Source: Muricea muricata
Taxonomy: Eukaryota; Cnidaria; Anthozoa; Malacalcyonacea; Plexauridae
Reading direction: 5' to 3'
NCBI GenBank assembly: GCA_963855995.1
Contig: OY979716.1
Span: 33,487,094 to 33,551,093 of the forward strand
Length of the DNA stretch: 64,000 nucleotides
Under the pieces are notes generated by a model that saw nothing but the letters and a program-made list of their open reading frames with translations, did not search any database and had not been told where the DNA came from. A program made the translations under genes and the position numbers. The first letter of the stretch is position 1. Every line of letters starts with the position of its first letter. Below, in pieces: positions 1 through 64,000 of the stretch.

Positions 1-600
1 GTGTACAAACTCTTTGCAGAACAACGTCCGGCGGAAGTGAACAGCGACGATAGTCCGTTTTATTTCGCTGTAAACAATTTAAAGAAACTTGAATCTCTTT
101 CAAATAAAGCTTGGTTTAAAAAACCCCAGCCGGTGTTAACAAACCAGCTAAATTCGATAATGAAGAACATGGCTGAGAAGGCTGGTCTCAATACCAATTT
201 ACTAACCACAGCGGAAGGAAGACAATGATGCAGACCAGAACTTTCCACCAAGCGTCATTCATTATTCCACTGTCAACGAGTCACAGCAAATGGAAATGTC
301 GAGAACCCTGAGTTCAGTTGCAACTGGAAACCGGAGAATTTGTGTAACTTGATGACTGGAAACTCGGCAGTTTCAGTTCACTCGTCGACTAAAATCCAGA
401 AAGCGGCAAGCGAAAACAAAGCCGAAAAACAACATGCCATGCCGGCGTTGTTTTCGAACGCAACGATAAGTGGAGGAAGTATAAATATATCAATAAACAT
501 TCTTAAGCAGTCCCCAACACTATCTATAAGAAGTGTGCAGGATAGCCCACCAAAAACATACAAACGTCAGAGGCTAGTGAGTGATTCTGAGTCAGATTGA
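1..600 (+). pseudogene. DUF3504 / Crypton-type tyrosine recombinase C-terminal fragment, decayed
   Basis: The reading frame enters from outside the window. It gives DDSPFYFAVNN, then NQLNSIMKNMAEKAGL, then in a shifted frame NHSGRKTMMQT and further on YSTVNESQQMEMSRTL. These are the hallmarks of the DUF3504 domain of ZMYM2/QRICH1-like proteins, which derives from Crypton tyrosine recombinases. Frames change near 195-235, and the stretch that should carry the second catalytic histidine (the SGHKN-type motif) is missing between about 270 and 282. The tail, ending KRQRLVSDSESD at 597, is low-complexity and basic then acidic. Recombinase activity is therefore unlikely. It lies just outside the left end of the TTAA-flanked element that starts at 684. 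It could be a host gene exon rather than a transposon piece; the family call is fairly sure, the origin is not. Confidence 0.6.
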
Positions 601-683
601 ACTATATTTTTTTTAACTGAACAGTTTATACTGCATTTAGCCACCCGCGTAGCTGGCGACAACTTCTGTCGAGTTTATATTAA

Positions 684-712
684 AGAGTTATTGTCAACCA
701 CAATGCATTGCG
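684..712 (+). repeat. Left terminal inverted repeat of the Kolobok-type element
   Basis: 29-bp sequence beginning AGAGTTATTGTCAACC and ending TGCATTGCG, directly after TTAA. It is the exact reverse complement of 10657-10685. Confidence 0.75.
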
Positions 713-906
713 ATCGCCCGCAGCCATTTTACGGGTCACGAAATTCTTCTAGAAGTGTTTTGGTATTGAAATCCGAGAATATCTTATCCATCCGTATTGA
801 ATATTAAAATATTATCATTGTTTTAAGTCAAACACGTTTTCAAGTGTTCATTTACAACTTTATTTTGGTTTATTATCTTCGGTTTTGATTATTTGGGTGC
901 GACGAA

Positions 907-3900
907 ATGTCAAACTCAACGCAGCACCGAAATTAAACGAATACGCTTGGACGTCAACGTATTCAACGAGTGGATAAAAGAAAGATTCGACCGGATTTGC
1001 TGAAAAATCGCACAGTGATTTTGCCAAGTATTTGCTGAATAAGGTCGACGAGCAATCGGAGCAAAGTGATAGAAGCAGTGCGCCATCTGTAGGTAGACCC
1101 CTAGGTAAGTCGCAAATATAAGAATAACGAATTTCCTGTTTTATTTATCATTTAACTCGGTAGATTTTTTAATTGACGGTTGGCTTTTGCATTATTTTAC
1201 TTAGTACCCCCGTCCTATTCGACGCCTATGAAAAGCCAAGTGGATAGACCCTTATTTGGTCAATGTTCTCCCGTTGTCGTTGAAGGTGAATCAAGTCGCA
1301 ATGAGTAAGTTCGAAAAGTTTCATAATATCTAACCTGACTGAGTCAGGCCCTTTCCTTCATTCGCCAGGTGTTACATAATATCATGGGTTTACGGTATGG
1401 AGGTTTGCCTGTACAATATGCTTTTTTTAACATTTAAGACTGTAGATGTGACTGGATTCGCGGACACTGTCCATTCTGGTCTGAATATTAGCATGGTGGA
1501 AAGTGTATCCATGACACTAAATCCTGAGTTTGGAGCATATGCTGGAAGTGTTTCTTCAGATAGTGATGATAGTGAATCAACGTAAGTAAACTAATTTCAG
1601 TACATAGAATCTTTTTCTTATTTATCAGTGTATATATACTTACGGGAAATAACAAATTACATGTTATAAAGTTTATCTAACAAACAAGATTGTATATATT
1701 GTGCCTTCAGTGCTTTTATTGCCGATTTCAGAATATGTAAATTTTGTTTACTTTTATTGTAAGTTCAACGGTCAGTGAATCAGAATCTGAAACCAGGCCA
1801 AATTACTTGGTTGGAACAGATGAATTGTAAGTTATGCACTTCAATTATTGTGACAATTATGCCAACCATTTTGAATATAGCATATGTTGTGTATGGGCAT
1901 GAAATAGTGAGCAAGGAATGACTGCACCTGCAAGGTGTGAAATGGTCAAAAACTTGGTCAAAATAAAATTTATGCTATGATTTTTAGGAATTATTCAGAA
2001 GATTCTGCTGATGAAAGTATTTCAAGTATCAAGGACTTATCATCACCAAAAGGTGAAGAAGATATGGACATAAGTGACATCGAAGTAGTGGTAGCATTGA
2101 AGTGGTCGGAGAAGTCAATTATGGTCCTGAGACAAGAGAGGAATGGAGAAAGCGACTCACAACAAATCTGAATGAAAAGTTAAAAAAAATGAACAATTGT
2201 GGGAAGCAAAGTGAGGAACATAATAAGTATTTTTCCCAAGATAGAGTGGTAGTTGATGTTAGCATCCTGTTGGAAATGTTCAGCAAATGTCAAGTCAACG
2301 AATGTGTAGCAAAAGCAGAGGTGAAAAGGTGGCAAATTAAAGGTGGTGTAGTTGATGTTCTCTGGGCTTGTGCTGATGGCCATACTGACCACTGGATGTC
2401 TTCACATGTTGTGTGAGAAAAGAGGGCAAAAAGTATTTGTTAATACTTTGCTAATGGCTTCCTCTATTTTAAACACTGGGAACAATGGTTTTTTATCGGC
2501 ATCAACTTTCCACAGAATCCAGAGGAACTATGTTGTACCAGAAGTGTCCTCATCTTGGGAAGAAATGAAAAAGGAAATCTGGCTTGTTCTTGGAAAGGAG
2601 AGTTTAATATTGTCTGGAGATGGGAGAAGTGATTCCCCAGGTCATTCTGCTAAGTATGGCACGTATATTCTTATGGAGCAGTTCCTAGATGTCATTTGTG
2701 GACATAGAGATCATCGACAAAAGAGAAACTGGTGGAGTGTCAACAAACATGGAGGTGACCAGTCTACGAAAGCTTCTTGAAAGAATTGTTGGCAAATTGG
2801 TAGTTAGTGAAATTGTGACAGATGCATCAACTTCAATAATAGCATTGGTTAGAAAAATGAAAGGTACAGTACTGTATATTATATTTGTTGCTGCAGTAAG
2901 GTGTGAAGTTGTGCACCCCAAAACATTTTTTGCACCTCCCCCCTCCCCATTTTATGAATTGTTAGCACCAAACAAAATATTTTACACTTTCTCAAAAAAA
3001 CAGTTTGCTAACTGGCCCACTGCCCTGAAAAAAAAAACCTGGCATCAAAAATACTAGGCACCCCTCTAAAAATTTTTGCAACTTGAAGCAAAATGTAAAC
3101 TCCGTCTCTGAAAAGCCATCTCTTATTGGTATAAATAATATTTTGTTTGTTTATCTTGTAGAAAAGTAGCCTGACCATTTTTCAGACTTGTTTCATACCT
3201 TGGATATTTGGCATAAAACAATTAAATTAACGAAAAAACTTGCCAAGGTAAGTAGAGGATCAATAAAACCATTATTTTTTACCAGTCACTACAAGTGATT
3301 TTTATGTTTCTCAGACTGCCAAAGTTAATGGTTGCGGGGCAATTAATCAATGGGCAGAACCAATTAAAAATCACTTCTGGCATGTAGCTGAGCACTGCAA
3401 TGGTGATGCAGAGGTTTTAAAGGTAAGGCTCAACTTAATTTTATAATACTATGTGGTGTACTTATATACTATGCATAGCTGGCATTTTTTTGAATGGTAC
3501 AGTTGGGTGCCCCCCCTAAAAATTGTTTGCACCCCACCAAAAATACTTTGCACTCCCAGGAAAGTTTACAAACTGGATCATCTCACAAGAGTGAACCATA
3601 CCCTCAAAATTATTGCCCCCCCTCCCCCCCAAAAAAAACAAAATGTGTAAACCATAAATGCAAAAAATTGATGCACCTCTGTCATATACTTGAAAATAGT
3701 ATATAAAAAAATAAATAAACAAAGCCACATTGAAAGTCATTGTTATTTATTTTCACTAAATATTGCCAAATTTTTTTAAGGATAATTGGTTTGGTGTGCT
3801 GCTCCATGTTGCTGGCGAGCATGTATGGGCAGAAAGCGAACGCAATCATGGCCCATTGGTTGACAGAGAAACGGACAAAGTCTTTTTAGACAAAAATTCC

Positions 3901-4796
3901 AAAGCATTAGAAGCGATAAGAAAAATTGTCACAGACCCAAAATTTCTTAAAGCATTGGATCAATATGTGACATTTCGGTAAACTGATATAATGAATGCAA
4001 GAAGTTGTTTTAAATAATTTCAACAGAAGCCATTGATTGATCTAGCTCAACTGTTATATACTTACTTTGCTTTTAGGCATACCTGCAAGCTTGAAACTTT
4101 GAATTCAAAACTGAAAGTTTATAAAGGTCGCATCAACAGTTCTTTGATGTACTTTAAGCCTGGTCCTCACTAGTGACATAAGCATAAGCACCAGATAAAA
4201 CAAAAGACAAAACAAAGAAATCCACTGAAGCGTACGACGTAAGCATCGACATAAGCATATGCACAAGCGTAAGACTACGAGCATAAGCTATGGCAGAACA
4301 AAAGCAAATTCAAAAGAAAATTCGTTTTGTTTTGTCTTCGCAAACCTCAAAGGAAAATTTATCCTTTGTTATTTTGCTTATGCTTATGTCGCTAGTGAGG
4401 ACCAGGCTTTAATTCATTCAACAATAAAATGTTTGTTTTGCTCTCTAGAAATGAGGCGTATTTGGCCAGAACATTGATCGCTGTGATGGATCATAACAAT
4501 AATTTGGCAAGGAAGCTATTTTCAGTTCAAGTGGTGATCTAAAGTATCACAAAGAGTACAGCAAGAGGTCAAAACATTGGTCAGCCCAAGTAACTAAAGA
4601 CGATAAGACATATGACTTTTGGCCTCTTCTTGTTTCAAGAATTTTAAAAAAGAGGGTTGCTGATCGGAAGACCATTTTGCGAAAATCCGTTATCCCTGCA
4701 GATCACCCCAAAAATATTGCTCCTACAATTGCTATGAAACCAGTGCCTAAAACAAGTGATGTGGTCCAAAAATCGCTATCACGATATTCAAAGTGA
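907..4796 (+). pseudogene. Kolobok-like transposase, ten exons, frameshifted
   Basis: Exons with good GT/AG borders: 907-1104, 1205-1304, 1446-1581, 1764-1826, 1988-2863, 3162-3247, 3315-3422, 3781-3977, 4077 to about 4153, and 4449-4796. The early exons encode an acidic serine-rich region. The core has SGDGRSDSPGHSAKYGTYI, DKRETGGVSTNMEV, EIVTDASTS, LDIWHKTIKLTKKLAK, GAINQWAEPIKNHFWH, GEHVWAESERNHGPLVDRET and HPKNIAPTIAMKP. This is the order seen in a DDE-type transposase family common in cnidarians and fish; the aspartates of SGDGR and VTDAS and the glutamate of VWAESE are candidate catalytic residues. The first ATG (907) is in a different frame from the following residues, and further frame changes fall near 2090, 2400 and 2690. 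It ends at TGA 4794-4796. A 252-bp MITE sits in or next to the ninth intron. Confidence 0.65.
4157..4408. mobile_element. MITE with 3-bp TTA duplication (PIF/Harbinger-like size)
   Basis: Ends AGCCTGGTCCTCACTAG...CTAGTGAGGACCAGGCT are inverted repeats, flanked by TTA at 4154-4156 and 4409-4411. Subterminal repeats of the type GACATAAGCATAAGC occur at both ends. No coding capacity. The right half has a relative at 49136-49262. The superfamily is inferred only from the TSD. Confidence 0.7.
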
Positions 4797-5505
4797 AACA
4801 TGTTATTGCCACTTGTGCAAGTCTATTATAAATAAAGAGGAATTTTTCTAGCTTATTATTGAAAGGCATGGGTAAAAGATATGACTAAAAAATAAAGAAA
4901 TACTCTGGCATTTGTCAATATTTTGTTTTGAAAATTCTTGAACAGGTAAAATGAGGAGGGCAAGATCAACAATAAATAAACTGCGTGGCAATTTTTTGAA
5001 CAATGAGAAATTTAATGTAAAGTTATATCAATTAATATATAAGGGTAGAAAATGTTTATGCTCTCTTGAATCCCATATAAATGCCATCTTCTGCAGGGTA
5101 CAATTGCCTAATTGTGAGAACGGCACAAGAGGGACACACTCGTCTGTTACCCCGTCCAAGTTTTTATACCTCCCCAATATGTACTGTCTGTATGCAGCTT
5201 TTCTAAAACTGTTCGTAGAGTAATCGGGTTCCTCGGCACGTATGTCACATCTAGCCCGTATTACAAAAACAAGAACATCTCGATCGGTGCATGTGTTTTG
5301 GAAGGTGACATTATGATGTGATACACCTGACCTTTCCACAGCATTTGTCCTCTTCGTCCCTTGGCATGGGACGGCAAACGGAGTAACTACAGAATACCCC
5401 GCCACTGAAATCAATTTCTACTAAAGCACTCGCCTACTATACGCAGTCAGATTTATATGCATACTTAAACCGCGTAGCAACAAAACCTACTTAGCCTACT
5501 TTACT

Positions 5506-5775
5506 GTGCAGCCTACACAACCTACACGGCCCACACAACAAAAAATGCCTACACAAAACCTACACGGCCTACAAACCTACACGGCCTACAGACCTACACG
5601 GCCTACAGACCAACACGGCCTACATACCCACATGGCCTACAGACCTACACGGCCTACATACCCACATTTCCTACAGATCTACACGGCCTACAGACCTACA
5701 CGGCCTACAAACCCACATGGCCTACACGGCCTATAGTACATACCTACACGGCCTACACGGCCTACAGACCTACGG
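5506..5775 (+). repeat. Minisatellite of CGGCCTACA-type units
   Basis: Irregular tandem array built from short units such as CCTACACGG, CCTACAGAC and CCACATGG, about 270 bp, within the Merlin. The long Thr/Pro/Arg/Gln reading frame across it is only the repeat translated. Confidence 0.85.
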
Positions 5776-5828
5776 TCATGGCTTTATAGGATACCCTAAG
5801 GTCGAAATGTCGAGAGAGCACTGGGACC

Positions 5829-6165
5829 GAGTTGCCCCTGTGTTTTGTGTATCCCAATACATATAATAACTATCAATATCGAGTAATTCTTGGGTTGTCA
5901 CATTTCTCACTCACTGGGACTGTATCTACCTCACCAAATTTAGCTAAAGAGGGAGCGCGTAGCGCGACAATCATTACTCGACCTTCGGGCTCGCGCTTTA
6001 GCTAAATTTCGTGAAGTAGATACAGTCCCAGTGAGTGAAAATAGTTTTAATACAGCAAAACAGTGGGCTTATTGTCGCGCAACGCGCTCCCTCTTTAGCT
6101 AAATTTGGTGAAGTAGATACAGTCCCAGTGAGTGAGAAATACACAAAACACAGGGGCAACTCGAA
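5829..6165. repeat. Foldback element with nested inverted and direct copies
   Basis: Outer arms CGAGTTGCCCCTGTGTTTTG (from about 5829) and CAAAACACAGGGGCAACTCG (to about 6165). Inside, the block ending ACTGTATCTACCTCACC (5907-5973) is inverted relative to two further copies at about 5994-6043 and 6071-6141 that contain GTAGATACAGTCCCAGTGAG. No gene. Confidence 0.7.
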
Positions 6166-6389
6166 CGATAAATATTTTCAAATCGGGTACCGTCAAGAAT
6201 ATAATGCCACTCGCTTAGCTCGTACCAATTATAAAACTTCTCCAAACCAACTATCTGCATCTAACTACACGCATCACAAACGTCAAAATTTAACATAATG
6301 TGCGAATTCGTAACACAATACTGCACCCTGACCCTAACCCCAACCCTAATCCTAATCCCAACCCCAAAAACCTAACATGCATGAAATTC

Positions 6390-6579
6390 CCCTAACCCTA
6401 ACCCTAACCCTAACCCTAACCCTAACCCTAACCCTAACCCTAACCCTAACCCTAACCCTAACCCTAACCCTAACCCTAACCCTAACCCTAACCCTAACCC
6501 TAACCCTAACCCTAACCCTAACCCTAACCCTAACCCTAACCCTAACCCTAACCCTAACCCTAACCCTAACCCTAACCCT
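6390..6579 (-). repeat. Interstitial telomeric repeat, (TTAGGG)n on the minus strand
   Basis: About 31 uninterrupted CCCTAA units, preceded at 6325-6375 by degenerate copies (CCCCAA, CCTAAT, CCCCAAAAACC). The TTAGGG unit fits most metazoan telomeres. It lies inside the Merlin. The Leu/Thr and Arg/Val reading frames it produces are not genes. Confidence 0.95.
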
Positions 6580-7686
6580 TACCAGTCGTAGGAGCCCAAT
6601 AACCATCATGTACATGTTGCAAGGAAATGATCGACTGCCATTTGAAATGTAAGAATTCAATCCGAGTACAAATGATCTTGTACTTAATAAGCAAGGTACA
6701 AAATAACCTGAGCAAGAGCTCATGGACACAGCCTTCTTCTGAATGAAATTGTGCACATGTTTTGGGAAAAGCTCTTCATAATCAAAGGGAACAAACATGA
6801 CACGTCGATGTAAGTCTGCCCATGTATTCTCGTGCTGCCGGGCCAGCTTTGCTTGTTTCGACACCGACATTTTTGAAGCAATAAACAAACAAATTTTGAG
6901 CGAAGTTGTTTTAAAACGTTCTTAATTTATGGTCCAACCACGTTTGTATTAAAATAAAATAATTACTATTGTGCGTGAGAATGTAATTATACCCTGGCTA
7001 TTGCTTGCATAATGAAAGGCTCATTACACGCCAACAAAAACATAGAAGTACATCCCGAAAACAATCTACAGAATTACTTTTAAAAAAAGAGCCCTTTGAA
7101 ATTGGAGTAGCCAAAATTATTGTAGTAACCTAAGCTCTATTAATTGCTCTGAAAGACCATCAATTCGTAAAAACACAATGTAGAAAACACTTGCATGAGG
7201 GATGTATAGCTAGCTTCTTAAAGGTATGAAGCATTTGAAATTAATTCAAAGCAAGCAGAGCTGTTAGATTTATACAATACGTTGTAGAAAATTGTAGAAT
7301 TTCAATTGCTTCGTACGTTTAAAAAGTTAGCTGAATTCCTCAAGTGAATACCACATTGTGTTTGTACGAATTGATGGTATTTCAAAGCAGTTAGAACTGT
7401 CAGGTTATTACAATAGTTTTGACTCATTTCAATTTTAAAGGCGGCTCCTTGTTTTGATACACCCTGTATAGTACTTATACAGTACTGTAGACTATGCGTA
7501 TGCCCACGGCGTCGTTTTCACAAGCGTTTTGTATTGTTCCTCGATCCATATTGTTTTAAACAATAGAAAACGCTTGCGTCATCGTAGGCACTTAAAAAGC
7601 GCCATCAACGCAGATCGTAATAGCGTCTTATTAAAGAGTAACACCAACCTTCGACTCTCCAATTCCGTATTCATTAAGTGACAACC
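6580..7686. other. Non-coding interval of the Merlin, with one short hypothetical minus-strand frame
   Basis: No recognised gene. A minus-strand frame from an ATG near 6869 down to about 6705 reads MSVSKQAKLARQHENTWADL and on to VHNFIQKKAVSMSS, with balanced composition, before running into the telomeric repeat. It might be an exon of something captured. I cannot assign it. The rest is AT-rich unique-looking sequence. Confidence 0.3.
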
Positions 7687-8736
7687 ATGTACAGAGTAAA
7701 AGTCAAACGAAATATTGGAATACAAGCTGGACCTGCAACAATGGGAAAGCAAAATATGGCAACTCAGTGTGAATTGTTGCAGAACAGCAACGAAAAAAGT
7801 AGCTACCAACGTGAAATGTCAACCAGTGGTAAGCACCTTACATATGACGAACTTGTTCAAAATTTTCTGCAAAGCAACACTGCGACAGTCGAATGGTTGA
7901 AACATATCGGATTATTGGCCAGTGAAACGCTGTGCCCGACATGTTTTACTCCAATGAGATGGACAACGTGAATGGACAGATCAGATGGTTTTAAGTACGA
8001 ATGCCGTGGAGGGCAAGCGGTCAAACGTCATCGGGTAGAACAAAGTATCAGACATGGCAGTTGGTTTGAGAAAAGCAATTTAACGCTACAGGAAATAATG
8101 AAAATTACGTATTGGTCGTGTGCAGATCTTTGCGAGAGCCAAGTAAAAACACAATTACGGATTAATTCCAATACAATTGTCGACTGGTCGATGTTTTGCC
8201 GAGAAATTTGCGAGCTCAGCATAGTTCGAAGAAGTGAACCACAAGGAGGAAAAGGCATACGAGTGCAAATTGATGAAAGCAAGGTGGGCAAACGTAAATA
8301 TCACCGTGGGCATTTTGTTGAGGGACAATGGGTCTTCGGGGCCATTGAAGAGGATTCCCGCAAATGTTTTATCGCGGCCGTTGAGGACAGAACTGAAAAG
8401 ACATTGGTTTCTTTAATTCGTAAGTGGATCAAACCTCAAAGCATTATCGTGTCCGACTGCTGGAAGGGTTACATTAATCTAAGTAAATACGGCTACGTTC
8501 ACGAAACCGTGAATCATTCTCAAGAATTTGTGAATCACACAGGAGGTCACACAAATAAAATCGAGGGTCATTGGAGACAGTTAAAAACTAGTTTGCCAAC
8601 TCATGGTCGTAGAAAACATCATTATTCGTCATATTTTGCAGAATTTATGTGGCGATACATTCACAAAGGTGAAGATTTATTTAGTGTTTTTTTAGAAGAC
8701 ATTAAACATACTTATAACTTTCAGGCGCACAAATGA
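7687..8736 (+). pseudogene. Merlin transposase (ISXO2/IS1016-like DDE), one in-frame stop
   Basis: The frame from ATG 7687 to TGA 7969-7971 and the frame 7972-8736 are the same phase, so the gene is about 349 codons with one nonsense codon between MRWTT and MDRSDGFKYECRGG. An N-terminal CPTCFTPMRW zinc-ribbon half precedes the break. The ISXO2-like core follows: VQIDESKVGKRKYHRGH (first Asp), then IIVSDCWKGY (second Asp), then GGHTNKIEGHWRQLK (Glu) and HYSSYFAEFMWRY. These motifs are typical of Merlin transposases and IS1595-type relatives. The rest of the protein is intact, so the nonsense change may be recent, or a reading error. It ends 254 bp before the right Merlin end. Confidence 0.85.
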
Positions 8737-9988
8737 GTGTTTCAAATATTGATATGTTATACTATAATGTAAAGTAAAACACTTCCCATTGCATTGTATG
8801 AAATACAGCCTGCTGCTTTTCCAAAATATATTTTGCACCGAGACAGCACTGCTATATAACAATGTCTTTCAGACGAGCTGAGTCATTTAAAGGATTATCT
8901 TGCTATATCTCGCTATAATTATATCTCGCTGTAGGCTTGTAGGCTGTCAACATGACCACTTTTACTCGCGGGGTATTCTGTACTTGTACCCGGCAAACAC
9001 CGCGAGTGCACCATGATGGCTTTGTAGGTGGATAGGAGGGGACAGAACCACCAAACTCCACCAAATTTTTAGCATACTGTAAGCTTCCTTTGCCATTTGA
9101 CAAGAGCTCCGAGAGAGCTCGGTCCTTCTGCTCTTCATCTATTGTAGTAATGAATTCCTGTTGTAAAATTATAATATATGTTCAGTCCCCAGCCTAATTG
9201 TAGCACTCTCCTCTAATAAGCCAAGTCCAAAAAGTGACAAAAGCCTGTACCTTTTCAAATACAGATTAATACAGCATAAAGGGGTATGTGTTGTGTATAT
9301 TATATTCACAGAACCATTGTTTTGATGACAATTGAACAACCCCCCAGACAGGCAGACACAGTAGCCACCGCTATATTCAAAATGCAGCAATAAACCCCCA
9401 AGGGGCTATAAATGCAGACAATACGGTAATTCATTTATCATCACAGCTAATGACAAGATTTATAATCTAAAAAGAATATATTAGAACACAAAACAAAAGA
9501 ACACTCACGGAAATTTCTTGTTTTAATTTTTCCGTCGCATCTGATGCAGCGCTCAAATGCACTTCGTCCTGCGTTAGCATTTTGAATCCAGTGGTGAACC
9601 ACTTGAGCCACATTCTTTATTTTTGCAGCTTGCCTTTTTGGTTCCACACGTGCACTGCATGGTACAACGCAAACCTTCGTCGCGGCAAGGGCAACCGCGT
9701 TTTTTTCTGCCGCTGCCCTTGCTGCAAGTATTTTTACAGCTGCAATACTACAACGAAAACAAAACTGAATTTTAGGTCGAATACTATGTGCTATAAATAA
9801 ACGAATATTCTTGTAGATTCTTAGTGAATTAGGGCAAAAATATTCAACGTACTTGTCTTTCAAAGGCAATATTCGCCGACGGGCCTGCTACCAGCTGTTC
9901 TTGCTCGCCTTCTGGTCGTTCTGGAGCTTCGCAAGTGCCTCCTGTACCCAATACTTGTTGTTCAACGTAAACCGGAGAACCATAAACA

Positions 9989-10482
9989 TTAGAGACCTTT
10001 AGTTTGGCGTTTACGGCAAACGGCAAACCTGAGACACGTCCTTTGAGATAGAAATAAAACTAGTGACCGTGAAATGTTTTACCTATACGAACTATTAATA
10101 AGAATAAATACACTGCACATAGATAGATCGTTCGATCACAGACACTTGCTGACTGACGTCAATTATTTTCCTGCTTACATGGCTTCACGTTTGAATTGTG
10201 GCGTTTCATGTTTGAATTCTACAATTGAACTGCTAGACATGCTCATAGCGGCTCACTACAAACGTGAAACGTCAACTCGAACGTCAAGCGATTGAGGCCC
10301 TAAACTGTTTTCCGTCAGTGATACCTTTCGGTGGTCATACAAGTACATCGTAGATCAGTATTTTCGATTTATTGAATACATCGTTTAGTTTGAGCACTTT
10401 ACGGTTCATGATTTCGTTTTTATAATAATGAACACGCTTGAGGTTTGCCGTTTGCCGTAAACGCCAATCTAAAGGTCCCTAA
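9989..10482. mobile_element. MITE with 42-bp inverted repeats, TA target, in exon 1 of the P2X7-like gene
   Basis: Arms at 9989-10030 and 10441-10482 match at 40 of 42 positions: TTAGAGACCTTTAGTTTGGC and on, versus TTAGGGACCTTTAGATTGGC. TA borders suggest a Tc1/mariner-type target, but TTA/TAA (Harbinger) cannot be excluded because the border is palindromic. It interrupts the CXC/P2X7-like gene after DPEDDL. Confidence 0.75.
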
Positions 10483-10656
10483 TAAGGTCATCTTCCGGGT
10501 CATATCGCGAAATATTCAGATCAGAATTTGTTTCGGAGTCAGACATTTTTGCTTGAAGCTATTACAGCTTGAGATCTTCACTTCTCGCAATGGCGAATTT
10601 ACATACCAGGCGCATAATTATCATGTGTAACTTCAGTTAAAAAACAAACACAGGCG

Positions 10657-10685
10657 CGCAATGCATTGTGGTTGACAATAACTCT
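10657..10685 (-). repeat. Right terminal inverted repeat of the Kolobok-type element
   Basis: Reverse complement of 684-712, followed by TTAA at 10686-10689. The perfect 29-bp match across 10 kb, with matching TTAA on the outside, is unlikely to be chance. Confidence 0.75.
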
Positions 10686-10689
10686 TTAA

Positions 10690-11300
10690 GTGCTTCTTTT
10701 AGCTATAACCTATATCAGTTTTTTTTAGCTTTATGCACTTCGCATATTTTACGTGCAATGTTTTTTATGACGATTGTTCCCCGTTCTTTCATATAATATC
10801 TATATGTAGCTAGTTTATAATACATGTTGTTATAAAACGACTTATAGTACATAAACACTTGACATTGTCTTCGACTGTTGAATGCCGTTATTGATTAGAT
10901 ACTGTCATAAAGTCATCTCGCGTTAATTTATCACAGTCCAGTATATATAATAAACACCCATGATGTTATTTGTTTATTTTACAAGTATTGAGATATCATT
11001 CGAAATACATCACATATTGTAAAATTCATGAATGATTAATAAGCTAACTACCCAATAAATGAACCATATTTATGTCACATGATATCTTTTTAAGCCCCAA
11101 TACAGGTCAGGTGTTCAATGTAATTACCCACTGCAAGAGCAATTTGAAAAGCAATTTTATTCTCACAACACAACGAAACAATTTTAGAATTTTAACGCGA
11201 GGAAAATATGAAATTAACAAGTATTTTAAGAATACTTTTACAAAAGCTATTAAGTATTTATAAAAACGTTTAAAACTCAAGTCCACTGTCCTCTAAAGGT
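10690..11300. other. AT-rich interval, nothing recognised
   Basis: About 610 bp between the Kolobok-type element and the next repeat. Short frames only, no motif, no clear repeat. Confidence 0.5.
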
Positions 11301-11359
11301 CTAAGTCAACAAAACCGGCGGCGTCTACAAATCTCAAAGCCATTTTGGTCATTCGCACC

Positions 11360-11525
11360 GGACGTGAAAATGAAGTATATTCCCGTACGATCACTTCTCA
11401 CTAGTGAAAAAATATCGTTCGTCCAATCAAACGCCACGAACGATGATTTCTCACTGTAAAATTTCATCGTTCGCGTTGCTGATTGGCTGTTGCTAACTTT
11501 GGAACGATTATTACGCATCGCCATT
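11360..11525. repeat. Dispersed repeat, CGTTC-rich family, copy 1
   Basis: Contains repeated inverted pieces AACGATAAAATTT / AAATTTCATCGTT and CGTTCGTCCAATCAAACG. The same family occurs in inverse orientation at about 38698-38850. The minus-strand frame through it (to 11587) is not convincing as a gene. Confidence 0.6.
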
Positions 11526-11789
11526 TCGATGAATAAATCAGCATATTTTGTATGTAATATTTGTCGTGTTGACCGTTGCACTTCCACACTTTTATAATAT
11601 TGTAAACGTATAGTGTCTTTGTGCCACCAGTATAGCTATATAATATAAATATGTCAGGTTATATGATATGACCAAACTATTATTACATTCTAAACATTGC
11701 ACACAATCATTGGAGTCGATAACAGCAGATAATAACTTCTTGTGTTTTGATTGATAGCAATTTTTTTGTTAACACTATACTTTGCGTAA

Positions 11790-12500
11790 TAACGAAGAAG
11801 AGGAAAATTCGAGTAGGGGTAGAGCAGCTGGAAGAGGAAGGGAATGTGGATGAGGAAACGGACAGGGAGGACAAAAAGGTGCTGGACAAGCTCCAGATTG
11901 GTGCGAATGCAGAAACTGTGTTGTTATGCCAACACAGGAAGAGAACAAGTGTTGCACAAGCACAGTGCGGCCTTGCATTTCAACACCACTTTGTCACAAC
12001 TTGTCCTCGATCCAAATGTGCTTGATCTTGCAATGCGCTTTAGAAAAGATCCTCTCGTGTTAGACAATATTAGGAGCAATGAAAACTTTAAACATGCTTC
12101 TTATAGACAGTATGTCTTGTGGCAACATGGTCGATTGGGAAGAGGCAATAGAAGAGTTGTCCTAGTTGCTGTGTGGCAGCAATACGTGCTCGCTATCCTT
12201 CACCTAATGGCATCGATACTCAGTGGCGGATCCAGAGTAAGTCAAAATAAATTAGAGCAGCTCAATTTTAAATTCAAAATAACTTTATAACAATGTCATA
12301 GGTTATGAATTTGAAAAGAATAAAATCTAATCAATGAAGTTGCTTCAAAGGTATTTTAAAATGTAAATATATCCTAGAATGAGCTGTGGTAATTTATCTT
12401 GACTTATGCACTAAGATCCGCCACTGACGATACTGAGTACAGGCCGGCAAGATTGTACACATGTGCACTAGGTACAGACTGTACAAATCGTTACAGTGTT
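11790..12500 (+). pseudogene. Second P2X7-ballast-like gene remnant
   Basis: From 11899 one frame reads WCECRNCVVMPTQEENKCC, the first cysteine block of the P2X7 ballast domain, preceded by Gly/Gln-rich sequence. The next segment, in another frame, gives LDPNVLDLAMRFRKDPLVLD, then FKHASYRQYVLWQHGRLGRG NRRV in an unbroken run. A third frame gives SCPSCCVAAIRARYPSPNGI. After a 206-bp hAT-type MITE (12221-12426) the flank resumes with DTEYRPARL. At least two frameshifts, so a pseudogene. No CXC block is visible upstream. It is outside the Kolobok borders and on the opposite strand to the copy at 5056-10546, so it is an independent copy. Confidence 0.7.
12221..12426. mobile_element. hAT-type MITE in the P2X7-like remnant
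   Basis: Ends CAGTGGCGGATC...GATCCGCCACTG. Flanked by 8-bp near-duplications TCGATACT (12213-12220) and ACGATACT (12427-12434). The 8-bp TSD and CAGnGGCGGATC ends are typical for hAT MITEs. 206 bp, non-coding. Confidence 0.85.
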
Positions 12501-12513
12501 GCACATTTATTTT

Positions 12514-13508
12514 ATATCTCTTTGTCTACCTTGAATAAATTAGCATATTTTAAGGAAGCTATTTAGAATGCTGTAACATTTCCGAATCTTTATCAATTAT
12601 CACCGTTCATGGCTTGTTTTTAAGAGGAGAATATAGTCTTTATTTTGAAATATTATTTTGTATCATACATGCCGTTAAACAATAATTATGTTAACTTATT
12701 CATCAGGAAATCAACTCGTCAAGTTGCAAATTTTTAATGTACAGCTACATAGCATGATTTAAAACAAATTTATTATCAAACAATATATAAGGAATTTGTT
12801 GCTAGATATTCAGAGGTCGACCATAAAAAATTTCAAGAAAAAACTATGAATATTTTGCAAATCACAGCCGTTTATGCATGTTACATAATTATGTAATATG
12901 ATTAATTATGTAACATGATACCAAAATATTACAAATAAGAATTTGGCTTCAAAATAAAATAGTAGCTATACCAAATTCTAAAAATCTTTTTATCTAATGC
13001 CACTTATGTATATAAAACAGAAGATTAAACTCTAACTTAACTTTTGAAATAAATATAACATTATTTATGTCAAAATATTATTTATGCCTCGTCTCTCCTT
13101 CCCTCGTCATCTTCCTTATTTTCGTTGAGTAATTAGTGATCCAGTTTGCTTTCTTCCCCACTGGACATATCCTGATTGTCACTATCAACATCACTTTCAT
13201 TTTCAGCAACCAGCTTATCCCTGGCAAACATTTCCACAACTTCTTCAGCTGTAAACGTTTGATGCAAATTGTCGCAAGTAGACGCCATTTTGCATGTAAA
13301 AAGATCAGCTGCCGAGCTATCGTCTTGGTCTACTGAGTTTGTTGCCAAGCAACAAATGCGATGATGATATATGAGAACATAGGGATCCCTGGAAGCACTA
13401 TAGTAGAAATTTTGGTTCATCAAATGTTAGCATGTCGCCATAGCAAATGCAAATAAGTATGGTTCGAATTCGAACCATATTTATATAGGAAGGTAGACAA
13501 AGAGATAT
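12514..13508. mobile_element. Inverted-repeat-bounded element of about 1 kb with an acidic N-terminal ORF
   Basis: ATATCTCTTTGTCTACCTT at 12514-12532 is repeated inverted at 13490-13508. Between them is mostly AT-rich non-coding sequence plus the minus-strand frame at 13133-13423. A 22-bp palindrome around 13459-13480 (ATGGTTCGAATTCGAACCAT) lies just inside the right end. No clear TSD, so superfamily open. Confidence 0.45.
13133..13423 (-). CDS. Short hypothetical protein, acidic, resembles a transposase N-terminus
   Basis: 96-codon frame; the likely start is MASTCDNLHQTFTAEEVVEM rather than the first Met. The tail ...ENESDVDSDNQDMSSGEESK is acidic. The pattern TAEEVVEMF followed by an acidic Ser/Asp-rich stretch is seen at the start of piggyBac-derived proteins, but no catalytic part follows. 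It ends LDH then a stop. The assignment is weak; it may be the leftover 5' exon of the transposon in which it lies. Confidence 0.35.
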   Translation of the reverse strand: MMNQNFYYSASRDPYVLIYHHRICCLATNSVDQDDSSAADLFTCKMASTCDNLHQTFTAEEVVEMFARDKLVAENESDVDSDNQDMSSGEESKLDH

Positions 13509-14400
13509 TTACTAATACTGTAAATATTATCATTGTATTACCTTCCAGATTTTTTTTTGTTTTGAGCGTAAATTATTACAGCCAAAGCCAGTGTTCTGTT
13601 GCAAGCATCATTGCAATATTGCACTGCAATGATAAGATTGCTATTTTCAACAGTTGAATAATGCAGATTTTTAAACGAAGCCTCTATCAGCTTTAGTGTT
13701 CATCAAACAAAAAGCCAGCTAGTCAATGCAACCTCATAACCGGACTATGGTATATTTATTTGGCAAATTAGCATTTGAATGCTGCCAAATTTACACAATT
13801 TTCAGTTTGGTGAATTTAAAATTGATTCAGAAATTCTGGTCTTTTGACGATGTGGGGTTGATTTACCGGACAATGGCCACATTGTTTCTGTTTGAGTCTC
13901 TGCATTACTAAAAACATCACAACAGAAGGTGCAGAAGATAGGAAAGTATACAAAGCAGAAAATAATAAAAAAAGTGAATTACAAAACAATATGAATATTA
14001 TGCGCAGCATTATGTATTTTGAGAACACAATTGTCAAGGAGAAACTCGGCGACATCCTTGTCTGTTTAGACGGCGTGTTCATCTTTAAACGCTCTTCACC
14101 TTTCAAAAGCTTTAAATAAAAACTCCGGGAAGCATTCCGCTTCTTATCATACCCTTTTCTCACCTCAGACCCGCCAGAACGGCTCGCATTTGGATTCGCT
14201 TTGGAACTCCACGCTCTAGAATCAGCCATCACTCCCAATCCAACAGGCGACATGCAGCAAGTGATGCATATATTACGCCATCGGACTAAGAACGAGAATA
14301 TTACTCACGGAGTAGCCCACTCAAAACAAAAATCATTCACAAGCGCAGAACGCACTTTAACCCGTTTTTAATAGTTTGGGAGAAACTCACTTGACTGTAT
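13509..14400. other. Interval without a recognised gene
   Basis: A minus-strand frame (14253-13816) begins with a compositionally plausible peptide, MADSRAWSSKANPNASRSGG then KKRNASRSFYLKLLK, but continues into a hydrophobic low-complexity stretch. Possibly a single exon. No homology recognised. Confidence 0.3.
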
Positions 14401-14401
14401 T

Positions 14402-14650
14402 GACCCCATTACAAATTTTATATTCTAGTCTTTTTATGGTTGGGAAAAGATCCACTTCATTGTGGAGACTCCATTATAATGTCCTATTTTCTTAATAGTT
14501 GATGTGGTACCCATATAAATGAGGCGACCCCATTTTAAATTTCATACTCTAGTCCCTTCACAATTGGGGAGATATGAACTTAGTTATTGTGACTCCATTG
14601 TAATGTCCTATTTTCTTCAATAGCTGGGGAGATATCCGCATAGTTGTGGT
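14402..14650 (+). repeat. Tandem duplication, 124-bp unit, two diverged copies
   Basis: Copies start GACCCCATT at 14402 and 14526 and share ACTCCATTRTAATGTCCTAT. Each unit also shows an internal half-repeat (CCCATT / CTCCATT). Confidence 0.75.
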
Positions 14651-14830
14651 AACCCATTGTATTTGTATGGTGAAGAAGAGCAAAAGCTTTAGACAAGTGT
14701 GGAAAATATAAAAAATATCGTAAAACAAACTAAATAAGCGTTGGCAGGCCTTGACAGTCCTTGTCTTTGATTCAAGCTATAGTAGGCATGCAGACGTTAC
14801 AGAATACATGCAGACGAATACATATAGGAT

Positions 14831-14944
14831 ATTTCACGGTGGCGAGGAAATATGGATTTTATGTTCGAGTGGCAATAACGATATATCGAGATATCGTTGT
14901 TGCCACGAGAACATAAAATCCATATTTCCTCGCCACCGTGAAAT
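14831..14944. repeat. Near-perfect 114-bp palindrome
   Basis: Arms ATTTCACGGTGGCGAGGAAA... and ...TTTCCTCGCCACCGTGAAAT, about 53 bp each, with a few-base centre (ATCGAG) and one or two mismatches. It would form a long hairpin. Non-coding. Confidence 0.9.
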
Positions 14945-15577
14945 GCTCTGTTTATTATATGGACTTATTTATAGTGACACAATAATACACAATGACGATA
15001 AAACTTGAAGTTTTAATGAGTGAAAAACAGTTTTCTGACCAAAACGGCAGACGCTGAAACCAGGTACAAAACACAACATACCTCACACCATGTAAGAAAG
15101 ACTTTAAAATGTTTACTGGTATCGACTTGTTTTGTCTTTTTGTTCAACTCTACAAACCTTGAATTGGCGGCCATTTTGAAAACAACAGCAATAAAAAAGG
15201 CGGGAAATGTTATGTCACCCCTAGGCGTGACAAACGGAAAATACGCCACTCAAGTCACGGATGTAGTGACGTATGAGTATTACGAGTTTTAGTTCTCAAT
15301 AAAATACCCTTGTCCATATAATAAATTACCATACTACACATTTTCATATTTTTTCTAGTGCTTTCTTTTGGGATTGTCGATGTAAATGCTACAGTAATAA
15401 CACTCATTGTCACCATTACCATTAGGGCTTAGAGAGCAATACATGACAATTTATATACTGCATTCATCGTGATATTTTTTGCGTTAGTAGAATTTGCTAA
15501 TGTTTTTAATAGAGGCACTCTTGTACTTGATTAGTGCATAAATACATGCATTTATATAAACGACCCTTACAAATCTG
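14945..15577. other. Interval without a recognised gene
   Basis: Contains a 90-codon frame at 15020-15292 without start context, motif or splice support. Otherwise AT-rich. Confidence 0.4.
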
Positions 15578-15797
15578 GGGCCGGTTGCTCGTACGTCGTT
15601 TAGTTTAAACGGTGTTTAACCGCTATACAGCGTATAAATTCTTTATGCGGTGGATAGTTAAACGACCGATAAAATTGTGTTGCATAAAGGCCGTTTAGCG
15701 GTGCGTTTAACTATCCGACAGATAAAGTTACTCAAGCCGGACTAAACCGGTTTTTTCCCGCCAAATATTAAAATATTCAGGCACGGTTAAGGTCAAA

Positions 15798-16655
15798 ATG
15801 GCAGGAAAAAGACCAAGAAAAGCAAACATTTTTCCGGCTGAATGCCAGCTTATTTTACAATGGGCCGAAGATAACAATTTAAACGAACAATTTAACGAAC
15901 AAGCGAAAAAAAGGAGTTTGGCACCGCGTTAATAGTTTGGGAGTTTCGAATAGGAGTGTTAAAGAAGTAAAGGAGAAATGGCGTGCGATGCGTGGAGTGG
16001 CACGAAGAGAAGTGGCTAATGAGAAAAGGTCACTTGGCCAAACTGGCGGAAGAAAAGCGCCACCACCACCAAATGAAACATCCCATAGAATGATTCAATT
16101 AATTGGGGATGAACCTGGTTTCACAGGTATTGACGGTGGTATAGAGTCAGGTGAGATTTGTAATGTCCACGCATATGCAAACCCGGGATTGCAACGGATT
16201 CTCTTATATTGTAAAACCGATCTCAGTATATGCTCGAACAAGTACACAAGGAGAAGTACAATATTTAATCATGCATGCACTACTTATACCCTATCCTAAT
16301 TATATATACATGAACGCATCCCTTCTTTTCTTCCAAAACATGTAACACAATACTAATTAAATCATGCACAGTTCGTTATTTCCTATTATTGTTAATAATC
16401 TACTGTTATATATAATATTTCTCGAATTAATAACATTGAGAGTTTGCTCGCTAAATTTCAAAGTCAAGCCGATGAAATGCAGAAACAAATAGTTAATATT
16501 AAAGCCGAAGTTAGGGAGCCGGTATCAAAATATGCGAAGGAAATTTGTAAACAAAATGAATCTAAGAACTACTTTGGCTCTACTTGCAACGATTTATCAG
16601 CTGGCTTAGAGGAAATCAGATTTAATATAATGAGTGTTGAGTCGAAGCAGATGGG
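15798..16655 (+). pseudogene. Myb/SANT-like DNA-binding protein (Harbinger-type or MSANTD-like), truncated
   Basis: From ATG 15798: MAGKRPRKANIFPAECQLIL, QWAEDN, then a frame change near 15910, then KKGVWHRVN, VSNRSVKEVKEKWRAMRGVA, KAPPPPNETSHRMIQLIGDE, GFTGIDGGIESG. This is the trihelix/Myb-SANT domain plus linker of MSANTD proteins and of the accessory Myb protein of PIF/Harbinger transposons. Exon 1 ends at donor 16151. Exon 2 from about 16441 encodes a coiled-coil-like tail (SLLAKFQSQADEMQKQIVNI, VREPVSKYAKEICKQNES). A LINE fragment fuses at about 16655. Upstream, 15578-15760 begins GGGGCCGGTTGCTCGTACG and holds repeated GTTTAAACG-like motifs, as a Harbinger terminus might; no right terminus was found. 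Confidence 0.6.
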
Positions 16656-18056
16656 AGCCCTTTAAAGCCCATGGTCCTGATAGCATCCCTTGCCGCATCC
16701 TTAAGGAGTTTGCCGACGAATTGGCTGATGCAGTTGTCTTCAATGTGTCACTCACATCTGGTATTGTCTCTGCGATATGGAAGGATTCAGATATTATACC
16801 GATTTCAAAATCACAACCACCTAAGAATGACACTAGACCAATTTCCCTGACATCTTGCCTGTCTGAGGTGCTTGAAGACTGCGTGGTTAGATGAATGATA
16901 AATGATATTGAAAGTAAGGTTGATCCTAAGCAGTTTGGATGCCTGAAAGGAACGTCAACTACACACTGCCTGTTGGACATGATCCACATTTGGTGGTGTA
17001 ACTTAGAGTCTCCCGACATCTTAGACTTTGTTTTCTTGACTTTACTAAGGCGTTTGACCGTATAGGGCATAATTTATTAACTGTTGGACCTAGGTGTTAG
17101 ACCCTCTTTGATACCCTAGATTATTAATTTCCTCACTAACCGCTGACATCGTGTTAAACTTAGAGGAAATTTTTCAGATTGGTTGCCAATGAATACAGGC
17201 GGTCCCCAGGGAACTAAGCTTGGACCAATTTTGTTCTTGGTTATGATAAATGACCTCAATGTTAAGCACGCACTCAACAGACATTTGGAAATTTGTGGAC
17301 GATGTATCAACTTCTGAAAATATTTTGAAAAACAGCGAATCAGAGATTCAATCCAGCTTGAACGTAATCAATTCTTGGGCGACGTGTAATTTTATGAAAC
17401 TCAATCCTAAAAAGTGTAAGGAACTACCTGTTTGTTTCCTTAGAGAAACACCTGACTGTGTATTATCACCGTTTTTAATTGATGGTCATGCGCTTGCAGT
17501 TGTGCGGTCCTATAAAGTGCTGGGTTTGGTTATCCAAAATGATTTTAAATGGAATAACACACAGAATCAGTCGTATCTAAGGCTTCTAAGCGTTTCTATA
17601 TATTATCCGCATCTTACGGCGTGGTGGCGTCCCTATGGAAGACTTGTTGAGTATATACATTGCCTTAGCACGATCAGTTTTGGAGTATTGCTGCGTTGTA
17701 TGGTACCATGCTTTACCATCGCATCTTTCCAATGATTAAAGCGAGTTCAAAAACGGGCGCTGAGGATTATTTTACGAGATTTCTCTTATGAGGAGGCCTT
17801 AGTACATCTTGGTGTCTTAGATTGTACGAAAGGCGAGAACGACTTTGTCTGAATACCTTGAAGCGTATTGAAAAAGGAGGACCTTTGTCAAAATATGTTT
17901 CAATGACTAGGGGCAATACAAATGACTACGATCTTAGAAACTCGGATACATTAACAACAATAAAATTTCGAACTGGAAGATATCGTCGCAGTTTCTTTCC
18001 TAGTATTCTAGCTATTTTCAATACCAATAAATTAAAAAGAACTCTTAATTAAGCAC
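16655..18056 (+). pseudogene. Non-LTR retrotransposon reverse transcriptase, 5'-truncated and frameshifted
   Basis: Successive frames give HGPDSIPCRILKEFADELAD, DTRPISLTSCLSEVLEDCVV, KQFGCLKGTS, DIWKFVDDVSTSEN (the FxDD active site), NSWATCNFMKLNPKKCKELP, YKVLGLVIQND and a C-terminal RRERLCLNTLKRIEKGGPLS with YDLRNSD. That is the fingers-palm-thumb order of a CR1/Rex-like jockey-superfamily LINE. The endonuclease part is absent. There are at least six frame breaks or stops. 18057-18270 is its likely 3' UTR with TAATAATGAAAAC repeats before a (TA)n array. Confidence 0.8.
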
Positions 18057-18269
18057 AATATTAATAGCGTAATAGTTTTTAATCATAGTATTTCATAGTC
18101 TTCATATATGTACAATTATTGTATCTATTTTAAAGCTTTTGTAAACGCACCGTAATTCAACTTTTTGCGAAGGTGTGTATTTTATACCATTCATAGTAAT
18201 AATAATGAAAACCTTATTGAAATATACATTTTACCTATAATAATAATAATGAAAACTTTATTAACTTTT

Positions 18270-18520
<251 letters not shown>

Positions 18521-18552
18521 GATATGTTTTTGACTTGGCTTTTGAGTATTGT

Positions 18553-22229
<3,677 letters not shown>

Positions 22230-22993
22230 TTACGGCATATTGAACCAAACCGTATGTCGTAGGGAGCATGTAAAACATGGCATTTGCTTCCCATTTGTTT
22301 TTTTATCATCCATTTCGGCAATTACTTGGTTGACCAAAACAAGCATGTCTGTCAAATGCTTGGTTTTTGCATACTTGATGAAAATCTTTGTGAGCACAGT
22401 GGTGAACCACGATCCTTCTGCTGGGTGTATATTCGATACGTGCCCATCCCAACTTGAACGGGAGATTATTGTGTCAGCGTAGGAAGGAATCAAAACACTC
22501 GAATTGGAATCATCTGTGAAGTTCTTATGCTTGTATACAGCATTATCATATTGCCCTTTGTTTACCTTTTCTCCTCTACAGCTGTCAAAGAAAAACAGTT
22601 TTGGTTTGCCAACCAAGCTTAGATTATCCACTATCGGCTCAACAATTTCGTCCATGCTAACAGAGATGTCATCGGTTCCTAAAATTCCTTTTTCGTTTCC
22701 ATGGCTAGATATAAAACAAATAAAGGCATCAGCGAACTCCTTGTCACGAAAGTCTGTCAAACGTTTGCGTATCGCGTCAGCTTTCAGGTTTTTTTCATTG
22801 TGGATTTCAAAGCCAGCTTTTTCACAAAATTCTTGCAGATATTGATTGTCCACAATCGTACCTCGAAGTATTCCACTATTGGCGAATTTGTCATTGGTGA
22901 TAATCAATGCAAATGCTTTTTTGATATCGTAACGAGCCATCGCTTTTAAACTCTCCAGTTTCTTGTCCAAATTTTTAATTGAAAATGTCCCTT
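22230..22993 (-). CDS. Caspase (p20 and p10 domains), C-terminal exon(s)
   Basis: Uninterrupted frame of about 246 residues. The p20 part holds RGTIVDNQYLQEFCEKAGFE, FICFISSHGNEKG (catalytic His about 90) and KLFFFDSCRGEKV (catalytic Cys about 131; the usual QACRG is DSCRG). The linker FTDDSNSS has Asp residues suitable for processing. The p10 part holds YADTIISRSSWDGH and AEGSWFTTVLTKIF (GSW substrate-binding motif), ending MPCFTCSLRHTVWFNMP. Role: cysteine protease cutting after Asp, in cell death or inflammation-like signalling. The first residues read through a possible acceptor at about 22993 (TTTTGAAG), so an upstream exon is likely. The first ATG inside gives MARYDIKKAF. No CARD or DED is seen upstream in the window. 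A GTAAGT overlaps the stop, so an alternative spliced end is possible. It is the only intact host-type gene here. Confidence 0.88.
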
Positions 22994-23433
22994 CAAAATA
23001 ACAAATTAATTGTTAAATGGCATCAAGTTTACAAACATAAACGATGTGCACCTTAGCTAAATGATCGATTGAGCGCTGCAGCAAATTTTTAGTACTCTCA
23101 AAAACGCATGTTCGATTCAAACTACGAATATCTTAAAGGAGTATTTTTTTACGGAGGGGAGCAGTATTTCGGCTTAACACGATTGACGTTTTTGGGAGAA
23201 ATGCCACATGTTTATGTGCATTGCCATATACATTGCCTTCACAACGGTAACACCAGCGACTTGGATAATTACCATTTTCTTGGACTGAATCTGAAAAAAC
23301 GTAATGTTTTCTAAAAATTGTTCGACGTCGTACTCCTATAAATCTATTTTATATTCAATGTCGGTCGCTATACCTACACTATGAGCAATTTACAATTTAA
23401 ATATTTTGTGTGATAGAATCTATTCCTTTCACA

Positions 23434-23497
<64 letters not shown>

Positions 23498-24400
23498 CAC
23501 ACCGTATATCCAGGTTATATATTTTCAGCTCTGTGGAGATAGTGACATTAAGAGATTTACTGACTGCTTTACCCACGTAGCAAAAGCATATATAGGTTCA
23601 ATTCCTGCCGGAGAACCAATAGTTGGTGATAAATTTTTCTAAACTGTTACCGCCTTTTCGACTCGAATTTCGACGTGTGCATGATTTTTACTCGAATTAA
23701 TCGATATTGCGCTACAGTTTGACCTTTTATAAAGATCTGGATAAATCCTTGCATCGTCGATGCAATTTTCCATCTTGTAAACCGCCAGGGTCATCAGTTA
23801 CAGTCGGGGTCATCAGTTAAAAGAACATTGTGACATTTTTACCGTGCATCACATCCGGCTACTCTGAATACGATGCCCGTGCGTTTCCTAAAATATCGCT
23901 TTACTTAAACTGGAAACGGGGCATAGGTGATTTTTGAGGAATGAAGTTAGCCTACCAACAAATAACAACCTTAAACCTTGGCTTAGGATGCGATGATACT
24001 GCAAGCTATTAAAATATCGGAAAAACTTGACATTATTACTTCGTGGTAAATTAATTCGTATGCACTTATCATTACTGAATCTCCGTCCAGTCACTAAACT
24101 CTAACTTGAATCTTGAAATTTTAGGGAAAAATGCACATGTAAATATGTTTCTGTTCCATGCCTTGCCTTCAAAATGGACATATGAGTGGTACATATCCAT
24201 CGTGATACACATTTATAGTTATAAACTTATTTAATTTATGGCTATTCACTTAAATGAGTGTGAAATAACAAAAGGCTTGTTAAAAAAAGTGGTACGTGGT
24301 GTTCGTTACGTTATTGCAAAAATCAACAATTGTGGATTTTTCTCCTACCTGAATCCTGTGCTGCCATAGTATTTTGATTTCTCTTGTGCTGGACCTCAAA
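22994..24400. other. Interval upstream of the caspase, no recognised gene
   Basis: Contains a (ACGC)n microsatellite at about 23431-23499. A possible small exon follows AG at about 23529, reading LCGDSDIKRFTDCFTHVAKA to GDKFF, not assignable. No prodomain exon for the caspase was recognised. 25-bp AT-rich stretches otherwise. Confidence 0.4.
23431..23499 (+). repeat. (ACGC)n microsatellite
   Basis: About 17 tetranucleotide units, CACGCACGC... Confidence 0.95.
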
Positions 24401-25185
24401 ATAAATAGATAGATAATATTATTTATTCAGGAGAAACCAACATCACATTATGTGTTTTTCAAAAGGTCCCTGAGAAAATATTGAAATACACATGTCTATA
24501 CTATAAAATGCGCATACAGGATATAGTTATTACGTATAAATACATAATAAGCAATGCAAAATGAACTAAGATTGTCTAAGCTAATTTTATATTAAAAGAA
24601 AGAGCGAGTTTCAAAATGAGTTTCATTAGATCATGGATACGGAGTTCTAAAAAGTATATTTCTAAACCTAGCTATTTCGGGAATCGATTTAACATTATGA
24701 TCCACAGCATTGTACTCTTTGCATACCTGATACAACAGCTTCTGCTTTCCCCAGTTGGTCTGTGGTTTGCCAAGATAGATATCGTCTCTACGTCTGGTGT
24801 TATAAAAATGATTAGTTTTAGGTAGATCAAAACTGAATTCTGTTAGGTTATTTTCCAGTTTGTAGATGGTTAACATTCGGTGTAAGTAGCGACGGTGCGT
24901 AAGTGGATGCCAGTTTAGTTTTGAGAGCGCTTCAGTTGAGGAAGAAAGGTAAGGAGCATCAAGAATAGTTTTCGCCGCTTTGTTCTGGGGAATTTGCAAT
25001 TGGTCAATAAGGGAAGTGTTGTTCTTGTCATTCCATACAATGTCTGCGTAGTCAAATAGCGGGAGTATGAGGGCATTGTAGATAGTAAGTCGAGGTTTTA
25101 ATGGGATGAACATTTTAACTCTTCTTAACAATCCAATTCGTTGGTTAATTTTACACAACATGTAAAAACAACACAACACACTTCA
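24400..25185 (-). pseudogene. LINE 3' fragment (RT thumb / C-terminal region)
   Basis: The minus-strand frame 25179-24631 reads INQRIGLLRRVKMFIPLKPR, LTIYNALILPLFDYADIVW, LQIPQNKAAKTILDAPYLSS, LNWHPLTHRRYLHRMLTIYK and YNTRRRDDIYLG. This is the conserved region after the RT palm in many CR1/jockey-type LINEs. Everything upstream is absent, as expected for a 5'-truncated insertion. The 3' UTR runs to about 24400. Direct repeats of about 50 bp containing CACTTCAAGAATGATACCTG follow at about 25175 and 25300. Confidence 0.75.
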
Positions 25186-25516
25186 AGAATGATACCTGGA
25201 ATAACGAATATTAAATATCATTGACGACTTTTAATATTATTATTATAATAACATTATTAACGATTATTAATATTATTAACGAATAACATGTAACACAACA
25301 CACTTCAAGAATGATACCTGGAATAACGAATATTGTAGATAACGTTAGCTAACTAATCATTAGGCAATTTTTTCTGATGAATGCACATCAGTGGTGTGAA
25401 ACTAGTTAGTAATAAAATGCCAAGTCAAAATTTTTGAGTTCTATTTTATAGCTATATCCTAATATGCTCTGGTCTTCCATTGAGCACTCTGCCATGTGTT
25501 GTTATATTTATATATA

Positions 25517-25517
<1 letters not shown>

Positions 25518-25614
<97 letters not shown>

Positions 25615-25640
25615 TGTATATATATATATATATATATATA
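25518..25640. repeat. (TA)n microsatellite beside the left Penelope-like element
   Basis: Two runs of TA broken by TACTGTATA at about 25610; ends directly in the pseudo-LTR at 25641. Confidence 0.95.
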
Positions 25641-25665
25641 ATTGTGCAAAATACCTCAAAAACTT

Positions 25666-25711
25666 ACCACTACAGTCTGTTTCATCCAAAGGGAATCTTC
25701 AGGTGGTAGAC
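25666..25711 (-). ncRNA. Hammerhead-like motif in the pseudo-LTR, left element downstream copy
   Basis: Same motif in the 3' pseudo-LTR of the left element, next to (TA)n. Confidence 0.4.
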
Positions 25712-25743
25712 AAATTTCGAAAATGTGCGAGCTTCTTTTATGC

Positions 25744-27909
25744 TCAAGGCGGAAACGTGGGCGCGTGGGTGGTTGAATAGCATGCATTCCTTTCTTTGTT
25801 TAGGTTGTTTACCTGAAATCTGCTTTTGTGTTGGCAGGCCGAAACTATTTCCGATCTTTTGTTAAGCAAGCAATTGTTTTTTTCTTTCAAAATACTGATT
25901 TTTTCCTCCAAACATAAATTACATCTTTTGGATCCTCCCGTGTAAGAAATAGACTTTTTTATTATGGACCATTTTATGGTGAAATCTGTTTTCTTTTGCT
26001 TTAAGTGCCAAACGTGTTTCGAAAGTTCCGTCTCGTTCGAATATTTTTTGTGTGTGAAAGATTTGATATGATTCCTGTATCGCTCTTTGAATGTGTTTGA
26101 GGTCATGCCAATGTAGTGCTTTGTGTCCTGTGTGTTGCCTGTCAAAATTGTTGCTTTGTATACAATGTCCTTACTCATGCACTTGTTCTGCAATGGGCAT
26201 GTGTGCTTGTTCCTACAGTTGCAGTTCTCTGCGCTAATGTCTTGTGGTTGGCTTTTCCTAATTATGCGTGTGTTGTGACTTGTGATAATTGACTTAACGT
26301 TGTTCATGCGGCTGTAACTGACCTTAACTGTGTTCCTATTGAAAATCTTGTGTAACTTGTTGCCTATTGGAAAGTGCGTGTCTACAAGCTTGAGGAAACT
26401 GCGTGCGATGTTTGTCTTGACATTTTTGCTAAATGGAGGGTTAAACCAAATGATGTTGCGTTGCCTGTTCCTGCGTGGTTGCTGTGTTACATGTGGCATG
26501 TATTCCAGCTTGTGGCTGAAGTTGCTATGTCCTAGTGCGTTTTGATATGTTTGTACTGCATCGTCAAATACTTGTTTGTCAGATGACAGCGTTGAAATGC
26601 GCTTGTTGATAGATGCTGGAAGTTGCCTTAAGATGCTGGGTGGGTGGTTAGAGTGCTTGTGTATGTATAACGGATCGTCATTGGGCTTCCTATAAGGTTT
26701 ATATTTTCCGGTAGAAAGGTCGAATGTTACGTCTAGAAAGTTTACCACGTGTAAATTTGATTCTGCTGTTATTTTTAGGCCAAACTGTTCGAAAATTTTG
26801 TGTAGCTCTTTCCTGGTTTTGTCTGCCAAACGTGCTGATCTGTTTTTAATAACCGCCAAACCGTCATCTCTGTACAAGCCGATGTTTTTCTTGCCAAACT
26901 TTTTTCCTAAATGGTTTAAGATGAAAAGACCTACTAGTTCGCAAATTTCTGCCCCGTCATAGCTACCCATGGTAACATCAAACAAATTGCTATTGTTGTT
27001 TTTGATCCACGGTCTTCCGTGATTGAAAAGGAGTGATTTCCTAGCGTGTTTTATTATAGAAATGTCTTCGTCCGAAATATCAGCCAAATTGGAGGCCCAA
27101 GATAGTGCTTGGTCCAGTAAATTTTCTGAAATTGACGGGTAAAAGTCGACTATGTCAAACGAAATAAAAGAATGCCTAGTTTTTTCCTCGATGCTGCCAA
27201 ACCATTCTATGACGTTTTGCGTGTTTCTCCATTGGTTTACGTTCAAAATTGTCCGAAGTTTTGTGTTTAATCTGTCCAAAATTGATTTACTAATTTTTCC
27301 GGAATCGCTTTTTGCCGGGTTGATGAGCCGGCATTTTGGGTTGGTCTGAAAATTTTCCTTATGATCTTTGAGAGAAATAAAAGCTTCGCGTTTTTTCATG
27401 CATTCAATCCGGTTGCCAATCGAAAGTTTATTTGCGATGTGGTTTAGTTCGTTGTTTATTTCCGAAATGTTTTCCTCAGATCCGTGTTTATATGTTTTTG
27501 TGATGTTGTCGTGCAAGAGCTTGTTGTATGTGTCGAGCGAGGTTTCATATATGTTCCTAGTTTTATCAGCGAAAACAAACATTTTGTCGGATGAATTGAT
27601 TTTCTTTAAGTCGTTTGCCAAAGTGTCTTGAAAATAGTCTTTTGTGTCTCGAAATTTAATGGTTTCTAGTAATTTTATAACGTCTTCTTCGAAAGGTTTC
27701 AGTTCCAAAACTGTGGGAGGTGTTTTGTTAGACGAAAGGCCGAAATTCCTAGTGTTTTCCTGACTTTTTTCTCCTTTTAGAAAGAAATGAGCTTTCCATC
27801 TCATACGTTTTAGTACGCTTTCCGCTTTTTCAATCAAATTCCTCAAATAGTTGTCCCTTGATGGTATAGGGATGTTTTTCAGTGAATAGTCTAGTCGAAA
27901 TTGCCTCAT
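25744..27909 (-). CDS. Penelope-like reverse transcriptase with GIY-YIG endonuclease, intact, left copy
   Basis: 721 codons from ATG 27909. Identical at protein level to the right copy. Domains: N-terminal KRMRWKAHFFL region; RT palm motif A SFDIVDFYPSI (Asp about 252); motif B MGSYDGAEICELVGLF; active site LYRDDGLAV (about 345-353); a C-rich linker CNCRNKHTCPLQNKC; GIY-YIG nuclease from KHYIGMTSNTFKERYRNH (about 598) with a CNLCLEEK finger; and the conserved end NKRSEIVSACQHKSRF. The protein copies its RNA onto nicked DNA. The last 15 residues (NACYSTTHAPTFPP) run into the pseudo-LTR. No stops or frameshifts, so it may be active. Confidence 0.93.
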   Translation of the reverse strand: MRQFRLDYSLKNIPIPSRDNYLRNLIEKAESVLKRMRWKAHFFLKGEKSQENTRNFGLSSNKTPPTVLELKPFEEDVIKLLETIKFRDTKDYFQDTLANDLKKINSSDKMFVFADKTRNIYETSLDTYNKLLHDNITKTYKHGSEENISEINNELNHIANKLSIGNRIECMKKREAFISLKDHKENFQTNPKCRLINPAKSDSGKISKSILDRLNTKLRTILNVNQWRNTQNVIEWFGSIEEKTRHSFISFDIVDFYPSISENLLDQALSWASNLADISDEDISIIKHARKSLLFNHGRPWIKNNNSNLFDVTMGSYDGAEICELVGLFILNHLGKKFGKKNIGLYRDDGLAVIKNRSARLADKTRKELHKIFEQFGLKITAESNLHVVNFLDVTFDLSTGKYKPYRKPNDDPLYIHKHSNHPPSILRQLPASINKRISTLSSDKQVFDDAVQTYQNALGHSNFSHKLEYMPHVTQQPRRNRQRNIIWFNPPFSKNVKTNIARSFLKLVDTHFPIGNKLHKIFNRNTVKVSYSRMNNVKSIITSHNTRIIRKSQPQDISAENCNCRNKHTCPLQNKCMSKDIVYKATILTGNTQDTKHYIGMTSNTFKERYRNHIKSFTHKKYSNETELSKHVWHLKQKKTDFTIKWSIIKKSISYTGGSKRCNLCLEEKISILKEKNNCLLNKRSEIVSACQHKSRFQVNNLNKERNACYSTTHAPTFPP

Positions 27910-28064
27910 TTTAAGGTAGAAAATTAGATTTCGAAAACGAGAGTGCACAACCAATGTAGGGTGCGGATATAATGTGCTAGTTTTGGTTAGCGAAATACAA
28001 AAGAGTGCTCAATGACATATAGACAGAGCGAAATGTATAATTGTGCAAAATACCTCAAAAACTT

Positions 28065-28110
28065 ACCACTACAGTCTGTTTCATCCAAAGGGAATCTTCA
28101 GGTGGTAGAC
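28065..28110 (-). ncRNA. Hammerhead-like motif in the pseudo-LTR, left element upstream copy
   Basis: Minus-strand version of the motif described at 28278-28321: TACCAC, CTGAAGA, short hairpin, GAAA, CAGACTG, TA, GTGGTA. Confidence 0.4.
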
Positions 28111-28192
28111 AAATTTCGAAAATGTGCGAGCTTCTTTTATGCTCAAGGCGGAAACGTGGGCGCGTGGGTGGTTGAATAGCATGCATTCCTTG

Positions 28193-28198
28193 CATGGA
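28193..28198. other. Centre of a 5.1-kb palindrome
   Basis: GCATGCATTCC then TTGCAT then GGAATGCATGC. The two Penelope-like elements are mirror images around these six bases. Confidence 0.85.
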
Positions 28199-28277
28199 AT
28201 GCATGCTATTCAACCACCCACGCGCCCACGTTTCCGCCTTGAGCATAAAAGAAGCCCGCACATTTTCGAAATTTGTC

Positions 28278-28321
28278 TACCACCTGAAGATTCCCTTTGG
28301 ATGAAACAGACTGTAGTGGTA
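28278..28321 (+). ncRNA. Hammerhead ribozyme candidate (type I) in the Penelope pseudo-LTR
   Basis: Stem I TACCAC / GTGGTA (28278-28283 with 28316-28321), CTGAAGA (28284-28290, fits CUGANGA), short stem II TCC/GGA with loop CTTT, GAAA (28303-28306 region), tiny stem III CAGACTG, and TA as cleavage site. Hammerheads in Penelope-like pseudo-LTRs are established knowledge. A U-U pair at the base of stem II and the small stem III make this a minimal one. Confidence 0.5.
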
Positions 28322-28475
28322 AGTTTTTGAGGTATTTTGCACAATTATACATTTCGCTCTGTCTATATGTCATTGAGCACTCTTTTGTATTTCGCTAACC
28401 AAAACTAGCACATTATATCCGCACCCTACATTGGTTGTGCACTCTCGTTTTCGAAATCTAATTTTCTACCTTAAA

Positions 28476-30641
28476 ATGAGGCAATTTCGACTAGACTATT
28501 CACTGAAAAACATCCCTATACCATCAAGGGACAACTATTTGAGGAATTTGATTGAAAAAGCGGAAAGCGTACTAAAACGTATGAGATGGAAAGCTCATTT
28601 CTTTCTAAAAGGAGAAAAAAGTCAGGAAAACACTAGGAATTTCGGCCTTTCGTCTAACAAAACACCTCCCACAGTTTTGGAACTGAAACCTTTCGAAGAA
28701 GACGTTATAAAATTACTAGAAACCATTAAATTTCGAGACACAAAAGACTATTTTCAAGACACTTTGGCAAACGACTTAAAGAAAATCAATTCATCCGACA
28801 AAATGTTTGTTTTCGCTGATAAAACTAGGAACATATATGAAACCTCGCTCGACACATACAACAAGCTCTTGCACGACAACATCACAAAAACATATAAACA
28901 CGGATCTGAGGAAAACATTTCGGAAATAAACAACGAACTAAACCACATCGCAAATAAACTTTCGATTGGCAACCGGATTGAATGCATGAAAAAACGCGAA
29001 GCTTTTATTTCTCTCAAAGATCATAAGGAAAATTTTCAGACCAACCCAAAATGCCGGCTCATCAACCCGGCAAAAAGCGATTCCGGAAAAATTAGTAAAT
29101 CAATTTTGGACAGATTAAACACAAAACTTCGGACAATTTTGAACGTAAACCAATGGAGAAACACGCAAAACGTCATAGAATGGTTTGGCAGCATCGAGGA
29201 AAAAACTAGGCATTCTTTTATTTCGTTTGACATAGTCGACTTTTACCCGTCAATTTCAGAAAATTTACTGGACCAAGCACTATCTTGGGCCTCCAATTTG
29301 GCTGATATTTCGGACGAAGACATTTCTATAATAAAACACGCTAGGAAATCACTCCTTTTCAATCACGGAAGACCGTGGATCAAAAACAACAATAGCAATT
29401 TGTTTGATGTTACCATGGGTAGCTATGACGGGGCAGAAATTTGCGAACTAGTAGGTCTTTTCATCTTAAACCATTTAGGAAAAAAGTTTGGCAAGAAAAA
29501 CATCGGCTTGTACAGAGATGACGGTTTGGCGGTTATTAAAAACAGATCAGCACGTTTGGCAGACAAAACCAGGAAAGAGCTACACAAAATTTTCGAACAG
29601 TTTGGCCTAAAAATAACAGCAGAATCAAATTTACACGTGGTAAACTTTCTAGACGTAACATTCGACCTTTCTACCGGAAAATATAAACCTTATAGGAAGC
29701 CCAATGACGATCCGTTATACATACACAAGCACTCTAACCACCCACCCAGCATCTTAAGGCAACTTCCAGCATCTATCAACAAGCGCATTTCAACGCTGTC
29801 ATCTGACAAACAAGTATTTGACGATGCAGTACAAACATATCAAAACGCACTAGGACATAGCAACTTCAGCCACAAGCTGGAATACATGCCACATGTAACA
29901 CAGCAACCACGCAGGAACAGGCAACGCAACATCATTTGGTTTAACCCTCCATTTAGCAAAAATGTCAAGACAAACATCGCACGCAGTTTCCTCAAGCTTG
30001 TAGACACGCACTTTCCAATAGGCAACAAGTTACACAAGATTTTCAATAGGAACACAGTTAAGGTCAGTTACAGCCGCATGAACAACGTTAAGTCAATTAT
30101 CACAAGTCACAACACACGCATAATTAGGAAAAGCCAACCACAAGACATTAGCGCAGAGAACTGCAACTGTAGGAACAAGCACACATGCCCATTGCAGAAC
30201 AAGTGCATGAGTAAGGACATTGTATACAAAGCAACAATTTTGACAGGCAACACACAGGACACAAAGCACTACATTGGCATGACCTCAAACACATTCAAAG
30301 AGCGATACAGGAATCATATCAAATCTTTCACACACAAAAAATATTCGAACGAGACGGAACTTTCGAAACACGTTTGGCACTTAAAGCAAAAGAAAACAGA
30401 TTTCACCATAAAATGGTCCATAATAAAAAAGTCTATTTCTTACACGGGAGGATCCAAAAGATGTAATTTATGTTTGGAGGAAAAAATCAGTATTTTGAAA
30501 GAAAAAAACAATTGCTTGCTTAACAAAAGATCGGAAATAGTTTCGGCCTGCCAACACAAAAGCAGATTTCAGGTAAACAACCTAAACAAAGAAAGGAATG
30601 CATGCTATTCAACCACCCACGCGCCCACGTTTCCGCCTTGA
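28476..30641 (+). CDS. Penelope-like reverse transcriptase with GIY-YIG endonuclease, intact, right copy
   Basis: 721 codons from ATG 28476 (MRQFRLDYSLKN); an in-frame TTG lies 45 bp upstream but ATG is the better start. Same domains as the left copy: RT with SFDIVDFYPSI and YRDD, linker C-cluster, GIY-YIG nuclease, and CQHKSRF end. 736-codon open frames of full identity on two mirror-image copies indicate a very recent event or an assembly duplication. Expression would come from a promoter in the pseudo-LTR, which lies directly upstream. Related but different Penelope fragments occur at 30970-31350, 31500-31815 and 33955-34565. Confidence 0.93.
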   Translation: MRQFRLDYSLKNIPIPSRDNYLRNLIEKAESVLKRMRWKAHFFLKGEKSQENTRNFGLSSNKTPPTVLELKPFEEDVIKLLETIKFRDTKDYFQDTLANDLKKINSSDKMFVFADKTRNIYETSLDTYNKLLHDNITKTYKHGSEENISEINNELNHIANKLSIGNRIECMKKREAFISLKDHKENFQTNPKCRLINPAKSDSGKISKSILDRLNTKLRTILNVNQWRNTQNVIEWFGSIEEKTRHSFISFDIVDFYPSISENLLDQALSWASNLADISDEDISIIKHARKSLLFNHGRPWIKNNNSNLFDVTMGSYDGAEICELVGLFILNHLGKKFGKKNIGLYRDDGLAVIKNRSARLADKTRKELHKIFEQFGLKITAESNLHVVNFLDVTFDLSTGKYKPYRKPNDDPLYIHKHSNHPPSILRQLPASINKRISTLSSDKQVFDDAVQTYQNALGHSNFSHKLEYMPHVTQQPRRNRQRNIIWFNPPFSKNVKTNIARSFLKLVDTHFPIGNKLHKIFNRNTVKVSYSRMNNVKSIITSHNTRIIRKSQPQDISAENCNCRNKHTCPLQNKCMSKDIVYKATILTGNTQDTKHYIGMTSNTFKERYRNHIKSFTHKKYSNETELSKHVWHLKQKKTDFTIKWSIIKKSISYTGGSKRCNLCLEEKISILKEKNNCLLNKRSEIVSACQHKSRFQVNNLNKERNACYSTTHAPTFPP

Positions 30642-30676
30642 GCATAAAAGAAGCTCGCACATTTTCGAAATTTGTC

Positions 30677-30721
30677 TACCACCTGAAGATTCCCTTTGGA
30701 TGAAACAGACTGTAGTGGTAA
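30677..30721 (+). ncRNA. Hammerhead-like motif in the 3' pseudo-LTR, right element
   Basis: Repeat of the 28278-28321 motif after the coding region. Confidence 0.4.
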
Positions 30722-30810
30722 GTTTTTGAGGTATTTTGCACAATTATACATTTCGCTCTGTCTATATGTCATTGAGCACTCTTTTGTATTTCGCTAACCA
30801 AAACTAGCAC

Positions 30811-31404
<594 letters not shown>

Positions 31405-31499
31405 AATAAATATAATATGAATCCTAGCTGCAATTTTAGCAATTTTAGCATGAGTAAATTGATTGTGGATGGCGGAATCATATATAGTTTATAGTGCTC

Positions 31500-31815
31500 A
31501 ATACCGAAGTAGAGAGTAAAATAGATCAATCAATGCACACTGGTTTACTTCATAAAAACTTTATTTGCAACAAATTTGTTTCGTGTGGTAAGCAGCGCTT
31601 ACCACACTCGTCAGGCAACTGCCGCTATTGATATTATTAACTAGGTTATATACATGATAGCTGTCATGAATGCTTGATGTGACACGCGCGTAGACAGGAA
31701 GCTCAGGATTTCAATGAGGTGTTGGATAGCAAGTATTTTTTGCGATGTCTGCAACTGGATATTAGTTCGTTTCTGCGGCTCAGCGAGCTTAATTTAGGTT
31801 GGCAAATTACATGAA
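31500..31815 (-). pseudogene. 3' end of a third Penelope-like element with hammerhead
   Basis: The minus strand from about 31812 reads NRRNELISSCRHRKKYLLSN TSLKS then a stop, the typical last residues of Penelope-like proteins (compare NKRSEIVSACQHKSRF in the intact copies). It is followed by a 3' region holding the ribozyme candidate at 31567-31619. A mirror copy of the coding end lies at about 31832-31937, so 31700-31937 forms a foldback with about 105-bp arms. Confidence 0.6.
31567..31619 (-). ncRNA. Hammerhead ribozyme (type I), strongest candidate in the window
   Basis: Minus strand: TTGC, CTGACGA (31614-31608), perfect 11-bp stem II GTGTGGTAAGC / GCTTACCACAC with 3-base loop (31607-31583), GAAA (31582-31579), stem III CAAATTTG, TT, then GCAA pairing with the leading TTGC. 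All core boxes and all three stems are present in order. Confidence 0.65.
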
Positions 31816-31939
31816 AAATATGTAATAATTTGCCAACCTAAATTAAGCTCGCCGAACCGCAGAAACGAACTAATATCTAGTTGCAGAGATCGCAAAAAAT
31901 ACTTGCTATCCAACACCTCATTGAAATCCTGAACTTAGG

Positions 31940-33600
31940 TTATTGTGGGGGGGGGGGGGTTCTGAGTTAAACCCCAGGCAATTATCAAAGAAAAAAATAA
32001 AATATTTGGCCCTTATGACCAAATAGGCAATTTTGTTTTGATGTCAACATCCTTGGCTCCTTGAGCCTGTCTGGTGTCTTTACTAATAACGCATCCTGCC
32101 TCAGCTGATTGTCAGGCCCTGCTTTATGACCAGTCCTGGTTCAGCAACCTTTCTATAGATCATTGCATCCATGATGTTGGTGCAATTGAAAACTTTACAA
32201 CTTAGGATATTTTAAAAAGTAAACATATGATTGAAAATTTTATTTTTGTTCCCAAAAAAGACATTTCAGATTGTATAGTGTATAGCATGAAGTTACATAC
32301 TGAATGCCTGTAAAATCAGTAAATTGAAGTAAAGGGATTTAAACGTACAAATACTAAAATTTTCCTTAAAAATGCAAAATCCTTTAATGTTTTCCATGTA
32401 CTTATGTTATTAACGAGTTGTGAACAAGCTGATCATCATCCAGAGCACGAAAGCAGTCGCTTTCAATCAGTTTTATTAATAATTTAAAATAGCAGATAAT
32501 TTTGCAGCTAAAATATGCTCACTCCTGAGTCAGATACGTGTGCATATTAACATAATAATAATTCAATTAACGTCCATTAAATACGATATTACACTTACTA
32601 CGTTATCCTTCTTTATATTTAGCAATGTTTTGCTTCATGACATATCCAAAAATCCAGTAAAATTCTGTTTTATATATATATATTGTTCAAGTGAATATGC
32701 GTCTCATCATATCATAATGAAATATCATAATTCACATGCCCAATTTGGACTTGGACAAGCAACATCAAAGTCGTGAGTTAGTCGATTAGCAACCCTCAAA
32801 CTCGTGAGTTCGATTCTCACAATAAACTATCGAAATACTAAGAAGCAGCCTTGTCGTCGCACAAAAATTTACCTACGACTTGAAAACAATATATGGCAAC
32901 AAAATAGAGTGTTTTTTGGAATGTCTACTGTCACTTTTTTTTAATTAAAATCACAAAACTTTGACGTTCCCGAAGAAGACATCATAGCAACTCGATTGAC
33001 GTCCTATTTAGGACGGGAATGACGTCCTAGATTAAACCAGATGTGCAGGAATTTTGCGGGTCCACGCCATTATCACGTCCTCGTCGATGTCGCGTCGTGT
33101 TTGCTAAACCTCTTTAATTAGTCACCGAAGGCGAGGTGATTACAATTTTATATTCACTGAACCAAAGGCGAGTAAATATTAAGCCTTAGTATAAATTTTA
33201 AGGTGTTTGCAATTAATAGTCGACTAAATTAACTTTACAAAAATTTACTTAAAATTTATTACTGTGTAAAAAAATAAAAAAGCTGTTGTCACTGGTTGGT
33301 GACAATCACTTCAGAGACAGTGAAAACTTGACCAATCAATAGTCACCTGGAAATTTGTACTAAAATGTGTCCTTTTTATTATATAAATTGCTTTCCTTAT
33401 TATTGTATAAATTATCTTATCTTTTGGATTATTAGAGACGGACACTGATAAAACTGATATTAATCTCACATGTGAGATTATTTATAATTATTTTACATGT
33501 GATAATTATCTTCACGCAAAATCGAAGACAAATCATTGGGTATTTCTCAGTGTGACTGTAAATGTGGTCTCAGTGTGACTGTAAATGTGGTCAGCGGAGT
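31940..33600. other. Non-coding interval
   Basis: Begins with a G-run at about 31947-31958. No gene recognised over about 1.6 kb. A tRNA-like T-arm is noted at 32768-32823. A 22-bp tandem duplication (TCAGTGTGACTGTAAATGTG) is at 33549-33593. Confidence 0.5.
32768..32823 (+). other. tRNA-like fragment (possible SINE or tRNA pseudogene)
   Basis: GTGAGTTCGATTCTCAC forms a perfect T-arm (5-bp stem, TTCGATT loop, B-box-like), preceded by TTAGTCGATTAGCAAC resembling a D-arm. No convincing acceptor or anticodon stem, so not called a tRNA gene. Confidence 0.25.
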
Positions 33601-33619
33601 CTGAGGGGTTTAATTTGGA

Positions 33620-34565
33620 CATGGTGATAATTCAAGGGAATATTGAGTCTAAAAACAGCGTAAAAAATATATGAGAACGATGAATGTAGACGTTTAGAAC
33701 ATGAATTATTTATCGCAAGGGAAAGGTGTGCGAATCTTGAAGAGGATTTGCAAGTTTTATTAAGTGACAAAAACAATTAATTGATCTGAATCAAACTATT
33801 ATCTCGAAAATAAACTTACAACAATAGGTGAAGCATTAAATGCGTCCCTTAGCGATGAAAATAAAAGTTTACAGCAAGAACTATGTTAGCCATTCTTTGT
33901 CCTGGAATATTGAGCGCTGTCCTTGGCATTAAACAGCCACGACAAATATGCAACAGATTAAGTTCAATTATTCACTAAAGAACATTGGCCTGCTCAAAAC
34001 CACTACCTCCGAAGCCTTATAGAAAAAACCGACAGCTTTATTCAACGTATGCGATGGAAAGCGCACTTCTTCCTGAAAGCCAACAAAGAGAACGACAACC
34101 CAAAGCCAGTAAACACATACGGATTGAAAACCAAGAACAGAGCACCTCGCGTGCCGGAGTTAAAACCATTCAAAAACGACGTCGCAAGATTGCTAGAAAA
34201 CGCTAAATTTAGAGACATCAGAGATGACTTCATACAAGCGCTGGAAAAAGACAAGAAAAGAATCGACGCCTCAAACAATGTTTTCGTCTTCGCAGACAAA
34301 ATTAAACAAGAAATCTTTACGAAATGGAAGCCTCTACATACAACAAGCTTGTCACCAAAAACGTCACGAAGACATACAAACACGCAAAAGACAACACCAT
34401 GAACAAAATTAACAAAGAACTCAAAAACATTGCCGATAAACTCAACATCTCTAAGCGCATAGATCCAGTAAATAACAGCACAGCTTTTATATCCGTAAAA
34501 GACCACAAGCCCGACTTCGAAAACCGTCCGAAATGTCGCCTAATCAACCCCTGTAAGAGCATACT
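33620..34565 (+). pseudogene. Penelope-like element, N-terminal part, truncated
   Basis: 33640-33890 holds coiled-coil-like frames (RLEHELFIARERCANLEEDL) broken by stops. From about 33955: FNYSLKN, then TDSFIQRMRWKAHFFLKANK, RAPRVPELKPFKNDVARLLE, NVFVFADK, a frame change near 34318, then ASTYNKLVTKNVTKTYKHAK and FISVKDHKPDFENRPKCRLI NP. These align in order with the N-terminal 210 residues of the intact copies (RMRWKAHFFLK, VFADK, FISLKDHKENF, KCRLINPAKS) but differ strongly, so it is another family. It stops at about 34563, before RT motif A. Confidence 0.7.
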
Positions 34566-35200
34566 AATGAGCCTATTGTTCTCCTTTGTTTTATTACCTC
34601 ATCAGTATACTCCATATAGAACGTGTGGTCTATGGAATATAGACCACTCAAATACAACATTGTGATTGGTCAAGTGGATGTGATCATGTTCTAACAATAT
34701 ATAGATCACTTTTCAAGAACGGTTTTTATATTGTAACAATTAAATTTTCCGTTGCTGAAGTAAGTGGTGCAGGCGATATTAGATTAACGCTGTGACGAGA
34801 AGGAGAACATACGTAAAAGATATTACTCCAGCATTGCACCAAAAACAGTTTATAAGTATTCTTCCATGAAAATTTTCTATCTATCCAAGTTAATTGCATG
34901 CAAATAATTTTGGTCTTTAATGACTCACATGCACTATAATACAAAAGCTCACATTCGTTGCCAGCCGTATAACTATGCATAAAAACAAGCTGAAAAGTTT
35001 CACTGACCTTATATATGTATAAAAGCAGAATATGTCCGAAAGATTATAATAAGGACTTATTAACCGAGTGCGAGGTCTGTACGGGGAAGTATTGCCTGAG
35101 GTTTTTCGTACAGACCGAGCGACGAAGGAGCGAGGTCTGTGCTTTAAAAACTGAAGGCAATACTTTCCCGTACAGAACGAGCAAACGAGGTTAATAAGGG

Positions 35201-35860
35201 ATTTATTATATGGCTTTGTTGAATTGCAATTTGTTGTGACTTTGCAGAAAAGAACAAAAAACGCTTTCGCTGCTAAACGCTCAGCCGTATTTATTTGGGT
35301 CATTTGTTTGTTCAGGATAGTAAAACTCGCTCAGGAAGTGATTTTCGCCGTCATTATACGGCACAATAAGTTTTAATTTCCTTCAAAATTTTATTTTTGC
35401 AATGTTTATAGGAGCAGGCAATTTATTATATGGCTTTGTTGCATTGCAATTTGTTGTGACTTTGCAGAAAAGAACAAAAAACGCTTTCGCTGCTAAATGT
35501 TCAGCCGTATTTATTTGGGTCATTTGTTTGTTCGGGATAGTAAAACTCGCTCGGGGAATGATTTTCGTCGTCATTATACGGCATAGTAAGTTTTAATTTC
35601 CTTCAAAATTTTATTTGTGCAATGTTTATACGAGCGGGCAATTTATTATATGGCTTTGTTAAATTGCAATTTGTTGTGACTTTGCAGAAAAGAACAAGAA
35701 ACGCTTTCGCTGCTAAACGTTCAGCCGTATTTATTTGGGTCATTTGTTTTTTCAGGATAGTAAAACTCGCTCGGGGAGCGATTTTCGTCGCCATTATACG
35801 GCATAATAAGTTTTAATTTCCTTCAAAATTCTATTTGTGCAATGTTCACACGAGCGGGCA
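35201..35860 (+). repeat. Three tandem copies of a 220-bp unit
   Basis: ATTTATTATATGGCTTTGTT starts at 35201, 35421 and 35641, exact 220-bp period. Parallel short reading frames in each copy (MFIGAGNLLYGFV...) follow from the duplication. Confidence 0.92.
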
Positions 35861-35925
35861 AGATGAATTTCTTGAGCGGGCAAGATGACTTTCTTGAGCG
35901 GGCAAGATGACTTTTTCCAGACCGC
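35861..35925 (+). repeat. Short tandem repeat, about 21-bp unit, three copies
   Basis: TTGAGCGGGCAAGATGACTT repeated with one variant. Confidence 0.85.
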
Positions 35926-38660
35926 TAATCAACCAATCAGCGTGCGTCATTTGTCTGAGCCATATAATAATGTATAGTACGGTTATTTTTCCCACAGCAG
36001 GCCAATGCGACAAACTGGATTTCAACGTATTTCACTGTTTATACCTGCTGTGTTTTGCATAAACGAAAACAACGAAACAAGAAAGCTTAAAAACCTTTTT
36101 TCTGCAGTGTGGAAAATCTAGTTTTTAACCTGTACAACAATCTCTTTAATGCATTTAGCTATAGATTCTTAGCAATTTGCTGTTATTAAAAAAATTCGTC
36201 AAAGTTTGCTAGAAGGTATAATATTTTGTAACTTAGGGTATAGAGTATAATAGAAACGGCGCGATGCTCCTTACATGACACAAACTATCTAGTTGTATTA
36301 AAATGTTAAGGCATGGAAGTAAGTAACATGATCACAACAGGGCACATTAGTTGGAAGAGCTTAGAAAGTGGAGTCTGCGTTACATAACAAATATTAATTC
36401 AAGTCAAAATTACATATTTACAAACCCCTCCCAAAAGAAAAAATTTTAACAAGCAAGACTTGTTACAAGCATATCGGTATATATGTATAGGGTGGAGTGG
36501 GGTTTGCAGAACTTGGTTCCGCGTGATAAACGTTTGAAAATTATGTTAAGTGTAAATTGTTATTCGCTTTGTTGGCTTAAATTACGTGTTATCTGGAAAC
36601 CTAATAAAGTCGCTTTAGGTATGCCATAATAGGGTTTTAGAATGCTTGACAAGTTTCTAAAATCCGATTTTGGTTTCACGTACGCTGAAGAGTTTGTTCA
36701 ATGTATGCATCACTGTATGGAAACAGGAAAAAAGTAGCTTTATTTTCTCGAAAGTTTGAAATAAAGCTCTATTTATACCATCTTGAACATATAAATTATA
36801 AAGCCTATCACTGCTGTAGACAATATTATAATACTTAGGCATACGAGGATTGAAGAAGTAAAAATGTGTCACTATATTGCGCTTATGGTTTTGCAAGAAA
36901 TTTAACGAGTGGTTGTTTTTTCATACAGTAAAATTAGAAGAATAATGTATGCTGTATAGAAATGAAAAAAGTAAGATAGCCATCTATAAGTTAATTGGAT
37001 ATTATTTTTGTCGTCAATGCGCCATTAGGCCTTGTATGGAAATATTGCTCTCACGAGCTTAAAATAGAACAACGATTTTTCCGTTGAAGTGGCACTTTAA
37101 CAACATTTACATGCGGATCTAAGTTAAGAGTATGGATTACGGAATTTAGTTACTATAATAAGCGTTTGGGGTTTATTCTATATCTTTACAACAGTTTTGT
37201 TAGTAACAAAGACGAGTTATCTATACATTGATCACTATTCAAGAACGCTTTTTACATTGTAACAATTAAATTTTCCGTTGCTGAACTAAGGGGTGGCTAT
37301 ATTAGATTAACGTTGTGACGAGAAGGACAACATACGTAAAAGTTATTACTCCAGCATTGCACCAAAAACAGTTTATAAGTATTCTTCCATGAAAATTTTC
37401 TATCTATCCAAGTTAATTGCATGCATATAATTTTGGTCTTTAATGACTCACATGCACTATAATACAAAAGCTCACATTCGTTGCCAGCCGTATAACTATG
37501 CATAAAAACAAGCTGAAAAGTTTTACTGACCTTATATATGTATAAAAGCAGAATATGTCCGAAAGATTATAATGTATAGTACGGTTATTTTTCCCACAGC
37601 AGGCCAATGCGACAAACTGGATTTCAACGTATTTCACTGTTTATACCTGCTGTGTTTTGCATTACGCGTGCATTGGCCGTATAAACATAAACATAAACGA
37701 AAACAACGAAACAAGAAAGCTTAAAAACCTTTTTTCTGCAGTGTGGAAAATCTAGTTTTTAACCTGTACAACAATCTCTTTAATGCATTTAGCTATAGAT
37801 TCTTAGCAATTTGCTGTTATTTTGATAAGAAAATTCGTCAAAGTTTGCTAGAAGGTATAATATTTTGTAACTTGGGGTGTACAGTATATTCGAAGCCCCG
37901 ATGCTCCTTACCTGTACATGATACAAACTATCAAATTCTATTAAAATATTTAGCAATGGAAGTAAGTAACATTATCACAACAGGGCACATTAGTTGGAAG
38001 AGCTTAGAAAGTGGGGTCTGCGTTACATAACAAATACGAATTCAGATCAAAATTACATTACAAATCCCTCCTAAAAGAAAGAAATTTTAACAAGCGAGAC
38101 TTGTAACAAGCATATCGGTATATATGTATAGGATGGAGTGAGGTTTGCAGAATTTGGTTCCGCGTAATAAACGTTTGAAAATTATGTTAAATGTAAATTG
38201 TTATCCGCTTTGTTGGCTAAAATGACGAGTTATCTGGAAACGTGATAATATCGCTTCAGGTATGCCATAATAGGGTTTTAGAATGCTTCAAGAATTTCCA
38301 AAATCCGATTTTGGTTTCACGTACGCTGAAGAGTTTGTTCAATGCATGCATCACTGTATGGAAACAGGAAAAAAAATAGCTCATGAAAATTTATTTTCTC
38401 GGAAGTTTCAAGTGATAAAGTTCTATCTATACCTTCTTGAACATATAAATTATAAAGACTATCACTGCTGTAGACAATATTATAATATTTAAACATACGA
38501 AGATTGAAGAAGTAAAAATGTGTCAATATATTGCGCTTATAGTTTTGCGAACAATTTAACGAGTGGTTGTTTTTTCATACAGTAAAATTAGAAGAATAAT
38601 GTATGCTGTAGAAATGAAGAAACTAAGATAGCCATCTATAAGTTAATTGGATATTATTTT

Positions 38661-39314
38661 TTTATTACATGAGTATAGAGATTTATTCATCGATTAGGCT
38701 GTGCGTAATAATCGTTCCAAATTAGCAATAGCCAATCGGCATCAAGAACGATAAAATTTCACTCGGTGAAAAATCATCGTTCACGGCCTTTGATTGGACG
38801 AACGATGTTTTTTCACCAGTGAAAATTTATCGTTCAGTGTTCTGATTGGCTGACTCGAACGTGCAACACCTGCTCGCAGGCTAGTGTAAACATGGAGTCT
38901 GATTTTACAAGTATTTTTTTAACTCACCGAAAAGAGAGATTTAAGACAATTTCACTGATAAAACAACCACCTAAAATCATAACGACGACATTCGTGGCCT
39001 CATTAACTTGAAATAAACCTCATGGTTTCATTTTCAGCAAGAAAACAAAGCAATAAATGGTAAGAAATTCCATTTTAATATTTTGCTTATTTGTTTTTGT
39101 CAGTAAGATATATCCGTATCTTTATACACTCATCTTTATACTCATGTAATAAACAAATTACTTCATGGTTGGTTCGTTTATACGATTTTTATTATTCACT
39201 CGTTGTGAAGGATCGCTAAACTCACTCGTTCGCTGCGCTCACTCGTTCGTTTAACGATCCTTCACAACTCGTGAATAAAAATCGTACGCACTCACCAACC
39301 ATGAAGTAATCTCT
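38661..39314. mobile_element. Insertion of about 650 bp between array units
   Basis: The empty site at about 42590 reads GGATATTATTTTTGTAGTCAA; here it is split. Inside are a CGTTC-family block (38698-38850, inverse of 11360-11525) and a foldback at 39157-39310 with about 57-bp arms (ATTACTTCATGGTTGG ... CCAACCATGAAGTAAT). Confidence 0.7.
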
Positions 39315-42300
39315 ATGTAGTCAATGCGCCATTAAGCCTTGTATGGAAACGTTGCTCTCACTTGCTTAAAATAAAACAACGATTTTTCCGTTGAAGTGGC
39401 ACTTTAACAACATTTTACATGCGAATCTAAATTAAGAGTAAGGATTACGGAATTTAGTTATTATAATAATCATTTGGGGTTTATTCTATATCTTTATAAC
39501 AGTTTTGTTAGTAACAAAGACGAGTTATCTATATATAGATCACTTTTCTAGAACGGCTTTCACATTGTAACAATTAAATTTTCCGTTGCTGAAGTTAGTG
39601 TTGCAGGCGATATTAGATTAACGTTTTGACGAGAAGGAGAACATACGTAAAGGATAATACTCCAGGAATGCACCAAAAACAGTTTATAAGTATTCTTCCA
39701 TGAAAATTTTCTATCTATGCAACTTACTTGCATGCATATAATTTTGGTCTTTAATGACTCACATGCACTATAATACAAAAGCTCACATTCGTTGCAAAGC
39801 TGTATAACTATGCATAAAAACAAGCTGAAAAGTTTTACTGACCTTATATATGTATAAAAGCAGGATATTCCGGACGATTATGTATAGTACGGTTAGTTTC
39901 CTCACAGCAGGCCAATGCGACAAACTGGATTTCCAAGTATTTCAGTGTTTATACCTGCTGTGTTTTGCATTTCGCGTGCATTGGCCGTATAAACATAAAC
40001 GAAAATAACGAAACAAGAAAGCTTAAAAACTTTTTTCTGCAATGTGGAAAATCTAGTTTTGAACCTGTACAACAATCTCTTTAATGCATTTAGCTATAGA
40101 TTCTTAGCAGTTTGCTGTTATATTGACCAAAAATTCGTCAAAGTTTGCTAGAAGGTATAATATTTTGTAACTTAGGGTATACAGTATAATAGAAACGGCG
40201 CGATGCTCCTTACATGACACAAACTATCTAGTCGTATTAAAATGTTAAGACATGGAAGTAAGTAACATGATCACAACAGGGCACATTAGTTGGAAGAGCT
40301 TAAAAAGTGGAGTCTGCGTTACATAACAAATATTAATTCAAATCAAAATTACATATTTACAAACCCCTCCCAAAAGAAAAAAAATTTAACAAGCAAGACT
40401 TGTTACAAGCATATCGGTATATATGTATAGGGTGGAGTGGGGTTTGCAGAACTTGGTTCCGCGTGATAAACGTTTGAAAATTATGTTAAGTGTAAATTGT
40501 TATTCGCTTTGTTGGCTTAAATTACGTGTTATCTGGAAACCTGATAATGTCGCTTTAGGTATGCCATAATAGGGTTTTAGAATGCTTGACAAGTTTCTAA
40601 AATCCGATTTTGGTTTCACGTACGCTGAAGAGTTTGTTCAATGCATGCATCACTGTATGGAAACAGGAAAAAAGTAGCTTTATTTTCTCGAAAGTTTGAA
40701 ATGATAAAGCTCTATTTATACCATCTTGAACATATAAATTATAAAGCCTATCACTGCTGTAGACAATATTATAATACTTAGGCATACGAGGATTGAAGAA
40801 GTAAAAATGTGTCACTATATTGCGCTTATGGTTTTGCAAGAAATTTAACGAGTGGTTGTTTTTTCATACAGTAAAATTAGAAGAATAATGTATGCTGTAT
40901 AGAAATGAAAAAAGTAAGATAGCCATCTATAAGTTAATTGGATATTATTTTTGTCGTCAATGCGCCATTAGGCCTTGTATGGAAATATTGCTCTCACGAG
41001 CTTAAAATAGAACAACGATTTTTCCGTTGAAGTGGCACTTTAACAACATTTACATGCGGATCTAAGTTAAGAGTATGGATTACGGAATTTAGCTACTATA
41101 ATAAGCGTTTGGGGTTTATTCTATATCTTTACAACAGTTTTGTTAGTAACAAAGACGAGTTATCTATACATAGATCACTTTTCAAGAACGCTTTTTACAT
41201 TGTAACAATTAAATTTTCCGTTGCTGAACTAAGGGGTGGCTATATTAGATTAACGTTGTGACGAGAAGGACAACATACGTAAAAGTTATTACTCCAGCAT
41301 TGCACCAAAAACAGCTTATAAGTATTCTTCCATGAAAATTTTCTATCTATCCAACTTAATTACATGCATATAATTTTGGTCTTTAATGACTCACATGCAC
41401 TATAATACAAAAGCTCACATTCGTTGCCAGCCGTATAACTATGCATAAAAACAAGCTGGAAAGTTTTACTGAGCTTATATAAGTATAAAAGCAGGATATG
41501 TCCGGAAGATTATAGTGTTTAGTACGGTTATTTTTCCCACAACAGGCCAATGCGACAAACTGGATTTCAACGTATTTCAGTGTTTATACCTGCTGTGTTT
41601 TGCATTTCGCGTGCATTGGCCGTATAAACATAAACGAAAACAACGAAACAAGAAAGCTTAAAAACCTTTTTTTCTGCAATGTGTAAAATCTAGTTTTGAA
41701 CTTGTAAAACAATCGCTTTAATGCATTTAGCTGTAGATTCTTAGCAATTTGCTGTTATTTTGATAAAAAAATTCGTCAAAGTTTGCTAGAAGGTATAATA
41801 TTTTGTAACTTAGGGTATACAGTATATTCGAAGCCCCGATGCTCCTTACCTGTACATGATACAAACTATCAAATTCTATTAAAATATTTAGCAATGGAAG
41901 TAAGTAAAATTATCACAACAGGGCACATTAGTTGGAAGAGCTTAGAAAGTGGGGTCTGCGTTACATAACAAATACGAATTCAGATCAAAATTACATTACA
42001 AACCCCTCCCAAAAGAAAGAAATTTTAACAAGCGAGACTTGTAACAAGCATATCGGTATATATGTATAGGATGGAGTGAGGTTTGCAGAATTTGGTTCCG
42101 CGTAATAAACGTTTGAAAATTATGTTAAATGTAAATTGTTATCCGCTTTGTTGGCTAAAATGACGAGTTATCTGGAAACGTGATAATATCGCTTCAGGTA
42201 TGCCATAATAGGGTTTTAGAATGCTTCAAGAATTTCCAAAATCCGATTTTGGTTTCACGTACGCTGAAGAGTTTGTTCAATGCATGCATCACTGTATGGA

Positions 42301-44275
42301 AACAGGAAAAAAAATAGCTCATGAAAACTTATTTTCTCGAAAGTTTCAAGTGATAAAGTTCTATCTATACCTTCTTGAACATATAAATTATAAAGACTAT
42401 CACTGCTGTAGACAATATTATAATATTTAAACATACGAAGATTGAAGAAGTAAAAATGTGTCAATATATTGCGCTTATAGTTTTGCGAACAATTTAACGA
42501 GTGGTTGTTTTTTCATACAGTAAAATTAGAAGAATAATGTATGCTGTAGAAATGAAGAAACTAAGATAGCCATCTATAAGTTAATTGGATATTATTTTTG
42601 TAGTCAATGCGCTATTAAGCCTTGTATTGAAACGTTGCTCTCACTTGCTTAAAATAAAACAACGATTTTTCCGTTGAAGTGGCACTTTAACAACATTTTG
42701 CATGCGAATCTAAGTTAAGAGTGAGGATTACGGAATTTAGTTATTATAATAATCGTTTGGGGTTTATTCTATATCTTTATAACAGTTTTGTTAGTAACAA
42801 AGACGAGTTATCTATGTGTGGATCACTTTTCTAGAACGGTTTTTACATTGTAACCATTAAATTTTCCGTTGCTGAAGTTAGTGTTACAGGCGATATTAGA
42901 TTAACGTTTTGACGAGAAGGAGAACATACGTAAAGGATAATACTCCAGGAATGCACCAAAAACAGTTTATAAGTATTCTTCCATGAAAATTTTCTATCTA
43001 TCCAAGTTAATTGCATGCATATAATTTTGGTCTTTAATGACTCACATGCACTATAATACAAAAGCTCACATTCGTTGCAAAGCTGTATAACTATGCATAA
43101 AAACAAGCTGAAAAGTTTTACTGACCTTATATATGTATAAAAGCAGGATATTCCGGACGATTATGTATAGTACGGTTAGTTTTCCCACAGCAGGCCAATG
43201 CGACAAACTGGATTTCCAAGTATTTCAGTGTTTATACCTGCTGTGTTTTGCATTTCGCGTGCATTGGCTGTATAAACATAAACGAAAACAACGAAACAAG
43301 AAAGCTTAAAAACCTTTTTTTCTGCCATGTAGAAAATCTAGTTTTGAACTTGCAAAACAATCTCTTTAATGCATTTAGCTATAGATTCTTAGCAATTTGC
43401 TGCTATTTTGAGCAAAAAATTCGTCATAGTTCGCTAGAAGTTATAATATTTTGTAACTTAGGGTATACAGTATATTCGAAGCCCCGATGCTCCTTACCGG
43501 TACATGATACAAACTATCTGGTTCTATTAAAATGTTTAGGAATGGAAGTAAGTAACATGATCAAAACAGGGCACATTATATAGTTGGAAGAGCTAAAAAA
43601 AGTGAGGTCTGCGTTATATAACAAATATGAATTCATATCAAAATTACATTTAAACCCCTCCCAAAAGAAAGAAATTTTAACAAGCAGGACTTTTTACAAG
43701 CATATCGGTATATATGTATAGGGTAGAGTGAGGTTTGCAGAACTTTGTAATAAATGTTTCAAAATTATGTTAAATGTACATTGTTGACATTTTTGTAATG
43801 ATGTGTTATCTGGAACCCTTTAAATATCGCTTCAAGTATGCCATAATAGGGTTTTAGAATATGCTTGACGAGTTTCCAAAATCCGATTTTGGTTTCACGT
43901 ACGCTGAAGAGTTTGTTCAATGCATGCATCACCGTAAGGAAACAGGAAAAAAACTAACTCTTGAAAATATACTTCATCGAAGATTTTAAATAATAAATTT
44001 GTATCTATACCTTCTTAAACATATATTAATTATAAAGACTATCACTGCTGTAGACAGTATTATAATTCTTAAACATACAAGAATTCAAAAAAAGTAAAAT
44101 TTAATGTGTCAATATATTGCGCCTATACTGTAGTTATTTGAGCAATTTACGAGACGCTGTTTTTACATTTAACAGTAAAAATTAGAAGAATAATGTATCC
44201 TGTAGAAATGAAGACACTAAGAAACCCATCTATAAGTTAATTGGATATTATTTTGGTCTTTAATGTGTATAAAAT

Positions 44276-45450
44276 TAGAAAAACGATTTCTTCTTTGTAG
44301 TGGCACTTTGACAACATTTTACATGCGAATCTTTAAGCGTTAAGATTAAGGATCGTAGAATTTAGTCCCCGAGCCAACGGCGCGAAGCGCCGTTCCGGGC
44401 GTAAGCCAGGGGCGAGGGTTACTAATTTCGTATTAGCGGAGTTGAAAGTCGTTGCTCGTGGTAGTTAGGTAGTAAAAATGGTATGTCATGATGACGTCAT
44501 CCTCACTGATCTAAATAATATGGCGGACTATCATGAATGGCTAACACTGATTGGCCAGATTTAAAATTTATTGTTGATTGATTAATCACGAATTCAACTG
44601 ACAGCAAATATCTAAATTTGCTTTTTGCACTACAATATTTTGTATTTTTGCAAAAAGATTTTTCAACTTTCACAACCAACGAAGGGTGGTCATTTATGAT
44701 CTCAAGAATATGGCGGAATATCAGCAGTAGCAAACACTTAAGGCATCCAAAAAGGCGAGAACTGAGACGAAAGCGACTGCGACAAGACTCTTGAAGAGAC
44801 GATAAAAACAAAACACAGTGTTCCTGGGCTGCCTATGAAGAAAGATTAGTTCTGGGAAAATACACAGAAGCGGCAAGAATTGACTACGGCGTGAAACACA
44901 AGGCAAGTTTGTTGATAATGCGTATTTATACTTGTGTTTTAATGCTTTATAAAGGCCGGCGTAGCCGTACTCCTCCGGTCTATTCACTGTTTAAATTCCA
45001 GAGTAAGTTTATGTTTTGTAAATGCAAGACTGTCTTCTTATTACTGTATTTCAAAATATTGACGACCTTTACATGTAAAAGAATAGGAGCGAAGATACAA
45101 AATTGGCTTGAAATGGTTTTATTTCAAACTCAAAGTTTATGTAGATAAAAATTTAGTTTCATAAATATTTCAAAACGTCTAATATATGTAATTAATAGGT
45201 CGTATTTTATACCAAATTTAAGCTTACATTAGGCGTAATAACATACCGATGACAAATGTTGTGCTGTTTTAAAAATTGTCAATAAAACAAGGATTAAAAA
45301 CTCAATATTTTGTCATTTTGAAAAAATATACAGAAAGAATAACATTTGCCGTGTTGCTATGACCACAACCTATAAAAGTACTTCATGTAATTGCGAAAAT
45401 ATAGTTGCATGCTCTTAGTTAGTGGCGAGGGGTTGCTGCATGCATGTATT
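44276..45450. other. Interval with a possible short exon, no recognised gene
   Basis: A GC-rich inverted motif ACGGCGCGAAGCGCCGT sits at 44378-44394. Around 44740-44905 one plus frame reads KRRELRRKRLRQDS (stop) then KTQCSWAAYEERLVLGKYTE AARIDYGVKH, of normal protein composition. Unassigned. Confidence 0.3.
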
Positions 45451-45454
45451 TCTA

Positions 45455-45705
45455 GTTACTATAATAAACGTTTAGAGGTTATTCCATATCTTTATAACAG
45501 TTTTGTTCGCTACAACGACACATTATCTATATGTAATTTATTTCATTACGTTATCTAATATAGATCACTTTTCAAAAACGCTTTTTACATTGTAACAATT
45601 AATTAACAATTACATTGTAACAATTAATCTGCCGCTGAAGTAAGGGGTGGCTATCTTAGATTAACGTTGTGACGAGAAGGACAACATACGTATAAAGGAT
45701 ATTAT
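45455..45705 (+). repeat. Diverged partial copy of the 1.64-kb unit
   Basis: Shares TTACTATAATAAACGTTT, TAACAGTTTTGTT and GTGACGAGAAGGACAACATACG with the array units, with a local duplication of ACATTGTAACAATTAA at about 45587-45625. Confidence 0.7.
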
Positions 45706-46920
45706 ATAATAACTACAGTGAAACACGCAATCTGATCGGTCAATGCCCGTGCAGGATGAGACAATCCCGCACGGGAAATTTGAAAGTTGACATCGCTTCG
45801 CATTTTACGAGCTTGTTACGGTTAAAATGCCGACAAAAAACCATTTCAATTAGCAGAGAGTGAAGACAAAGTCAAATGCTAAAGCACAAAGTACAGAAAC
45901 TATAAGCTTTTATGTTGTCAAATGTCTATAATGTCTTGTATACTAGTATTTTTGTTTCGTTACGTTATAAATTTAACTGAAAGACGATTTTTGACACTCA
46001 CATATTTTTGTTTTAGTTGATGATGCTGTAGCGATAAAAGTAAACCGTTTGCATCAGCATACAATGGTGCCTATAAAGGACTAAATTTTATTTGCCTGCT
46101 ATGCTTTCTTACACACATACTTCACTTCAAATGCCATTAATTTTTTAGTTTTTTGTTTACAAAAAAATACAAAATTACAAAATGAAACTAGTATATCTAT
46201 ACCACTTTTGGCCGTTAATAGAGAGGTTAAGATTGATGTTTACGGCAGACCGGTAACCGCAAACGCCAAACTTCAAGTCGGATTTGAAGGTAAGTTCTAC
46301 AAGTTTTCGAAGGTTTCGACAAGTTTTTAGTCAATCCATTCTTCAATAATAATGCACAAATTATCCTAATTTCGAACAGTTAACACTGCACCTGAAAATC
46401 CGACTTGAAGTTTGACGTTTGCGGTTACCGGTCTGCGTAAACATCAATCTTAACCTCTCTAATAACATCGGTTTCTTACAACATCTGCTCTTCGGTTTAG
46501 TACCAGTCTATGTCTCTGTTAAAATACTTTATATAATAACTACAATAAAACACGCAATCTGATCGGTCAATACCCGTGCAGGATAAGACAATCCTGCACG
46601 GGAAATTTGACATCGCGTCGCATTTTACGAGCTTATTACGGGCTTAGAATATCCGACAAAAAACCATTTCAACTTCTGAAATTAGCAGAGAATAAAGATA
46701 AAGTCAAATACTAAAGCACAAGATACAGAAACTATAATCTTTTATGTTGTCAAACTTCTATAATGTCTTGTATACTTGTATTTTTGTTTTGTTTACGTTA
46801 TAAATTTAACTGAAACACGATTTTTGGCACTCGCATATTTTTGTTTCAGTTTATGCTGTAGCGATAAAAGTACAACCGTTAGAATCAGCATACAATAGTG
46901 GCATATAAAGATTAACCAGT
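45706..46920 (+). repeat. Direct repeat of about 390 bp, two copies, separated by a MITE-bearing spacer
   Basis: ATAATAACTACARTRAAACAC... with GATCGGTCAATRCCCGTGC at about 45706 and again at about 46532; both run on to ATAATGTCTTGTATACT and GTAGCGATAAAAGTA. Confidence 0.75.
46221..46459. mobile_element. MITE with about 68-bp inverted repeats, TA target
   Basis: GAGAGGTTAAGATTGATGTT at the left and its reverse complement at the right; TA at 46219-46220 and 46460-46461. 239 bp. The subterminal GTTTACGG and CAAACGCCAAA recall the MITE at 9989-10482, so the two may be distant relatives. Confidence 0.8.
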
Positions 46921-46939
46921 TAGCCAATGTTGTTGAAAC

Positions 46940-47765
46940 ACCAAATGACGATCAGAATGGACGTTCTGATCAAAAGGATATTGTTATATTTATGGATGAT
47001 ACTACTTTATCTGAGGTTATTGATGTGACCAACAACGTCTCTGGAAATTGTATTGGAGACAGTCAAAGTACTGTTAATAACACAATTAGGTTTACGGAAA
47101 ATGAGCAAATGGAATTAAATGCTAAGAAATGTAATGAAATGATAGTGGATTTTCGGAAAAGCAAGACTGTTATCCCCCAAGTCTGTATTGGTCAGCAACC
47201 TATCGCTAGAGTCAAAACGTTTAAGCTTTTGGGACTCTGGATGGACGATAATTTGAACTGGGAAACTAATACATATATAGTATATTATTAAGAAAGCAAC
47301 CAAACGTTTATATTTTTTGAAGGTCCTTAAGAGTTATGGTGCACCAAAAAATGACCCTCAAGACCTTTTATTGCTGTGTAATTAGATCTAGCTTGGAGTA
47401 TGGTGCTCAGATATGCAATGGGAATTTGACGCAAGCACAACGGAGTGACATTGAAAGAGTACAGAAACGAGCTCTGAGGACAATTGTTCCTGAGCATGAG
47501 TATAATCGTGCGCTTCAAGAATGCAGATTAAAAACGTTACAACAACGTAGAGACGATTTTTGTGTTCTTCCCATTGAGCAGATGTCAGAGCCATCGCACA
47601 AATTACATTCATTGCTTCCTAGAAAGTGTTCTGAAGAAAAAGAAAGAGAGACTAGAACAAATGCAGGAAAATTTTACAATTTTTTCTGTAGAACTGAAAG
47701 ACTCAAACGTAGTCCATTAGTATATGCAATCGACAAGTATAATGATAGGTTAAACCCGTAGTTTT
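46940..47765 (+). pseudogene. LINE 3' fragment (RT palm to C-terminus)
   Basis: Frames give IVIFMDDTTLSEVIDVTNNV (FMDD active site), EQMELNAKKCNEMIVDFRKS, RVKTFKLLGLWMDDNLNWE, stops at about 47290, then NDPQDL-type junction, CCVIRSSLEYGAQICNGNL, IERVQKRALRTIVP and LQQRRDDFCVLPIEQMSEPS. Order and motifs fit a CR1/L2-like LINE. 5' part lost; one stop/frame change. 3' tail with AAAACCATTATTATTATTAT at about 47990. Confidence 0.75.
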
Positions 47766-48034
47766 CAATTGTAGACAGTTCAAAATTTTGTAATATTTAA
47801 ACGTAATTAAGATAAACAGTATCTATATAAACATTTTATATAGTAATCTTAGATATAAATTTTTTATGCATGTAACATATTTTAGGATTTAGCTGTAAGT
47901 CTAGTTATTATTGTTGAATTCATTTGTAAACACATTGTAATTTAGTGTATATACTATTGAAATGTGTAATAAAACCATTATTATTATTATTAATTATTAT
48001 TATTATAAAAAGGGAAATGGCCGTGGGAACGAGG

Positions 48035-48245
48035 TTGGTAACTTAGGGTATACAGTATATTGGAAACGCCGATGCTCCTTACATGATACAAACTATTTTG
48101 TGGCTCTATTAAAATGTTTAGAAATGGAAGTAATTAATATGATCACAACAGGGCACATTAGTTGGAAGAGCTTAAAATTGCAAGCGAAACTTTTTACAAG
48201 GATATCGGTATGTATCTATAGGGCAGAGTGAGCTTTGTGGAATCG
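48035..48245 (+). repeat. Partial copy of the 1.64-kb unit
   Basis: GTAACTTAGGGTATACAGTA, ATGCTCCTTACATGATACAAA, CACAACAGGGCACATTAGTT and ATATCGGTATGTAT match the central part of array units. Confidence 0.8.
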
Positions 48246-48639
48246 ACCTTTCTTATAATTCTGTGCTCAGCGCGAATAAATTATTTTGTGACGTCAAACG
48301 CGGATAAACACTTTTTTGGTTTGCATTTTTTCCGCTTCGCTTTACAAAGAAAACCCTGCAAAAGTGGTAATTAAGTTATCGATAATTCATTTATTTTTTC
48401 ATGTTTGCAAGCAAGACATGATGCTTTCATTTAAATATATGACAAAATTTGCAAAATATATCCATCTTATATACCGTAAATATGATCGAACAACAAAGCC
48501 ATCATGGCTACAGATACATGTAGGCGACAAAAACGTGTCGCGTTTGGTTTGTTGCCGATTTTAAAACCCACGTCCTCGCACGTAGTAATTCGTACTAAAC
48601 TCAAACGACGCCAAAACTCAAACGAAAGTGGCTTGTGAA

Positions 48640-49135
48640 TATTAGGCGAGATGAAAATAGATACTTTCAGGTATCTTGTGAGAGTATCTTTTTTTGGACG
48701 AAAGTGGATATGTAAGTTATTGGCATGCGTATGCATGAAACGATTGAAATATTCAGTGTTACCGTAATTGTTGTTGTAAGTAATTTTATCTTTCTAAACG
48801 TGTGCTACACTTCAGTTAGTGATATAAGAGTCGATCGAGCAGCAAATGACATTCGTTCACTCATTTCATATGTTTTGCAGGATAAGAGAAATTTAAGATC
48901 GCATGGGTACAGCTTGAAAGTCAAAAGACGTTATTCTCCTTGGGGACCACGTATAAGCGCGATTCCCGTAATAAGTTACAACGAAGGCTTGTTAGATGTC
49001 GGATTGTATGAAGGGCATGTCAACGATGAAACTTTCCTTGATTTTGTTAATGATTTTACTGGCAAATTCGATCTCGTGCATTTTAGTTTCGAATACAGTT
49101 GGTGTCCCAGTGGGAATTCTTCGAAGAAGCTATGG
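48640..49135 (+). pseudogene. IS630/Tc1-like DDE transposase, truncated copy
   Basis: Mirror copy of 49260-49770. The exon after the AG at about 48880 reads DKRNLRSHGYSLKVKRRYSP then WGPRISAIPVISYNEGLLDV, the central DDE_3 block. Relative to the minus copy it lacks four residues (GQRA) between GYSLK and KVKRR. It breaks off at about 49135, where half of a MITE begins. The N-terminal exons are missing. Confidence 0.65.
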
Positions 49136-49262
49136 TAGAACAAAACGAAATTCAAAAGAATATTCTTTCTGCTCTGTCTTTGTCAACCTCCGAGGAAAAT
49201 TTAACCTTTAATTTGTTAATATGTTGCTCAAGCTTATGTCAGTACTAGTTAGGACCAGACTG
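49136..49262. mobile_element. Half of a MITE related to 4157-4408
   Basis: GGTAGAACAAAACGAAATTC... to CTAGTTAGGACCAGACT matches 4289-4408 (GCAGAACAAAAGCAAATTC... CTAGTGAGGACCAGGCT). The other half is absent, so it was cut or recombined here. Confidence 0.65.
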
Positions 49263-50235
49263 TCAAGTAGCGCTGCAGTATTGGGCGGTAATTTTCGAAG
49301 AATTCGCTTTGGGACACCATGCAACTGTATTCGAAACTAAAATGCACGAGATCGAATTTGCCAGTAAAATCATTAACAAAATCAAGGAAAGTTTCACCGT
49401 TGACATGCCCTTCATACAATCCGACATCTAACAAGCCTTCGTTGTAACTTATTACGGGAATCGCGGTTATACGTGGTCCCCAAGGAGAATAACGTCTTTT
49501 GACTTTCGCTCGTTGTCCTTTCAAGCTGTACCCATGCGATCTTAAAATTCTCTTATCCTGCAAAACATATGAAATGAGTGAACGAATGTCATTTGTTGCT
49601 CGATCGACTCTTATATCACTAACTTAAGTGTAGAACACGTTTAGAAAGGTAAAATTACTTACAACAGCAATTACGGTAACACTGAATATTTCAATCGTTT
49701 CATGCATACGCATGCCAATAACTTACATATCCACTCTCGTCCAAAAAAACGAACATATCTTGTGAGAAAAATCCCGTTGTCGCTCTAAATTCAACCCTTG
49801 CATCATCACATCTTTGGCGAGCAATTTTACCGAGCTAAATAAATTAGATTCCATTAATTCACATCTAGTACATCTATACACAATATCTTAATAATAATTC
49901 AACATATGAATGGAACAACGTTGTTGTAAAATACCAACCTTCTTTCGCGTAATGTTGTTGCGTTTCAAATAGTAAAAAAGCGTTGAACACGCATATTCTG
50001 AGCCTGTTTCTTCATACACCTCATGCAGTTTACTTCAGAGAGTGTTTTCTCTGGGTGTTGTAGCAAAACCTCCAAGGTAACGAGCTCTTCGTGCGGGTGC
50101 ATCGCTATGCAAGTATATGGCCTGCCGATTACAGCCGTGCCTACATGACCTAGCAAGCGAAACTTTCGAACATACCAAGAAATTGTTTTCGTTAATATTT
50201 GCAATAAAAGGCATACTCATTGATCTCAAAGCCCA
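49260..50235 (-). pseudogene. IS630/Tc1-like DDE transposase, multi-exon copy
   Basis: Exons read right to left. 50235 to 49939: EELVTLEVLLQHPEKTLSEV, a frame change, then YEETGSEYACSTLFYYLKRN NITRKK, a helix-turn-helix half. 49834-49727: LGKIARQRCDDARVEFRATT GFFSQDMFVFLDESGY, carrying the first catalytic Asp (FLDESG). From 49557: DKRILRSHGYSLKGQRAKVK, WGPRITAIPVISYNEGLLDV GLYEGHVNGETFLDF, to about 49262. Splice sites GTTGGT/TTTAG and GTAAGT/TTGCAG fit. The family is the IS630-Tc1-mariner group with DDE_3 core. The last catalytic residue is not clearly visible. One frame change in the first exon. Confidence 0.68.
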
Positions 50236-50475
50236 AGATTTCAGTCAACCAAATTGCTCTTCATCGTAGGTCTTGGCTATACGCACGCAGCATACTGATA
50301 TTTCCTTCACTCCTTGTCTTGCAATAGTTAATTTATGCAAAAAGGACCCTGCGTTCCCAACATGCATTGCGCGCTCATAGTTTTATGTTTAACGTTTTGA
50401 CTTTCCAAAAGACAATCTTTTTTGAAATAGCTGTATACTAAAATTAGCTGCATTTTTAAACTTTATATTTACATA
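50236..50475. other. Short unassigned interval
   Basis: No gene or repeat recognised. Confidence 0.4.
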
Positions 50476-50477
50476 AT

Positions 50478-50771
50478 TAAATCATAGGTCGCCCAACTAC
50501 TGCTGTCTATACACTTAAAAAGAATGAAAACTCTTTTTTAATTGCCTTAGTTTGTCTTGCAAATGCTTAGCTGCCTTAGCATATTATTATGCATCTCAGC
50601 AACTATATGCTCGCACACACGCGACTGCCTATCAGTCCTGTGCGTATGTGCATTGCTGAGATGGATAATAATAAGCTAAGCACGTGCAAGACAAACTAAG
50701 ACAATTAAAAGATAGTTTTCATTATTTTCAAAAGCATATAGACAGCAGTAGTCGGGCGACATATGATTTAA
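50478..50771. mobile_element. Foldback MITE with about 125-bp arms
   Basis: AAATCATAGGTCGCCCAACT at the left pairs with AGTCGGGCGACATATGATTT at the right; inner parts CTTAGTTTGTCTTGCAA / GTGCAAGACAAACTAAG also pair. Spacer about 40 bp. No TSD seen with certainty. Confidence 0.75.
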
Positions 50772-51650
50772 TCATGGCAATAAGAACCATTGAAATTTGA
50801 GTCAACGACAAGGAATGTGACAACAGGCCAGGGAAAGTAAACAAGCGCACGTTTCCCAATTTTAAAGTCCTGATAACTTCAAAAGTGGACTAACCAAGAG
50901 AGGCAAATACTTTTTCTATTTTTAGCAATTTTATAAGCTAAAGACAAACAAAATGTTAGCGGGTTTGATTATGGAGATTTTAGTCACGCAATCGCTAAAT
51001 GCAAATATCCGCATATTTAATTAGCTAAAATTAGGTCACAATCAAGTCTTTCTCAAAGCGTGTGAATTTATTTGCCCAAAATAAAAAATGCATTTTCAGA
51101 AAGAGCAATTTCCCAGTAGTTATCGTGCAATTACGGGAACCACTGAGTATTTTGATAAAATACAAAACAATAGATACTCCGAAGATCGATCTTCGGAGTA
51201 TCTATTGTTTTGTATTTTATCGTGCAAGATTTCATAAAATTTGAAAGAATGGCACATGGGTAAATATGGCGCTTCTTTAGATGTACCAACAAACATTAAA
51301 AATCAGTACCTTCCCCTTTTTGTTCTGTAAAAACATATCATAAAAATTAAATTGTCATAAAAATGCTGTCAATGGACAATAAAGAGATGTACTTTGTGCA
51401 TTAAGTATTATTCAGTCGGTTGAAATCAAAGTTTGGCTACCCAGACTATGCAAACATGATGCGTAATTTCAGCCATTTTGCAATTGCGAAAATCGGTCCT
51501 CACCCCTGAATAGTTTTTTGCCGTTTTATCGCCAACAAAAAAAGTATTTTTAAAAACTAACCACATGACGTTTCATACCTCGCTATGGCTAATTTAAAGT
51601 AAAAATTAGAGCGCAATCAGAAATTTGAACCTTGCCACGGTATGTTTGCT
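50772..51650. other. Non-coding interval with a perfect palindrome
   Basis: No gene. Contains 51154-51221 (separate entry). Confidence 0.5.
51154..51221. repeat. Perfect 68-bp palindrome with no spacer
   Basis: GATAAAATACAAAACAATAG... meets its exact reverse complement at GATC|GATC. ATCGTGCAA occurs just outside at both ends (51123 and 51220), as a direct repeat of about 9 bp. Confidence 0.95.
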
Positions 51651-51654
51651 TTTT

Positions 51655-52270
51655 GTAGACAGTCGCTCTTAAAGCTAATCTATTATGCATTGGTCTATTC
51701 ATATCTTATATACGGTAATCTAATTTGGGGTAATGCTTACAAATCCTACATTCAAAAAATAGTAAATATTTAAGAAAAGATTGTTAGATTGATGACTTTC
51801 AAGTCATACCATGTTCACACCGAGCCAGTCTTTACTGATCAAAAAATACTTAATTTACACAAATTAAATGATTACTTAACATGTTAATTTATGTTTCGAT
51901 ATTTTAATTTTAAAACCTCCCAGAAATCGTCACTGATTATTTTTTGACCAACAAAAATATACATAAATTATAACACAAGAAGCGCATCACTGTTACACAA
52001 AAACTGTAATAGGACAAACTATAGAAAGGGACACTTGCTTATAAAGGAATTGATTTAGGGAACAATCTTCCTCTGCATCAAAAATTAAACAAATTAGGTC
52101 ATATTCCCTACTCAAAACAACAACGAAATATTTTCTTCATTTGAAATAACAAAACCATAACTAGTGTATATGAAGCTTTTGTTAAATTCAGCTTGCTTGT
52201 CTATATAACATATTATCTTAATTAAAGTTGCCTTAAAATATTATTATTTATTATAGTCTATACATTGAAC
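51655..52270 (+). pseudogene. LINE 3' fragment, heavily frameshifted
   Basis: Pieces such as LIYYALVYSYLIYGNLIWGN, YKSYIQKIVNI, KIVRLMTFKSYHVHTEPVFT, ILNLHKLNDYLT and FMFRYFN are the post-palm region of a jockey/CR1-type LINE. Many stops. A 3' UTR-like AT stretch follows. Confidence 0.65.
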
Positions 52271-52568
52271 TTGAACTATATATGAAAATTTAGTTTAAAA
52301 TTCTATCTATAGGGACCTTGAAAGTAGTATATGTACGCCACTCTGGGTCACCAGATACACCGGAAGTAGTTTTTTTGTGTTTTTCGACCTTTTGGGCGAT
52401 GTTTTTTTAAATCCAAGATGGCGACCACATTTCCCAAAAAAAAGATCCAAGTTCGTAAAATTTTTAAAAAAATTTTCGGCTCCTCATGGATTTTCAAAAA
52501 GTGACTTGTCAGCATTTTTTTAAAAAAAATTGAGAAAATGGGAAAGTGGATTTTTTTTTTAAAAAAAA
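52271..52568. other. Left flank of the viral gene block
   Basis: AT-rich, with AAATCCAAGATGGCGACCAC and homopolymer runs; no terminal repeat matched to the far side of the block. Confidence 0.4.
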
Positions 52569-52853
52569 ATGTCGGAACCTATTAATATTCCAAACGCTAA
52601 CCAGTGCCAACGTAACCATAATTACTGCAAGTATTGCGATCATAAATATTCGTCGGCACAGTCGTTTTGCAAACACTTGTTCACGTTAAAGCATCATAAA
52701 AACCGTGGGCTTACAGAGTTAGTGAAGATGGAACTTATCCGCAAACGTATTTGTCAATTACAGCGCGGTGCCAAACCGAAATGTTCAGGGGTATCGTACC
52801 GCGATATTGCTTTACAAGAGTACGGATTGGGGTTGTTTTCTGTAAGGCATTGA
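52569..52853 (+). CDS. Small C2H2 zinc-finger protein (viral block)
   Basis: 94 codons, start AAAAAAATG. A single finger with Cys20, Cys23, His36 and His42 (CKYCDHKYSSAQSFCKH) is followed by a basic helix-like stretch (KMELIRKRICQLQRGAK). Probably nucleic-acid binding, perhaps a regulator. It is the first gene of the plus-strand set, 47 bp before the next one. The homologous family is not known to me by name. The frame is intact. Confidence 0.6.
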   Translation: MSEPINIPNANQCQRNHNYCKYCDHKYSSAQSFCKHLFTLKHHKNRGLTELVKMELIRKRICQLQRGAKPKCSGVSYRDIALQEYGLGLFSVRH

Positions 52854-52900
52854 AAAAAATCGAGGCATGGAAAATTTTTTTTGTCTAAATAGTATAAAAA

Positions 52901-53439
52901 ATGCCTTTTAACCTTAATCTTGTCCAAGTATCGACGAAAAAACCATCCAAGAAATCTGAAGGAAAGTACATTAACTTATCGTATGCAAAAAAAGGAACAA
53001 TTACATTTTCGTTAAAAGATTGTTATTCCTATTTCGGTGTAACGTACAACAAAGAGTACAAGTCGTACAGTGTTGGTATATAACTGTTTCCGATACCATG
53101 TACAACAGGTTACGTAGTATTGAAGAAAAGGTAAAAACGTTTTTGGATAAACCACCAGAAGAACCTTTACTTCGCCGGTTAAAAGATAACGAGGAGTTTA
53201 AAATTTTTTACTTAAAACGTAACGAAGACCAATTTGACAAAGATATGTTAAATGAAAAAAATGTTATGGTAAACGCACAAATTACATTATCTTCGGTGTA
53301 CTTAGGGTACGTGCATCCGTCGATATTTGTTCGTGTCGACAAAATTAGTATTGAGAAATGTTCAATGCCTGAGTGTGATGTGATTGAAACTTCCGACGAT
53401 GAAGAAGAAGGAGAAGAGATTACACCAATTAAAGATTAA
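52901..53439 (+). pseudogene. Unrecognised viral protein with acidic tail, one frameshift
   Basis: Starts TATAAAAAATGCC. The first 60 codons end at a stop at 53081-53083; the following sequence continues in another frame from about 53070 to the stop at 53437-53439, so one frameshift near 53070-53090 splits a gene of about 178 codons. The C-terminus is strongly acidic (SDDEEEGEE). A beta-rich body with an acidic tail is common among single-stranded-DNA-binding proteins; that is only an inference. Could be a sequencing error because the break is a single-base slip. Confidence 0.5.
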
Positions 53440-53456
53440 AAAATCAAAAAGTAAAA

Positions 53457-53482
53457 TTTTTTAACTTTTAAAAAGTTAAAAA
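53457..53482. terminator. A/T hairpin between viral genes
   Basis: TTTTTTAACTTTTAAAAAGT continuing to AAAAAA, a near-perfect palindrome directly before the next ATG. Confidence 0.4.
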
Positions 53483-53815
53483 ATGATGTTAAGACTTTTA
53501 GAGATGTTGTCTGCAAAAATTAGTGATGTTACCGACCTTGACGTTGCTAAAGAATTAACCGAGGTATACGAAAATATAACAACTGCAGCGACAACGTTAT
53601 CCCGTAAATATTGGGGACTTGTAAAAACATTAGCTGCGGTAGAACAAGAACGGGACATTTTTATACAAAATAGATCGTTTTACTGTGGAATTTGTGACGA
53701 AGCGTTTTCATCGTACGAGGATTTTAAGTATCATTTAGGTACGGAGGAACACAAAGACGAAGTTATGTATGATAGTGTAAAGGTAAGATTAAGTAATGTT
53801 TCGAACTTGCGTTAA
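53483..53815 (+). CDS. C2H2 zinc-finger protein with helical N-terminus (viral block)
   Basis: 110 codons, preceded by GTTAAAAAATG. Residues 1-65 look helical (LLEMLSAKISDVTDLDVAKE). Then a finger CGICDEAFSSYEDFKYHLG with Cys68, Cys71, His84 and His90. Likely nucleic-acid or protein binding. Different from the 52569 protein except for the finger. Its stop is followed at once by a hairpin. Intact. Confidence 0.6.
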   Translation: MMLRLLEMLSAKISDVTDLDVAKELTEVYENITTAATTLSRKYWGLVKTLAAVEQERDIFIQNRSFYCGICDEAFSSYEDFKYHLGTEEHKDEVMYDSVKVRLSNVSNLR

Positions 53816-53849
53816 ATTTTTTTCCCATTCCTGGAATAGGAAAAAATTA
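53815..53849. terminator. Hairpin between convergent viral genes
   Basis: AATTTTTTTCCCATTCC and GGAATAGGAAAAAATT pair almost fully, with a one-base loop. It lies between the stop of the plus gene and the stop of the small minus frame. Confidence 0.45.
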
Positions 53850-53854
53850 TTCTT

Positions 53855-54040
53855 CTTCTTTAACTATAGGTTCTTTAACAGCGGGTACTTCGTAAGTCTT
53901 TTTTTGCTTTTCTTTCTATTGCTAGTTGAAAGTTTGTTTCTATTCCGTCGGGGTTTTTAGCCATATGTAATCCTGCTAGGATTTTTCTTCTTACGCATAC
54001 GTCTTTGTTAGCCTTGCTTTCGTTTTTTGAAGTTGCACAA
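53855..54040 (-). pseudogene. Small hypothetical viral protein, frameshifted
   Basis: The minus frame from about 54040 reads through MAKNPDGIETNFQLAIERKA, then an A-run frameshift near 53905, then EVPAVKEPIVKEEE and a stop at about 53856. Composition and position between two hairpin-flanked genes suggest a real small gene. The start is uncertain. Confidence 0.35.
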
Positions 54041-54067
54041 CCCGTTTTTTTAATAATAAAAAATAAA

Positions 54068-55600
54068 ATGTTGCTATTGTTTGGTTATTCAAGCAGTCTA
54101 GAGACTATCGAAGAAGATATCGTTATGCAGTGTAATAAGATTACAAACCTACCAAACCCATCAACAGGTTCAGAGCCTGTAACGAAGGGGTACGCCGACG
54201 CCAAAGGTGATCAAGGAGACCAAGGTCCTAAAGGTGACCAAGGCGATCAAGGACCTAAAGGTGACACAGGAACACAAGGCCCGAAAGGGGACAAAAGCGA
54301 TCAAGGGCCTAAAGGTGACACGGGAGCACAAGGTCCGAAAGGAGACAAAGGCGATCCGGGTAGTGGTAGTACATCTAAGGGTCCTAAAGGTGACACAGGG
54401 GCACAAGGTCCTAAAGGCGACACAGGAGCACAAGGGTCTAAAGGCGACACAGGAGCACAAGGTCCTAAAGGTGACCAAGGACCTAAAGGCGACACAGGGG
54501 CACAGGGACCGAAAGGCGACACCGGAGCACAAGGACCTAAAGGCGACACTGGACCACAGGGACCGAAAGGGGACCAAGGTGATACAGGACCGCGTGGGTC
54601 CAAAGGTAACAAAGGTGATCCCGGCAGCGGCGGATTATCCGCTTCGGGTTTTACGATGCAAGGTAACATTAATATGGACAACCATAAAATCACAAACCTC
54701 CCAGATCCTACGTTAGCAAACGACCCCATTACAAAACAATACGCTAACCGAGTATACTTAACCGACAGTGGATTTACGATGCAAGATAATATCGGTATGA
54801 ACAACCACGAAATATTAGGTTTAAACCCAGTCCCGTCCGACGGTACGGCCGCCGTATCCAAAAGTTATACCGACACGGTGTACATTAAAAAAGGTACTGA
54901 TATCGATATGAACGGTAATCGTATTACCGGGTTGCCTATTATCCCTTTAACATCTGGCGAACCGATCACGAAAGGTTTTGTTGAAAAATATTACTCAGAC
55001 TACATAAGCATTATGACGTTTAAAGGGGAGCCCGGTAACGTTACAATTATTCGAAAAGATGATATGGTTGACACCCTTGAAAACGGACGTTCTACGCAAA
55101 CGTTAGACTTTTCCAAAGTAGGTAGTAGTTATCAAATTAATTTCAGCGTCATGCCAAAACTTCCAAACGGAGTTTACACCTACGAAATGGATGTTGTTTT
55201 AACAACATCTAGAGGGTATAATATCATGTTGTGGGGTGATTGCGGTGGGAGTGGTTATAATGCCTCTTCCAAGTATAAGTATTGGAGTTGGGGTTATGAT
55301 AATAAGATTGCTCATAACGATGTACAGGGTGGGTTATTTCACAGAGGTACTGGTAAAAGGGTACGTATTAAAGGGTCATTTTTAAACCAGGGTACGCGTA
55401 TTTACGGACAAGAAATTTCGCTTTCGTTAGATTATGAACATGGAAAAACGTACGAATTTGTCATGCAAGATTTAGTGTCAAGAAGTACCGATCACATTCT
55501 TGGTAATGCTATCTATTTTGTATTCCAACCTGATGATAACAATACGATGGACTTTACGGACGAAACTTATTTTTCGTTTAAACAGTTATTGAAATTGTAG
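54068..55600 (+). CDS. Collagen-like fibre protein (viral block)
   Basis: 510 codons from ATG 54068, chosen because AAAAATAAAATG matches the A-rich starts of its neighbours. Layout: hydrophobic start; a repeat MQCNKITNLPNPSTGSEPVT; about 45 Gly-X-Y triplets (GPKGDTGAQ type, residues about 46-187) with two GDPGSG breaks; three more repeats of the form M..N.I..LP.P.....ITK.Y (MQGNINMDNHKITNLPDP; MQDNIGMNNHEILGLNPV; IDMNGNRITGLPIIP); then a globular end of about 240 residues with a Gly-rich WGDCGGSG. The M-N-I-LP-ITK-Y repeats are like those of phage tail fibres. It is probably a trimeric receptor-binding spike. Intact. Confidence 0.7.
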   Translation: MLLLFGYSSSLETIEEDIVMQCNKITNLPNPSTGSEPVTKGYADAKGDQGDQGPKGDQGDQGPKGDTGTQGPKGDKSDQGPKGDTGAQGPKGDKGDPGSGSTSKGPKGDTGAQGPKGDTGAQGSKGDTGAQGPKGDQGPKGDTGAQGPKGDTGAQGPKGDTGPQGPKGDQGDTGPRGSKGNKGDPGSGGLSASGFTMQGNINMDNHKITNLPDPTLANDPITKQYANRVYLTDSGFTMQDNIGMNNHEILGLNPVPSDGTAAVSKSYTDTVYIKKGTDIDMNGNRITGLPIIPLTSGEPITKGFVEKYYSDYISIMTFKGEPGNVTIIRKDDMVDTLENGRSTQTLDFSKVGSSYQINFSVMPKLPNGVYTYEMDVVLTTSRGYNIMLWGDCGGSGYNASSKYKYWSWGYDNKIAHNDVQGGLFHRGTGKRVRIKGSFLNQGTRIYGQEISLSLDYEHGKTYEFVMQDLVSRSTDHILGNAIYFVFQPDDNNTMDFTDETYFSFKQLLKL

Positions 55601-55607
55601 ATAAAAA

Positions 55608-56009
55608 ATGGAAGAACCTATGTACAAAGAAGAATTATTACGGCTCGTTGCCGAGAAAAAAATTAAACATACTGCAAAATATATCGAAAACGCCACGGAC
55701 GAGGTATTAAAAAAAATTTACGAGGATTACCAAAGACAAGAATTAGACGAAGTGAATGAAAAAGTCACGGACGTGCTTATAACGATATTGTCTGAACTTA
55801 TGGTAAATTTGGAGTTGGTGAAAGATAACGTGTCGTTAGAGGACGATCTCGCTAAGAACGAGTTGTTTAAACGGGACGTTAAAAGAATAATTGGTTATTT
55901 AACACCTTACGTTCCGATGGTTGGATTAGTGTCAGGGGGAATCACGGTCGGTGCACACGTCGCCGATAAAAAATTAAATCCTAAAGAGGAGCCTGAAAAA
56001 ACGTCATAA
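55608..56009 (+). CDS. Unrecognised viral protein with a C-terminal hydrophobic segment
   Basis: 133 codons, start GATAAAAAATGG, 7 bp after the fibre stop. Mostly charged and helical (YKEELLRLVAEKKIKHTAKY), with one hydrophobic stretch of about 22 residues (YVPMVGLVSGGITVGAHVA, residues 100-118), then a basic tail. Could be a membrane-associated or virion-internal protein. Intact. Confidence 0.55.
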   Translation: MEEPMYKEELLRLVAEKKIKHTAKYIENATDEVLKKIYEDYQRQELDEVNEKVTDVLITILSELMVNLELVKDNVSLEDDLAKNELFKRDVKRIIGYLTPYVPMVGLVSGGITVGAHVADKKLNPKEEPEKTS

Positions 56010-56012
56010 AAA

Positions 56013-56040
56013 AATTCGTAACGTAATAACGTTACGAATT
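56013..56040. terminator. Hairpin between convergent viral transcription units
   Basis: AATTCGTAACGT (56013-56024), AATA loop, ACGTTACGAATT (56029-56040): a perfect 12-bp stem right after the 55608 gene. Confidence 0.5.
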
Positions 56041-56077
56041 ATTCATTCATTCGCTTACAAAAACGTTTAAACGAATT

Positions 56078-56420
56078 TTTCACTTAACTAACTTTCCAAT
56101 ATCTTCTATGTATAACATATTCATATAACATACATATAACATATAACATATTTCATTTTCAAGACAATTACAAATTTTTTTATATTCACTTATGGTTATA
56201 TCAAGTCCACGTACACGTTTATGGTCTAATTTTTTAAGGTCGGCATATCTTCAAGGACTTCAATAATACCCTTCATATATTCATCCAAATTACCTTCGGA
56301 AAAGTATCTAATATCTTCATCCAATTTTTGTGCGACGTGAAGTAAAGTAAGTATAATTTCATATTTAACCTCGTCGTCACCATATAACCTCTCGGATACT
56401 TTTTGTGCTATGTCGTCCAT
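56078..56420 (-). pseudogene. Unrecognised small viral protein, frameshifted near its end
   Basis: Starts AAAAATGGACGAC at 56420 (MDDIAQKVSERLYGDDEVKY), helical, acidic. The first frame stops at 56226-56228; a neighbouring frame goes on with normal composition to about 56078. So a frameshift close to 56235 is likely. Upstream codons in the same frame overlap the mini membrane gene and are not part of it. Confidence 0.45.
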
Positions 56421-56425
56421 TTTTA

Positions 56426-56557
56426 TTACAAATGTTTGAGGATGAGGGAAACGATGAGGAACGCGGTGATCGGGTACGCGAGGACGAGGAGAGTAAAGGT
56501 AAACGTTAGACACATGGTAAGGACGATAAGGAATTTTTCACGTTGTGTTAACATCAT
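56426..56557 (-). CDS. Mini membrane protein, 43 residues (viral block)
   Basis: ATG at 56557 preceded by AGTAAAAA, stop TAA 56426-56428, followed after 5 bp by the next gene. MMLTQREKFL then two hydrophobic stretches with a break at AYP (IVLTMCLTFTFTLLVLA and ITAFLIVSLIL). Two membrane passes or one hairpin. Such tiny membrane proteins are usual in Polinton-like viruses. Intact. Confidence 0.5.
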   Translation of the reverse strand: MMLTQREKFLIVLTMCLTFTFTLLVLAYPITAFLIVSLILKHL

Positions 56558-56590
56558 TTTTTACTAACTTTTAAAAAGTTAGTAAAAAAA
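56557..56590. terminator. A/T hairpin between viral genes
   Basis: TTTTTTACTAACTTTT / AAAAAGTTAGTAAAAAA palindrome between the ATPase stop (56591) and the mini membrane gene start. Confidence 0.45.
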
Positions 56591-57195
56591 TTATGGTATG
56601 ATAACTTTATGCGTGTATGGCGATATTGTTAAAATTTCTAATCGTGCGTATTTGATATTTTTTAACGTTTCTATAATTCTTTTTTCTTCGTCTTTTTCGA
56701 TATTGAGGTAATTGTTGAAAATATACTTCACGTCGTCTTTGCACGCGTTGTAGAACGTGACGATTTTCGAGATGTTTGTTCTGTACGATTTTGCAATGGA
56801 GGTATAAGTTGTTGCGTGACGACGATCGTACTTAACCCGATATGCCTACCGTGAAATGCTAATCTCACCATTTCACCCGTTCTGTTTTTAACGTCTTTAC
56901 TAGCAGCACAATCGTCGAGAACAATGAGACTTTTGGTATTTTTGTTATTTTTTACAAAACGAACGATGTCTTGAAGGAATTTTTCAACTTCGTCGTGTTC
57001 ACATGCTAATTCAAATACGCCTGGATCATTTAAATATTTCCAATTCTGATACGTTTTGTTATCTTCTAAGGTCGGACACACGATGAAAATGTAGTCGAAA
57101 TGACCCTTATACTCTTGTTCTAACATGTTTAAAAGTTAATGTGTTTTCCCACACGCCGTCATACCAACGACAATCATATGAAATGGTGTATCCAT
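56591..57195 (-). pseudogene. FtsK/HerA-type genome-packaging ATPase, broken
   Basis: ATG at 57195, three bases after the capsid gene stop codon. The Walker A motif GMTACGKT is followed one codon later by an in-frame TAA. The downstream frame from 57126 has the Walker B-type LIVLDDCAA and the sensor-like TIVVTQQL. Near 56800 a frameshift moves the C-terminal 60 or so residues to another frame, ending at 56591-56593. In the family this ATPase packs DNA into the capsid. With the stop and the frameshift it is inactive here. Motif spacing and the capsid neighbour make the family call firm. Confidence 0.75.
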
Positions 57196-57197
57196 TT

Positions 57198-58908
57198 TTA
57201 GTAATTAGCGGTTCCGTTGAGTTGTGTTCCTTTAATATTGATCGCATCGTCGGCAATAACGAAAACGTGGCAGGACAAGTCCGTCGATGTCGCTTCTTTT
57301 TCTATTTCCATGAGTATTCCTGCTTGCGTTCCAATAAGTTTTCGACCGCTACCACTTATGGTATTATCGTTCACGGTTCTGAAATCTATAACGCATGCAA
57401 ACTTGTCGGTGTAGTACAGTACCGCTCGCGTATATCTTAACATTTTTTTGCGTATCATACGCGTATGATACGCGTACCATACGCGTATGATACGCGTATC
57501 ATACGCGTATATGCCTTATACGCGTATCATATGCACAACGTATCTTTCGAATATTCATATAGATTACGTTTTAATTTTGAAAGCATTTCCTCTTTTCTCT
57601 GCCAATTATATGTGGCGAAAAAGTGCTAGCGACAAAAAATTTAATGGGTACCGATCGCAACACGGTGAGATCTGACCAAGACAAAACAAAGATGGAATAT
57701 AAATTCGGCTTACCTTTTTGCATATGTGCTCGTATAAATTTGTGAATTGTTAATCTCACACCAAACAGCTTATTATTTTTATGAAGATGGAACGAGCCTT
57801 CATATTTTCATAAACTTAATCGCCTTGTATACATAATTGAAACAAAAAATACGGGATACAGGCATTTATTAGGATACACGGTATATCAATATTAGCTTGT
57901 AGTATGCTACGTTCTAATATATTGAATCTGATATACGCGTAATGATATGCGCATATCTGATTTAATACGGGATATGCGTAATTCCTATTAGTATGATACG
58001 CGTATATATTTGATACGCGTATTGGTTTGATACGCGTATCGTATGTTAAGATATACGCGAGCGGTACTGTACTTTTGTCGCGATACGCAGGTTGTTCCTA
58101 AATATTTTTCGCAGTCGTCATTATTGAAGAACCGGACGGCTTCTCTGTACATATCGCGTTTTGCAAGTCCACGACTGTAAATATCGTTCGAGTTTCCTTC
58201 GACGGTCACGTCGACTTGTGTTAAATTAGGGAATGGGAAATCTTCGCTGTCTTCAGCATCTTTTTTCGTGAATAACAACACGACGGCTTTCATGCTTTTT
58301 CGTGGAATGTTAATATCGATCACTTCGCGTGTACTTCCTTTAGCCCACGGTAAAGTTTTCAAGAGTGTTGAATAATTGTACGGAAACGATCGGGTGATAT
58401 TGTACGTTCCTCTTACGCTTGCGGCAAGTCCTTCACTTTTAATCACTTCGTATTCTAATTGCAAATCGGTGAGTTTGTACGTCCCGGTTTGTTCGTTCGA
58501 TTGTGCTTTCATGATCTTTTCTGATTTCGGTAACGTGATGTCGTAGACGAAGTCAAACATATCGTACGGTGCGTACGGACCGTTATCACATAAAATTTTT
58601 CCGAGCGGAATTTTCATACGGTCGCACATGTCGGCAATCGTTACGTCTAAAACACCGTCGGTTTTTGCTGCTTTGTTTGCACTGTCGTCGCCAGAAATAA
58701 GTTTTCGGACATTTTCGTTAGCAATCCCATAATTTTGACGGTTTTCACGGTCGTCGTTGGACCACCATAAATCTTTGGAAACTTCCAACATGCTTTCGCC
58801 CGTATTCTGGTAGACTTCGACCCCTTGAACTTTAATACTAAGTCGGTCGATAAGCAATCGGCCTAAATTGTTTAAGAACCACGACTTCGTATTGCTGTAA
58901 ACATGCAT
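57198..58908 (-). pseudogene. Major capsid protein of Polinton-like virus type, split by a MITE
   Basis: The first part runs from ATG 58908 (MHVYSNTKSWFLNNLGRLL) to the MITE edge at 58070; the second from 57414 to the stop 57198-57200. Conserved blocks: IPRKSMKAVVLLFTKKD, NLTQVDVTVEGNSNDIYSRG, and in the second part SGSGRKLIGTQAGILMEIEK and FVIADDAINIKG. These fit the jelly-roll capsid proteins found in cnidarian Polinton-like elements. The lengths of the two parts without the MITE and one TA add up to a multiple of three (352 codons with stop), so the insertion alone breaks the frame. As it stands the reading frame runs about 21 codons into the MITE and stops at 57988. Confidence 0.75.
57417..58069. 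mobile_element. 653-bp MITE, Tc1/mariner-like ends, TA target
   Basis: Ends CAGTACCGCTCGCGTATATC... and the exact reverse complement, 27 bp, flanked by TA (57415-57416; 58070-58071). CAGT ends with a TA target are usual in Tc1/mariner. Just inside both ends are runs of the palindromic word ATACGCGTATCAT (57455-57525; 57990-58035). The middle is AT-rich and non-coding. Confidence 0.88.
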
Positions 58909-59260
58909 TTATTTTATTTAACGTCAAAAAAACAACTAGACAAACAATTAATATACAGTATGTTTTATTCAACAAAAAGAAATATTTGTTTGATCTTTTT
59001 TAAATCGGACGTCTGGATCGTTAGATAGTACACCGGTTCCCCTATGTCCGAGTTGGTCCGGATTTTTCAAATCAACTCCCCTTCAATGGCTCAGACATAT
59101 TTGTGTATGATCCCTGGGAGCATTGAACAGCATGTGTCTAGTTTGGGACAGTTTCCTGATTACGTGCACCTTGATCAACACCCCTCTTTGAGAAAACAAC
59201 TAGGCAATGTTCACTAGTCATTAGTTATTAATCAATTGAACTCCCTTTTTGTTAAACAGC
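58909..59260. other. Interval between the viral block and the P-like transposase
   Basis: No gene recognised. No repeat matching the left flank of the viral block was seen. Confidence 0.4.
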
Positions 59261-61694
59261 ATGGAAGAATATGGGAGTAGCCCAGCAAAAAGGCTTCGAC
59301 TGACGAACAGCACGGCTCAATTTTCCGAAATAGATCGTCCATTTTCAGAATCAACAGCTGCACGTCAAGAAATTGGTGAATTTAGTGAAAGTTGTTAAAA
59401 GGATCAGAGGTGCATAAATGATGAGCAACCATGGACTCTTAATATCGAGAACTGCTTCTTGCCTGGCTCAGCGGACTCGCCACTCTGCCCAGAAGAGCTA
59501 CTTTTGTATTCACTCATGAAACTTTCATCCAAAACATATACATTCACTATGCTCATTCACTATTTTCTATTGCTCGATATGAGCCAATCGTTCTTATCAT
59601 TTTCAAAATATGTGGTGTACAGTTTGCTGCTTCTTCGATCCGTCGATTTTCCCCTAGAGTTTCAAAAAAACGAGTTAAAATCAGGTGTTGGAAAATTCGA
59701 TGGCGAAATTCGATGGGTTCATTTCAAGAACAAGATAGAAACATTCACGTCCATTTGTGCCCACGATTTAGAGACTGCTCTTAGCAACCCAGCTGGCATA
59801 CCGGAACATGCCATATTTCAACTGAGTGAAAAATTAAGAGAAATCTGCAATGCAGAAATTAAAGACATCGGGGATATACCTGCGACCATCGGATGTAATT
59901 TTCCTATTCAGCTCAATACGACAGTCAAGTCACACTTATCATCAACTTGGGTACCATGGTTCGACCCCAAGACAAGTACAATCCACGTTTATTGTTTCGA
60001 GAAATCCACAGGATACGCCAACAAGGAAGTAAAAATATCCAGTACATTTGAATGGAGATTTTTTACTGAGAGAATGGAGAGGCAAAAATCAAATTGTCTT
60101 GCATTTGAAAAGATTCCAAATGAAATTGAAAACATTAAAACGTTAGTAGATTTACTTGGGATTATTGACGATCACAACCTATGCAAAGGATGTGAAGGAT
60201 CAAAGCAACTGGAAATGTTGGAGAAGGAAAGAGACGGCAACATTTATAAAACAAATGACGGTAGAGATGCCGTTGCGAAAGAAAATGAAACGTTTCGTTC
60301 TGCAGATTGCAATATTTTAGTAGCTAAAGGATATATGGAATGTCAAGCCTGCAAGAAGGGCCAACGTTATATAGGAACTTTGATCTCGCGAAAAAACCAT
60401 CAACATGATAAACTCTTGGCGAATGGTAGACTAGATTACAAGACAAAAGATGAGCTTTTGCTGATTGCACGGGAGTCAGCAGCGACAATAAAGAAACTAC
60501 AGACCAAAAACAAAAGGTTAGAAACGGCTATGGAGCATATGATCGAACTTGGACCTAAATCGAACAGCGATCTTCAACAAATATTTAATGACCTGTACAC
60601 TGGCCTGAAAAAAGATAAAGAGAAGAGGCTAAATCCGGTTTGTGTCTGGAAGAACTATACATCACCTAAATACGAAACGTTGAAGAACTACTTCGTCACT
60701 GTAAAACTCACATCCAGCATGTAAATACAACCGTACGTCGTTCCTCCCATTGACAGATCCTACCATTGTGTGTGGCAAGGTTGTACAAAAAGTTACTCAA
60801 AATTATAACTTTTGGAAAATTATATCAGGGAACATACTGGCAGTCTGAACGACGAATTCTTAGAAACGCTACTGTCAGATCAGGGTAAGGCCATGACGAC
60901 AAACGCCAAGCAAATGAGATGGCACCCACTTGTTATAAAGTGGTACCTTCGAATATATATCAAGTCACATAGCTTATATGAGGATTTAAGAAATTCCGGG
61001 GGATTGAAGTTGCCGAGTGGACGAACATTATCGGACTACAAGAACTTCAACAACACAGGTTCCGGCTGGCAAATTGAGAACATATGTAAACAACATGAGA
61101 AAGCAGTTTGAAAAAATGAAGCCTCCCAAGCATGGCACACTCGGTCTACTCGTCTTTGATGAAGTTAAAATTAACGAATGTCTTGTTTTTGACTATAAAA
61201 ATTGGGAACTGGTTGGTTTTACAGGCCTACTTGATGATGAATTTCCTGGAAAGAATGGAAAAGCCAGTACCATTAAACCAACCAACAAACTTGCTACGCA
61301 CGTCTTGCAATTTTTTTTCAGAAGTTTATTTTTGAAGTTCGACTACCAATGCGCCTTCTTCCTGAGGGAAAACCTTACTTCTTTACAACTCAATAGAATG
61401 TTCTGGCTAGGAGTTAGCATGCTCCACATGTTCGAGTTTGACATCCTCGTCTCTTGCTCTGACGGAGCATCTTGTAACAGATCGCTTATCGAAATCATTG
61501 TCACGGATGGCAAAAGTTACTGTCAAAACATTTTTTCCACAATGCCACTCTTCTTCCTATCTGACCCTCCGCTATGGGCGGCCATCACCACCAAAAATAC
61601 ATCAAATGCAAAACGGTCAAGCATATTTTTGATTGGTAAAGCCAAAACAAAAATGATATGCTTAGCGCTAAAATGGTCCAGCGTTCATTTGTAG
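59261..61694 (+). pseudogene. P-element/THAP9-like transposase, broken
   Basis: A frame from ATG 59261 (MEEYGSSPAKRLRLTNSTAQ) has one stop at 59396-59398, then stays open to 60724: N-terminal region with CKGCEGSKQLE and CQACKKGQRYIG cysteine pairs, and a coiled coil (ESAATIKKLQTKNKRLE). After frame changes near 60700 a finger-like HCVWQGCTKSYSK follows, then (60812-61111) MRWHPLVIKWYLRIYIKSHS and LPSGRTLSDYKNF, and in another frame GTLGLLVFDEVKINECLVFD, the RNase-H-like start with DEVKI of P-element transposases. 61430-61500 has FDILVSCSDGASCNRS, a likely second acidic position. No terminal repeats found. At least one nonsense and two frameshifts, so inactive. Confidence 0.65.
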
Positions 61695-61734
61695 ATTGGA
61701 ACATACGAAATAGAAACGGCCAAGACAAATTTGG

Positions 61735-62602
61735 AATGGTTTAGCAATCAATGTATAACTGGCATAGCACAAACGGAAATGGTTTAGCATAAACTGAATC
61801 GGTTTAGCATAAACTGAATTGGTTTAGCATAAACTGAATCGGTTTAGCATAAACTGAATCGGTTTAGCATAAACTGAAATGGTTTAGCACAAACTGAATT
61901 GGTTTAGCATAAACTGAATCGGTTTAGCATAAACTGAATTGGTTTAGCACAAACGGAAATGGTTTAGGATAAACTGAATCGGTTTAGCATAAACTGAATT
62001 GGTTTAGCATAAACTGAATCGGTTTAGCATAAACTGAAATGGTTTAACACAAACTGAATTGGTTTAGCATAAACTGAATCGGTTTAGCATAAACTGAATT
62101 GGTTTAGCACAAACGGAAATGGTTTAGGATAAACTGAATCGGTTTAGCATAAACTGAATTGGTTTAGCATAAACTGAATCGGTTTAGCATAAACTGAAAT
62201 GGTTTAACACAAACTGAATCGGTTTAGCATAAACTGAATTGGTTTAGCACAAACGGAAATTATTTAGGATAAACTGAATCGGTTTGGCATAAACTGAATT
62301 GGTTTAGCATAAACTGAATCGGTTTAGCATAAACTGAATTGGTTTAGCACAAACGGAAATGGTTTAGCATAAACTGAATCGGTTTAGCATAAACTGAATT
62401 GGTTTAGCATAAACTGAATCGGTTTAGCATAAACTGAATTGGTTTAGCACAAACTGAAATGGTTTAGCACAAACTGAAATGGTTTAGCATAAACTGAAAT
62501 GGTTTAGCATAAACTGAATCGGTTTAGCATAAACTGAATCGGTTTAGCATAAACTGAAATGGTTTAGCACAAACTGAAATGGTTTAGCATAAACTGAAAT
62601 GG
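61735..62602 (+). repeat. 20-bp minisatellite, about 43 units, constant length
   Basis: Consensus GGTTTAGCATAAACTGAATC. Every unit from 61801 on is exactly 20 bp; only substitutions vary (AATC/AATT/AAAT, CAT/CAC, ACT/ACG). The rare TTTAGGAT unit at 61961, 62121 and 62261 shows blocks of about 160 and 140 bp, a higher-order duplication. Confidence 0.95.
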
Positions 62603-62625
62603 TGCGGAACTGGTGCGGAATTTAA

Positions 62626-63155
62626 AGGGAAATGGCAACAAAATTTTTTATTGTCTCATTTGAAAAAAGACTCTAAAAATAATATATAGAAGTCTTATAC
62701 AAAATTTTTATATCTGTTTTACTTTGGGAGATATTGTCACCTGAATAATCGAACTGTCCGCCATCTTGGATTAATTTTTACCTCATTAACAATGTTTTGG
62801 TGACGTCACAATTAACAGGGATAGGCCATTCAAAGCTTCTCCTAAATACTTACCACCAATAAAATATTTGTGAAACCTTTTCAGTCCGTGCTGAAATCCG
62901 AAACACTTACCATGTGTGTGGTTAATGGAGAAGATTAATTATTGTGTCTTAAGAATCGAAAAAAAATTGCGTGACCCCAGTTGTGACATATCATGGATAT
63001 CTACAAATATCCAAGATGGCGGACAACTAAAGATTTCAAGTCAAAATATCTCACCAAATAAGGCAGATATAAAAATTCTGTTAAAATAGACTTCTATATA
63101 TTATTTTGAAGTCTCTTTCAAATAAGATGATAAAAATTTTTGTTGCCATTTCCCT
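62626..63155. mobile_element. MITE with about 130-bp inverted repeats and TTAA target
   Basis: Ends AGGGAAATGGCAACAAAA... and ...TTTTGTTGCCATTTCCCT, TTAA at 62622-62625 and 63156-63159. Both arms include an AAGATGGCGGAC / GTCCGCCATCTTGG segment. Kolobok or piggyBac type by target; non-coding. Confidence 0.85.
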
Positions 63156-63319
63156 TTAAAGGTAGGTTACAGTCGCTAATGTAAACACACGCTTTGTTTA
63201 CATTTTGAGCTGCTATGTTTGTAAAATTTGTATAAACTAACTGAATATCTGACACTGTTTGGGTTTGCTATGCTCCTAATGCAATATAAACGAGCGTTTC
63301 AATTCAAAAAAGTTTTTAA

Positions 63320-64000
63320 AAGCGTTCACTCCCCCCTGGCACTTTGGCATATTGATGGCAATGACAAGCTCATTAGGTACAGTTTGTTTATACTAAATAC
63401 ACTAGTGATGATGAGTAGGTGAGTTTGAAAATGAAATAGCTACATCGTGAATTTTATGACCTACGAATGTCGTTGTACTCAGTATTGATGTTCCAAGCAT
63501 AGCCCTTGATGAGTAAAATTATAAATGCTGCTGATTTATATGTTACAGATGGAAATTAGTGATACATGGATGCATTGATGGATATAGTCGTGCCATAATG
63601 TACCTGTCCTGCAATCCAGACAACACATCTGCAACAGTATTTAATTTGTTTATGAGTGCTGTCAATGAGTGGGGTCTTCCCTCACGGGTGAGAGCAGATA
63701 TGGGTGTAGAAAACAGAGATGTGGCACGATATATGTTGGCCCACCCTGCAAGAGGTCCTGGGAGGGGCAGTTTTATTACCGGAAGAAGTGTTCATAATTC
63801 GCGTATCGAGAGGCTTTGGCGATATGTGTATCAAGTGGCCACTTCGGTTTTCTACGACCTACTTCATATGTTAGAGAGTGATGGATGTTGGATCCAGATA
63901 ACGATCATCATCTATTTTGCCTTCATTTCGTTTATCTGCCTGTAATCAACGACATCCTGAGAAAGTTTGCAAGGTCATGGCTTAATCACAAAGTAAGAAC
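63320..64000 (+). pseudogene. Integrase-core (rve-type DDE) protein, spliced, partial at window end
   Basis: Exon ending at 63376: PLALWHIDGNDKLIR, donor AG|GTACAG. Acceptor TTACAG at 63548. Next exon: [20 protein letters not shown] (first Asp), [17 protein letters not shown] (second Asp), [19 protein letters not shown] (Glu), [14 protein letters not shown]. Near 63883 the frame shifts; the other frame goes on with [20 protein letters not shown] and LNHKVRT to the end of the window. D, D and E spacing fits a retroviral-type integrase fold. Such genes are frequent in cnidarian and fish genomes, of transposon origin. The frameshift could be a sequencing error. Confidence 0.72.

Follow-up and report, generated by a model that had tools for sequence, protein, structure and literature searches.

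A gene with a P2X7-type ballast domain as the probable second gene of a Kol0-type Kolobok transposon in Muricea muricata

The region 680-10689 of the 64-kb stretch of DNA analyzed here (C1:33487094-33551093 in a genome of 453 Mb and 74 contigs, hereafter called the window) is, with a probability that we put at about 90%, a dead copy of a Kol0-type Kolobok DNA transposon in which the gene KolX is borne by the element itself, the Kolobok identity being assigned by motifs and termini rather than by comparison with a named Kolobok transposase. The observations behind this reading are terminal inverted repeats (TIRs), TTAA target sites, recurrent convergent linkage of two genes, their co-divergence and the selection acting on KolX, to which a predicted model adds the ballast fold. 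The link between P2X7 ballast and Kolobok was already published in 2022: according to Kojima and Bao (2022; PMC9587614), Kol0 Kolobok elements encode KolX, which has the P2X7 ballast fold, P2X7 arose through fusion with KolX and Nanor is a likely domesticated KolX. Our result is thus an independent rediscovery. The quantitative support from linkage, co-divergence and selection is an addition to the available part of that paper, whose main text contains none of the terms CXC, convergent, selection or purifying. Among the papers listed in our literature searches on P2X7 ballast, KolX and Kolobok, no further title pointed to such a link. As far as can be told, the window copy represents a new family or copy; a repeat library may already include it.

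The architecture described by an earlier, sequence-only reading of the window was reproduced in all its measurements. The 29-bp inverted ends with TTAA on both sides correspond to arms 680-712 and 10657-10689, which are complementary at 33/33 positions and comprise the TTAA target-site duplications (680-683 on the left, 10686-10689 on the right) and the TIRs proper, at 684-712 (+ strand, starting 5'-AGAG) and, by arm pairing, at 10657-10685 (- strand). The distance from the left end to the transposase start, given as 220 bp, is 223 bp (ATG at 907); that from the right end to the start of the second gene, given as about 140 bp, is 139 bp (ATG at 10546, - strand); and the convergent stops lie about 260 bp apart, at 4794-4796 for the transposase and 5056-5058 for the ballast frame. 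TTAA is present on both ends also in the genomic copies L009, L010 and others. The ends of the element, AG...CT, fit the termini 5'-RR...YY-3' by which Kojima and Bao (2022; PMC9587614) separate Kolobok from piggyBac. Across the 453 Mb of the genome the TIR pattern (up to 3 mismatches) gave 31 matches, and the same pattern read backwards gave 0.

The transposase gene (907-4796, + strand), delineated by translations and by matches to copies and relatives, has several exons and is frameshifted. It retains a first-D piece (about 2505-2699), a second-D piece (2692-2859), the DxxH motif (3203-3214), a last-E piece (3781-3978) and C-terminal pieces (4447-4793). In the relative P0147 the motifs DGRNDSPG, VTDAS, DIWH and GEHEW follow each other in the D-D-DxxH-E arrangement, and copies in the Muricea genome contain the same motif pieces; the Kolobok hallmark of a DDD/E triad with C/DxxH between the second D and the last E is therefore present, as judged by motif only. 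Of a possible zinc finger between C/DxxH and the last E, P0143 shows C, HFWH and C in order; P0147 is one C short. Pfam returned a sub-threshold Mutator match for the transposase and nothing else. Together with the TTAA duplication, the 5'-RR termini and a second protein carrying a P2X7-type ballast with seven cysteines, the DDE transposase with DxxH is what the window element has in common with the Kol0 elements as described by Kojima and Bao (PMC9587614). The gene also contains a small insertion with inverted arms (4144-4421), which is absent from L009, where the flanking transposase pieces lie about 10 bp apart. Elsewhere in the window, the stretch 49127-49261 is related to this insertion.

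KolX (5056-10546, - strand) is pseudogenized and consists of an N-terminal YGSP part, a CXC-like cysteine block (9613-9747), a helix region with the first zinc cysteines of the ballast (8991-9160) and the remaining ballast part (5059-5379, stop at 5056-5058), which lies C-terminal to a large insertion. The P2X7-type ballast claimed for the second gene was confirmed mainly through a related copy: the window piece matches Pfam P2RX7_C weakly (E 0.043), the homologous open piece of L009 with E 1.2e-19. Eight relatives of 235-309 aa matched P2RX7_C alone in Pfam, with no P2X channel part seen. KolX thus differs from the P2X7 receptor, the bearer of the same ballast (P2RX7_C, PF20478), in having no visible channel part and an N-terminal CXC-like block instead. 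In the predicted structure of the relative P0093 (mean pLDDT 70.3), confidence is high mainly past about residue 120, which leaves the CXC-like part outside the reliable range; a fold search with the rest produced weak matches and nothing stronger. Superposition with the P2X7 ballast gives about 25% identity. The sequence-only reading had also named a CXC block. The cysteine block is indeed there, but its membership of the Pfam CXC (tesmin/TSO1) domain is not supported and the likeness is one of resemblance, as P0008, P0009, a family-B CXC exon and eight more relatives gave no match to that family under Pfam filters that drop most weak matches. The block retrieved no PDB sequence at E<=10, and NCBIfam returned nothing relevant, with one weak unrelated match. 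Beyond the TIRs, at about 11823-12230, there is one more ballast fragment, likewise decayed.

Both genes of the window copy are non-intact, with frameshifts in each, and KolX additionally harbors two insertions. The larger (5380-8990, 3.6 kb, + strand) is flanked by the 8-bp duplication CGGCAAAC at 5372-5379 and 8991-8998 and contains a DDE_Tnp_IS1595 transposase frame at 7972-8736. We take it to be a Merlin element, the IS1595-type transposase and 8-bp target duplication being its points of likeness to Merlin transposons, and consider it a guest within the Kolobok element and not a component of it. The smaller (about 9988-10483, 0.5 kb, with inverted repeats) interrupts the first KolX exon; at its place L010 has a gap of the same size, L012 and L009 none. 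The sister copy L012 has neither insertion.

Twenty regions around TIR matches were fetched from the genome, leaving out the middles of two insertions (1.6 and 3.2 kb); five of the 31 matches (C1:53.46M, 88.22M and 90.01M, C2:69.17M and C3:15.34M) lie outside this set. The window copy, L010, L012/13 and L014/15 have identical flanks within C1 33.49-34.12 Mb and are, therefore, segmental duplicates of one insertion. The flanks of L009 (5467 bp with both TTAA) differ from those of this cluster, as do the flanks of a second subfamily (L016/17, L018/19, L020/21, L023 and L028; 67-86% identity at the DNA level where gene pieces match), which indicates independent insertions. All of these, namely the window cluster, L009 and the five members of the second subfamily (L028 as seen from one end), contain both genes, and in L016/17 a second set of transposase and KolX is nested within the outer one. 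Eight of the ten inward-facing TIR pairs hold both genes, four of the eight representing the single window insertion. In the L011 pair, whose ends have diverged, the transposase is decayed and tblastn detects no ballast gene; L022 is a 225-bp TIR pair without genes. Reads of about 10 kb from one end, available for L024 to L028, revealed N-terminal and CXC pieces of KolX in L024, transposase pieces in L025, an N-terminal KolX piece in L027 and, over the same length, no piece of either gene in L026. The recurrence of transposase and ballast gene in TIR/TTAA-bounded copies, which had been proposed as a check, is thus observed in several insertions with different flanks. Neither of the patterns named beforehand as contrary evidence was found, L011, the copy without a visible ballast gene, being damaged and diverged.

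The linkage extends well beyond these copies. With the L009 ballast as query, 150 of 546 candidates were scored (all with E 7.6e-22 or better), and as two genes were matched twice these represent at least 148 genes; with the transposase core, 150 of 528 candidates were scored, and the two lists were joined by coordinates with all scored rows kept. Ballast matches are not equivalent to independent insertions, four belonging to the window cluster and others looking like recent copies. A listed transposase core lies within 5 kb of 84/150 ballast matches and within 8 kb of 93/150, in every case with the nearest core downstream and convergent; widening the range to 12 kb gives 99 convergent cases and 2 in another orientation. 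Counting double matches once gives 92/148 at 8 kb and 97/148 at 12 kb. Rotating the transposase positions (1000 trials, 12 kb) produced a mean of 0.65 of 150 and a maximum of 5. In the best 30 of the 150 ballast loci, inspected for 1.5 kb on each side, the transposase C-terminus is convergent in 27 and the CXC-like exon is near the ballast in 25, the three loci without a transposase C-terminus in that range being L036, L044 and L056. Recurrent TIR copies and genome-wide convergent linkage together support the earlier proposal that the ballast family spreads partly as a transposon accessory gene. The related claim, that the transposon accounts for a large copy number, agrees with the count of at least 148 ballast genes in this single genome, which the element-borne reading would explain. 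Channel-free ballast proteins of invertebrates (ZCD, NANOR-like) had been described by Rump et al. (2020; PMC7016195) and resemble KolX in being short, with a C-terminal ballast and no channel; the available part of that study gives fewer than 10 per species and names no transposon, in contrast to the 150 scored matches, or at least 148 genes, of Muricea.

The two genes also co-diverge. Over 27 loci, ballast distances correlate with those of the transposase C-terminus (r 0.693, with 0/2000 permutations as high), two transposase segments compared with each other giving 0.681. The nearest neighbor, though, is the same locus in both genes at only 13/27 loci. Pairs with fewer than 30 common positions were excluded from the distance and dN/dS comparisons, and the dN/dS medians leave aside pairs at pS 0 or at saturation. 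In comparisons among families A, B and C, the ballast is near saturation at synonymous sites (pS 0.80-0.92), with pN 0.060-0.084; between family B copies, pS is 0-0.014 and pN 0.016-0.020. Across the 30 loci, the ballast has a median dN/dS of 1.11 at pS <0.05 (24 pairs), dropping to 0.042 at pS 0.60-0.74 (32 pairs). In the latter bin the CXC-like exon has 0.146, the helix region 0.155 and two transposase segments 0.141 and 0.176, a comparison of constraint that is biased towards the ballast because the 30 loci were picked by ballast similarity. In the recent bin (pS <0.05) they are 0.975 for the CXC-like exon, 0.445 for the helix region, 1.108 for tp6 and 0.703 for tp7, the helix region and tp7 falling short of 1. 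KolX is thus under purifying selection between families and changes in a near-neutral manner between recent copies, which by and large is what a protein required for spread and freed from constraint after insertion would show.

A Kolobok element might have inserted around or beside an ordinary host ballast gene, the association in the window being due to chance; consistent with this, no listed transposase core is found within 12 kb of 49/150 ballast matches, and Rump et al. (2020; PMC7016195) report a conserved neighborhood of ballast genes in several animals. For six of the 49, other evidence shows a transposase (L038, L039, L045, L054, L012/13 and L020/21), and 43 remain unpaired among the matches listed. 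Against chance speak the convergent orientation of all 93 nearest neighbors within 8 kb, the rotation control, with a mean of 0.65 of 150 at 12 kb, and the co-divergence of the two genes (r 0.693). We regard chance as extremely improbable for the window, and as a general account it is contradicted by convergent linkage and co-divergence. The conserved neighborhood, which in the same source spans sponge to sea urchin, argues for host copies of the ballast. It would suit a scenario in which the ballast was taken up by the transposon lineage from a host gene, with that host gene, rather than the transposon, as the source of the P2X7 tail. We consider such a capture rather unlikely, as the diversity of KolX follows that of the transposase, suggesting an old association, and Kojima and Bao (PMC9587614) argue that KolX is the source.

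If KolX belongs to the element, an intact copy would encode a DDE transposase and, convergently, a KolX protein with an acidic YGSP N-terminus, the CXC-like cysteine block and the P2X7-type zinc ballast. Kolobok transposases of the D-D-DxxH-E type cut and join at TTAA, and the present one would presumably do the same. KolX may be needed for mobility, most likely as a zinc-stabilized cofactor whose CXC-like block would bind DNA or transposase at the element ends while the ballast would make protein contacts; we give a role as transposition cofactor an even chance. A gene of the KolX type would later have provided P2X7 with its tail, as has been proposed in print. Alternatively, KolX could shield the element from its host, for example by opposing silencing or by keeping the DNA accessible, and give no help in transposition, a role that would leave it encoded by the element and subject to selection. 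Selection and linkage fit this role equally well, and KolX forms a gene of its own in the window and in the copies read, convergent to the transposase and not fused to it. The very low dN/dS of the ballast, however, is unlike the fast change that would be expected in an arms race, and we hold a purely protective role to be improbable; the odds that KolX works within the transposition complex rather than against host silencing are, at a guess, about even. More tentatively, KolX may be an obligatory second part of the Kol0 machinery, more constrained than the transposase, whose CXC-like block would contact DNA and whose ballast would contact nucleotide, zinc and partner proteins. The ballast of the immune receptor P2X7 would then be a retired part of the transpososome, and its so far unexplained zinc and guanine-nucleotide sites leftovers of that function.

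What the P2X7 ballast does is still an open matter in receptor biology. Should it have been shaped within a transposon, an origin that has been published and that linkage, co-divergence and selection support here, a transposition assay could test its ancestral function. Searches of viral and prokaryotic contigs gave 29 and 37 pattern matches, respectively, none confirmed as a relative of KolX. Among the 120 of 512 relatives listed, those with an organism name are anthozoan. Some relatives found in our searches bear the names 'P2X purinoceptor 7' or '7-like', which calls for caution with such annotations in corals and anemones, as these genes may be transposon genes.

Among the matches listed, Kolobok sequences look strongly concentrated on a single scaffold, OY979716.1 (hereafter C1), which with 124 of 453 Mb makes up 27% of the assembly. 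In genome searches this scaffold carries 116 of the 150 matches to the P2X7-type ballast part of KolX, the second gene of the Kolobok element (the best 150 of 546 candidates), together with 117 of the 150 matches to the Kolobok transposase (the best 150 of 528 candidates), and 25 of the 31 matches to the TIR found over the whole assembly with three mismatches or fewer. Comparison of flanks shows that the window element and its flanks are present four times at 33.49-34.12 Mb of C1, in both orientations, and these four flank-sharing copies form a segmental duplication cluster.

Just outside the right TIR, at 11823-12230 of the window (+ strand), a different ballast gene that is more divergent has left a degraded fragment, near which no transposase was found within the window with the transposase pieces tried. 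By reading of the sequence, a short hAT-like insertion comes after this fragment. The Merlin-type insertion in KolX of the window element contains a telomere-type (CCCTAA) array of about 190 bp, at 6390-6580.

Elsewhere in the window, positions 25503-30922 constitute a near-perfect palindrome (5.4 kb, 98%), which could either exist in the genome as an inverted element or be a fold-back artefact of the assembly; it contains twin open frames of 754 aa each, at 25747-28008 (- strand) and 28377-30638 (+ strand), the latter having no match in a Pfam search. An array of long repeats occupies 34697-44366, its pieces being 79-97% alike and offset by roughly 1.6 kb or multiples of that distance, and the frame at 61008-61691 (+ strand), which has a TNP-like RNase H domain (PF21787, E = 1.8e-11), is probably a transposon relic.
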